A stretch of 42,944 bases of DNA. It comes from an uncultured Cryomorphaceae bacterium. GTDB taxonomy: Bacteria > Bacteroidota > Bacteroidia > Flavobacteriales > Schleiferiaceae. The position numbers and the translations under genes are program-made. The stretch lies in contig CAJWZE010000009.1 in NCBI GenBank assembly GCA_913049845.1, positions 1-42,944 on the forward strand, read 5' to 3'. Positions within the stretch are counted from its first letter, which is position 1; every line of letters begins with the position of its first letter. Below the pieces are notes generated by a model. That model was not told where the DNA came from. It saw only the letters and a list, made by a program, of their open reading frames with translations, and ran no database searches. This document shows positions 1 through 42,944 of the stretch, one piece after another.

Positions 1-939
1 AAGACCAATGACATGAAGACACGTCCGCCACTACCAGATTACATTGGTAATGACCCTTCTACAGCAAACGTTGGCTCTATGTTGAATCAGGGTATTGATA
101 TGGAATTCGGTTATGACAGAACGTATAACAAAAACTTCGGAATTGGTGTAAGCGGTAACTTGAGCTTTATTAGAAACGAAGTTGTTCTTATCGGTAACGA
201 TGCGGGATATTTGACTGGCGCTGGTTGGGGTCCTCAGGGACTCGAGATCACACGTATAACAGAAGGCCTCCCAATTGGTTACCTATTCGGGTACCAAACA
301 GACGGTATCTTCCAAAACATGGATGAAGTATACGAATACACCTCTTATACTGGTGATACCATTCAGCCGGGTGCAATGCCAGGTGACTTCAAATTTGTTG
401 ATGTGAACGGCGACGGACAGATAAACGCTGACGATAGAACAATAATTGGTAACCCAACACCGGATTGGACAGCAGGTATTACGCTTGATATTCAGTACAA
501 GAATTGGGACTTAAACGTATTCGGTCAAGGTGTATTTGGCAATGACATTTACAACGCTACGCGGAGATACGATTTACCGACATCGAACATGCCTGCAACT
601 GCTATTGACCGTTGGACAGGGGAAGGGACATCTAATACCTATCCTCGTCTAACCTTCGACGATAGAAACAAAAACTTCGCCCGTAGTTCTGACTTCTACG
701 TAGAAGACGGTAGTTTCTTCCGTTTAAAATCACTTCAGTTCGGCTACAATATTACAGGTTCAGTAGCTGAAAGAATTGGGTTGAGAAAAATGCGCATTTA
801 CTATGCAGGGACTAACCTATTAACCTTCACAAAATATAGTGGGTTTGATCCAGAAATTGGTGCAGGTATGGGTATTGACCGCGGTATTTACCCTCAAGCG
901 AGAGTAAATACAATCGGTTTGAACATCACTTTTAAATAA
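1..939 (+). CDS. SusC/RagA-family TonB-dependent outer-membrane receptor, C-terminal part
   Basis: The reading frame is open from the first base, so this is the last 312 or so residues of a SusC-like protein whose plug and most of whose barrel lie to the left. SusC proteins import oligosaccharides through the outer membrane using TonB energy, capped by a SusD lipoprotein. The family signs are the calcium-loop-like DVNGDGQINADDRTIIG segment followed by NPTPDWTAG, aromatic alternating beta strands, and the usual ending with FYVEDGSFFRLKSLQFGY, GTNLLTFTKYSGFDPE and a final strand NTIGLNITFK. It is followed after 7 bases by susD, the standard pair order. The substrate is inferred from the downstream GH16 and GH5 genes to be a beta-glucan such as laminarin. 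The family call is secure; the substrate is not. Confidence 0.95.
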   Translation, partial: KTNDMKTRPPLPDYIGNDPSTANVGSMLNQGIDMEFGYDRTYNKNFGIGVSGNLSFIRNEVVLIGNDAGYLTGAGWGPQGLEITRITEGLPIGYLFGYQTDGIFQNMDEVYEYTSYTGDTIQPGAMPGDFKFVDVNGDGQINADDRTIIGNPTPDWTAGITLDIQYKNWDLNVFGQGVFGNDIYNATRRYDLPTSNMPATAIDRWTGEGTSNTYPRLTFDDRNKNFARSSDFYVEDGSFFRLKSLQFGYNITGSVAERIGLRKMRIYYAGTNLLTFTKYSGFDPEIGAGMGIDRGIYPQARVNTIGLNITFK

Positions 940-946
940 ATAAATC

Positions 947-2461
947 ATGAATAAGTTAAACCACACAAAAAGCATTTGGGTGAGCCTTACGCTAGCGCTG
1001 ACCCTAGTATTGGGTTCTTGTTCTAAGGACTTTCTAGATACGCGTCCTGTTGGTCGTGTTTTGGAAGTGAACTATTACCAAAATCAAGACCAGGCTTTCG
1101 AAGCTTTGGTGAGTATCTATGATGTTCTTCAGTGGAACGATCAGTACGGATTTACTATGTTCCGTTTCTTACAAAATGTTGCGTCTGACGACACATACGC
1201 AGGAGGTAGTGATGCTTCAGATCAGCCTTCATGGGTTGCTTATGACAACTTTACGTTAACACCTAACCTTGGCCCACAGCGTGGTTTTTGGAGAAAGTGT
1301 TACAAGGGTATCTACAGAGCAAATCTTTACTTAGAGAAGATCGATGGTATTGAGGAAGCAGCAGAATCTTTCCGTGTAAGGACAAAAGGTGAAGCGAAAT
1401 TCCTACGTGCGAAATTCTACTTTGATTTGGTTCGATTGTTTGGTAATGTTCCATTGATTGATCATACACTTGGAGCTTCAGAATACTTCACAGTTGAGCA
1501 GGTGGGTCCAGAAAGCATCTACCCATTGATTATCTCGGATTTAGAGGATGCAATTAGTGTATTGCCAACTTCAGTTTCTGAAAACCAATTGGGTCGTGTA
1601 ACCAAAGGAGCAGCACAAGCACTACTCGCTCGTGTTTACTTGTTCCAAAACGACGAATCAAAAATGAGCCAGGTTGCTTCATTGTGTGAAGACGTAATTA
1701 ACTCTGGTGAGTATCAGTTGCTGTCAAGCTATGCGGACCTTTGGACAAAAGAAGGTGAGTGGTCGTCAGAAAGTGTATTTGAAATCACATACAGCGAAAA
1801 CTCTGCATCTGACTGGGGTTCGTTCGGCTGGGGTGGCGGCGAAGGAAACGTAGGTGTTCAATTCATCGGTATGCGTGATTACAATGGTCCAACTTATGCT
1901 ACGGGCTGGGGCTTCTGTCCAGTTTCTACCGAATTACAAACGGATATGGCCAACGATCCACGTTACGGTCAAACCATTATCAACGCAGCCTCTCTTCCTG
2001 GTGCAGAATACACACCGGGTTACCAAAATACAGGGTTCTTTATGAGAAAGTACGCGCCTATTGCTTCCAATGTAGCTCCTGATGGTGATCCTGCATTGAA
2101 CTGGGGTAACAACATCCGTGAGATTAGATATGCAGATGTGTTATTAATGGCTGCAGAAGGTTTAGTTCGTAGTGGCGGCTCTGAAGGAACAGCTCGATCA
2201 TATTTAAACCAAGTACGCGGTCGAGTTAGTTTGTCACCGGTATCTTCAACGAGTTCTGATTTGTTGGAAGATATCTACGATGAGCGCAGATTTGAATTAG
2301 CTACAGAAGGACATCGTTTTTTTGACCTACTAAGAACAGGTAAAGCAACAGATGTTTTAGGAGATCAAGGTTTTGTTTTGGCCACACACCAATACTTACC
2401 TATCCCTCAGCAAGAAATTGACGCGAGTCAAGGAGTATTAACCCAGAATCCTGGATACTAA
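947..2461 (+). CDS. SusD/RagB-family nutrient-binding outer-membrane lipoprotein
   Basis: A 504-residue SusD homologue, full length for the family. The N-terminus is a lipoprotein signal with lipobox LVLGSC, so Cys25 is the probable lipidated residue and the protein sits on the cell surface over its SusC partner. An N-terminal SusD-like helical region (DFLDTRPVG, then YRANLYLEKIDG and RTKGEAKFLRAKFYFDLVRLFGNVPL, the TPR-like signature) is followed by the C-terminal RagB/SusD region (IREIRYADVLLMAAEGLVRSG, LNQVRGRV, IYDERRFELATEGHRFFDLLRTG). It binds glycan and hands it to SusC. The gene lies 7 bases after susC and 11 bases before the next lipoprotein gene, so all are probably co-transcribed. 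Ligand specificity cannot be read from the sequence. Confidence 0.96.
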   Translation: MNKLNHTKSIWVSLTLALTLVLGSCSKDFLDTRPVGRVLEVNYYQNQDQAFEALVSIYDVLQWNDQYGFTMFRFLQNVASDDTYAGGSDASDQPSWVAYDNFTLTPNLGPQRGFWRKCYKGIYRANLYLEKIDGIEEAAESFRVRTKGEAKFLRAKFYFDLVRLFGNVPLIDHTLGASEYFTVEQVGPESIYPLIISDLEDAISVLPTSVSENQLGRVTKGAAQALLARVYLFQNDESKMSQVASLCEDVINSGEYQLLSSYADLWTKEGEWSSESVFEITYSENSASDWGSFGWGGGEGNVGVQFIGMRDYNGPTYATGWGFCPVSTELQTDMANDPRYGQTIINAASLPGAEYTPGYQNTGFFMRKYAPIASNVAPDGDPALNWGNNIREIRYADVLLMAAEGLVRSGGSEGTARSYLNQVRGRVSLSPVSSTSSDLLEDIYDERRFELATEGHRFFDLLRTGKATDVLGDQGFVLATHQYLPIPQQEIDASQGVLTQNPGY

Positions 2462-2472
2462 AATTTAGAATT

Positions 2473-3348
2473 ATGTTGAAGAGAATCGCATTATTCGCAG
2501 TATTAGCTTTTGGTTTCATTGCATGTGAGCCAAGTGAAGCTAGTCACACAGAGCTAGGGGCTTTGCCTCAAGCTGACTATACAATGACATACATTGATAG
2601 CAACAACGTACAATTTACATCGACATCTACAGGAGATCCATTTCTTTTCTCTTGGGAAATCGAAGGCGTGGGAACATATACCGGTGAAACGGTGGATGTA
2701 TTCATTGGTTCAATTGGTGTATACAACGTGAAGCACACCGTATTCAACCAAGGAGGTTCTGCAACAGCTTCGGGAATTGTTGAAATCTTAAAGGAGGGTC
2801 CACCGCCATGTGTTGGAGCTATAGAATGGTTGACCGAGTGTAGTCAAAGAACTTGGAAGTTAGCTCCTCAAGCTGGCTCATTGTGGGTAGGATCAACCGA
2901 CGGCGCTACTTGGTGGGCTGTCGACGCAAACGGAGCTACCAACGGACGTCCTTGTACATACAACGACCAATGGACTTTTGAAGCAGACGGCGATATGGTA
3001 TACAACGCAAATGGCGATTTTTGGGGCGAACCAATCTTCGGCTTCTCGCCGGAAGGGTGTTATAATGAAAACATGCTCACTGGTACTTTAGAAGGCTGGA
3101 AAAGCGGTACTCACAGTTACCAAGTAATTCCTGCGAATAACGACCACCCTGATCAAATCAAGGTTGTTGGTACAGGCGCCTTCTTGGGTCTACACAAAGT
3201 AGCTAATGGTGCTGAGGTAAGCGTACCTCAAACTGAAATCACTTACGACATCTTATCTATGACCGATGTCGCTGGCGACCGTTATATGGAAATAGAAGTA
3301 AACTTTGGCCCAGGGTTGTGGCGCTTTACACTCTACTCTGAATCATAA
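2473..3348 (+). CDS. PKD-domain surface lipoprotein at the SusE/SGBP position
   Basis: 291 residues with a lipoprotein signal (GFIAC, Cys18 probably lipidated). Residues of about 34-105 form a PKD-like beta sandwich (FTSTSTGDPFLFSWEIEGVG, then GSIGVYNVKHTVFNQGGSA). The remaining part, from ECSQRTWKLAP to the end, is rich in Trp and Gly and looks like a separate all-beta domain that I cannot assign to a named family. Position after susD and before the GH16 gene matches the surface glycan-binding proteins of Bacteroidota polysaccharide loci; PKD proteins in this place are known from marine flavobacterial laminarin loci. The role inferred is glycan binding at the cell surface. It carries no catalytic motif that I recognise. 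Confidence 0.8.
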   Translation: MLKRIALFAVLAFGFIACEPSEASHTELGALPQADYTMTYIDSNNVQFTSTSTGDPFLFSWEIEGVGTYTGETVDVFIGSIGVYNVKHTVFNQGGSATASGIVEILKEGPPPCVGAIEWLTECSQRTWKLAPQAGSLWVGSTDGATWWAVDANGATNGRPCTYNDQWTFEADGDMVYNANGDFWGEPIFGFSPEGCYNENMLTGTLEGWKSGTHSYQVIPANNDHPDQIKVVGTGAFLGLHKVANGAEVSVPQTEITYDILSMTDVAGDRYMEIEVNFGPGLWRFTLYSES

Positions 3349-3357
3349 GGAGAATAA

Positions 3358-4518
3358 ATGAAGACACTCTTAAACGTATGTTTAATTTTCGGAATGGGCT
3401 TCGCAACTTCTAGTTGCGAAGCACCTTCCGTTCCTCAACTAAGTGCAGAGGATGTAATTATCGACGAAGGCAATGAAACTCATGTTTTGCAATTCTACGT
3501 CTATCTTACTGAGGCTGCACCAAGAGAAGTGTCGATCGACTACACAACTAGTGCTGTGAGCGCTGATGAGGGTAGCGACTTCGAGGCTACTCAAGGAACA
3601 TTAGTCATTTCCAAGGGCGAATCTTTAGGAGTAATTCCGATAACGATTTTTGGCGATGAAGATTCTGAAGACACGGAATCCCTGTGGGTTTCATTCAGCA
3701 ATCCTATAAACGTAACCACTCCGATTCCTTATGCTCAAATAACCTTGACAAATGATGATGGTGCACCACCCATCGATAATACTGGTTATACCTCTCCATC
3801 AAGTTACTCAGGTCTCACTTTAGTATGGGAGGAAGATTTTGATGGTTCATCTGTTGACGGTGCTACTTGGAACTTTGAAACCGGAGCGTCTGGCTGGGGC
3901 AACAACGAAAGTCAATTCTACAGAGCAGGAACTCAAAATGCCGAGCTGGATCAAGGATTCTTGAGAATTACGGCCAAGGAAGAGACGTACTTAGGTGCGC
4001 CATATACTTCTGCACGTATGACTACGCAAGGCAAAGAATCCTTCAAATACGGACGTATTGATATCCGCGCAAAGGTGCCCTATGGACAGGGTATTTGGCC
4101 GGCACTTTGGATGCTTGGCGACAACTTTAGTTCTGACGGTTGGCCCACATGTGGTGAAATAGACATTATGGAACTTATTGGCGGTGAAGGTTATAATGAC
4201 CGCACTGTTTACGGAACTGCCCATTGGTCAAACAATGGTTCGCATGCAGAGTATAGCGGAAACACGAGTTTGCCGAACGGTGAAAAGTTTAACGACGAGT
4301 TCCACGTGTTCTCTATCGTTTGGAATAGCTCATCAATTAAATGGTACAGAGACAATATGCTGTACCATTCTATGAATATCGGTAACATGAGTGCGTTTCA
4401 TAAGGAGTTCTTCCTTATTTTGAATATTGCCGTAGAAGGAAACTGGCCTGGTCCAGTTGGCCCTTCAACCCAATTCCCTCAGTATATGCTGGTGGATTAT
4501 ATAAGAGTTTTTCAATAA
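3358..4518 (+). CDS. GH16 endo-beta-1,3-glucanase (laminarinase-type) lipoprotein with N-terminal Calx-beta domain
   Basis: 386 residues. A lipoprotein signal ends at Cys20 (FATSSC). Residues of about 28-135 are a Calx-beta-like repeat (VIIDEGNETHVLQFYVYLTE, then ITIFGDEDSEDTESLWVSFS). Residues of about 150-386 are a GH16 domain with the retaining catalytic motif GEIDIMELIG: Glu267 nucleophile, Asp269, and Glu272 acid/base, the E-x-D-x-x-E form of laminarinases. Other conserved parts are WNFETG..GWGNNESQFY, KYGRIDIRAKVPYGQGIWPALWML and FHVFSIVW. It should cut beta-1,3-glucan at the cell surface to oligosaccharides for the SusCD pair. A good Shine-Dalgarno-like AAGGAG lies 8 bases upstream of the start, unusual for this phylum. 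Family call very sure; strict laminarin preference is inferred. Confidence 0.95.
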   Translation: MKTLLNVCLIFGMGFATSSCEAPSVPQLSAEDVIIDEGNETHVLQFYVYLTEAAPREVSIDYTTSAVSADEGSDFEATQGTLVISKGESLGVIPITIFGDEDSEDTESLWVSFSNPINVTTPIPYAQITLTNDDGAPPIDNTGYTSPSSYSGLTLVWEEDFDGSSVDGATWNFETGASGWGNNESQFYRAGTQNAELDQGFLRITAKEETYLGAPYTSARMTTQGKESFKYGRIDIRAKVPYGQGIWPALWMLGDNFSSDGWPTCGEIDIMELIGGEGYNDRTVYGTAHWSNNGSHAEYSGNTSLPNGEKFNDEFHVFSIVWNSSSIKWYRDNMLYHSMNIGNMSAFHKEFFLILNIAVEGNWPGPVGPSTQFPQYMLVDYIRVFQ

Positions 4519-4545
4519 TTACTAACCATTAAATAAATGCTTAAC

Positions 4546-5874
4546 ATGAAAAAAATCTACGCTTTATTGATGTTGTGCTTGCCTATGCTAGGTTTTGCAC
4601 AAAAGGATGTTACGTTTATCGTTGATATGCGTGACTATTCAGGTTCGTACACTACAGTTAACCTTAACGGGGACTTTAACAGTTGGTGTGGTACTTGTAA
4701 TCCTATGGCTGATCCAGAAGGTGATTCTATTTGGACAGTAACTCTCCCATTGACTGCTGACTCTATCGAGTACAAGTTTACTCTTGACGGTTGGACAGGA
4801 CAGGAAAGTTTGACTTCTGGTACGGCATGTACTAAGACTACTGGTATTTACACTAATCGTTTTGCCGAGCTAGCTGGTGATACAATTTTAACTGGAGTTG
4901 CTTGGGAATCTTGTGATGCTAAGGCTGGTCAAGTTTATGTTACTATGCAAGTAAATATGTCTTACCAAGCTGTTGATTCAACTGGTGTATTCTTAGCCGG
5001 TGGTGGTAACTTCGGTAACCCAGGAGATAATCAAATGCACCCAATCGGTGATAGTATTTACAGCATTACTTTGCCAAAAGATACTGGCTTCTTCTCTTTC
5101 TTCACATTTACCAACGGCGCTTGTCCGTCGTGGGGTTGTAAAGAAAACTTAGCTGGTAAGCCTTGTGGTGACCCAAACAACTACAATGATCGTTCTACAG
5201 GTTCTGCATTGTATGGTGATTTCCATTTGATGACTTGTTTCGGCGAGTGTACTACTGACGGTACGTGTCCGGTTCCTCCGACTCCGGTAAACGTTACTTT
5301 CCAGTCTGACCGTAACTCAATCTTGGGGACGTTTACTACTGCTTACGTTTCAGGTACAATGAACGGATGGTCAGGTGATGCAGACATGATGTCTGACGAT
5401 GATAGTGACGGTGTGTACACTGCTACTTTATCTTTGTTACCAGGTTCTTACGAATTCAAGTACACTGCTGATAACTGGGCGATACAAGAAAATTTTGATC
5501 CTGCAACTGCAGATTCAGTATGTACTTTGACTACTGGTGCTTTCACTAACCGTTTCATTACGATTGGTACTGCTGATACTACTCTGGACGTTCAATGTTG
5601 GGAAGAGTGTGGTCCATGTGCAAACATCGGTATCGAAGAAAAGTCTGCTTCATTTGTAGTAAAGCCAAATCCTGCATCTGACGTATTGTTCATCGATAAC
5701 ACTACTGGAACTACTTCGAATGTAGCTGTATACAGTATCACTGGTGCTCGTGTAATGGAAGCGACTTTTGAAGCCGAGGCTCGTTTAGACGTTGCTTCTC
5801 TGCCACGCGGTATGTACATAGTACGTGTACAAAACGGTTTGACTGAGAAGGTTGTGCGTGTAGCCTTGAAATAA
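4546..5874 (+). CDS. Secreted multi-domain carbohydrate-binding-like protein with T9SS sorting domain
   Basis: 442 residues from the second of two close ATGs; this one begins directly with the signal peptide MKKIYALLMLCLPMLGFAQ, so I prefer it to 4537. Three tandem beta-sandwich units follow, at about 22-125, 128-240 and 245-350. Units one and three share VTF...D....G.F.T.....G..N.W and Y.FK...D.W..QE followed by C..TTG..TNRF; this resembles the E-set/glycogen-binding type of fold. The middle unit is divergent and Cys-rich (CPSWGCKENLAGKPC). The end, from about 370, is a type A T9SS sorting domain (VKPNPASDVLFID ... LPRGMYIVRVQNG). No hydrolase motif is seen, so it is probably a surface or released glycan-binding protein. 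Codons are strongly biased to GGT, ACT, GCT and TCT, suggesting high expression. It is the last gene before a strong terminator. Confidence 0.8.
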   Translation: MKKIYALLMLCLPMLGFAQKDVTFIVDMRDYSGSYTTVNLNGDFNSWCGTCNPMADPEGDSIWTVTLPLTADSIEYKFTLDGWTGQESLTSGTACTKTTGIYTNRFAELAGDTILTGVAWESCDAKAGQVYVTMQVNMSYQAVDSTGVFLAGGGNFGNPGDNQMHPIGDSIYSITLPKDTGFFSFFTFTNGACPSWGCKENLAGKPCGDPNNYNDRSTGSALYGDFHLMTCFGECTTDGTCPVPPTPVNVTFQSDRNSILGTFTTAYVSGTMNGWSGDADMMSDDDSDGVYTATLSLLPGSYEFKYTADNWAIQENFDPATADSVCTLTTGAFTNRFITIGTADTTLDVQCWEECGPCANIGIEEKSASFVVKPNPASDVLFIDNTTGTTSNVAVYSITGARVMEATFEAEARLDVASLPRGMYIVRVQNGLTEKVVRVALK

Positions 5875-5908
5875 TATTCACTTACCTTTTGGTTAGTAAG
5901 TAAGTGTA

Positions 5909-5940
5909 GGGGGACCCGTTTCGGGTCCCCCTTTCATTTT
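5909..5940 (+). terminator. Strong intrinsic terminator ending the glucan operon
   Basis: A perfect 9-bp stem, GGGGGACCC (5909-5917) and GGGTCCCCC (5923-5931), with a 5-base loop GTTTC, is followed by a T-rich run to 5940. A second 7-bp hairpin, CACTTAC (5879-5885) with GTAAGTG (5900-5906), lies just upstream. It closes the susCD-PKD-GH16-T9SS unit. The next gene starts only 14 bases later. Confidence 0.92.
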
Positions 5941-5953
5941 GTACCTTACGCAT

Positions 5954-8767
5954 ATGCGAAGGTTACTCACGTTATTGCTTTTTGTCCTGTCTTTGTCCGG
6001 CTTCTGTCAGGAGGCTCGCCTTATTGATGCAAGCCAGGGATTGAACAACCCAACTGTATATGACATTGTCCAAGACCATTGGGGATTTGTCTGGATTGGA
6101 ACCAGGGACGGTTTGTACAGATACAATGAGGGAAAAGCAATAAATATTTCCTTTCTAGATTCTACAACTGAACGTCGTTCAAACAACGTACAGAGCTTAT
6201 TGGTCTCTCAAGATTCAATCCTTTACATTGGGCTACAACTTGGGGGTGTCGTCAGTTTTGATTTGAGCAACCTTAGTGCGCGTCCAGACAAAAAATGTCC
6301 GCAGTTGCCCTCAAATTATTCTATCATCTCATTATACGAAACCAAGGATGGAACTATCTGGGCAGGAACAAGTGGAATTGGTTCCTACTTTTTACGCCCT
6401 GGAGCTGACAGGTGGCAGCAGTTAACAAGTAAACTTCACGGTTTAGATATTTCGTTTTGCTTTGATTTTGCTGAACAAGGCGACACACTTTGGATGGCCA
6501 CAACGGGTTCAAAATTGTTGTACGTGCTTCAGTCAAACAATACCATCCTTTCCGCACTCGTAAATGGGGAGGTAAGTTCGTTTCGCAAATCGGTGGATGT
6601 TCGAGGAGGCGATGTTGTGTTTGGGGTAGAAGATCAAGGGCTTTTTCGATTAAATACTACTTCGGGTGCTTTTGAAAGAGACGCGACTTTAGATCCAATA
6701 GGTCCACGGGATGTTCATTTTGACGGAGATGATTTGTGGGTAAGTACCGATGGAGAAGGCTTGTACAGATCGGCTGATGGACGCGTCGACCACTATTCTA
6801 AGTACCAGCCACAGTTAGGCTTCGCATCGGACCAATTCTATGGCATTTATGATATTTCAGACCAACTGTGGTTAGGTACGTTTAACTCAGGTATCACAGT
6901 ACTTCCAAAAAGTGAACGCATAGTTCGAACCCTGCTTAAACACGAGGATTTCGCCTATTCTGGATTGCAGAGTTCAATTGCTTTGCTCGAGCACAACGGT
7001 CTATGGGTAGGTTACGACGGTGATGGTTTGGTTCGTTATACTACTGATACTGATAAGCCAACTGTACGCAGGATTAATCCTGCATTGTTGCCGGATGTTG
7101 TCACCAGCCTTGAGACCTATGGCGACGAACTATGGGTGGGAAGTCTATCTGAAGGGTTGTTCATCTTAGACGGTCAAGGCAAACTTAAACGCCGTTTCTT
7201 GGCGAGCTCTGGCATCGCCTTTGGTTTAATCAATAGTAATATTTGGTCTATCGAGCAAACTTGGGGGGACAGCCTTTGGATAGGCACATTGAGCGGACTC
7301 CAATATTGGAACGGACAGGAGTTTATCTCTCCTTTTCAGGTGCCGTGGCGTGTTGGTCGCAACATCATGGATCTTGAGTTTACCGGTAGCGAGCTGTGGG
7401 TTGGATCGGAATTTATGGGGCTGCATTCCATCGATAGTAATGGAGGAATATTTTCGGTAGCATTGGACAACAGTGTTCTTGATTTAAGTTCCTTTGGCGG
7501 CCAATTGATCATTGGAACCGAAGGGGCAGGGATTCTTTCGTATCGAGAAGGCATATTAGATACAGTTCTTAAGAATTCAGATTACATCAACTGTTATGCT
7601 TTAGCAACAGGGGACCACTATATATATGCAACAACCTCTCTTGGTTTAGGGCGTATACAGTACATCAATAACCTTTGGGAATTTGAGCTCATCCGCGAGA
7701 TTGATGAATTACAGATTGGACTACCGAATAGGAAATCACTCATTTTAAAAGGTGAAAACCTTTATGTTGGAGGAACCAAAGGTGTAGCGATAGTTAATGT
7801 GAATGATATACGTACAGCGGAGGTACCTAATCTATTATTGACGGACGTATATGCAGATAATGAAAAGCAATCCACTAAATTGATTAAAAACGCCAATCAA
7901 GATCGTCACCCTATTGCTTTTAATGCGGGTACAAAGTCAATTAGGTTTTCATTTGAATTAATGTCTCCTTCTTTTCAAAGAGGTGTGTCGTTTCATTATA
8001 AATTGTCTTCAAACGACGAACGCTGGATGAACCTGCCTCAAGGCTCACGAATCATTGATTTATCAGAGCTCGATCCGGGTAAATACACGATAGAAATTTC
8101 AGCGACGAAATCAGGCGTAGCACCCCAAATATTGTCTTTTGATTTTGTTATGAAGGCTTTCTTTTGGCAGCAATGGTGGTTCAAGCTTATCATGTTTGTA
8201 GTAATTACATTCTTGGTTGGAGCAGCAGTATTCTTTTTCCAAGACCGTAAATTCAGATTGACGCGCCTAAAACTTGTAGAAACTGAACGTGAGCTTCTAA
8301 AAGCAAGGGCGTCCGAGCTGGAGGTGAAGACAGAAAAACAAAAGACAGAACTCAGCTTTCAGTTATTGAAGACTTCTTCGCGTCTAGAGCTTCTTCAATC
8401 CTTTAAGGAACGCTTGGTGAAGGAAAGCGAGAAGAAAGGACGTGCTGAGGAGGTACTCAAGTTCCTCAAAGGAATGACCAGAGAGTTGAATCGAGAGCTC
8501 CAAAGTGAAAATTATTGGGATCACTTTGAGCGGAATTACCGTGAGCTGCACGAGGACTTCTCTGCAAAGCTCAAAGCAGAATATCCAACGTTGACTAAAG
8601 GTGAGATTCGATTGAGTTATTTGCTTCGTCAGCAGATGAGTAATAAGGAGGTCGCTAACGTACTAAACGTGAGTCCGGCAGCTGTTGAAAAAGCCAAATA
8701 CCGTCTAAAGAAGAAACTTGACCTTGAAAAGGGCGATTCTCTGGATGAATTCATCCAAAAAATTTAA
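5954..8767 (+). CDS. Membrane-spanning sensor-regulator: beta-propeller, Y_Y_Y domain, LuxR-type HTH
   Basis: 937 residues from ATG 5954, which gives a clean signal peptide MRRLLTLLLFVLSLSGFCQ; a TTG further up (5939) would start inside the terminator. Residues of about 20-650 are repeats of the two-component-regulator propeller type (DHWGFVWIGTRDGLYRYNEG; repeated LW.G....GL units). About 670-720 is a Y_Y_Y domain (FHYKLSSNDERWMNLPQGSR). One transmembrane helix lies at about 741-763, then a coiled coil, then an HTH at about 879-922 (LTKGEIRLSYLLRQQMSNKE). No histidine kinase or receiver domain is present, so this is a one-component regulator: periplasmic sensing of an oligosaccharide, cytoplasmic DNA binding. 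It should control the flanking glucan genes. Domain calls are firm; ligand and targets are inferred. Confidence 0.9.
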   Translation: MRRLLTLLLFVLSLSGFCQEARLIDASQGLNNPTVYDIVQDHWGFVWIGTRDGLYRYNEGKAINISFLDSTTERRSNNVQSLLVSQDSILYIGLQLGGVVSFDLSNLSARPDKKCPQLPSNYSIISLYETKDGTIWAGTSGIGSYFLRPGADRWQQLTSKLHGLDISFCFDFAEQGDTLWMATTGSKLLYVLQSNNTILSALVNGEVSSFRKSVDVRGGDVVFGVEDQGLFRLNTTSGAFERDATLDPIGPRDVHFDGDDLWVSTDGEGLYRSADGRVDHYSKYQPQLGFASDQFYGIYDISDQLWLGTFNSGITVLPKSERIVRTLLKHEDFAYSGLQSSIALLEHNGLWVGYDGDGLVRYTTDTDKPTVRRINPALLPDVVTSLETYGDELWVGSLSEGLFILDGQGKLKRRFLASSGIAFGLINSNIWSIEQTWGDSLWIGTLSGLQYWNGQEFISPFQVPWRVGRNIMDLEFTGSELWVGSEFMGLHSIDSNGGIFSVALDNSVLDLSSFGGQLIIGTEGAGILSYREGILDTVLKNSDYINCYALATGDHYIYATTSLGLGRIQYINNLWEFELIREIDELQIGLPNRKSLILKGENLYVGGTKGVAIVNVNDIRTAEVPNLLLTDVYADNEKQSTKLIKNANQDRHPIAFNAGTKSIRFSFELMSPSFQRGVSFHYKLSSNDERWMNLPQGSRIIDLSELDPGKYTIEISATKSGVAPQILSFDFVMKAFFWQQWWFKLIMFVVITFLVGAAVFFFQDRKFRLTRLKLVETERELLKARASELEVKTEKQKTELSFQLLKTSSRLELLQSFKERLVKESEKKGRAEEVLKFLKGMTRELNRELQSENYWDHFERNYRELHEDFSAKLKAEYPTLTKGEIRLSYLLRQQMSNKEVANVLNVSPAAVEKAKYRLKKKLDLEKGDSLDEFIQKI

Positions 8768-8929
8768 TTGTCCAGCAACTGTCTTGCTTTATATAACCCA
8801 GCCTGAAGTAATTACAGCATCTTTGAATGGGTGTTACTAATTTCCAAAATTATGCATAATTAAAGCGAGATAGTTTTCCATAGGGAGGCGCTTCGTTCTT
8901 TTTTTATCTTCAACACAGAACAACGCATC

Positions 8930-11626
8930 ATGAAACGTATATTTTTATTTGGAGCTTTACTTGTTTCAACGCTCTTATCGGCCCAATACGTAAAATCAAA
9001 TGGTAAGGCCATTGTCGATGGATCTGGGGATACATTGCTTATTCGAGCTATGGGAGTTGGCGGTTGGATGGTTCAGGAAGGCTATATGCTTCAAACCGCT
9101 TCATTCGCGAGTCCACAACACAAGATAAAGGACACTATTGAAGATCTCATCGGCGCAACAGCAACCCAGGCCTTCTACGACGCTTGGCTCGAAAACCACT
9201 TCAATAAGGCAGATGCAGATAGCATGGCGGCTTGGGGTTTCAATACCATTCGAGTTCCTATGCATTATAATCTTTTCACCCTTCCGATTGAACAGGAACC
9301 TGTGCTCGGTCAAAACACTTGGCTCACTAGGGGATTTGACCTGCTGGACTCCGTGGTTACTTGGGCAGAAGATGCAGGATTGTATGTCATATTAGACCTT
9401 CATGCCGCGCCCGGAGGTCAGGGCTATGACCAAGGCATTAGTGATTACGATCCCACTAAGCCTTCGTTGTGGGAAAGTGTCCACAACAGGACAAAGACTG
9501 TTGCGCTTTGGAAAAAGCTGGCGGAGAAGTTTGCCACAGATACGACCATTGCTGGGTATGATTTAATCAATGAACCCAACTGGAATTTGCCGGGTGGGAC
9601 CTTGCTTAGAAATCTTTACGAAGACATAACTGATAGTATAAGAACCGTAGATACCAACCACATTATCTTTATAGAAGGGAATTGGTTCGCAAACACATTT
9701 ACCGGATTGACGCCTCCATGGGACAACAACATGGCCTATTCACCTCATAAGTATTGGTCGCCGGTAAATAGTGTCGCCGACATTCAGTATGGATTGGACC
9801 TAAGGGATGCGTACAACGTGCCCATTTGGTTTGGTGAAACGGGTGAAAACTCCAATGCTTGGTACACGGGTTTAATTACCATAATGGAATCCGAGGGAGT
9901 CGGCTGGGCTTGGTGGCCGTTGAAGAAGGTAGAGACGATTAATGCGCCATTAAGCATTACTAAAAACCTTGGCTACCAGCAGTTATTGAATTATTGGAGC
10001 GGTAGTGCAAGTGCTCCATCGGTGGCGGACGCTACCGCAGCACTCATGCAGCTTGCAACCAATCTTAAAGCTGAGAATTGCACCTACAATAGAGGGGTCA
10101 TCGATGCGATGTTTAGGCAAATTTATGACCCTACGGCATTGCCGTGGAAAGAGCATAATATTCCAGGCGTTGTTCACGCGTCTGAATACGACATGGGTCC
10201 TTTGGGTGTAGCGTATTACGATACAGAATCTATGCAGCTGAATCCTCCGCCTGCATGGAACAGTGGTTGGACCTATAGAAACGATGGGGTAGATGTTCAG
10301 GCATTCTCAGATTTCGTGAATAGTAATGGCTACTGTGTGGGGTTCGTAGATACAGACGATTGGATGCAATACACTGTAGATATTGCGCAAGACAGTGTGT
10401 ACACGATCAAAGTGCGTCAAGGTGCAAACGGTGCTACTGGAGGCAACTTTTACTTTGAAGCGGACGGTGTAAAAGTAACCCCAAATTATTACGCTTCGAA
10501 TACGGGTAGTTGGTCTATTCTGGCAGATAAGGTGATTCCTAATGTCATTCTTTCTTCTGAGGACAATACGCTTCGCTTTGTGGCGAACAGTGGTGGCTTT
10601 AACGTCGCTAGTTTCGAATTTATCGCTACTGGTAGTACTGCATCGCTGGATGCTGAATACGTTGGTTCAGTCACGCACAGCTACACTGAAATAGAGGTCA
10701 AAACGAACAAGCCTTTGGATACGACACAGCTCGGAAATTTTGCCTCTTACTACATCACTATAAACGGAAATCAAGCATCTGTTGTGAATATTGCACCTAG
10801 CCCAAGCAATGTTCGAAATTTCATCTTGACACTGAATCAGAACATGACCTTCTTAGATGAAATGAAGGTTTCTTATTCAGGAACCGCCCTTAAAGCAAAA
10901 GACGGAACTTCTGTAGATCCATTCACTCAGGAATTGGTTGAAAATACATTGCCTACAGTGCACGTTATACCTGGTAAAATAGAAGCAGAAGCATATTCTA
11001 GCATGGACGGAATTTCATTGGAGAACACCTCCGACGTTGGTGGTGGCCAGAACATCGGTTATCTAGACGGTGGCGATTATTTGCTTTATGACATCAAGGT
11101 GTTAAACAATGCTACTTATTCCATTGATTACCGCCACGCTTCACAAAGCAACGGTAAGATTCAATTTGAATTGTACGATACGTCAGGAACTTATCTAAGC
11201 AATATGCCGGAGGTCACACTACCTTCGACCGGTGGATGGCAGACGTGGACAACGACTAGTGGAAATGCTGGTGTGCTGACTACGGGCGATTACATTTTAA
11301 AGCTCAATGTCATTCAAGCCCCGGTGAACATCAATTGGTTTGAGTTTATTCAAGGCATTGGTGTCGAAGAGGAATTGGCCTCAGACTATCTTATGGTTTA
11401 TCCAAATCCTGCGCAGGATGGGTTCAGGCTCGGTGGTATTTGGACTGAAGGAGCCCCACTTCAAATCTATGTGTATGATGAGTCGGGCAAGCTTTGGATT
11501 AAGGAGTCGCTGGCGTATTCTTCTGATCGCGTTATTTCTTCCAAGGAGTTGTCTACGGGTAGTTATTTTGTGACTGTAGTTTCCTCTGGTAGAAGGTTTA
11601 CAGAAAAATTAATGATTGTTCATTGA
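8930..11626 (+). CDS. Secreted GH5 glucanase with CBM6-type modules and T9SS sorting domain
   Basis: 898 residues. Signal peptide MKRIFLFGALLVSTLLSAQ. A GH5 domain (about 20-355) has WGFNTIRVPMHYN, DLHAAPGGQGYDQG, GYDLINEPN with acid/base Glu215, SPHKYWSP, and IWFGETGENSN with nucleophile Glu303; this form resembles exo-beta-1,3-glucanase-like GH5 subfamilies more than cellulases. A CBM6-like module follows at about 425-565 (FVDTDDWMQYTVDIAQDSVY), then a Big/SwmB-like domain (about 570-680), then a second CBM6 (about 683-805; KIEAEAYSSMDGI, IGYLDGGDYLLYDI) and a type A T9SS domain (YPNPAQDGF to the end). It probably trims laminarin or its beta-1,6 branches outside the cell, with the GH16 enzyme. 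The 162 bases upstream hold no obvious -33/-7 pair. The next gene overlaps it by one base. Confidence 0.9.
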   Translation: MKRIFLFGALLVSTLLSAQYVKSNGKAIVDGSGDTLLIRAMGVGGWMVQEGYMLQTASFASPQHKIKDTIEDLIGATATQAFYDAWLENHFNKADADSMAAWGFNTIRVPMHYNLFTLPIEQEPVLGQNTWLTRGFDLLDSVVTWAEDAGLYVILDLHAAPGGQGYDQGISDYDPTKPSLWESVHNRTKTVALWKKLAEKFATDTTIAGYDLINEPNWNLPGGTLLRNLYEDITDSIRTVDTNHIIFIEGNWFANTFTGLTPPWDNNMAYSPHKYWSPVNSVADIQYGLDLRDAYNVPIWFGETGENSNAWYTGLITIMESEGVGWAWWPLKKVETINAPLSITKNLGYQQLLNYWSGSASAPSVADATAALMQLATNLKAENCTYNRGVIDAMFRQIYDPTALPWKEHNIPGVVHASEYDMGPLGVAYYDTESMQLNPPPAWNSGWTYRNDGVDVQAFSDFVNSNGYCVGFVDTDDWMQYTVDIAQDSVYTIKVRQGANGATGGNFYFEADGVKVTPNYYASNTGSWSILADKVIPNVILSSEDNTLRFVANSGGFNVASFEFIATGSTASLDAEYVGSVTHSYTEIEVKTNKPLDTTQLGNFASYYITINGNQASVVNIAPSPSNVRNFILTLNQNMTFLDEMKVSYSGTALKAKDGTSVDPFTQELVENTLPTVHVIPGKIEAEAYSSMDGISLENTSDVGGGQNIGYLDGGDYLLYDIKVLNNATYSIDYRHASQSNGKIQFELYDTSGTYLSNMPEVTLPSTGGWQTWTTTSGNAGVLTTGDYILKLNVIQAPVNINWFEFIQGIGVEEELASDYLMVYPNPAQDGFRLGGIWTEGAPLQIYVYDESGKLWIKESLAYSSDRVISSKELSTGSYFVTVVSSGRRFTEKLMIVH

Positions 11627-12030
11627 TGAGATACATGGTCTTTCTTTTGTCTGTTACAGCTTTATTTGTGAACTGTTCAACGAGGACCCAATGTGTAAAT
11701 TCAGTAATAATATATGAGGGTCTCGAAGGCAATTGGGAGATTTACCAAAGAACGGATACGGTGACTATGTTGCCTACTTTCCTTCAAGGTGAGGATTTAA
11801 TTATTCGAAATGACTCTATCTGTGACGATTTCCAGGGCCTTTGGGAGTACAGGTCGTCAAATAGCGAAAATGGCGGAGAATTCACTTTGGATACTACTAT
11901 CAAAGAAATCATCTTCTTTACCCCAACCTATAGCTTTAGGTGGGATTACATAGTTGTCGATTATGACAATTTGGTTTTCGAGTATAATAACGCCGGTCTC
12001 GACATTCGAGAGCTTTGGCGTCGAAAGTAA
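11626..12030 (+). CDS. Small hypothetical lipoprotein, lipocalin-like
   Basis: 134 residues from ATG 11626, which shares its A with the TGA of the GH5 gene (TGATG), a sign of translational coupling; an upstream TTG at 11623 is less likely. A short signal with ALFVNC makes Cys17 the probable lipidated residue. The rest (LEGNWEIYQRTDTVTMLP, IIRNDSICDDFQGLWEYR, FTPTYSFRWDYIVVDYDNL) has the pattern of small lipocalin-like beta-barrel lipoproteins common in Bacteroidota. I cannot assign a ligand. It ends one base before the convergent M61 gene, with no terminator visible between them. Confidence 0.65.
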   Translation: MRYMVFLLSVTALFVNCSTRTQCVNSVIIYEGLEGNWEIYQRTDTVTMLPTFLQGEDLIIRNDSICDDFQGLWEYRSSNSENGGEFTLDTTIKEIIFFTPTYSFRWDYIVVDYDNLVFEYNNAGLDIRELWRRK

Positions 12031-12031
12031 A

Positions 12032-13906
12032 TTAATTCGAGAACCAAAGCAGTTGTAAGTTTGCTTGGGCGTTTGTCATGTCTTTGGCTTCTCTGATATA
12101 GTGGGTCTTTGAGCCTTCTACCGTTCTAACCGTATATGGGAGTTGAATATTTTGGCCATCGCGTAAGACGCTGATCTCGATGGTCTCACCCGGTTCGAGT
12201 GCCTGCGGTCCAGAGAAAAGTTTGTCGTCTAGAATGCCCACCTTATCACCCGGTTCAAAACCAACAAAATCATCTTTACCAACCTTCTTAATAGTAATTT
12301 TCTGACCAACAATCAACCTACTGCGCTTAACATCGTTATCGTTCACAGGATGTGCAATGAGCGGACCGACATAATTCCTATCGTATTCAATACCTACTTT
12401 TTCTAAGTAGGATTTGATAGGGAGCTTTTCCCGCCCCGTGACGTAACTATCAAAGAACTGCTGGAGATCTGGATGAACGAGTCTTACGAATTCTTCAATA
12501 ATCTTGTCGTCGTTAAAGTTCTTATTGGGACCGTATTTGTCTCGGAGGGTTAGTATGATATCGTGTAAGTCTTTTTCACCTTGGGTCAATTCCATGATGC
12601 GAATATCCAAAAGTGCCCCCATTAAGGCACCTCTTTGGTAGACCTGACCGTATTGCTTTTTATAAGGCTTGTCTAAAACATTTTCACTCATCTCGGTGAA
12701 TGACATTTTCTTCGTTGGGTAACTTGCTGCACTGCGGATCTTTCCTTTTAGAACCTTTGTGAGGTACTCATCTTTGGTGATGACTCCACCTTTGACCTGG
12801 CTGATACCAGCAAAGTACTCTGTGATGCCTTCGTACAACCAAAGATGTTTGCTCATCTTAGGCTCTATATAATTGAAGTTTCCAATTTCTTCGCTGTGTA
12901 GTCCTAGTGGAGTAAGGATGTGGAAAAATTCATGGATACAAACATCGGCCATACCGTCAAGAACAGTCGTGCCGCCAAAATCTGGAAGGTAGTATACAGA
13001 ACTGTTGCCGTGCTCGAGTGCACCGAACCCCTTACCGGCTAATTTTCTGAGAGCCTTAAACACGGTGACGATTTTAATTTCCGAACCGTTGAATAAGCTT
13101 TCAAATTCAGTATGGTCTTTAATGTAAAAAATGAAGGCGTAATTATCCACGGGTAGATCACCCTGCAAGAATGCTTCAATGGCCTTCATACTTGTTTCCA
13201 CTTGCTTGTAGATGTATTCAGAGAGTGCTCTACCATTTTCGGTAAACACGCCAATAGTAACTTTGGCGTCGCCTAGCATAAATGAAGTTGTATCGGGTTT
13301 ACTTACCATTATAGGACAATCCAAAAAATTGTGGTAATCGTGGGCGTAGAAGTTTTGCGTGTTACCGTAGCTATAACTTTCCATGGCACTCAGGCCGAAT
13401 AGACTAGGGCTTTTAGTCACTTCAAGTGATACCGGTAAATCTTCAAGGCCTTCGAAAAATCCAAAGTATCCAGCAGCATTCAACAGAAAGTTTTCGTGCT
13501 CTTGGTTATTGGTACCTGCAGGTTCAAAGACTTTGTTTTTGCGAATTTTTGCGTCAAAGCTGTCTTCTGCCCAATATTCAATTTTGGCAGGCTTGCCTTT
13601 AATGGTATACGTGTTTTTTTTCTTGTAAACTTTGAGCGGTTTATCGGCGCTATTATAGGCTCTGAAATCGTGGATGAATCGAACGTAATCTAAAGTTGCA
13701 TAGGTCCCAGGTATGGTCGCAGGGAAATTGAATCTGTATTTACCGTCAAAGGTTTGACCAAGATTAGTGAGCGATGCGTCGACTGTCACTTTTACACGAT
13801 CGTTTACAACATTGGTGAGGTCAATTTTATAGGTATGAGCGCCAGTTTTTTGGGAGTAGGCGCTAAAGGAACATAGGAGGGCTAAAACAAGAATGGGGTG
13901 TTTCAC
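12032..13906 (-). CDS. M61 (glycyl aminopeptidase-type) metallopeptidase with C-terminal PDZ-like region
   Basis: 624 residues starting at a GTG (13906). This start yields the signal peptide MKHPILVLALLCSFSAYSQ; the frame stays open further up, but the added residues do not look like protein and there is no in-frame ATG there. An N-terminal beta domain (HTYKIDLTNVVNDRVKVTVD) is followed by the zinc motif HEFFH (His325, Glu326, His329) and EGITEYFAG, where Glu359 is the likely third ligand, as in M61 peptidases. The C-terminal part (KITIKKVGKDDFVGFEPGDK, then GPQALEPGETIEISVLRDGQ) is PDZ-like. It is probably a periplasmic or exported peptidase. Its gene is separated from the rhodopsin gene by a terminator, so it is transcribed on its own. 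Family sure; substrate unknown. Confidence 0.88.
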   Translation of the reverse strand: MKHPILVLALLCSFSAYSQKTGAHTYKIDLTNVVNDRVKVTVDASLTNLGQTFDGKYRFNFPATIPGTYATLDYVRFIHDFRAYNSADKPLKVYKKKNTYTIKGKPAKIEYWAEDSFDAKIRKNKVFEPAGTNNQEHENFLLNAAGYFGFFEGLEDLPVSLEVTKSPSLFGLSAMESYSYGNTQNFYAHDYHNFLDCPIMVSKPDTTSFMLGDAKVTIGVFTENGRALSEYIYKQVETSMKAIEAFLQGDLPVDNYAFIFYIKDHTEFESLFNGSEIKIVTVFKALRKLAGKGFGALEHGNSSVYYLPDFGGTTVLDGMADVCIHEFFHILTPLGLHSEEIGNFNYIEPKMSKHLWLYEGITEYFAGISQVKGGVITKDEYLTKVLKGKIRSAASYPTKKMSFTEMSENVLDKPYKKQYGQVYQRGALMGALLDIRIMELTQGEKDLHDIILTLRDKYGPNKNFNDDKIIEEFVRLVHPDLQQFFDSYVTGREKLPIKSYLEKVGIEYDRNYVGPLIAHPVNDNDVKRSRLIVGQKITIKKVGKDDFVGFEPGDKVGILDDKLFSGPQALEPGETIEISVLRDGQNIQLPYTVRTVEGSKTHYIREAKDMTNAQANLQLLWFSN

Positions 13907-13969
13907 GGTCCAGGTATTTGTAACATTAAAGATACACCAACAGGGGTTTAGTAACCATACTAAAAAAGA

Positions 13970-13997
13970 AACCCCCACCGAAGCCGCGGTGGGGGTT
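13970..13997 (-). terminator. Intrinsic terminator of the proteorhodopsin gene
   Basis: An 11-bp perfect stem, AACCCCCACCG (13970-13980) with CGGTGGGGGTT (13987-13997), has a 6-base loop and on the minus strand is followed by TTTCTTTTTT. It lies 22 bases after the rhodopsin stop codon, so the rhodopsin is a single-gene transcript. Confidence 0.92.
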
Positions 13998-14019
13998 CCA
14001 AACACTCTGAAACGTATGA

Positions 14020-14799
14020 TTAAGCCGCCTCTTCTTTCGTGCTAACAGCAAGAGAGTAGATGACAAGACCGAATCCGATTTTGTTAACTGCATCACCAAT
14101 GTTGTAAACAACATCCATGTATGCAGATGCAGCAGCTGAGTCAGAAACTAATTGAATTCCGAACAGACCGCCTGGTGTACCCAACATGTAACCTAATGGG
14201 TAAATTGCCCATCCTACCAAAACGAACCAGAAAAGAATTTTTACTGCTTTCGCTACTGCAGGACCAGCGTTCGATGCCAACTGAGCCACTTCTCCTTTCC
14301 ACACCAAGAATACGATGTAGAAGTAAGCAGCACCAGAGAAAACGCCAAACATAACTGAAGACTCACGATAAACAGTTTCACCGAGGTAACCAGTTACAAG
14401 CATAATTACTGACGCGATAATAAGTTTCCATAGAAGACTCATCTTTGCACCAGCTTTCTTAGTGATTAAGTAGAACTCAACACACATTAGTGGAACAGTG
14501 AGCGTCCAATCAACGTAACGGAAGAAAGTTGGAGATTCTCCAGTTTCGAAGTGGTAACTTCTCATGTAGTAGTAGTGTACGAACGCAATGAACGTAATCA
14601 AACCACTTACCAATAAAGAAGTACGCCATTTTTTATCTACGTTCCACATTTCGAAGAAGAAGAACACAGATGCAGCCATCATAGCCATACAGCCTACGAA
14701 AAACGTAAACGATGTAACGGTTGTGATGTCAGTGTAGGCAGTTAAATCAACTGCCGCGTTGCTAGCACTAACGCTAGCCAATAAATTTGTCAATGACAT
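14020..14799 (-). CDS. Proteorhodopsin, green-type proton pump with carotenoid-fenestration glycine
   Basis: 259 residues, seven helices, retinal protein of the proteorhodopsin family; numbering equals that of the green reference protein up to helix C. Helix C reads RYVDWTLTVPLMCVEFYLI: Asp97 proton acceptor, Thr101, Glu108 donor (DTE, outward proton pump). His75 (AFVHYYYMR) is present, the partner of Asp97. Met105 at the spectral switch predicts green absorption (Gln would be blue). Lys240 in YNIGDAVNKIGFGL is the Schiff-base lysine. In helix E, Gly152 (MFGVFSG) falls where xanthorhodopsin has its antenna-accommodating glycine and the classic green protein has Phe, so a carotenoid antenna may bind. 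It provides light-driven proton motive force in the inner membrane. Divergent from the gene that makes its retinal; terminator follows. Confidence 0.98.
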   Translation of the reverse strand: MSLTNLLASVSASNAAVDLTAYTDITTVTSFTFFVGCMAMMAASVFFFFEMWNVDKKWRTSLLVSGLITFIAFVHYYYMRSYHFETGESPTFFRYVDWTLTVPLMCVEFYLITKKAGAKMSLLWKLIIASVIMLVTGYLGETVYRESSVMFGVFSGAAYFYIVFLVWKGEVAQLASNAGPAVAKAVKILFWFVLVGWAIYPLGYMLGTPGGLFGIQLVSDSAAASAYMDVVYNIGDAVNKIGFGLVIYSLAVSTKEEAA

Positions 14800-15011
14800 G
14801 GTGTATAAAAATTAAAGGTTATAACTACCCCTTAACTATACCCTTCGGAATTTGTTCACAGAATTTTAAAATTGAGTGAAAAAACTCAAAAAAGACCCGC
14901 TTTGCAACATCTGAAGCGATAATTTGACTCTTTTTCGCTTGGTATGGAGAACAAAAAGGCAGATTTTTAGTTTATTAAATTAAAGGGTAGGTCAGACATT
15001 TAATCATTATC
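14800..15011. promoter_or_regulatory. Shared divergent control region of proteorhodopsin and crtY-blh
   Basis: 212 AT-rich bases between the two divergent starts. The clearest element is the inverted repeat TTGAGT (14872-14877) GAAAAA ACTCAA (14884-14889), a perfect 6-bp arm pair that could be an operator or a hairpin in the rhodopsin leader. I find no full TTG-N17-23-TAnnTTTG promoter on either strand. TTGCAACATCTGAAGCGA then TAATTTG on the + strand is a poor partial match. Co-regulation of pump and chromophore synthesis is inferred from the arrangement. Confidence 0.5.
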
Positions 15012-16982
15012 ATGTATACTTTTGGATTCATAGGATTGGGAGCGGCAAATTCATTGCTCTTGTTGCATATGGAAAAAGAAGGCTTGTTGGAGGAATCTGC
15101 AGGTATAGTATTTGACCATAGCTTTAAAGTAGTAAATGATAAAACCTATTGCTTCTGGGCTTATCCAAACGATGATATTGTGAAGGATCTGGGTGCAGAA
15201 ATTAAGCACAGCTGGTCAAGAGTAGTTTCTGGGAACAAAGTAGAACACCTCAAGGGTATGCGTTATTATATGGTAGAGAGTATTGCACTCTACGATAGAA
15301 CCCGAGCATTACTTGAACGCCATCCGAATATCAAGACCTCCAACGAAGAAGTTAGGGAGATTGAGGATCATAATGTCTACATAGATCTTCACACAAATGA
15401 AGGGAGTTACCAAGTCTTAAAAGTCTACGATAGTCGTCCACCACTCATTAACGAGGTCATTGGACAGACCGTGTGGCAAAGCTTTGAAGGATGGAAGGTT
15501 GTCTTTAACAAACCTAAGTTCAATGAGGACACTATGCGTCTCATGGATTTTAACATCCCGCAAAGTGGTTTTACACAGTTTGTATACGTGCTGCCGACAA
15601 GCAAAAACGAGGCTCTAATCGAGCTTACTAGGTTTGGAAACGAATTACTCTCACCAGAACTGTCCAAGGATTTATTGCGTAACTATCTGCTAACCTTTAA
15701 CGGCAATTACAGCATCAATCATATTGAGCGGGGCGTGTTACCTATGTCCCAGAATGCAGAGCAGTACCACCGCAGTACAAAAGTAATTTCAACAGGTGCT
15801 CGTGCGGGTAAGTTGAAAGCTACGACGGGCTACGCATTTAAAAATATGTATGAGCACGGCCGTGAAATTGCAGTCAATGAATCTTTGAATAAATTAACTA
15901 GTCCTTGGTTCGGGTTACCTTCTCGAGGCGGCGGTCGTTTTGCGTTCTATGATTTTGTCTTACTTTTTATATTGAAGTTTAGACCGCAGTGGGGGAAAAG
16001 CATCTTTACGCGCCTCTTCAAATCAAACCCTACATCGGATGTCTTCACATTCTTAGATGAAAAGAGCAGTGTGCGTTGGGAAATAGGCATGTTTGCTCGC
16101 TTGAACAAACGTAAATTTGTTTGGAGTGCTGTGGTTTCTGCGCTTGCTTTCATGTTATCCAAACCTCAGCGTTGGGTGCCGATTGTATTTTCTTTACTGG
16201 CGCTTGCCGTCAACTACTTTGTACCGGGATATGGAACAAATCTCGGTATCGGGTTATTGTTGTTTTTCCTCTTTTTGGTTGGGATTCCTCACGGTGCACT
16301 CGACGGTTTTTCTCATACACGAAATTTAAAGTTACCGGCCTTCATAGCTCGTTATCTAGGTATTATGGCTTTGGTCGTTTTACTTTGGTTGGTTAGTCCA
16401 GTGGCAGGGTTGGTTATTTTCCTAATATATAGCGCATGGCATTTCGGCGAAACAGATCTTATTGAATGGCAGCGTTCAAACGTAGGATTATCTTTCTTAT
16501 GGGGCACTGTGCTTCTAGGAATAGTTCTGCTTTCTCACATTGAGGAAGTAAATATAATGATGAGTTATATGAGTGTTCCTGACTGGCCTCTTCAAAGCGG
16601 AACGGCGACCTCTTTAGTTAATATGCTGCTCTTTTTTGGATTTATGTGTGCCTTCTGGTTTAGATCTGCCGCTTGGGCGCTCTCATTAATTGCCTTAGCA
16701 CTTGGTACGCAGCTGCCTTTGGTGTTGAGTTTTGGAGTGTACTTCGTTTTGCAACACAGCTTGACGGGTTGGAGCCATTTGCGTACGACAGAGAACTGGA
16801 CGCATAGTGGCATGTTTATTAAAGCGTTGCCTTTTACAGCTGGTGCAGTAATTATGTTTTTGATTATGTACCAGTTTGACCGCAGTTCACTTTGGCAGTG
16901 GTCGAGCTACTTTCTCATTTTCTTGAGCGCGTTGAGCCTTCCTCACATTTACTTTATGTCGCGCCTTTACAAAGAAATTTAG
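15012..16982 (+). CDS. Fusion of lycopene beta-cyclase (CrtY) and beta-carotene 15,15'-dioxygenase (Blh)
   Basis: 656 residues in one uninterrupted frame. The N-terminal 340 or so residues are CrtY-like: dinucleotide motif FGFIGLGAAN (Gly8, Gly10, Asn13), SFEGWKVVFNKPKF, LMDFNIPQSGFTQFVYVLPT, LIELTRFG and GKLKATTGYAFKNM. After a linker (about 345-372), the remainder is a polytopic Brp/Blh domain with the conserved histidines GIPHGALDG (His427), AWHFGETD (His477), LQHSLTGWSHL (His582, His589) and LPHIYF (His645). Together these convert lycopene to beta-carotene and cleave it to two retinals at the inner membrane, supplying the divergent proteorhodopsin. Phytoene synthase, desaturase and crtE are not in the window. 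Each half is about the usual length of its free-standing family, so nothing seems lost. It overlaps the next, convergent gene by 4 bases. Confidence 0.95.
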   Translation: MYTFGFIGLGAANSLLLLHMEKEGLLEESAGIVFDHSFKVVNDKTYCFWAYPNDDIVKDLGAEIKHSWSRVVSGNKVEHLKGMRYYMVESIALYDRTRALLERHPNIKTSNEEVREIEDHNVYIDLHTNEGSYQVLKVYDSRPPLINEVIGQTVWQSFEGWKVVFNKPKFNEDTMRLMDFNIPQSGFTQFVYVLPTSKNEALIELTRFGNELLSPELSKDLLRNYLLTFNGNYSINHIERGVLPMSQNAEQYHRSTKVISTGARAGKLKATTGYAFKNMYEHGREIAVNESLNKLTSPWFGLPSRGGGRFAFYDFVLLFILKFRPQWGKSIFTRLFKSNPTSDVFTFLDEKSSVRWEIGMFARLNKRKFVWSAVVSALAFMLSKPQRWVPIVFSLLALAVNYFVPGYGTNLGIGLLLFFLFLVGIPHGALDGFSHTRNLKLPAFIARYLGIMALVVLLWLVSPVAGLVIFLIYSAWHFGETDLIEWQRSNVGLSFLWGTVLLGIVLLSHIEEVNIMMSYMSVPDWPLQSGTATSLVNMLLFFGFMCAFWFRSAAWALSLIALALGTQLPLVLSFGVYFVLQHSLTGWSHLRTTENWTHSGMFIKALPFTAGAVIMFLIMYQFDRSSLWQWSSYFLIFLSALSLPHIYFMSRLYKEI

Positions 16983-18217
16983 GTCGATTTTTTACGTAAT
17001 GTAATGTGTGTGATCTCTGGCCATATGCCTACACGACCTGGGAAGGCCAAAAATCCGAACCCTCTGTTTACATGCAAGACTTGACCGTCAGATTCAGGAT
17101 ACAGTCCGGCCCACTTCGGGTATTTGAATTTCACAGGAGACCATTTGATCCAACCGGGGACTTCAATCCCAAATTGCATACCGTGGGTATGACCGCTTAA
17201 AGTAAGGTGCACTTTTTTTGAATGTTGTTTTACCTCGGCATCAAAATGCGACGGATCATGGCTCAACAATACCGTGAAGGCGTTTTCCGGAATACCATGA
17301 AGCGCTGCCGGCAAATCTCCGTATTGCGGGAAGGGAGGTAGTCCCCAATTTTCGACACCTGCTAAATATAACCGCTGATTACCACGCTCAAAGTATCGAC
17401 TTTCATTCAAGAGCAAATCCATACCCATTTCTGCGTGGATTTCTTTGAGTCTGTTCAGGTTATCCGCCTTTGCTTGTTCTGAAGGGAAGCGCCAATAGTC
17501 GCCATAATCATGGTTTCCAAGGATTGAGAACACACCATTCCTGCCGCTTAATTCCTTAAAGGTGTCAATCCACGGTTCTGCTTCAGTAGCAATATTATTG
17601 ACCAGATCTCCAGTGAACACAATGGCATCGGCACCAAGCTCGTTGACCATCTTTACACCGTATTCCACTTTTTCTTTATTGACGAAGGATCCGCTATGAA
17701 TATCAGAAATCTGAGTAATAGTAAAACCTTGGAATTGATCCGGTAAGTCTTCGAATTCCAAAGTGTGACTGATGACCCTGTATCTGTAGCGCCCTTTCCA
17801 AATACCGTCTATAATTCCAAGAAAGGGAATGGCTGCAAGTCCCAGGGCTATCTGAGAAATGAATTTGCGTCGTTCGGTCAAGGTAGTTGGCTGTGTGGTA
17901 ATAATGCGGAATACGTACTGTACCAATCGGCTAACATCTTCGAGTAGTAGGGGAATAATCGCCACGAGTTTTGGCACGGCCAACAAGATGCTCGCTCCCA
18001 CAAGGATACCGAGGTATCTATAATCTGCCTTTCCGCTGCTCAAAAGCGCGGAAATACTTACGATGAGAACGATATACGTGAGTGTAATTCCCCAATAAAT
18101 CCAGGGGGTACTGGTAGTACGGAAGACGGTTTTGAAAGCTTGATAAGCATATAGGTCTATGGCAAATACAAATCCCAGGGCAAGGAGAATTCTGAATATC
18201 ATAATATATGGATACAT
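16979..18217 (-). CDS. Membrane-anchored metallophosphoesterase
   Basis: 412 residues from ATG 18217; a TTG at 18262 would add 15 residues that look unlike protein. About 150 N-terminal residues hold four hydrophobic segments (FRILLALGFVFAIDLY, IYWGITLTYIVLIVSISALL, YLGILVGASILLAVPKL, ISQIALGLAAIPFLGII). Then comes a calcineurin-type phosphoesterase with all five motifs: QISDIHSG, VFTGDLVNN, SILGNHDYGD, LLSHDPSHF and LSGHTHGMQFG, which bind two metal ions. The catalytic domain resembles the YaeI-like family, some members of which act on lipid A precursors such as UDP-diacylglucosamine, but the substrate here cannot be told. It is convergent with and overlaps the crtY-blh gene by 4 bases and diverges from polA. 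Confidence 0.88.
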   Translation of the reverse strand: MYPYIMIFRILLALGFVFAIDLYAYQAFKTVFRTTSTPWIYWGITLTYIVLIVSISALLSSGKADYRYLGILVGASILLAVPKLVAIIPLLLEDVSRLVQYVFRIITTQPTTLTERRKFISQIALGLAAIPFLGIIDGIWKGRYRYRVISHTLEFEDLPDQFQGFTITQISDIHSGSFVNKEKVEYGVKMVNELGADAIVFTGDLVNNIATEAEPWIDTFKELSGRNGVFSILGNHDYGDYWRFPSEQAKADNLNRLKEIHAEMGMDLLLNESRYFERGNQRLYLAGVENWGLPPFPQYGDLPAALHGIPENAFTVLLSHDPSHFDAEVKQHSKKVHLTLSGHTHGMQFGIEVPGWIKWSPVKFKYPKWAGLYPESDGQVLHVNRGFGFLAFPGRVGIWPEITHITLRKKST

Positions 18218-18278
18218 ACGTGGAATCAACGCCGTCTGAAGCCTATTGTTTTCCGTATACAAAACTCGTTATTTAAGT

Positions 18279-18297
18279 GGGAAGTAGCTAACTTCCC
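18279..18297. repeat. Inverted repeat in the metallophosphoesterase-polA divergent gap
   Basis: GGGAAGT (18279-18285), AGCTA loop, ACTTCCC (18291-18297): a perfect 7-bp arm pair, 18 bases upstream of the polA start. It lies in the 5' region of both genes, so it is more likely an operator or a leader hairpin than a terminator. Confidence 0.5.
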
Positions 18298-18315
18298 TTT
18301 CCAATATTTCCAATC

Positions 18316-21147
18316 ATGGGACAAGACACACCTGCAGCTGAAAAAAAGCTGTTCTTATTAGATGCATACGCGCTTATTTTCCGTGCTTACTTCGCTTTTG
18401 CGAAGAATCCGCGTATTACCTCAGGCGGTTTAGATACCTCTGCGATTTATGGTTTCACCAGTGCCTTATTGGATCTGTTAAGCAAGGAAAACCCCTCGCA
18501 TATAGCAGTTTGTTTTGATTTGCCGCAACCAACAGAGCGACATGAAATTTTTCCTGAATACAAGGCAAATAGAGATGCTACTCCGGAGGCCATTAAAGCG
18601 GCGGTGCCCTATATCCATAAGATTTTAGAGGCTTTTAAAATCCCTGCTTTGAGTGTTTCTGGATTCGAAGCTGATGATGTTATCGGTACCCTCGCCAAGA
18701 AGGCAGAAAAGGAAGGATTTATCACGTACATGATGACACCTGATAAGGATTTTGGGCAGCTGGTAAGTGAAAATATATTTATGTACCGTCCGTCACGTGG
18801 CGGGAACCCTCCAGAGGTTTGGGGCGAGGCTGAGGTTTGTGAGAAGTTTGATCTCGACAATGTTCAGCAGGTTGTAGATTACCTTGGCATGATGGGCGAT
18901 GCCGTAGATAATATACCTGGACTTCCAGGTGTAGGTGCAAAGACAGCGAGTAAGCTATTGAAACAATACGGTTCGTTGGAACAAACTCTTTCGCATGCTG
19001 ACGATATTAAAGGAAAGCTGGGTCAAAAGATTCGTGATAACGCGGAATTAGGTGTGTTGTCGAAGCGTTTGGCCCGGATTATTACTGAGGTACCTATCGA
19101 TTTTGCTCCGGACACATTAACGCGTGATGCGTGGGATCAACACGGATTGATAGAAATCTTCGAAGAGCTCGAATTTAGAACGCTTGGTAATCGATTAGGG
19201 TTAAAACGAAGTAGTGAAGAATCGGCTGAAGCTTCATCAGCCCCAACAAAAAAGGTTAAGCTCACTTCTAACGATCAAATGAGCTTGTTTGGTGGAGACG
19301 ATGCGCCTACACAGGAGGCTACTGTGTTTAGTTCAAGAAACTCTGTGGCCAATTCTGACCACCTCTATCAGTTGGTTGAGACTGTTGAGGAGGCGAGGCA
19401 ACTTGCTTACTTATTGGCCGAAAAATCATCGGTGGCCTTTGATACAGAGACCACCTCTTTAAATGTCTTGAATGCTGAAGTAGTGGGTATGAGTTTTTCC
19501 TTTGCTGCCGGTAAGGCGTATTATGTTGCTGTGCCCGCGGATAGAGTAGAGGCCAAAGAATGGGTTATGGCGTTTAAGCCGTTCTGGGAAAGTACAGGCG
19601 AAAAAATTGGCCAAAACATCAAATACGACTTAAGTGTGTTGATGAATTATGACGTTGAGGTGAAGGGGCCATTATTTGATACGATGATTGCGCATTATTT
19701 GATTCAGCCGGACATGCGTCATAATATGGCCATTCTCGCCGAGACGTATTTGAATTACGAAACAATTCCCATTGAATCGATACTTGGTAGGAAGGGCAAG
19801 AACCAGAAAAACATGCGTGATATAGAGCCAGCAGCTGTGCTTGACTATGCAGCAGAAGATGCGGATATCACTTTTCAACTAAAACAGATTTTTGAGCCTA
19901 AACTGTCTGAGACTGGCGTAGACAAGGTCTTCCAGAATATTGAAATGCCACTTGTACCCGTCCTTGCTCGGATGGAGCGCGAAGGAATTAAAGTGGATGT
20001 AGAAGCCCTAAATACCTACAGTGTAGAATTAAGTGAAATAATTATTCGCCTGGAGCGCGAGATTATTGAAATGGCTGGTCGTCCTTTCAACGTGGGTTCT
20101 CCACGACAGCTGGGCGAGGTGTTGTTCGATGATTTGAAACTGTCGGACAACCCAAAGAAAACAAAGACTGGTCAATACGCAACTTCCGAAGCTATACTAG
20201 AAGGATTGCGCAAGAACCATCCTATTATTAAGTGCATCTTGAACTTCCGCGAGTTGAAGAAACTGAAGAGTACCTACGTGGATGCATTGCCGGAATTGGT
20301 TCATGCAAAGACAGGCAGAATTCACACGAGTTTTAATCAGACGGTTGCTGCTACAGGCCGATTGAGTTCGACCAATCCAAACCTTCAAAACATTCCGATT
20401 CGAACAGAAAACGGTCGTAAGGTACGTGCAATGTTTGTTCCGGCTAATGAACAGTACATGCTCATGGCGGCAGACTACAGTCAGATTGAGCTTCGTGTCA
20501 TTGCAGCATTGGCTGGTGATGAGGCGATGATTAGTGCCTTTAAGAATGGCAAGGATATACACCGTGCTACCGCTGCAAAAGTGTTTGAGGTAGCTCCTGA
20601 GGAAGTGACACGCGAACAACGTTCGAATGCGAAAACAGTCAATTTTGGTATAGTCTATGGGGTAAGTGCCTTCGGACTGAGCCAGCAGACTGATATGAAC
20701 AGGAAGGAAGCGAAAGCTGCCATTGATGGATACTTTCGAACCTATCCGGGCATCAAAGATTATATGGACAATCAAGTGGCTGTGGCTCGTGAAAAGGGGT
20801 ATGTCGAAACCATTACTGGCAGACGCCGCTACCTAAAAGATATTGATAGCCGCAATGCGGTCGTTCGTGGACACAGCGAACGCAATGCGGTCAACGCGCC
20901 CATTCAAGGTTCTGCTGCGGATATCATCAAGCTTGCTATGATCGAGCTTGACCGCGCAATGCGGGCGGCTAATATGAAGTCAAAAATGCTCTTACAAGTC
21001 CACGATGAATTGGTCTTTGATGCACGTTTAGATGAATTAGAGGATTTGAAGGCATTAGTTATCGATAAGATGGAAGCTGCGGTATCCCTTGCGGTTCCTA
21101 TGGTTGCTGAAGTAGGTACTGGAGCAAACTGGCTCGAAGCGCATTAA
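18316..21147 (+). CDS. polA: DNA polymerase I
   Basis: 943 residues, all three domains intact. The N-terminal 5'-nuclease has LLDAYALIFRAYFAF, FEADDVIGTLA, TPDKDFGQLV and the helix-hairpin-helix GLPGVGAKTASKLL. The 3'-5' exonuclease keeps its carboxylates: DTETTSLN (Asp376, Glu378), NIKYDLSVL and YAAEDADITF, so proofreading should be active. The polymerase domain has DYSQIELR (Asp720), RSNAKTVNFGIVYGVSAFGL (O helix) and LLQVHDELVF (His896, Asp897). It fills gaps and removes primers in replication and repair. The ATG start puts the nuclease motif at the expected distance. It is transcribed alone; a TetR gene follows 60 bases later. Confidence 0.98.
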   Translation: MGQDTPAAEKKLFLLDAYALIFRAYFAFAKNPRITSGGLDTSAIYGFTSALLDLLSKENPSHIAVCFDLPQPTERHEIFPEYKANRDATPEAIKAAVPYIHKILEAFKIPALSVSGFEADDVIGTLAKKAEKEGFITYMMTPDKDFGQLVSENIFMYRPSRGGNPPEVWGEAEVCEKFDLDNVQQVVDYLGMMGDAVDNIPGLPGVGAKTASKLLKQYGSLEQTLSHADDIKGKLGQKIRDNAELGVLSKRLARIITEVPIDFAPDTLTRDAWDQHGLIEIFEELEFRTLGNRLGLKRSSEESAEASSAPTKKVKLTSNDQMSLFGGDDAPTQEATVFSSRNSVANSDHLYQLVETVEEARQLAYLLAEKSSVAFDTETTSLNVLNAEVVGMSFSFAAGKAYYVAVPADRVEAKEWVMAFKPFWESTGEKIGQNIKYDLSVLMNYDVEVKGPLFDTMIAHYLIQPDMRHNMAILAETYLNYETIPIESILGRKGKNQKNMRDIEPAAVLDYAAEDADITFQLKQIFEPKLSETGVDKVFQNIEMPLVPVLARMEREGIKVDVEALNTYSVELSEIIIRLEREIIEMAGRPFNVGSPRQLGEVLFDDLKLSDNPKKTKTGQYATSEAILEGLRKNHPIIKCILNFRELKKLKSTYVDALPELVHAKTGRIHTSFNQTVAATGRLSSTNPNLQNIPIRTENGRKVRAMFVPANEQYMLMAADYSQIELRVIAALAGDEAMISAFKNGKDIHRATAAKVFEVAPEEVTREQRSNAKTVNFGIVYGVSAFGLSQQTDMNRKEAKAAIDGYFRTYPGIKDYMDNQVAVAREKGYVETITGRRRYLKDIDSRNAVVRGHSERNAVNAPIQGSAADIIKLAMIELDRAMRAANMKSKMLLQVHDELVFDARLDELEDLKALVIDKMEAAVSLAVPMVAEVGTGANWLEAH

Positions 21148-21189
21148 ATTATGTAGGAGCAGTGAAATAGTGGGATATTACCGTATATT

Positions 21190-21207
21190 AGTAAGTGATT
21201 ACTTACT
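21190..21207. promoter_or_regulatory. Probable TetR autoregulatory operator
   Basis: AGTAAGTGATTACTTACT is an 18-bp palindrome with one mismatched pair (G8/T11). It abuts the ATG of the TetR gene with no spacing. A second copy, 15 of 18 identical, lies at the gene's end. Such size and symmetry suit a TetR dimer. Confidence 0.7.
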
Positions 21208-21738
21208 ATGTCAAACAAGCGAAGCGATATCATCAATGCTGCCCTATATTTGTTTTCTGAAAAAGGGTATGCTGCTACTTCTACAGCCCGAATTGCACAA
21301 GAAGCTGGCGTGAGCGAAGGCCTCATATTCAGGCATTTTAAGAACAAGCGTGGCTTATTGGAAGAGTTACTTCGAAAGAGTGATGAGATGTATCAGTCCG
21401 AAATTCAGCAGTTTATTTCTGTAGATGATCCTACAATACTAGTTCGTTCGTTCATAGACTATGCTTTAAGAACTTTACAGTACCAAGAAAGTGCAAAAAT
21501 CTGGATTACTTCGCTGCGACTTTCACAAGAGTTGGGTATAGATTACGAGTCGCGTTATGCCGTTTTGTTGGAACGACTTGCCTGGGCCTTGGGCGCCATA
21601 GGCCACGGCAAACCAGTGGACGTTGCCCGAGCTTTAATTAGTGCGCAAGAGGGTATGTTGGCATCGGGCGCTCTGGGGGATATGGCCATTGTTGAGTCTA
21701 TTGCTTCTGGAATGAAAGAAATCGTATTGAATGAGTGA
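21208..21738 (+). CDS. TetR/AcrR-family transcriptional regulator
   Basis: 176 residues. The N-terminal TetR HTH is clear: RSDIINAALYLFSEKGYAAT, then STARIAQEAGVSEGLIFRHF (recognition helix about 35-44) and KNKRGLLEELL. The C-terminal effector domain is short (about 125 residues) and I cannot assign a ligand. The gene is flanked by two near-identical palindromes, one touching its start and one over its stop, so autorepression is likely. It lies between polA and the convergent CoA-transferase genes. TetR regulators often control lipid or acyl-CoA genes, so control of the CoA-transferase pair is possible, but no copy of the palindrome lies before that pair. Confidence 0.93.
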   Translation: MSNKRSDIINAALYLFSEKGYAATSTARIAQEAGVSEGLIFRHFKNKRGLLEELLRKSDEMYQSEIQQFISVDDPTILVRSFIDYALRTLQYQESAKIWITSLRLSQELGIDYESRYAVLLERLAWALGAIGHGKPVDVARALISAQEGMLASGALGDMAIVESIASGMKEIVLNE

Positions 21739-21751
21739 GTAATTACTTAAT
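21734..21751. promoter_or_regulatory. Second copy of the TetR palindrome, overlapping the gene's stop codon
   Basis: AGTGAGTAATTACTTAAT matches the 21190 palindrome at 15 of 18 positions and contains the perfect 10-bp core AGTAATTACT. The TGA stop of the TetR gene lies within it. This may be a secondary binding site. Confidence 0.5.
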
Positions 21752-22064
21752 AATAGCTTTTTTGAGTAGAATAAGCACTATTCGATTTTCATTGAGGTTG
21801 TAACGGTAAATCTATGGCATCGAATGCCCGTAATTTTTACGAGAAAATATTGGAACAATGAACACTATTGTGTTAGACTGGCGTAAAAATAATTATTCAT
21901 ACACTCTCAGCGATTAGATATGGAGTATTACCAATAATCTTTTTTACCCCAAACAGGGAAGGCTCATAAAAATTTTAGAAACATTATGGTTTCTGAGATT
22001 AAGAATGACGAGCTGTAGTTAAATACGGCGCTTACTTGGCGTATTTATATGCTCAAAGTATTCG
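21752..22064. other. Gene-free gap between tetR and scoB
   Basis: About 310 AT-rich bases between convergent genes with no ORF, tRNA or known RNA that I recognise. Two weak hairpins are present. AGAAAC/GTTTCT (21977-21994) is followed on the minus strand by AAAATTTTT. AAATACG/CGTATTT (22021-22046) has a 12-base loop. Either could end the scoAB transcript, but neither has a good T tract. Confidence 0.5.
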
Positions 22065-22724
22065 TTAAAATTTCATCTCGGGAATATCTCCTTCTATGAC
22101 TAAGCGACCGGCGGTTTTCTCAACAATTTCGGTAACACTAACACCTGGAGCTCGCTCCAAGAGTATGAAGCCACGATCGGCATCTACCTGCAATACAGCG
22201 AGATCAGTGACAATCTTTTTGACACAGGCGACACCGGTTAGCGGTAATGAACAGTGAGGAAGCAACTTGCTTTCGCCACGTTTGTTGGTGTGCTGCATGG
22301 CAACGATAATGTTCTCTGCAGAAGCCACTAAATCCATAGCGCCGCCCATACCCTTGACCATTTTTCCTGGTATCTTCCAGTTGGCAATATCACCGCCGTC
22401 GCTTACCTCCATGGCACCTAATACGGTGAGTTGTACGTGCTGGCCACGAATCATCGCAAAGCTTGTGGCACTAGAGAAAAACGATGCTCCAGGCATCGTA
22501 GTAATGGTTTGCTTGCCGGCATTGATTAAATCGGCATCTTCTTCACCCTCAACAGGAAAGGGCCCCATGCCTAGAATCCCGTTTTCACTTTGAAATTCAA
22601 TATTGATTCCTTCAGGAACGTGGTTGGCCACCAATGTAGGAATCCCAATGCCCAGATTCACGTACCATCCGTCGCGCAGTTCCTGCGCTATGCGCTGTGC
22701 TATTTGATCCTTACTCAATACCAT
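22065..22724 (-). CDS. scoB: Succinyl-CoA:3-oxoacid CoA-transferase subunit B
   Basis: 219 residues, normal length. The beta-subunit signature is [16 protein letters not shown] with Glu47 as the catalytic residue that forms the glutamyl-CoA thioester, plus [16 protein letters not shown] near the start, [13 protein letters not shown], and [20 protein letters not shown]. With subunit A it moves CoA from succinyl-CoA to acetoacetate. Acetoacetate is the end product of fumarylacetoacetase, encoded just upstream, so this pair finishes tyrosine breakdown to acetoacetyl-CoA. It starts one base after the subunit A gene ends. Confidence 0.96.
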
Positions 22725-22725
22725 A

Positions 22726-23445
22726 TTACTCCGCTTTTACACGCACCGTGCGTTGTTCTATTCTCTTCTCGTAATCCTTACCTTGGAAAATACGTTGTAC
22801 GAAAATGCCAGGTACATGAATATCATTCGGGTCCAATTCTCCTACTTCAACCAACTCCTCAACTTCCACTACGGTAATTTTTCCAGCCATCGCCATCATT
22901 GGGTTGAAGTTTCTCGCCGTCCCTTTGAAAATCAAATTTCCTGCCTTGTCTCCTTTCCACGCTTTGACAAAGGCGAACGGTGCATCAAAGGCATACTCCA
23001 GGATGTGTGGCTTACCATTAAACACGCGCATTTCCTTTCCTTCAGCTACCTCAGTTCCGTAACCAGCAGGGGTGAAGAATGCAGGTATACCAGCGCCTGC
23101 GGCGCGGCAGCGCTCTGCGAGTGTACCCTGTGGCACAAGGTCCACTTTGAGCTCACCAGAAAGCATCTGGCGCTCAAACTCATCGTTCTCTCCAACATAG
23201 GAAGCAATCATTTTTACTATCTGACGTGTCTTTAAAAGTAAGCCCAAACCAAAATCATCTACTCCAGCATTGTTTGAAATGCAGGTGATCCCAATGGTGC
23301 CTTTATCACGAATAGCTGCAATCGAATTCTCGGGAATCCCGCACAATCCAAAGCCCCCGAACATTACGGTCATATTATCCTCCAAGCCTTCCAAAGCTGA
23401 ATGAGCGTCGGTGACCACCTTAGAGATGTAGTTTTTCTGTGACAT
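22726..23445 (-). CDS. scoA: Succinyl-CoA:3-oxoacid CoA-transferase subunit A
   Basis: 239 residues. Alpha-subunit motifs are [59 protein letters not shown] and [18 protein letters not shown], the usual order for family I CoA-transferases. It forms a heterodimer or heterotetramer with subunit B. A terminator separates it from fumarylacetoacetase, so scoAB has its own transcript; the short gap holds TACCTTTT, a one-off match to the flavobacterial -7 box, with no -33 partner. Confidence 0.96.
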
Positions 23446-23474
23446 ATATTGGGTTAATTATATCAATAAAAAGG

Positions 23475-23513
23475 TAAGAAAAAAGCCCCTTCATATTCGA
23501 CTAAGAAAAGGGG
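23475..23513 (-). terminator. Intrinsic terminator after fumarylacetoacetase
   Basis: CCCCTT (23486-23491) pairs with AAGGGG (23508-23513). On the minus strand the stem is followed by CTTTTTTCTT. It sits 14 bases after the fahA stop and uncouples fahA from scoAB. Confidence 0.75.
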
Positions 23514-23527
23514 TTTAGGTCTATTTC

Positions 23528-24808
23528 TTAATCATCAATGGCCGGAAGAAGCTTTGTGCTTACTTTGCCAAAACCGATGCGAACACTATCCTTTTCGCAA
23601 TACCCGCGCATACTGATGGTATCCCCGTCTTCAATAAAGGTGCGTGTCTCACCAGTATCCAAAGTAATCGGCTCCTTACCTGCCCAACTCAGCTCAAGCA
23701 TTGAACCGTAGCTTTCCTTAGACTTCCCAGAAATGGTACCTGAAGCCATCATATCACCGGCATTGATGTTACATCCATTGACTGTATGATGCGCCAACTG
23801 CTGACGTTGGTTCCAGTATATGTATTTGTAGTTTGAACGCGAAATAATTGTTCCTTCTTTTCCTTCAGGGGCCAATTCCACTTCCAACTTAATATCGTAG
23901 TTGTTCTTACCTTCTGTTTTCAAGTACGGCAGCACAGGAGGGTCCTGCATAGGGCCTTTCACTTTAAACGGCTCCAAGGCATCCATCGTCACCACCCAAG
24001 GGCTTATGCTCGATCCAAAATTCTTTCCAAGGAATGGCCCTAGTGGCACATACTCCCATTTTTGAATATCACGTGCGCTCCAGTCGTTGAAAAGCACCAT
24101 ACCGAATATGTATTCATCCGCCTCCTCAGCTGTGATACGGTGGCCCATAGGCTTGCCTTCACCGGTGATAAACGCGAGCTCAAGCTCAAAATCCATACGG
24201 ATACTAGGCCCAAAAGTTGGTGCATCTGCACCCGGTGTCATACGTTGTCCTTTCGGACGGTTTATATTCATCCCGCTTATCACTATAGAAGAGCTTCTGC
24301 CGTGGTAGCCCACCGGAATGTGCTTCCAGTTCGGCAATAAGGCATTCTTAGGATCACGGAACATCTTGCCTACGTTCGTAGCATGCTCGATAGAGCTGTA
24401 AAAGTCTGTATAGTCCTGAACGAAAACAGGCATGAGCATCTGCACTTGACTGACAGGAAAGAGTGCTTTGTTTTGATCCGCAATATCACCTTTTAAAGAA
24501 TTATTTTTTTCGTCAAAAATTTCAGCCAATCTATTGCGTATGGCTCTCCAGATTGGTTGGCCAAGGGCGATGAAATCATTCAATGTATCTTGTAGGAAAA
24601 CGTCGTCCGGAAGGTCAACGCCATCAAAATAACCGAGCTGGTGAAGGACACTTAAATCGACGGCAGTATCCCCAATCCTTGTTCCTGTAGTGATAATGTC
24701 ATCTTCGGGAATAAATACCCCGAACGGTAGGTTTTGAATGGGGAAATCACTTCCTGCTGGAACAGGAATCCAACTCTTTCTCGAAGGGTCGTTAGCTAAT
24801 AAATTCAT
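23528..24808 (-). CDS. fahA: Fumarylacetoacetase
   Basis: 426 residues, typical length. The N-terminal SH3-like domain (LPFGVFIPEDDIITTGTRIG) precedes the FAH catalytic domain: VGYHGRSSSIVISG, GPSIRMDFELELAFITG with the metal-binding glutamates, DWSARDIQKWEYVPLGPFLG and ASGTISGKSKESYGSMLELS. It hydrolyses fumarylacetoacetate to fumarate and acetoacetate, the last step of homogentisate degradation. Its partner enzymes HPPD and HmgA lie about 6-9 kb upstream on the same strand beyond the TonB/imelysin block. A 14-bp palindrome lies just upstream. No maleylacetoacetate isomerase gene is seen in the window. Confidence 0.97.
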   Translation of the reverse strand: MNLLANDPSRKSWIPVPAGSDFPIQNLPFGVFIPEDDIITTGTRIGDTAVDLSVLHQLGYFDGVDLPDDVFLQDTLNDFIALGQPIWRAIRNRLAEIFDEKNNSLKGDIADQNKALFPVSQVQMLMPVFVQDYTDFYSSIEHATNVGKMFRDPKNALLPNWKHIPVGYHGRSSSIVISGMNINRPKGQRMTPGADAPTFGPSIRMDFELELAFITGEGKPMGHRITAEEADEYIFGMVLFNDWSARDIQKWEYVPLGPFLGKNFGSSISPWVVTMDALEPFKVKGPMQDPPVLPYLKTEGKNNYDIKLEVELAPEGKEGTIISRSNYKYIYWNQRQQLAHHTVNGCNINAGDMMASGTISGKSKESYGSMLELSWAGKEPITLDTGETRTFIEDGDTISMRGYCEKDSVRIGFGKVSTKLLPAIDD

Positions 24809-24813
24809 TAGGT

Positions 24814-24849
24814 ACTCGTTTGTTTTGGTCTTGTAATATTACAACGAGT
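24814..24849. promoter_or_regulatory. Nested palindromes upstream of fahA
   Basis: A perfect 14-bp palindrome TTGTAATATTACAA (24831-24844) is nested within a second arm pair, ACTCGTT (24814-24820) and AACGAGT (24843-24849). It lies 22 bases upstream of the fahA ATG and 10 bases after the TonB receptor stop. There is no T tract on the minus strand, so an operator is more likely than a terminator. Confidence 0.6.
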
Positions 24850-24859
24850 GTTTTGAAGT

Positions 24860-27097
24860 TTAGGATTTGCTGTCCAATTTTATTCGAAGTCCCAAATACA
24901 TGTTCCTTGGTGCTGAAGGTATAATTCCTGGTCCAGGGTATCCAAGTGCTCTTCGGGTAAAATAAACATCGTTGAATAAATTATTTATACCAAATTCTAA
25001 AGCACCCCACTGAGATGTAAATGCACCGCTAAAGTCAACGACTGTATAGCTCGGGATGGGACCTAAAATTCCATCACGAAGATCACCGGGCTGCGCTATT
25101 TCACTGTTTTCTACATCTGTGAATTGTTTTGACAGCACGGTTGTTTGAAGACTGAAATTCCATTTATCACTCTTAGCTGAAATTCCATTTTTGAGATTTA
25201 GTAGTGGGACAAATTCAACGCGTTTTCCTTGAACGTTAGGGACCTCACTTCGAATGTAGTTAGCGCCGGTAATTGCAGTATTAGCCCAAACATCTATTTC
25301 CCATACTCCTTCGTTCGGAGGAAGTAAATCATAGGCGATATAGCTTTCTAGACCATACATAAGCGCAGTACCGATATTCTTGCGTACTCTTTGAGCGCGA
25401 TTATTGAAGACGATACCAATTCTATTCGCGTAGTACAGGCTGAATACATTGGCGTCATAACTCAATCTTCCCTTTTTGCCTCTAACCCCTAGATCACTAG
25501 TCCATCCAGTTTCATCTTCGATATTCGGGTCTATGATAAATGTGGGATTAACTGTTCTGATATCAGAAAAGGTCACAGATCGATAATTCTGACTCCAATT
25601 AAAGTACCTTTCTTTATCATTGACTTTTTTAGAAATACCTACTCCAAATAGTGCAAAACCTCGTGAAAAACTGAAGTCATCATTTAGTTCACTACGATTT
25701 ATCACATTTCCAGCATTGTCATAAACGATATTCGTATAATTTCCTTGCGCCTCTGTCTGTATATGTTCCATTCGTAGGCCAGGAATAATACTCCAGCCCT
25801 CATTTAGGTAGAATATATGTTCAGCAAAAACTGCAAAGTTTCTGTTGGGATAAGTGAAGGAACTCTGATTAGGATAGTCATTGAATTCTTGATTTCGAAA
25901 GGTGAAATCAGCATCCGCTGCATTACTGCCAGGCCCCTGTTGTGTGAAATTTATACTTTGAAAGCCCTTCATACCAAAAAGCATTACTCGTGGTTGCCCC
26001 CCCTTGTATCTGTATCGATGAAGTACCTTCGCCTCAAGGGTTTGATTGTTGAATTGGCCGGCAATGAGGTCACGTTCATAAACGAAAGTACCATCGGCGT
26101 TTTGTTCATCAATAGTTAGTATTGGATTGAGGTTAATCATACTCGGGATTCCTCTGAACCCTAAACTTAATCTTTCAGCTTGTAAAGCGGTTGTTTTGAT
26201 TTCAATGGTTGTTTTTGAGTTCGGAGTATAGACCCAATTGGCATGTAGTAGATTCCAGTTAACAGAGAAATAATTACGTTTACGGTTAGATGCAAATGGG
26301 TCACTGCCAAACATGTAATCTGTTAATCCGCCAGATTGCTGGGCTAAATAGTAGAGATATGTGTGCTCTAAAATGAACGTATTGTTTTCATTTGGCTTCA
26401 AACGCAGCTTCACGTAACTATGATCAGCATTTAATGCACTATTTGGCCTAAATCCTTGAGAAAGGCGTTTATTGTAATAACCATAGGCACTTACCATTCC
26501 CTTGTTAATACTTGCACTGGTAAAATTTGTACGCAGCCCATAAGATCCAATTGTGGTACTGTTTTCAAAAGCCCATTTGACATTTTCTTGAGGATCTTTC
26601 ATCTTGAAGTTGAGCATTCCCCCAAACTGAGATCCGTATTGTAAACTTGCTGCGCCACGTATAACCTCTATCCTTTGAATTCCATCACTTGTAGGGGTAT
26701 AGTAAGATTCTGGATACCCTAGTGGATCAGCACTAATGTCATACCCGTTTTGGCGCGTATTGAAATTAGAAGTCCTATTCGGATCTAGGCCTCGAGAACC
26801 AACGGAAAGCTGCAATCCTGCATCATCATTTTCAAAAATTGTAAGACCGGTAATACCTGAAAAAAGTTGTCTAGTGGTATTTGCACCCTTGTTTAAAACC
26901 AAATCATCTAATGATACCACCTCACTTTTTTTTCCTGCATAAATACTGAGGCCTTCGACATTTTTCAATGATGCGCGAGATTCGGACTTTTTCTCCGTTA
27001 TCCTAATCTCATCAAGCACCACACTCGCGGTATCAGACGACTGTGCATAGCTTAAAAATGGAAATAAAAGAATTACAACGAGCTTATTACAGTCCAT
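24860..27097 (-). CDS. TonB-dependent receptor, FecA-like
   Basis: 745 residues from ATG 27097, which gives the signal peptide MDCNKLVVILLFPFLSYAQ; the frame runs up to a TTG at 27130 without adding a sensible N-terminus. A plug domain (SLDDLVLNKGANTTRQLFSG, VGSRGLDPNRTSNFNTRQNG, RIEVIRGAASLQYGSQFGGM) precedes a 22-strand type barrel ending FGINNLFNDVYFTRRALG and YLGLRIKLDS. It lacks the carboxypeptidase-like N-terminal domain of SusC proteins, so it belongs to the siderophore/metal type; closest by look to FecA-like receptors. Its start overlaps the end of the gamma-carboxylase-like gene by 11 bases, so it is the last gene of the DUF4856-imelysin-carboxylase unit. Substrate unknown, iron chelate likely. 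Confidence 0.93.
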   Translation of the reverse strand: MDCNKLVVILLFPFLSYAQSSDTASVVLDEIRITEKKSESRASLKNVEGLSIYAGKKSEVVSLDDLVLNKGANTTRQLFSGITGLTIFENDDAGLQLSVGSRGLDPNRTSNFNTRQNGYDISADPLGYPESYYTPTSDGIQRIEVIRGAASLQYGSQFGGMLNFKMKDPQENVKWAFENSTTIGSYGLRTNFTSASINKGMVSAYGYYNKRLSQGFRPNSALNADHSYVKLRLKPNENNTFILEHTYLYYLAQQSGGLTDYMFGSDPFASNRKRNYFSVNWNLLHANWVYTPNSKTTIEIKTTALQAERLSLGFRGIPSMINLNPILTIDEQNADGTFVYERDLIAGQFNNQTLEAKVLHRYRYKGGQPRVMLFGMKGFQSINFTQQGPGSNAADADFTFRNQEFNDYPNQSSFTYPNRNFAVFAEHIFYLNEGWSIIPGLRMEHIQTEAQGNYTNIVYDNAGNVINRSELNDDFSFSRGFALFGVGISKKVNDKERYFNWSQNYRSVTFSDIRTVNPTFIIDPNIEDETGWTSDLGVRGKKGRLSYDANVFSLYYANRIGIVFNNRAQRVRKNIGTALMYGLESYIAYDLLPPNEGVWEIDVWANTAITGANYIRSEVPNVQGKRVEFVPLLNLKNGISAKSDKWNFSLQTTVLSKQFTDVENSEIAQPGDLRDGILGPIPSYTVVDFSGAFTSQWGALEFGINNLFNDVYFTRRALGYPGPGIIPSAPRNMYLGLRIKLDSKS

Positions 27098-28433
27098 GAA
27101 TGCTGTCGTTAAAAGGTAACAACCAATCAATCGGTTGGAAGTTTCTCGATTTTGTAATTAAATCTATGGTAGGGTCAACAAATGCCTTCGAGGTACGCCC
27201 GTTTAGACTTACAAATGAATCTGCATAAACAGAGATATTTCGACCTTCCGTTGCTTTATAGTGATTAGCTAAATGATGCGCGTACTCCAATATAAAGTCC
27301 GGTTGGAATGCCATTTGTTTTTCCTGAAATGAACTGAGAAATTCCTCGTTTTGAACAGTCCAGCTTTCGCCCGTGTCCTTGTCGACTATTCTAAAAGTGG
27401 TGTATCCTTGTTTTTCCATAAGCATTACTCGCCATGAAAACCTGAACCCTTGTTCATGCCAAAAGAGCTCTCCAGGGTAGAATAAATAGCGCCAAGGTAA
27501 AATGATTTGACTCGCTATTATAAGAGTGACCAACCATTTGCTAGAACCAAGATACTTTCTTTTTTCAGATTGATCTTGCGGTCTAAGAAAAGGCAGCGCT
27601 CTATAAAGGAATGCAATATGATATTTTGAAGGAAAAAAAATTGTCGCAGCTATAATCATAATCCAAGGAAACATACCAATAGGAAACAGAACACGTGTCA
27701 TGATGTGAAAGGCGATTACCAGAACAAACGCTATCTTTTGTGTACGTTTATTTACAAGTAGAAAGGGGATAGTCAAATCGTAAATCGCTCCTCCCCATGA
27801 AAAAAGATAGTGTACCCACGTACTTTCAAAGAATTGACCGATTAAGGGGAGATCAGTTTTCGTTGTCAACCATATACTAAGAGGCTGAGCCTCAAAGAGC
27901 CAGTCGCTGTTTAATTTTGCCAAACCAGCATAAAAGTAGACGATGAAAATAAAAGCTTGAATACTTAACAATGTCCACTTAGGAATAAGTCGTTCACAGG
28001 ATCTTCCTTGTTTATTATCAAGACTATATGTCGCATTTGCAGGCAAAAAGCAAAGTAACAGAGCAACAATACTGATGAAGTAATAATGATTTAGATAAGT
28101 AGTCTTATCCATAGCCTCTATGTAAGTAAAGGATAGAAAGAGTACCATTGTGCTCAACTTGTATCGATAACCTAGAGCTACGCCTATGGCGCTGATAAAA
28201 CACAACAGGAAGAGCCCATAGGTCCATATCCCCAAGGGTTGTACCCATGAGAAACCTAAATAAGTAAAATGAAAGACAGGAGATAGATAGAGCTTTTCAA
28301 CCCAGCCATAAGCCACGAATCTAAGCATTGATAGAGCTATGATAATTCCGAATAAAACACGAAAAGCCGCTAAAGGAGCGGCTTCTGTGCTGTAATATAT
28401 AGAACGGTATCTCGATCTAATCGCCATCCGCAT
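27087..28433 (-). CDS. Vitamin K-dependent gamma-carboxylase-like (HTTM) membrane protein
   Basis: 448 residues. The N-terminal 310 or so are a polytopic HTTM domain, the remainder a beta-rich lumenal-type domain. From memory of human GGCX: human DKTSWNNHSYLYGLL corresponds to DKTTYLNHYYFISIV here (His116 at human His160), human YFIAGVKKLDADW to YFYAGLAKLNSDW (Lys173 at the catalytic base Lys218), human LFSIGMFSYVM to LFPIGMFPWIM, and human YGYSWDMMVHS to FRFSWRVMLME. The C-terminal parts also align (FVSLNGRTSKAFVDPTIDLI). So the residues for vitamin K hydroquinone deprotonation seem present. The true substrate is unknown. The gene overlaps its upstream neighbour by 17 bases and its downstream one by 11, strongly suggesting one operon with imelysin and TonB receptor. 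Confidence 0.88.
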   Translation of the reverse strand: MRMAIRSRYRSIYYSTEAAPLAAFRVLFGIIIALSMLRFVAYGWVEKLYLSPVFHFTYLGFSWVQPLGIWTYGLFLLCFISAIGVALGYRYKLSTMVLFLSFTYIEAMDKTTYLNHYYFISIVALLLCFLPANATYSLDNKQGRSCERLIPKWTLLSIQAFIFIVYFYAGLAKLNSDWLFEAQPLSIWLTTKTDLPLIGQFFESTWVHYLFSWGGAIYDLTIPFLLVNKRTQKIAFVLVIAFHIMTRVLFPIGMFPWIMIIAATIFFPSKYHIAFLYRALPFLRPQDQSEKRKYLGSSKWLVTLIIASQIILPWRYLFYPGELFWHEQGFRFSWRVMLMEKQGYTTFRIVDKDTGESWTVQNEEFLSSFQEKQMAFQPDFILEYAHHLANHYKATEGRNISVYADSFVSLNGRTSKAFVDPTIDLITKSRNFQPIDWLLPFNDSIHGL

Positions 28434-29544
28434 CTACATAGTCTATTTTTACGTTAAGTATTTGCATTACATCAGTTTTGATACGAATCGTATTACGCTG
28501 AAGCTCGTCATATAGGCCGAGCATTGTAAAATTATCGGTTTCGACGGTTGCTTTAAAACTTTCAGTAACCCCGTTTAGAGCAGTTTGGCTGGCCTCAAAT
28601 TGTTGATTGACCGCATCAGATAAAGGTTGGCCATTTTCAGTAGCACCCAAATGGTCCAAATACTTTGAGAAGCTGGGGCCATCACTCAACCCATCATAGC
28701 TAGTTCCATTGAAAAACGCTACATGTGCATCAAAGCTCGTTTGAAACAACTCTTTTGAAAACCCAGGGTTGAACAATGATTCAATGCTATGTGGAAGTGT
28801 ATTACTGCTAAAAATCCCTGCCGGAATGCCAACTTTACCTGCTCTCAACTCTTTTTCATAATGGAAAATGAAATCATTAGCCATCTTGTTCACAGAGGCA
28901 CTCGCAGAAGAGCCATTGCCTTCTAAAAAAGTAGTTCTGTAATCGGTTGACCATTCGGTATAAACCTCATTTGCCAAATTATTTATGCTTGAAAACAAAA
29001 ATTTCATGTAAGTTACTGCGCCAGGTTGTGTTGACAAGTAGTTCAGTTGGTCAGCAACTGAACCCTTGGAATAAAGTAGGTAGTCCAATGCAGGGAAACC
29101 TTGTTGCGTGAATGTAGAAGGGAGAAGTAAATTTGGCTCATTCCCTAAATGAAGTTGATTCACATTTATTTTTATCTCACTGGTGTCTGTAGGATAGGTA
29201 TTGCAACGCAGTCGAATATTCCTTTGCTCTCCAGGGCCAATTTCAAATAGGCTAACTTTTTGCCAACTTCGGTAGGCAACCTGATATTTAAATCTTAACG
29301 TCTCTAAACTAGAAGCATCTAACTTTAATGAAAATGTATCGGCGGCAAGGACTGCTTCTGTTGAGGCCACCGAAAAGTTGTTCCAAGCTGGAATGATAAT
29401 ATCATCAGCCCAATGCTGCAGCATTGTTGAACGATTCCATGTGTCTGAATTCCCAGTGGTTCGCTCACAAGAAGTCGAGAAAAGGAGTACTCCAAAAAGG
29501 AGTACTCCGACCAACTTACTTAACAAAAAAGGTTTATGGTTCAT
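28417..29544 (-). CDS. Imelysin-like (M75-type) surface or periplasmic lipoprotein
   Basis: 375 residues with a lipoprotein signal (LLFSTSC, Cys26). The body is helical and has imelysin features: IIPAWNNFSVASTEAV at the start, RFKYQVAYRSWQKVSLFEIGP, GFPALDYLLYSKGS, and the second half with FHYEKELRAGKVGIPAGI. The family's GxHxxE motif is here Gly149-Phe-Pro-Ala-Leu-Asp154, so the His and Glu are replaced by Pro and Asp. Imelysins are linked to iron acquisition (EfeO/IrpA group), but this subgroup may not bind iron in the same way. It begins one base after the DUF4856 gene ends and overlaps the gamma-carboxylase-like gene. No protease activity is implied. Confidence 0.88.
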   Translation of the reverse strand: MNHKPFLLSKLVGVLLFGVLLFSTSCERTTGNSDTWNRSTMLQHWADDIIIPAWNNFSVASTEAVLAADTFSLKLDASSLETLRFKYQVAYRSWQKVSLFEIGPGEQRNIRLRCNTYPTDTSEIKINVNQLHLGNEPNLLLPSTFTQQGFPALDYLLYSKGSVADQLNYLSTQPGAVTYMKFLFSSINNLANEVYTEWSTDYRTTFLEGNGSSASASVNKMANDFIFHYEKELRAGKVGIPAGIFSSNTLPHSIESLFNPGFSKELFQTSFDAHVAFFNGTSYDGLSDGPSFSKYLDHLGATENGQPLSDAVNQQFEASQTALNGVTESFKATVETDNFTMLGLYDELQRNTIRIKTDVMQILNVKIDYVDADGD

Positions 29545-29545
29545 C

Positions 29546-30754
29546 TTAGTTAGTTACTTGATCTACTGTAAAATCAAAACGGGCTGCGATATCCGTAGAT
29601 AAGGTTCTTAGGGTAGTTGTTGATACATCCCAGAACCCATTTCCTGATGCATTTGACAAATCTTCTAACATATCGTTTACTTCTGAGCGGCTAAAATATG
29701 GCGCCTCTGTATCTGGGTTGTGCGTAAACTGTAGGCTGTAGATAAACCCGAATCCTTCACTCAGATCATGAAATCCTCCGCCCATATCACCTCCGTCAAG
29801 TGCCGTTGCACCTGCTTCAAGGTAGTACACTGAGCGAATTCCTATAACCTCACTAACTAATTCACGGATAATTGCCGCTTGTTCGTCTCGAACATCGTAA
29901 TTACCGGCTACAATAGCAGCACGTCCTAACTTCAAGGCATCATAAACATCTTGTGCCATTGTACTGAAATCGCCGTCACCAATTACTCTTCCAAAGTATT
30001 TGTTTAGGAATGAATCGTCACCCCCAATCGTACCCAATGGGTTAGCACCATCGGCCGCTCCACCAAAAAGGTAGCCATATGCTTCATCCCATTTGTGCTC
30101 CATAGTTGTGTAGTTTTTGTCAGCAGCTAAAACATTATTGTCGTTATCCTCGCGGTTTGTACCAGCATCCAAGACACCTGGATCTAGGTAGTTATTCATC
30201 ATTTGATCGCCCATTACTGCTCCAATTAAACCCTTAACAATGGCTTGATCATACTCTAAGCCAGCTTCATTTACGTAGCGAACGCTCGAACCATCCGCTA
30301 TTTGACCAGCAGTTCCTGCGGCTGCCACTGTACTGAAGTTTGGAAAAACGTCATCTACTTGCGCTTGAATCCAACCATCAAAGTCCCCTTTAATCTGAGC
30401 TGCTTCCGATGCATTTGAGCTAAAATAGAGGTATGAGTCGGCGGTTTTTGATCGCAAACTTTTGGTTGAAGCATTTAACACAGGGTTTGTAAATGGATCA
30501 ACATCGTTACCGTTTGCATCCTCATTTGCGTACATCTCTGCAAGATCTGTTGCACTTTTTGTGTCATCTTTGAGTGCAGATCCAAATTCTCCTCCCATTG
30601 CTAGGCGTTCCGATTGACCGCTGTAAGATACAGAAGTTAGACCGTCACGCTCGAATGAATACGACGCAGGAGCTATTACCTCTGGGTCAGTATTGCGTTC
30701 ACACGCTAAAGCTATTAGCACGACAGGTGTTAGTAAAAGTATTCCTTTTTTCAT
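29546..30754 (-). CDS. DUF4856-family lipoprotein
   Basis: 402 residues from ATG 30754, chosen because it begins the lipoprotein signal MKKGILLLTPVVLIALAC (Cys18 lipidated); the frame is open for 19 more codons with no likely start. The mature part opens with YSFERDGLTSVSYSGQSERL, the usual DUF4856 opening, and has RSKTADSYLYFSS, DQAIVKGLIGAVMGDQMMNN and KWDEAYGYLFGG. No function is established to my knowledge. In Bacteroidota it is commonly a neighbour of imelysin, HTTM and TonB genes, as here, and an envelope role in metal binding or uptake is the inference. It is the first gene of the four-gene unit, with a candidate -7 box 36 bases upstream. Confidence 0.88.
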   Translation of the reverse strand: MKKGILLLTPVVLIALACERNTDPEVIAPASYSFERDGLTSVSYSGQSERLAMGGEFGSALKDDTKSATDLAEMYANEDANGNDVDPFTNPVLNASTKSLRSKTADSYLYFSSNASEAAQIKGDFDGWIQAQVDDVFPNFSTVAAAGTAGQIADGSSVRYVNEAGLEYDQAIVKGLIGAVMGDQMMNNYLDPGVLDAGTNREDNDNNVLAADKNYTTMEHKWDEAYGYLFGGAADGANPLGTIGGDDSFLNKYFGRVIGDGDFSTMAQDVYDALKLGRAAIVAGNYDVRDEQAAIIRELVSEVIGIRSVYYLEAGATALDGGDMGGGFHDLSEGFGFIYSLQFTHNPDTEAPYFSRSEVNDMLEDLSNASGNGFWDVSTTTLRTLSTDIAARFDFTVDQVTN

Positions 30755-30789
30755 TTTATTTTTATTTAGACTTATTATAAATAACGACG

Positions 30790-30797
30790 CAAAAGTA
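30790..30797 (-). promoter_or_regulatory. Candidate -7 box for the DUF4856-imelysin operon
   Basis: On the minus strand this reads TACTTTTG, a full match to the flavobacterial TAnnTTTG box, 35 bases upstream of ATG 30754. No TTG occurs 17-23 bases further up. No clear Fur box is seen in the 147-base gap. Confidence 0.4.
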
Positions 30798-30901
30798 AGT
30801 TTCAAAAACAATAACTTTTACCGGAATACAAAGAAAAAATACCGCTAATAGAAAACACCGAAATTATAGATAGGTTTTCCTTTAACGGTTAAGATGAATG
30901 G

Positions 30902-32032
30902 CTACAGGGTTCCTCGGTTTTCTTGTTCTCGCTCTATAGCTTCAAACAGGGCTTTAAAGTTTCCCTTTCCAAAGCTGGTCGCACCTTTACGCTGGATAAT
31001 TTCAATAAATACGGTAGGGCGGTCCATCAAGGGCTTAGTGAACAGCTGAAGTAAATAGCCTTCATCATCTCGGTCGACGAGAATTTTATATTTCTTTAAC
31101 ACTTCCATGTCTTCGTCAATAACACCAACACGGTCTTTTAGGTCGTCGTAATATGTGTTCGGAACATCTAAAAACTCAACGCCGCGCTCCCGAAGCTCGT
31201 GAATGGTGTGAATTATGTTATCCGTGGCCAATGCCAAATGTTGTATACCTGCACCATTGTAGAAGTTGATGTACTCTTCAATTTGCGAGCGCTTTTTTCC
31301 TTCAGCAGGCTCGTTGATTGGGAATTTGATGCGGCCGTTACCGTTCGACATAACCTTTGACATCAAGGCCGTGTACTCTGTAGAGATGTCCTTATCGTCG
31401 AAGGAAATGATTTGTGAGAATCCCATAACCTCCGCATAGAACTTTACCCAAGTATTCATCTGTCCCCAATCCACATTGCCCACGATGTGGTCTATGTATT
31501 TCAGTCCAACAGGTTCCGGCTGGTACTTTGGACTGCGGGCAACGTAACCCGGTAAGAAGGGTCCGTCATAATCGTTACGCTCTACAAACATGTGTACGGT
31601 TTCGCCGTAGGTGTAAATCCCAGAGGTAACTACCTTTCCGTTGGAATCTTCAATAACCTTAGGTTCTTGATAGGGCTTTGCACCACGCTTGGTAGTCTCT
31701 TTAAATGCTTTGGTCGCGTCCGGCACCCAGAGCGCCACAAATTTCACGCCGTCTCCGTGGTCGTTGAGGTGTTTGTTAATATTGCTGTCCTTCATCATGG
31801 AAGAGGTGATGACTAGGCGAATTTTATCCTGTTGGAGCACATACGACGTACAATCACTAACTCCGGTTTCTAGACCAGCATAAGCGACCTCTTGGAACCC
31901 AAAAGCTGTTTTGAAGTAATAGGCGCTTTGCTTGGCGTTGCCTACGTAGATTTCTACGTAATCAGTGCCCCAAAGTTCCAAGAAATCTTGGGCGTCCTCG
32001 TATTGTTTAGGCAGTGTTACCACTTGGTCCAT
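30902..32032 (-). CDS. hpd: 4-hydroxyphenylpyruvate dioxygenase
   Basis: 376 residues, full length. Two vicinal-oxygen-chelate halves. The iron ligands are His182 (YIDHIVGNV), His265 (GIQHLALAT) and Glu344 (VFIEIIQRKG), and the C-terminal helix FGKGNFKALFEAIEREQENR that gates the active site is present. It converts 4-hydroxyphenylpyruvate (from tyrosine) to homogentisate, using iron(II) and oxygen. It lies 27 bases after the PLP-lyase gene on the same strand, in one probable transcript with hmgA. The product is used by HmgA, encoded two genes upstream. It ends 147 bases before the DUF4856 start. Confidence 0.98.
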   Translation of the reverse strand: MDQVVTLPKQYEDAQDFLELWGTDYVEIYVGNAKQSAYYFKTAFGFQEVAYAGLETGVSDCTSYVLQQDKIRLVITSSMMKDSNINKHLNDHGDGVKFVALWVPDATKAFKETTKRGAKPYQEPKVIEDSNGKVVTSGIYTYGETVHMFVERNDYDGPFLPGYVARSPKYQPEPVGLKYIDHIVGNVDWGQMNTWVKFYAEVMGFSQIISFDDKDISTEYTALMSKVMSNGNGRIKFPINEPAEGKKRSQIEEYINFYNGAGIQHLALATDNIIHTIHELRERGVEFLDVPNTYYDDLKDRVGVIDEDMEVLKKYKILVDRDDEGYLLQLFTKPLMDRPTVFIEIIQRKGATSFGKGNFKALFEAIEREQENRGTL

Positions 32033-32059
32033 TTTCTGTTTGATTAGGTTGCTAAAACA

Positions 32060-33307
32060 TTAATTGATGAGGTTTAAGGCGGTATTCAGGTCATGTATCA
32101 AATCATTACAATCTTCTAGGCCTATGCTCAATCGAATGAGACTTTCAGTAATATTTATTTCTTCCTTCAACGTATCATCAACTTTAGCATGCGTCATGCT
32201 GTAAGGATGTTCTGCTAAACTTTCGGTACTGCCTAAACTTACCCCAAGCTTGAACACTTGGATGTTATTTAGAACGGTGAAGGCCTCTTTTTCTCCACCT
32301 TTGATATAGAGCGCTATCATCGAGCCTATACCGCCATATTCTTTGGAAAAAATCACCTGTTGTTCGGGATTCCAGTCAGTTATATTCCCTAGATATCGAA
32401 TTTCTTCAACCGACGGATGGGTCACTAAAAATTTAGCAACTTTTCGAGTATTTTCCTCTTGCGCCTGTATCCGTATTGTGTAGGTTTCTAAGGATCGTAA
32501 AATGAGCCAACTGTCCATGGGTCCCAATATTCCTCCTATAAAGGTCCTTGCTTTTTTTATACGACTAATTAACTCAGTTTTTCCTGTTACGGCACCTGCA
32601 ATAACATCGCTATGGCCGGCGATATTTTTGGTAAGTGAGTATACGACGAGATCAGCTCCATTTTTATGCTGCTGACTTAAAACTGGACCTAGGTAGGTAT
32701 TATCCACGATAACTGGTACAAACTGCTCTTCGCTGCGAAAGGCCTCACATATTTTTTTAGCTTTTTGGATGGAATAAATATCCATAGTCGGATTGGCGGG
32801 GCTTTCCGTGAAAAAACCACTGACGGGTCGATCGGGAAAAGTAGATTGAACATTTGCTACGACCTTCTCAATAGACCATTGATGTTGAATTTGAAAACAA
32901 CGAATATCGAATTCCTCTAAATAGTTAACCATGAAACTGTGGGTTCCGCCATAAACAGGATTTGTATGTAATAGTACGCTTCCTGGCCGACAAAATTCTA
33001 ATAGAGTTGCGCTAATGGCTGCCATTCCTGAGCCAAAAACTGCTGCTTCGTCTATTTGGTCTAAATGGGCAAGTCGTTCCTCCAAAAGTGCTGTATTTGG
33101 AGAGCCTAGTCGACTATAAATATGACCCATTTGAGTGTTCAAAGGAGGCTCTTCCTTGCCTGTTGCCCACGCAAAGAACTGTTTTCCGGCTTCTGCGTTT
33201 GGAAATTCATAAGTAGAGGTCTGAAAGATGGGTTGTTTCATACTGCCGTGGTAATTAGCAGCATCATATCCCAGACCTAACATCGCTGTGGATTGTTTTT
33301 TCTTCAT
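32060..33307 (-). CDS. Cys/Met-metabolism PLP enzyme, methionine gamma-lyase type
   Basis: 415 residues from ATG 33307 (MKKKQSTAML...); an ATG at 33334 would add nine residues not expected in the family. Fold type I PLP enzyme: QPIFQTSTYEF, HIYSRLGSPNTALLEERLA, FGSGMAAISATL, NPVYGGTHSFM, VDNTYLGP, and the PLP-lysine motif YSLTKNIAGHSDVIAG; the end has FKLGVSLGSTESLAEHP and LIRLSIGLEDCNDLI. Methionine gamma-lyase and cystathionine gamma-lyase or synthase share this pattern; the sequence at the PLP lysine leans to the lyase group but does not settle it. It sits between hmgA and hpd though its reaction has no role in tyrosine breakdown; general amino-acid catabolism is the likely link. Confidence 0.88.
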   Translation of the reverse strand: MKKKQSTAMLGLGYDAANYHGSMKQPIFQTSTYEFPNAEAGKQFFAWATGKEEPPLNTQMGHIYSRLGSPNTALLEERLAHLDQIDEAAVFGSGMAAISATLLEFCRPGSVLLHTNPVYGGTHSFMVNYLEEFDIRCFQIQHQWSIEKVVANVQSTFPDRPVSGFFTESPANPTMDIYSIQKAKKICEAFRSEEQFVPVIVDNTYLGPVLSQQHKNGADLVVYSLTKNIAGHSDVIAGAVTGKTELISRIKKARTFIGGILGPMDSWLILRSLETYTIRIQAQEENTRKVAKFLVTHPSVEEIRYLGNITDWNPEQQVIFSKEYGGIGSMIALYIKGGEKEAFTVLNNIQVFKLGVSLGSTESLAEHPYSMTHAKVDDTLKEEINITESLIRLSIGLEDCNDLIHDLNTALNLIN

Positions 33308-33344
33308 TTCGATAGGTTCACCATGCCAAGGCATGGAATCGTTA

Positions 33345-34502
33345 TTACTTTATCCAGCTCTTGTGGTATTCACCGGCATCAAGAGCTAGGGCTTGTTCTG
33401 TTATTTTCAGTGGCGCAAAAGTATCGACCATCACGGCCAGCTCTAGCGTTTCCTTTTTCCCAATGCTGGCCTCGTACGTTCCAGGATGAGGTCCGTGAGG
33501 GATACCTGCCGGGTGTAGTGTGATCTGTCCACGTCCAATGTTGTTACGCGACATAAAATCGCCATCTACATAATATAATACTTCATCAGAATCAATATTG
33601 CTGTGGTTGTACGGCGCTGGAATCGATTCCGGGTGGTAGTCGTACAAGCGCGGCACAAAGGAACAGATGACAAAGGCCCCTGTTTCAAAAGTCTGGTGCA
33701 CCGGTGGCGGTTGATGAACACGTCCGGTTATCGGTTCAAAATCGTGAATGCTGAACGCATACGGATAATTGAAACCGTCCCAACCTACAGCGTCAAATGG
33801 ATGAGCAGCATAGGTATAGGTATGTAGCATATCTTCTTTCTTCACCTTAATGGAAAAGTCTCCCAATTCATCGTGGGCTTTACCCAGAACGGGCGTGCGC
33901 AAATCGCGCTCACAATACGGACTGTGTTCAAGCAACTGCCCGAACCAGTTTCTGTAGCGCTTCGGAGAATATACTGGATGGCTACTCTCTATTATGAAGA
34001 ATCGGTTTTCACTTGAATTAAAATGAAACTGTTGAATCATCCCGCGGGGTATTACCAGATAATCACCTTCAGTAAAGGCCAAATCTCCAAACTGCGTCTT
34101 TAATGTCCCGCTGCCTTCATGCACAAAAACCACTTCGTCGTTTTGTGCATTCTTATAAAAGTAATCCGTCATGGATTCGGTTGGAGCAGCTAGGGTAATG
34201 GTACAATCCTTATTGGTCAAAACAGGATTGCGACTTTCCAAATAATCTTGAACGGGCTTTACGTCAAATCCTTTGAAGCGGTAAGCTTTCATATTCTTCT
34301 CAACGGCAATTTTCGGAGCGACATTAATGCTTTTACCCAATTCTTTTACCATAGTTGGCGGGTGATTGTGATAAAGCAACGAAGACATGCCGTCAAAGCC
34401 AATGGTCCCGAAAAGTTCTTCATGATATAGCTCGCCATTTTCCTTACGGAACTGGGTATGACGCTTGTGTGGAAATTGTCCTTGCTTCTGATAAAACGGC
34501 AT
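33345..34502 (-). CDS. hmgA: Homogentisate 1,2-dioxygenase
   Basis: 385 residues, shorter than the 430-445 of human and proteobacterial forms but with the same cupin core. It opens MPFYQKQGQFPHKRHTQFR and has EGDYLVIPRGMIQQF in the N-terminal cupin half. The probable iron ligands are His300 and Glu307 (or Asp306) in APYNHSNIDSDEVLYYVDGD and His336 in LHPAGIPHGPHPG. It cleaves homogentisate to maleylacetoacetate. It is the first gene of the hmgA-lyase-hpd unit and diverges from a hydratase gene. An exact flavobacterial -7 box lies 34 bases upstream. Family assignment is firm, supported by hpd and fahA nearby; the exact ligand set is inferred. Confidence 0.95.
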   Translation of the reverse strand: MPFYQKQGQFPHKRHTQFRKENGELYHEELFGTIGFDGMSSLLYHNHPPTMVKELGKSINVAPKIAVEKNMKAYRFKGFDVKPVQDYLESRNPVLTNKDCTITLAAPTESMTDYFYKNAQNDEVVFVHEGSGTLKTQFGDLAFTEGDYLVIPRGMIQQFHFNSSENRFFIIESSHPVYSPKRYRNWFGQLLEHSPYCERDLRTPVLGKAHDELGDFSIKVKKEDMLHTYTYAAHPFDAVGWDGFNYPYAFSIHDFEPITGRVHQPPPVHQTFETGAFVICSFVPRLYDYHPESIPAPYNHSNIDSDEVLYYVDGDFMSRNNIGRGQITLHPAGIPHGPHPGTYEASIGKKETLELAVMVDTFAPLKITEQALALDAGEYHKSWIK

Positions 34503-34535
34503 AGGAATGACTCTTTTGTTTATGCGGGTTCCCTA

Positions 34536-34543
34536 CAAATATA
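34536..34543 (-). promoter_or_regulatory. Candidate -7 box of the hmgA operon
   Basis: TATATTTG on the minus strand is an exact TAnnTTTG match 33 bases upstream of the hmgA ATG, giving a leader of about 25-30 bases. The -33 region lacks TTG, so an activator may be needed, or the match may be chance in AT-rich DNA. Confidence 0.45.
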
Positions 34544-34573
34544 CACTACTTTAGAGGAGTTAAAATCTCACCT

Positions 34574-35347
34574 ATGTCATTGCATAAAGACCTTGGAAAA
34601 CAACTGTTCGATTCTTTGAACTCCGGCCGAAGTATCGCGCCCATCCGCTACCACATCAAAAACAATGTGGATGCGGCTTACGAAGTACAGAAAGAGTTGG
34701 TTGCCTTGCGCAAGGCACGGGGCGAGAAAGTGGTAGGAAAAAAGATTGGATTAACCTCATTTGCAGTTCAAAAACAGCTCGGCGTGAATCAACCGGATTA
34801 CGGCATTCTTTTCGATACTATGGATGTTTCGGGTAGCGGTAGTTTTGACACGGCAAAGGCCATCTTGCCAAAAGTAGAGGGCGAACTCACCTTTGTCCTT
34901 GGTAAAGACATTACTGCCAGCAACATTACAATGGCGGTGCTGAAGGATGCTATTTCAGAAATCCGCCCATCTATTGAAATTGTAGATTCTCGTGTAGAAG
35001 GATGGAATATCCGCATTTCAGATACCATCGCTGATAACGCTTCGGGCTCACATTTTATGATCGGTAAAGACCACCAAACTTTAGATGAAATAGATCCTTC
35101 GACTGCGGTGATGCGTTTGCACAAAAACGGCCAGCTGTGTAGTGAGGGCAGCGGTAAAGCGTGCATGGACAATCCACTAAATGCAGCACTGTGGCTGGCG
35201 CAGAAAATGGCCGATCAAGGCGAACCGTTGACCAAGGGTGAAGTTCTTTTGTCGGGCGCTTTAGGTCCTATGGTACCTGTAGTTCAAGGTGATGAAATTA
35301 CTTTGGAGATCGATGGATTTGAATCTATTACACTAACTTGTTCATAA
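34574..35347 (+). CDS. 2-keto-4-pentenoate hydratase / oxalocrotonate decarboxylase family protein
   Basis: 257 residues, typical length for the MhpD/DmpH group of the FAH superfamily. Family features: KNNVDAAYEVQKELVALRKA, VVGKKIGLTSFAVQKQLGV, PDYGILFDTMDV, KVEGELTFVLGKDI with metal-binding Glu residues, RPSIEIVDSRVEGW and DNASGSHFMIG. Members hydrate 2-hydroxypenta-2,4-dienoate or decarboxylate 4-oxalocrotonate in meta-cleavage of aromatics. No ring-cleavage extradiol, hydrolase or aldolase gene of that pathway is in the window, so its substrate here is open. It is divergent from hmgA (71-base gap), and a GAGGAG lies about 15 bases before its start. Family sure, reaction unsure. Confidence 0.85.
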   Translation: MSLHKDLGKQLFDSLNSGRSIAPIRYHIKNNVDAAYEVQKELVALRKARGEKVVGKKIGLTSFAVQKQLGVNQPDYGILFDTMDVSGSGSFDTAKAILPKVEGELTFVLGKDITASNITMAVLKDAISEIRPSIEIVDSRVEGWNIRISDTIADNASGSHFMIGKDHQTLDEIDPSTAVMRLHKNGQLCSEGSGKACMDNPLNAALWLAQKMADQGEPLTKGEVLLSGALGPMVPVVQGDEITLEIDGFESITLTCS

Positions 35348-35349
35348 GA

Positions 35350-36018
35350 ATGAGAAAATTTCTATACGTTTTACTAATTCTTATCGCCTATACTGCGGCT
35401 AGCGCACAGGGAAAAGCTTTTATCCCTGAACCAGGTGAGGGATTGAGTTTTAACACCTCGTCGCTCATGGTTGTTGGTGCTGGCGGCGCCTTTGTGCCTT
35501 CTTGGCAGGCAAATTCACAAGAGGTACAGCTCCTCCGTGAAAGGACTTTTGGGCTAAGTCACTTTGGTTTGGCGTATGGAGTAGGGTACAGCGGTCACTT
35601 TTACCACGGCAACTTACACATTGATGTTGGGGCGGACGGTGGTCAAACCCTGCAGAACCTTAACGATGTGACCTACCTCTCGAACAGATTGGCCTCCGAA
35701 TATGTGGACGGCATTCTAGAATTCAGGTACCGTTCGTCAGCTAATAATAAAGGGCGATACAATCGATTTTACGTTGGGGCAATCGCAGGATATCGAGTAG
35801 ATTCTTATGCGTATTTTCAAGCCGAAGATTACCGTGTAAAGTTTTATAACATTGGGGGGTTCAATACTATTCGATACGGCGCTTATCTAAAAGCAGGTCG
35901 AGGACCGTTTAACCTTTATTGTTACTACGGCCTGAATCCAATAGTTACTTCAGGAGTATTGGTCCCAGAATTAGGAGAAGCGACCAGCCAGAATATCGGG
36001 CTATCTATAACACTTTAG
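35350..36018 (+). CDS. Outer-membrane beta-barrel protein, hypothetical
   Basis: 222 residues from ATG 35350, two bases after the hydratase stop, giving the signal peptide MRKFLYVLLILIAYTAASAQ; an in-frame TTG further up (35338) is unlikely. The mature part alternates Gly/aromatic strands (GLAYGVGYSGHFYHGNLHID, YNRFYVGAIAGYRVDSYAYF, IRYGAYLKAGRGPFNLYCYY) and ends SQNIGLSITL with a strand-like C-terminus, as in small 8-10-strand barrels. It resembles PorT-like and generic outer-membrane beta-barrel proteins but I cannot place it further. It is probably co-transcribed with the hydratase. Its stop codon abuts that of the convergent DUF2480 gene with no base between. Confidence 0.7.
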   Translation: MRKFLYVLLILIAYTAASAQGKAFIPEPGEGLSFNTSSLMVVGAGGAFVPSWQANSQEVQLLRERTFGLSHFGLAYGVGYSGHFYHGNLHIDVGADGGQTLQNLNDVTYLSNRLASEYVDGILEFRYRSSANNKGRYNRFYVGAIAGYRVDSYAYFQAEDYRVKFYNIGGFNTIRYGAYLKAGRGPFNLYCYYGLNPIVTSGVLVPELGEATSQNIGLSITL

Positions 36019-36519
36019 TTATTTCAGGGGCACGGCGGAACACGCTTCACCGTAGCTTATCTTTTTGGCGATGCCTTTAAGTGCATCTGCCGTTTGGATA
36101 TAAGCATCTTGTGGAATACGAGGATCGCCACATCCCTTAATAATCACTGGTTTTCCTTCGAATGACATCAAGTCTACTTGGGCAAGTTTCCATCGGTAAT
36201 ACAGGGCAAAAAAGGCCTCTTCTGTAGGTGCCCAAAAGCTCCGAATATTGTGATCACTAAGCTTTGAAGCAACTAGAATAGAAGCCCACGCCGGGAGTAT
36301 GGAGTCCGTTGAACAATGAATACGAACCACTGCGCCCATCAAAGGTGAGAAATCAAACGCTTTTAATGCAGCTCTGAAATCTTTTTCACGCAATAGGTAA
36401 CCTCCATCAATAAATTGAGAGATGTCTAAATCTATTACCTTGGCGGGAAGGTAGTCCTCCAAATTAAAGGTGATTATCGAGCTCTGCGCGACTTTATTTA
36501 CGATTTCCTCCTTGGACAC
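36019..36519 (-). CDS. DUF2480-family protein at the end of the SUF operon
   Basis: 166 residues starting at GTG 36519 (MSKEEIVNKVAQSSIITF); the next Met is 56 residues in, so GTG must be used. Family features: ITFNLEDYLP, IDLDISQFIDGGYLLREKDF, VRIHCSTDSILPAWASILVA, VIIKGCGDPRIPQDAYIQ and GEACSAVP. DUF2480 is a Bacteroidota family often found with suf genes. Conserved cysteines (Cys129 in IKGCGD and Cys160 in GEACS) could bind metal or a cluster, but no activity is known to me. It is the last gene of the operon, 9 bases after the small ORF. Confidence 0.85.
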   Translation of the reverse strand: MSKEEIVNKVAQSSIITFNLEDYLPAKVIDLDISQFIDGGYLLREKDFRAALKAFDFSPLMGAVVRIHCSTDSILPAWASILVASKLSDHNIRSFWAPTEEAFFALYYRWKLAQVDLMSFEGKPVIIKGCGDPRIPQDAYIQTADALKGIAKKISYGEACSAVPLK

Positions 36520-36528
36520 AACAACGGA

Positions 36529-36741
36529 TTACTGTTTTTTGTAATCTCGGAAAAATTCTTGGTTTTCTGCTGTTCTTAGACCGTCAAATACGAAACCCGG
36601 TTTTGAGGGAAGAATTGGTGCGTCTAGACGCTCATTATGCCAGTTTTCATTTGGCGGATATTTTTCTAATTCACATAAATTCGCCCGATTCTTTGAATTA
36701 CGAGCAAAAAGAACGTCACCATAACGGATTGGTCGTTCCAT
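36529..36741 (-). CDS. Small hypothetical protein inside the SUF operon
   Basis: 70 residues, ATG start, same strand and in line with the suf genes, with 38 bases to sufT and 9 to DUF2480. The sequence is soluble and charged, with one Cys (NLCELEKYPPNENWHN) and no signal or membrane segment. Its Pro, Trp and charged content and its tight fit in the operon argue for a real gene. I do not recognise a family. Possibly an accessory protein of cluster assembly, by position only. Confidence 0.55.
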   Translation of the reverse strand: MERPIRYGDVLFARNSKNRANLCELEKYPPNENWHNERLDAPILPSKPGFVFDGLRTAENQEFFRDYKKQ

Positions 36742-36779
36742 GGTTCTAGTTTTGGAAAAATTTTAAAGAATTGGTTTGA

Positions 36780-37112
36780 TTAAAGCATACCGAGCTCGAG
36801 TTTTGCCTCTTCACTCATCATACTCTTGTCCCATGGCGGGTCGAACGTAATTTCTACTTCTACGTCGTTCACGCTGTCTAAAGCTCTAGACTTCTCCTTA
36901 ACTTCTTGTGGCAAGCTTTCTGCAACGGGACAATTCGGCGAGGTCAACGTCATCAAAATATGAACATCACGCTCTGTGCTCACCTTCACATCATAGATTA
37001 ACCCCAGCTGGTAAATGTCTACAGGAATTTCAGGGTCAAAAATATTACAAAGTACGCCTACGACCTCTTCGCCTATTTTCTGCATTTCACTGTGTGTCAA
37101 CTCTTCACTCAT
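36780..37112 (-). CDS. sufT: SufT, MIP18/DUF59-type Fe-S assembly factor
   Basis: 110 residues. DUF59 features: CNIFDPEIPVDIYQLGLIYD with the family's DPE, TLTSPNCPVAESLPQEV with the conserved Cys, and VEITFDPPWDKSMMSEEAK. It is a carrier or maturation protein for iron-sulfur cluster targets and is commonly linked to suf operons. The gene is 12 bases after sufE. The start fits the family. Confidence 0.94.
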   Translation of the reverse strand: MSEELTHSEMQKIGEEVVGVLCNIFDPEIPVDIYQLGLIYDVKVSTERDVHILMTLTSPNCPVAESLPQEVKEKSRALDSVNDVEVEITFDPPWDKSMMSEEAKLELGML

Positions 37113-37124
37113 TGCGCTTAAAAA

Positions 37125-37541
37125 TTACCCGGCAAAAGCCAAGGCGTAAAACTTCATTTGTTTGATTATACTCATTAGACCATTGGCTCTAGTGGGACTA
37201 AGATGGTCCTTTAGCCCAATCTCTTCCAAGAAACCATGGTCTGCAGCGGCCACTTCCTTGGCTGGTTGATCATTAAAAACGTCAATCAACATAGCAACGA
37301 TACCCTTGGCAATAATGGCATCTGCATCTGCTTGAAATAATACATTATCGCCGTTTTTTTCAGCGTGCAGCCAAACCTTGCTTTGGCAGCCTTGCACCAA
37401 AAGATCATCTTTCTTCTTTTCTTTTGGCAAAGCATCTAGACTCTTACCCATCTCAATGATGTGGTTGTATTTATCCATCCATTCGTCGAAGAATTCAAAC
37501 TCCTCGATCAATACTTGTTGTCTTTCTTTGATCGTTGCCAT
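37125..37541 (-). CDS. sufE: SufE, sulfur acceptor for SufS
   Basis: 138 residues. The sulfur-accepting cysteine is Cys52 in DLLVQGCQSKVWLHAE, and IIAKGIVAMLIDVFNDQPAK and HLSPTRANGLMSIIKQMKFY follow, all as in SufE. It takes persulfide sulfur from SufS and gives it to the SufBCD scaffold. Its ATG shares one base with the sufS stop, suggesting coupled translation of the two partners. Confidence 0.97.
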   Translation of the reverse strand: MATIKERQQVLIEEFEFFDEWMDKYNHIIEMGKSLDALPKEKKKDDLLVQGCQSKVWLHAEKNGDNVLFQADADAIIAKGIVAMLIDVFNDQPAKEVAAADHGFLEEIGLKDHLSPTRANGLMSIIKQMKFYALAFAG

Positions 37542-38758
37542 TAGCGCAGCATCGTTACAGCCTTTTCAAGAGCAGTTTTGAATATGTCAATTTCTTTTTT
37601 GGTATTGTACATCGCAAAACTGGCTCTTGCTGTACCATCAATGCAGAAGGCATCCATGATGGGTTGTGTACAATGTTGTCCAGTACGTACCGCGACACCT
37701 TGTTGATCCAACAATACTCCCAAATCATATGGGTGCGTTCCATCGACGACAAAGCTTAGAACGCTGGCCTTATTCTTGGCATCGCCAATCACTCTAAAGC
37801 CTTCGATTTCTGAACACTCTTGAGTTGCATATTTGAGCAATTCTCTCTCGTGGGCTGCGATTGCTTCAATCCCTATTTCATTGATGTACTTTAGCGCGGC
37901 ACCAAAACCAATAATCCCTTCGATGTGAGGTGTGCCCGCTTCAAATTTATGTGGTAGTCCAGCGTAGGTGCTTCCATCGAGAGTCACTGTGGCTATCATC
38001 TCGCCACCACCTTGGTAAGGGGGAAGGGCTTCGAGCTTTTTACGCTTGCCATATAGCACTCCAAGGCCTGTAGGACCGTACATTTTATGACTGCTTAGTG
38101 TAAAGAAGTCGACGTTCCAAGCGCGTACATCTACTCTAGCGTGGGGTCCACTTTGAGCGCCGTCTACCAATGTCCAGGCACCTACTTTCTGAGCACGATT
38201 CAAAATGGCTTCTACAGGATTAATAGTACCAAGCGCATTGGAGATATGGTTGAACGCAACCATTGCGGTATTCTCGTCAATGATATCCTCTATATCATCT
38301 AAAACTACTTCACCGTGTTCGTTCATCGGTAGGTGACGAAGTTCTGCACCTGTGCGCTGACACAGCATTTGCCAGGGCACAATATTGCTGTGATGCTCAA
38401 TGGCTGTGATTACCACATTTTGATTATTCGAAACAACTGCACCCATACCGAATGCAATGGTATTGATGCTGTCGGTGATGCCTCGCGTAAAAATGATTTC
38501 TGCTGTTTCCGCTGCATTGATGTGGGCACGCACCTCTTCGCGCACGGCTTCCATCGCATCAGTGGCACGTTGGCTCAACGTATGGACTCCTCGGTGCACA
38601 TTCGCATTGTAGTTTAAGTAATAATCCGAAATAGCATCGATCACTGTAATGGGCTTCTGCGCCGTAGCAGCATTGTCTAAATAAACCAACGGCCTTCCCT
38701 GAATCTCTTGATTCAGGATAGGGAATTGCTGGCGTATGCTTTGGACATCGTAGCTCAT
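37541..38758 (-). CDS. sufS: SufS, cysteine desulfurase (class II)
   Basis: 405 residues. PLP lysine in TLSSHKMYGPTGLGVLYG; catalytic Cys363 in VRTGQHCTQPIMDAF, the short-loop class II form that needs SufE. Other family marks are YLDNAATAQKPITVIDAI, NYNANVHRGVHTLSQRAT, IITAIEHHSNIVPWQML-type text (VVITAIEHHSNIVPWQ) and FEAGTPHIEGIIGFG. It releases sulfur from cysteine for cluster building. It overlaps sufE and sufD by one base each. Confidence 0.98.
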   Translation of the reverse strand: MSYDVQSIRQQFPILNQEIQGRPLVYLDNAATAQKPITVIDAISDYYLNYNANVHRGVHTLSQRATDAMEAVREEVRAHINAAETAEIIFTRGITDSINTIAFGMGAVVSNNQNVVITAIEHHSNIVPWQMLCQRTGAELRHLPMNEHGEVVLDDIEDIIDENTAMVAFNHISNALGTINPVEAILNRAQKVGAWTLVDGAQSGPHARVDVRAWNVDFFTLSSHKMYGPTGLGVLYGKRKKLEALPPYQGGGEMIATVTLDGSTYAGLPHKFEAGTPHIEGIIGFGAALKYINEIGIEAIAAHERELLKYATQECSEIEGFRVIGDAKNKASVLSFVVDGTHPYDLGVLLDQQGVAVRTGQHCTQPIMDAFCIDGTARASFAMYNTKKEIDIFKTALEKAVTMLR

Positions 38759-40077
38759 TACAGCGCGAACTCTAGGTTGATACCGAGCTTTTCAGCGATT
38801 ACGCCATTTAAGCGCTTTTGTAATTGTGGAATCTTTATATACTCGAGTGCATCTGAAGCAAAGGCGTAGGTCATTAGACCTTGAGCTTCAAACTTTGGAA
38901 TACCTCGAGAACGCAAATAGAAGAGGGCATTTTTGTCTAATTGTCCCACGGTACACCCGTGTGAACAACGAACGTCATCTGCAAAAATCTCTAACTGAGG
39001 TTTCGTATCAACCTTTGCTTTATCGCTCAATAGAATATTATCGTTCTGTTGGAATGCATTGGTCTTCTGTGCCTTTTGGCGCACCAATACTTTACCGTTA
39101 AACACGCCGTGGCTATTGCCGAGGTAGATGCCTTTGTACAACTCGCGGCTATAGCAATGAGGCTCTTGGTGGTCCACTAAGGTGTGGTGATCCACGGTCT
39201 GTCCATCACCAATGATGGTGATACCGTCCATGTGACTTTCAGCGTGTTCGCCGCCAGAGTAAAAATTGAGGTTATTACGAACCAATTTTCCTCCGAAACT
39301 ATAAGTACCCACGTGCACAAGCGAGCCTGTCTCTTGGTTCACGTGGGTGTTGTCCACCAAGGATGCTTTATCGCTATCGTTTTGCACTTTGTAATAGTTT
39401 AGGCGCGCATCGGGCGCAGCGAAAACTTCACTCACAAAATTTGTAAAGCTCTCGGCGGTACCTAAATTTTGGTGCCGCTCTAAAACCTGCACCTCCGCAT
39501 TTTGTTCTACAATAATGAGGTTGCGGTTCTGTGAGAATGAAGTGCCATTCTCATCTGTGGTGATGTAGAGGATTTCGATAGGCTTGTCTACCGTTTGGTT
39601 CGCCTTAACTCGAATATAAGCACCGTCGTCCGCAAATGCGGTGTTTAGATCAACAAAAGTCTCTCCTGCTGGAGCGGCTTTACCCAAGTATTTGGCAATT
39701 ACATCCGGGTATTTATTCAATGCAGCAGCAAAGGTGCAAATGTCATAGCTCTGGTGGGTAGATTCGCTCAACCATGAGCTATATTTACCATTGATGAAAA
39801 CCAACTTATACGTATCTAAATTGCTAAGCAAGTATTGTTTGATATCTCCAAAAGATACTGCGCTTTCGCTCTTCAGCATGATTTTGTAGTCGTGCTTTAG
39901 TACCGGCTTAAGATTGGTATATTTCCATTCTTCGTCCCGCGTAGTAGGGAAACCGGCAGTTTCAAAACGATCCAAAGCTTCTTTACGCATGTTAACTACG
40001 CCTAAATTTTTGGACCCGTTCAAACCAGCTTCGGCAATGACGAATGAAGAGAGTAAATCCTGTGCTAAATCTGTCAT
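38758..40077 (-). CDS. sufD: SufD, Fe-S scaffold complex subunit
   Basis: 439 residues. N-terminal helical part with RFETAGFPTTRDEEWKYTNL, then the right-handed beta-helix core and the C-terminal signature DDVRCSHGCTVGQLDKNALF followed by YLRSRGI. SufD forms SufBC2D and is needed for iron entry to the scaffold. It overlaps sufC by 4 bases (ATGA) and sufS by one. Confidence 0.97.
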   Translation of the reverse strand: MTDLAQDLLSSFVIAEAGLNGSKNLGVVNMRKEALDRFETAGFPTTRDEEWKYTNLKPVLKHDYKIMLKSESAVSFGDIKQYLLSNLDTYKLVFINGKYSSWLSESTHQSYDICTFAAALNKYPDVIAKYLGKAAPAGETFVDLNTAFADDGAYIRVKANQTVDKPIEILYITTDENGTSFSQNRNLIIVEQNAEVQVLERHQNLGTAESFTNFVSEVFAAPDARLNYYKVQNDSDKASLVDNTHVNQETGSLVHVGTYSFGGKLVRNNLNFYSGGEHAESHMDGITIIGDGQTVDHHTLVDHQEPHCYSRELYKGIYLGNSHGVFNGKVLVRQKAQKTNAFQQNDNILLSDKAKVDTKPQLEIFADDVRCSHGCTVGQLDKNALFYLRSRGIPKFEAQGLMTYAFASDALEYIKIPQLQKRLNGVIAEKLGINLEFAL

Positions 40078-40823
40078 ACGTTTTCTTCCTTGATCCAGTC
40101 GTATCCTTTAGCTTCTAATTCGAGGGCCAAATTTTTATCGCCGCTCTTGACAATCTTACCGTTGTACAATACGTGTACGAAATCTGGCTCGATGTAATCC
40201 AATAGACGTTGGTAGTGAGTAATGACTAACACAGCATTGTCTTCGCTACGCAGTTTATTTACTCCGTTCGCCACAATGCGAAGGGCATCAATATCCAAGC
40301 CTGAATCGGTCTCATCTAGAATGGCTAATTTTGGTTCTAACATTGCCATTTGGAATATCTCATTGCGCTTCTTCTCACCACCTGAGAAACCTTCATTTAG
40401 ACTACGGCTGAGGTAGCTCTTATCCATCTCGAGTAGTGCAGTTTTCTCACGCATCTTTGCCAACATCTCTCTGGCTTCCATCGGTTCTTCACCACGGCCT
40501 TTACGACTTTCGTTGATGGCAGTTTTGATGAAGTTACTCACCGTGACACCTGGAATTTCAACTGGGTACTGGAAGCTGAGGAAGATGCCTTTATGTGCGC
40601 GCTCTTCCGGATCAAGATTGAGTAAGTCTTCGCCTTCAAAGTCGATGGTACCGCCTGTTACTTCATAATCCTCGCGACCAGCGATGACGCTACTCAAGGT
40701 GCTTTTACCCGAACCGTTAGGCCCCATGATGGCGTGAACTTCACCCGGGTTGATTTCTAAATTAATGCCACTGAGAATTTCCTTTTCCTCAACGCGCGCT
40801 TGTAAATCATTGATTCTAATCAT
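40074..40823 (-). CDS. sufC: SufC, ATPase of the Fe-S scaffold complex
   Basis: 249 residues, ABC-type ATPase without membrane domain. Walker A GPNGSGKST (34-42), signature FSGGEKKRNEIFQM, Walker B LAILDETDSGLDIDALR, H-loop VITHYQRLLDYI. ATP hydrolysis by the SufC dimer opens the SufB-SufD interface for cluster assembly. It lies 3 bases after sufB. Confidence 0.98.
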   Translation of the reverse strand: MIRINDLQARVEEKEILSGINLEINPGEVHAIMGPNGSGKSTLSSVIAGREDYEVTGGTIDFEGEDLLNLDPEERAHKGIFLSFQYPVEIPGVTVSNFIKTAINESRKGRGEEPMEAREMLAKMREKTALLEMDKSYLSRSLNEGFSGGEKKRNEIFQMAMLEPKLAILDETDSGLDIDALRIVANGVNKLRSEDNAVLVITHYQRLLDYIEPDFVHVLYNGKIVKSGDKNLALELEAKGYDWIKEENV

Positions 40824-40826
40824 CGC

Positions 40827-42263
40827 TTATCCAACTGAGCCTTCAAGAGAGACTTCCAATAGTTTTTGTGCTTCCACGGCAAACTCCATTGGAAGCTGGT
40901 TCAATACTTCTTTACAGTACCCATTAACAATTAAGGCAATGGCTTCCTCCGTGCCAATTCCTCTTTGATTACAGTAGAAAATCTGGTCCTCACCAATCTT
41001 CGAAGTGGTCGCCTCGTGCTCAATCTGTGCACTTGGGTTTTGCGCTTCGATATATGGGAATGTATGTGCACCACATTGGTTCCCCATCAGCAGCGAATCA
41101 CACTGGCTGAAATTTCTGGCATTTTCAGCACGTGGACCAACGCGTACAAGACCCCTATAACTGTTGTGGCTTTTACCTGCACTTATACCTTTAGATATGA
41201 TCGTACTTTTCGTGTTTTTCCCCAAGTGAATCATCTTCGTTCCGGTATCTGCTTGCTGGAATTTATTTGTTACTGCAACGCTATAGAACTCACCTACACT
41301 GTTATCTCCTTTCAAGATACAGGACGGGTATTTCCAAGTCACTGCAGAACCTGTTTCTACTTGCGTCCAGCTAATCTTTGAATTGCGCTCACAGATGCCG
41401 CGCTTGGTCACAAAGTTGAAGACACCGCCTTTCCCCTCAGCATCACCAGGGAACCAGTTTTGTACGGTGCTGTATTTGATTTCAGCACCCTCCATAGCAA
41501 CAAGTTCAACCACCGCAGCATGCAACTGGTTTTCATCGCGAGATGGAGCAGTACAACCTTCGAGGTAACTCACATAAGATCCCTTATCGGCTACTAAAAG
41601 TGTTCGTTCAAACTGACCCGTACCCGCTTCATTAATGCGGAAATAGGTGCTTAATTCCATAGGACAGTGAACCCCCTTCGGAATGTAACAGAAAGATCCG
41701 TCGGTGAATACGGCGCTGTTCAATGCCGCATAGAAATTGTCGCGTTTTGGCACAACGGTACCTAAGTGTTTTCGTACCAGTTCAGGGTGCTCTTGAATAG
41801 CCTCACTCATCGAACAGAAGATGATGCCTTTTTCAGCCAAGGTTTCTTTGAAGGAGGTAGCCACCGAAACAGAATCGACCACAACGTCCATCGCCACCCC
41901 GGTCAAACGCTTTTGCTCGTCAATACTTATGCCTAACTTTTCAAAAGTTTTCAAGAGTTCAGGATCAACCTCTTCCAAGCTGTCCAAGGTTTTAGTTTGC
42001 TTAGGAGCACTATAGTAAGAGATTGCCTGAAAATTCGGTTTGTTATAGGTCACATTCGGCCAATCCGGCTCAATCATTTCCGACCACGTACGGAAGGCGT
42101 CAAGGCGCCATTCAAGCATCCATTCGGGCTCATTCTTTTTTGAGCTAATCAATCGAATCACATCTTCATTTAAGCCGGGGGGCACCTTATCACTTTCGAT
42201 GTCGGAGGTGAACCCATACTTGTACTCTGATGCGGTTATTTCGTCTAAGATTTCGTCGCTCAT
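40827..42263 (-). CDS. sufB: SufB, Fe-S scaffold subunit
   Basis: 478 residues. Conserved parts: [72 protein letters not shown] and [20 protein letters not shown], containing the cysteines and the Glu-rich site used for sulfur transfer and cluster binding. It is the main scaffold of SufBC2D. It lies 6 bases after sufA, in the standard flavobacterial order. Confidence 0.98.
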
Positions 42264-42269
42264 AGGGTG

Positions 42270-42599
42270 TTATACTGCGAAGCTTTCGCCACACCCGCAG
42301 GTGCGCGTTGCATTCGGATTATTAAAATTGAAGCCTTTACCGTTCAAACCGCCGCTGTATTCGAGCGTCGTTCCGATGAGGTATAGCAGACTCTTTTTTT
42401 CAACTACCACTTTAACTCCGTTATCTTCATAGAGTTCAGAGTTTGCCGGCATATCAGCCGTAAATTCCATTTTGTACGACAAGCCGGAACAACCACCGCT
42501 TTCCACACCAACGCTGATGTAGGTAGTTTTAAGACTCCTGCCTTCTTCTGCCATCAGGGATGTCAGTTTGTCTTTTGCTGAAGTTGATACTTTGACCAT
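42270..42599 (-). CDS. sufA: SufA/IscA-type Fe-S carrier
   Basis: 109 residues from ATG 42599 (MVKVSTSAKDKLTSLM); a TTG seven codons up is unlikely. The three cluster-binding cysteines are Cys37 (VESGGCSGLSYKMEF), Cys101 and Cys103 (RTCGCGESF). It carries new clusters from SufBCD to apoproteins and opens the operon, just below the promoter at 42631-42664. SufA and IscA cannot be told apart by sequence alone; the operon decides the name. Confidence 0.95.
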   Translation of the reverse strand: MVKVSTSAKDKLTSLMAEEGRSLKTTYISVGVESGGCSGLSYKMEFTADMPANSELYEDNGVKVVVEKKSLLYLIGTTLEYSGGLNGKGFNFNNPNATRTCGCGESFAV

Positions 42600-42630
42600 A
42601 TTGATTTCGACTAATTTCAAAAAAGCACTG

Positions 42631-42664
42631 CAAAGTTAATGAATAAGGGCCTTTTATCTTGCAA
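42631..42664 (-). promoter_or_regulatory. Promoter of the suf operon (flavobacterial type)
   Basis: On the minus strand, TTG (42664-42662), 23 bases, then TAACTTTG (42638-42631), an exact match to TTG-N17-23-TAnnTTTG. The predicted transcript starts near 42624, giving a leader of about 25 bases before sufA. Confidence 0.65.
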
Positions 42665-42690
42665 TCGTATCTTTTAAGGTGATAACTTTA
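42659..42690 (+). promoter_or_regulatory. Candidate thiL promoter, back to back with the suf promoter
   Basis: TTG (42659-42661), 21 bases, then TAACTTTA (42683-42690), one mismatch from the consensus. The start point would fall at or next to the thiL ATG (42695), so the message may be leaderless. Its TTG adjoins that of the suf promoter in the hexamer TTGCAA. Confidence 0.45.
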
Positions 42691-42694
42691 CTTT

Positions 42695-42944
42695 ATGTTT
42701 GATTCGAAGAACGCACAGCGCACCCCAATCTCAGATTTAGGCGAATTTGGTCTGATCAATCACCTGGTAAAAAACGCGAAAACAAAGCTCTCTAATACTG
42801 CGCTGGCAGGAGGTGATGACGCTGCGTTGATAGATCAAGGATACCATTATACAGCCATTTCAACAGACCTTCTAGTTGAGGGCGTGCATTTTGATTTGAG
42901 CTATGTGCCGCTGAAGCACTTGGGCTATAAAAGCGTCGCGGTGA
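42695..42944 (+). CDS. thiL: Thiamine-monophosphate kinase, N-terminal part
   Basis: The first 83 residues, cut by the window end. RTPISDLGEFGLINHLV, GGDDAALIDQG with the metal-binding Asp pair, and STDLLVEGVHFDLSYVPLKH then LGYKSVAV are the standard ThiL opening. It phosphorylates thiamine monophosphate to the active diphosphate cofactor. It diverges from the suf operon. Family call is firm despite truncation. Confidence 0.95.
   Translation, partial: MFDSKNAQRTPISDLGEFGLINHLVKNAKTKLSNTALAGGDDAALIDQGYHYTAISTDLLVEGVHFDLSYVPLKHLGYKSVAV

Follow-up and report, generated by a model that had tools for sequence, protein, structure and literature searches.

The 42,944-nucleotide window, a stretch of one contig from an uncultured Cryomorphaceae bacterium, encodes a lycopene cyclase (CrtY) and a beta-carotene dioxygenase (Blh) as a single fused polypeptide beside a proteorhodopsin gene (Table 1). 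Its product is probably a membrane enzyme with both activities, reserved for making retinal, with a second cyclase encoded elsewhere in the genome, CrtYcd, serving other pigments. Both fused enzymes are known; the novelty lies in their fusion and in its co-occurrence with a second cyclase. The open literature yielded no description of CrtY fused to Blh in a bacterium (subscription journals and preprints lay outside the search).

Table 1. Features of the fused gene, its rhodopsin neighbour and the carotenoid clusters of the same genome (positions refer to the window unless another locus is named)
Feature	Position	Strand	Details
Proteorhodopsin	14020-14799	-	PF01036 E 5.1e-43; helix C D97-T101-E108, M105
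Divergent intergenic region, rhodopsin / crtY-blh	14800-15011	.	212 bp
crtY-blh fusion gene	15012-16982	+	656 aa, ATG start, TAG stop 16980-16982
CrtY half, residues 1-358	15012-16085	+	PF05834; GxG dinucleotide motif G8, G10; E204
Junction, residues 359-415	16086-16256	+	mostly helical in predicted model
Blh half, residues 416-656, multi-helix membrane dioxygenase	16257-16979	+	PF15461, TIGR03753
Universal Blh His codons	16290 (H427), 16440 (H477), 16755 (H582), 16944 (H645)	+	
Fused-clade codons	16536 (H509), 16770 (W587), 16776 (H589)	+	
Carotenoid/light cluster	L170 4978-11721, contig C32		CarH-like MerR/B12 regulator, ECF sigma factor, crtI, crtB, idi, PTPS, folE, photolyase
Xanthophyll cluster	L185 8160-13416, contig C6		CrtZ-CrtYcd-CrtD-CruF + CarF-like lipid desaturase (PF10520)

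Anatomy and conservation of the fused gene

The fused gene is a single open reading frame of 656 codons with no internal stop, which bears out the initial annotation of a complete cyclase and a complete Blh in one frame. Both Pfam domains are near full length, PF05834 (Lycopene_cycl) spanning residues 6-358 (profile 4-364 of 380, E 5.6e-30, 105.1 bits against a cut-off of 23.4) and PF15461 (BCD) residues 420-652 (profile 3-266 of 267, E 1.6e-29, 103.8 bits against a cut-off of 28). The Blh half also exceeded the cut-off of TIGR03753 (Blh, beta-carotene 15,15'-dioxygenase; 122 versus 95.25 bits). The CrtY half, the only Bacteroidota CrtY scored in this way, fell below the cut-offs of the NCBIfam cyclase models TIGR01790 (56.8 versus 209.5 bits) and TIGR01789 (38 versus 215.2 bits), a result that speaks against a bifunctional enzyme. 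The fusion is present as a single copy in the genome (1.79 Mb, 106 contigs), and at its stop codon it overlaps by four bases the 3' end of a phosphoesterase gene in convergent orientation (16979-18262, - strand).

In comparisons with three 93%-identical relatives, dN/dS was 0.025-0.032 for the CrtY half, 0.037-0.058 for the linker and 0.041-0.052 for the Blh half, ratios that are approximate because dS is near 1; all three segments are under purifying selection. The span from residue 366 to 415 measures 45-50 residues across 90 aligned fused proteins. That an assembly artefact joined two genes, an explanation favoured by the state of the source assembly (85% complete, 106 contigs), is refuted by the comparative data and now extremely improbable, as the identical frame occurs across dozens of independent assemblies, including long contigs. 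This recurrence, together with purifying selection on the linker, also excludes the assembly frameshift that had been feared at residues 340-375.

Within the CrtY half, all 90 fused and all 45 separate CrtY keep E204, E239, K269 and D314; G8 and G10 are likewise kept in all 90 fused and in 44 of the 45 separate sequences, the remaining one having a gap. The dinucleotide motif and the putative catalytic acid of CrtY-type cyclases are both present in this half, the latter presumably as E204, which we take to be the likely counterpart of Pantoea CrtY E196. Cyclisation of lycopene at both ends is predicted, a class assignment for which sequence alone does not separate mono- from bicyclases.

Five conserved histidines had initially been listed for the Blh half. 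Four of these (H427, H477, H582 and H645) show little or no variation across fused and separate Blh; the fifth, H589, is specific to the fused clade, where it is near-invariant (86/89), and H509, which had been overlooked, is invariant in that clade and variable among separate Blh. H509, W587 and H589 are conserved features of fused Blh, partly shared by the separate Blh of two genomes of the same family (G032 and G030), but most of the remaining separate Blh do not conserve them. In the usual Blh motif HSxxH the second His is presumably a ligand in marine Blh; at that position the fusion has Gly586, and the three extra residues combined with this loss may indicate an altered metal site.

AlphaFold predicted the whole fusion with pLDDT 87 and pTM 0.75, and the Blh half alone with pLDDT 90 and pTM 0.88. 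The fold of the CrtY half (model, residues 1-374) was nearest to geranylgeranyl reductases (3oz2, Z 24.4, rmsd 3.8 over 345 residues). For the Blh half, Foldseek returned no match to solved structures at E <= 0.001, and the best entries in the VIA list of structures, a designed knot (Z 6.0) and a rhodopsin (4.7), were taken as background; a sequence search of solved structures matched only maltose-binding protein, at chance level. Since no solved relative of the Blh half was found by sequence or Foldseek, this well-predicted fused family may be a structural target.

Distribution and origin of the fusion

A full-length fused frame was present in 23 of the 25 genomes of the same genus, and in the remaining two (G004 and G005) the matches lay in pieces on different contigs. 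The initial annotation had proposed a check for relatives covering both domains. Other genomes carry the fusion too: among public genome contigs, a scan confirmed 121 relatives, the best 80 of which span essentially both halves, although this is not a census because the search patterns came from the fusion itself. Across an even sample of the phylum, the fusion was found in 5 of 395 genomes, the window's genome counted among them. The fusion is an old one; its frame stays continuous down to ~31% identity, and as labelled, the loci belong mainly to Flavobacteriales (Schleiferiaceae, Cryomorphaceae and Crocinitomicaceae), Chitinophagales and Saprospirales. Fused genes were also seen in bins labelled Streptomyces griseus (L059) and Candidatus Parcubacteria (L085), which are probably mislabelled Bacteroidota bins rather than transfers outside Bacteroidota. 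Phage and viral collections yielded no relative, and plasmids yielded separate cyclases and distant Blh only, leaving mobile elements unsupported as carriers.

In a careful CrtY tree the fused sequences formed one clade (97/98), whose sister was the separate crtY of G032 and G030; crtY and blh are adjacent in G032 and lie on different contigs in G030. The next branch comprised tandem genes of genomes G201 and G029. The Blh tree likewise grouped the fused proteins with the separate Blh of G032 and G030 (97/98), and recovered a fused-only clade in 46% of bootstraps. The CrtY tree supports a single origin, neighboured by lineages whose crtY and blh are unfused and often in tandem, and the simplest reading would be one fusion event from a tandem pair. 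That the two genes are separate in other lineages, as initially stated, was borne out: the phylum sample included 21 genomes with separate crtY and blh in tandem, whose frames mostly overlap, many of them by up to ~100 nt. At one tandem locus (L156 1300-1540, genome G178), the TGA of crtY is followed by one codon and then the ATG of blh in the same frame, so a single change could fuse them.

Rhodopsin linkage and a second cyclase

The neighbouring rhodopsin gene is divergent to the fusion, as had been noted. Its product carries the D-T-E motif in helix C and would be of the proton-pump type, and we read M105 as green-tuned. Sigma-70-like promoters in the intergenic region were at chance level (2 matches versus 1.9 in shuffles). 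Rhodopsin lay within the fetched flank at 62 of the 80 best fused loci, with the motif DTE in all 62, either upstream on the same strand (n = 32), divergent (n = 18) or downstream on the same strand (n = 12); several of the remaining 18 loci are short contigs. When 12 genomes without rhodopsin at the locus were searched whole, 10 proved to have one away from the locus or on a different contig (G450, G451, G452, G487, G461, G471, G470, G488, G489 and G491), and none was found in G474 or G490.

The fusion, the crtI-crtB cluster and the CrtZ-CrtYcd-CrtD-CruF cluster lie on three different contigs of the window's genome. The gene content of the crtI-crtB cluster suggests light- or B12-controlled carotenogenesis, and the CarF family, represented in the xanthophyll cluster, is behind plasmalogen-dependent light signalling elsewhere. 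CrtYcd and CrtD scored above the cut-offs of TIGR03462 and NF042421, respectively. The CrtZ-like protein reached no Pfam or NCBIfam model and shares 42% identity over 87% of its length with a Pantoea protein whose gene neighbours crtB, crtI and crtY; PF04116 was rejected as a proxy for crtZ because its strong matches were long sterol-desaturase-like proteins. CrtYcd of Bacteroidota is a monocyclase in Algoriphagus (PMC10784355, PMC2889829), where crtB, crtI, cruF, crtD, crtYcd and crtZ, with crtE and crtW, have been linked to a monocyclic carotenoid (PMC10784355); the first six were those sought in the window's genome, and all six are present. From these pathway genes a monocyclic saproxanthin-like xanthophyll is therefore predicted, which would leave beta-carotene mainly for retinal.

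The initial annotation had named a separate crtY and blh elsewhere in the genome as a possible refutation. A search of the whole genome found no second homologue of either gene; the genome does hold a non-homologous cyclase, CrtYcd, whose presence recasts the fusion as a second cyclase apparently reserved for retinal. CrtYcd was found in 22/25 genomes of the genus and 28/37 other fused genomes, compared with 3/85 genomes that have CrtY without an adjacent blh (Fisher 1.4e-16 for fused genomes against these 85, shared ancestry ignored) and 2/21 genomes with tandem crtY-blh. CrtZ homologues occurred in 39 of the 42 fused and related genomes searched, usually beside CrtYcd. The nine other fused genomes in which CrtYcd was absent have no completeness figure. 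In one genus, three complete genomes with the fusion (G259, G275 and G373) likewise gave no detectable CrtYcd, and the two of them searched for CrtZ both carry it, so CrtY-Blh may need to supply other carotenoids there; these genomes are the main counter-example to dedication to retinal.

Proposed function, alternatives and related systems

In the proposed mechanism, lycopene would enter the FAD-type N-terminal CrtY half and be cyclised at both ends to beta-carotene, which would reach the iron site of Blh either by way of the membrane or by direct transfer. There the C-terminal iron-type half, using O2, would cleave beta-carotene to two all-trans-retinal, which would serve the proton-pumping rhodopsin, encoded divergently, as chromophore. 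The remaining carotenoids, for which a monocyclic, saproxanthin-type structure is predicted, would come from CrtYcd acting with CrtZ, CrtD and CruF, whose genes lie elsewhere. Coupling CrtY to Blh would provide one cleavage site per cyclase and could favour cleavage of beta-carotene ahead of hydroxylation by CrtZ; hydroxylated carotenoids such as zeaxanthin are not known to be Blh substrates. What the computation establishes is the anatomy of the gene, its conservation and selection, its linkage to rhodopsin and the presence of the second pathway. Both activities, any direct transfer and the channelling and locked ratio initially proposed are inferences, as is dedication of the fused CrtY to retinal, which we draw from the second cyclase. 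In a bolder and less probable reading, lycopene would feed two insulated branches in those Bacteroidota that have two non-homologous cyclases, one leading through CrtYcd to monocyclic xanthophylls and the other through a CrtY whose covalently attached Blh cleaves its beta-carotene before CrtZ can act; the fusion would then be a natural metabolic insulator with a single origin in a tandem gene pair.

An in-frame tandem join yielding a bifunctional enzyme might instead have been kept mainly for co-expression and a 1:1 ratio, with neither channelling nor dedication, so that beta-carotene leaks into the membrane and also feeds CrtZ. The frequency of tandem, mostly overlapping pairs in the phylum sample, the G178 locus one change from fusion and the complete fused genomes with CrtZ and no CrtYcd all fit such a history; most fused genomes, however, hold a second cyclase, usually beside CrtZ, which would be redundant if CrtY-Blh fed xanthophylls, and we regard this explanation as rather unlikely. 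Equally doubtful is substrate tunnelling, in which beta-carotene would be handed straight from CrtY's active site to that of Blh, inside a single polypeptide or its dimer. The helical junction of near-constant length, the well-predicted folds of both halves and the conserved residues specific to the fused clade (H509, W587 and H589) are consistent with tunnelling, but the pTM of the whole model does not fix the relative placement of the halves, and beta-carotene is membrane-soluble, so diffusion in the membrane may suffice.

Catalytic death of one half, retained as an anchor or scaffold, could account for the sub-cut-off NCBIfam scores of the CrtY half and the replacement of the second HSxxH His by Gly586. 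Against it stand the retention of all residues invariant between fused and separate CrtY and of the four universal Blh His, purifying selection on both halves and a genome with no other crtY or blh homologue, and it is very improbable.

Compared with the separate crtY and blh of rhodopsin clusters, the fusion has the same enzyme families, pathway steps and rhodopsin neighbour, and shares the invariant CrtY residues and universal Blh His; those systems differ in using two polypeptides, often from overlapping tandem genes, and most of their Blh are without the fused clade's three conserved residues. A four-domain CrtI-CrtB-CrtYc/d-Blh protein of Thecamonas trahens, read as linked to retinal supply (PMC10016063), also joins a lycopene cyclase domain to a C-terminal Blh in one polypeptide; it comes from a eukaryote, uses the unrelated CrtYc/d cyclase and additionally contains CrtI and CrtB, and is an independent invention. 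The natural CrtIB fusion of Verrucomicrobiota rhodopsin clusters (PMC10284914) similarly joins neighbouring enzymes of the retinal pathway within a rhodopsin gene cluster, but acts at earlier steps, combining phytoene synthase and desaturase. CrtYcd (PF18916) catalyses the same reaction type as CrtY and occurs in most fused genomes, and differs in being non-homologous to CrtY and unfused to Blh.

Retinal supply sets how much rhodopsin works, and cells must share out beta-carotene between retinal and the carotenoids used for protection or as antennae. With a fusion and close relatives whose genes are unfused, insulation of a membrane pathway becomes testable, and the fusion offers an off-the-shelf component for producing retinal and engineering rhodopsins.

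Elsewhere in the window, a polysaccharide-utilisation-like locus (13-12030, + strand) encodes SusD, CBM48 and GH5-CBM6 proteins bearing T9SS sorting tails, together with a regulator that contains Reg_prop repeats. On the opposite strand (24860-30811, -), consecutive genes for a TonB receptor, an HTTM/VKGC-like carboxylase, an imelysin and a DUF4856 protein possibly form one uptake operon.
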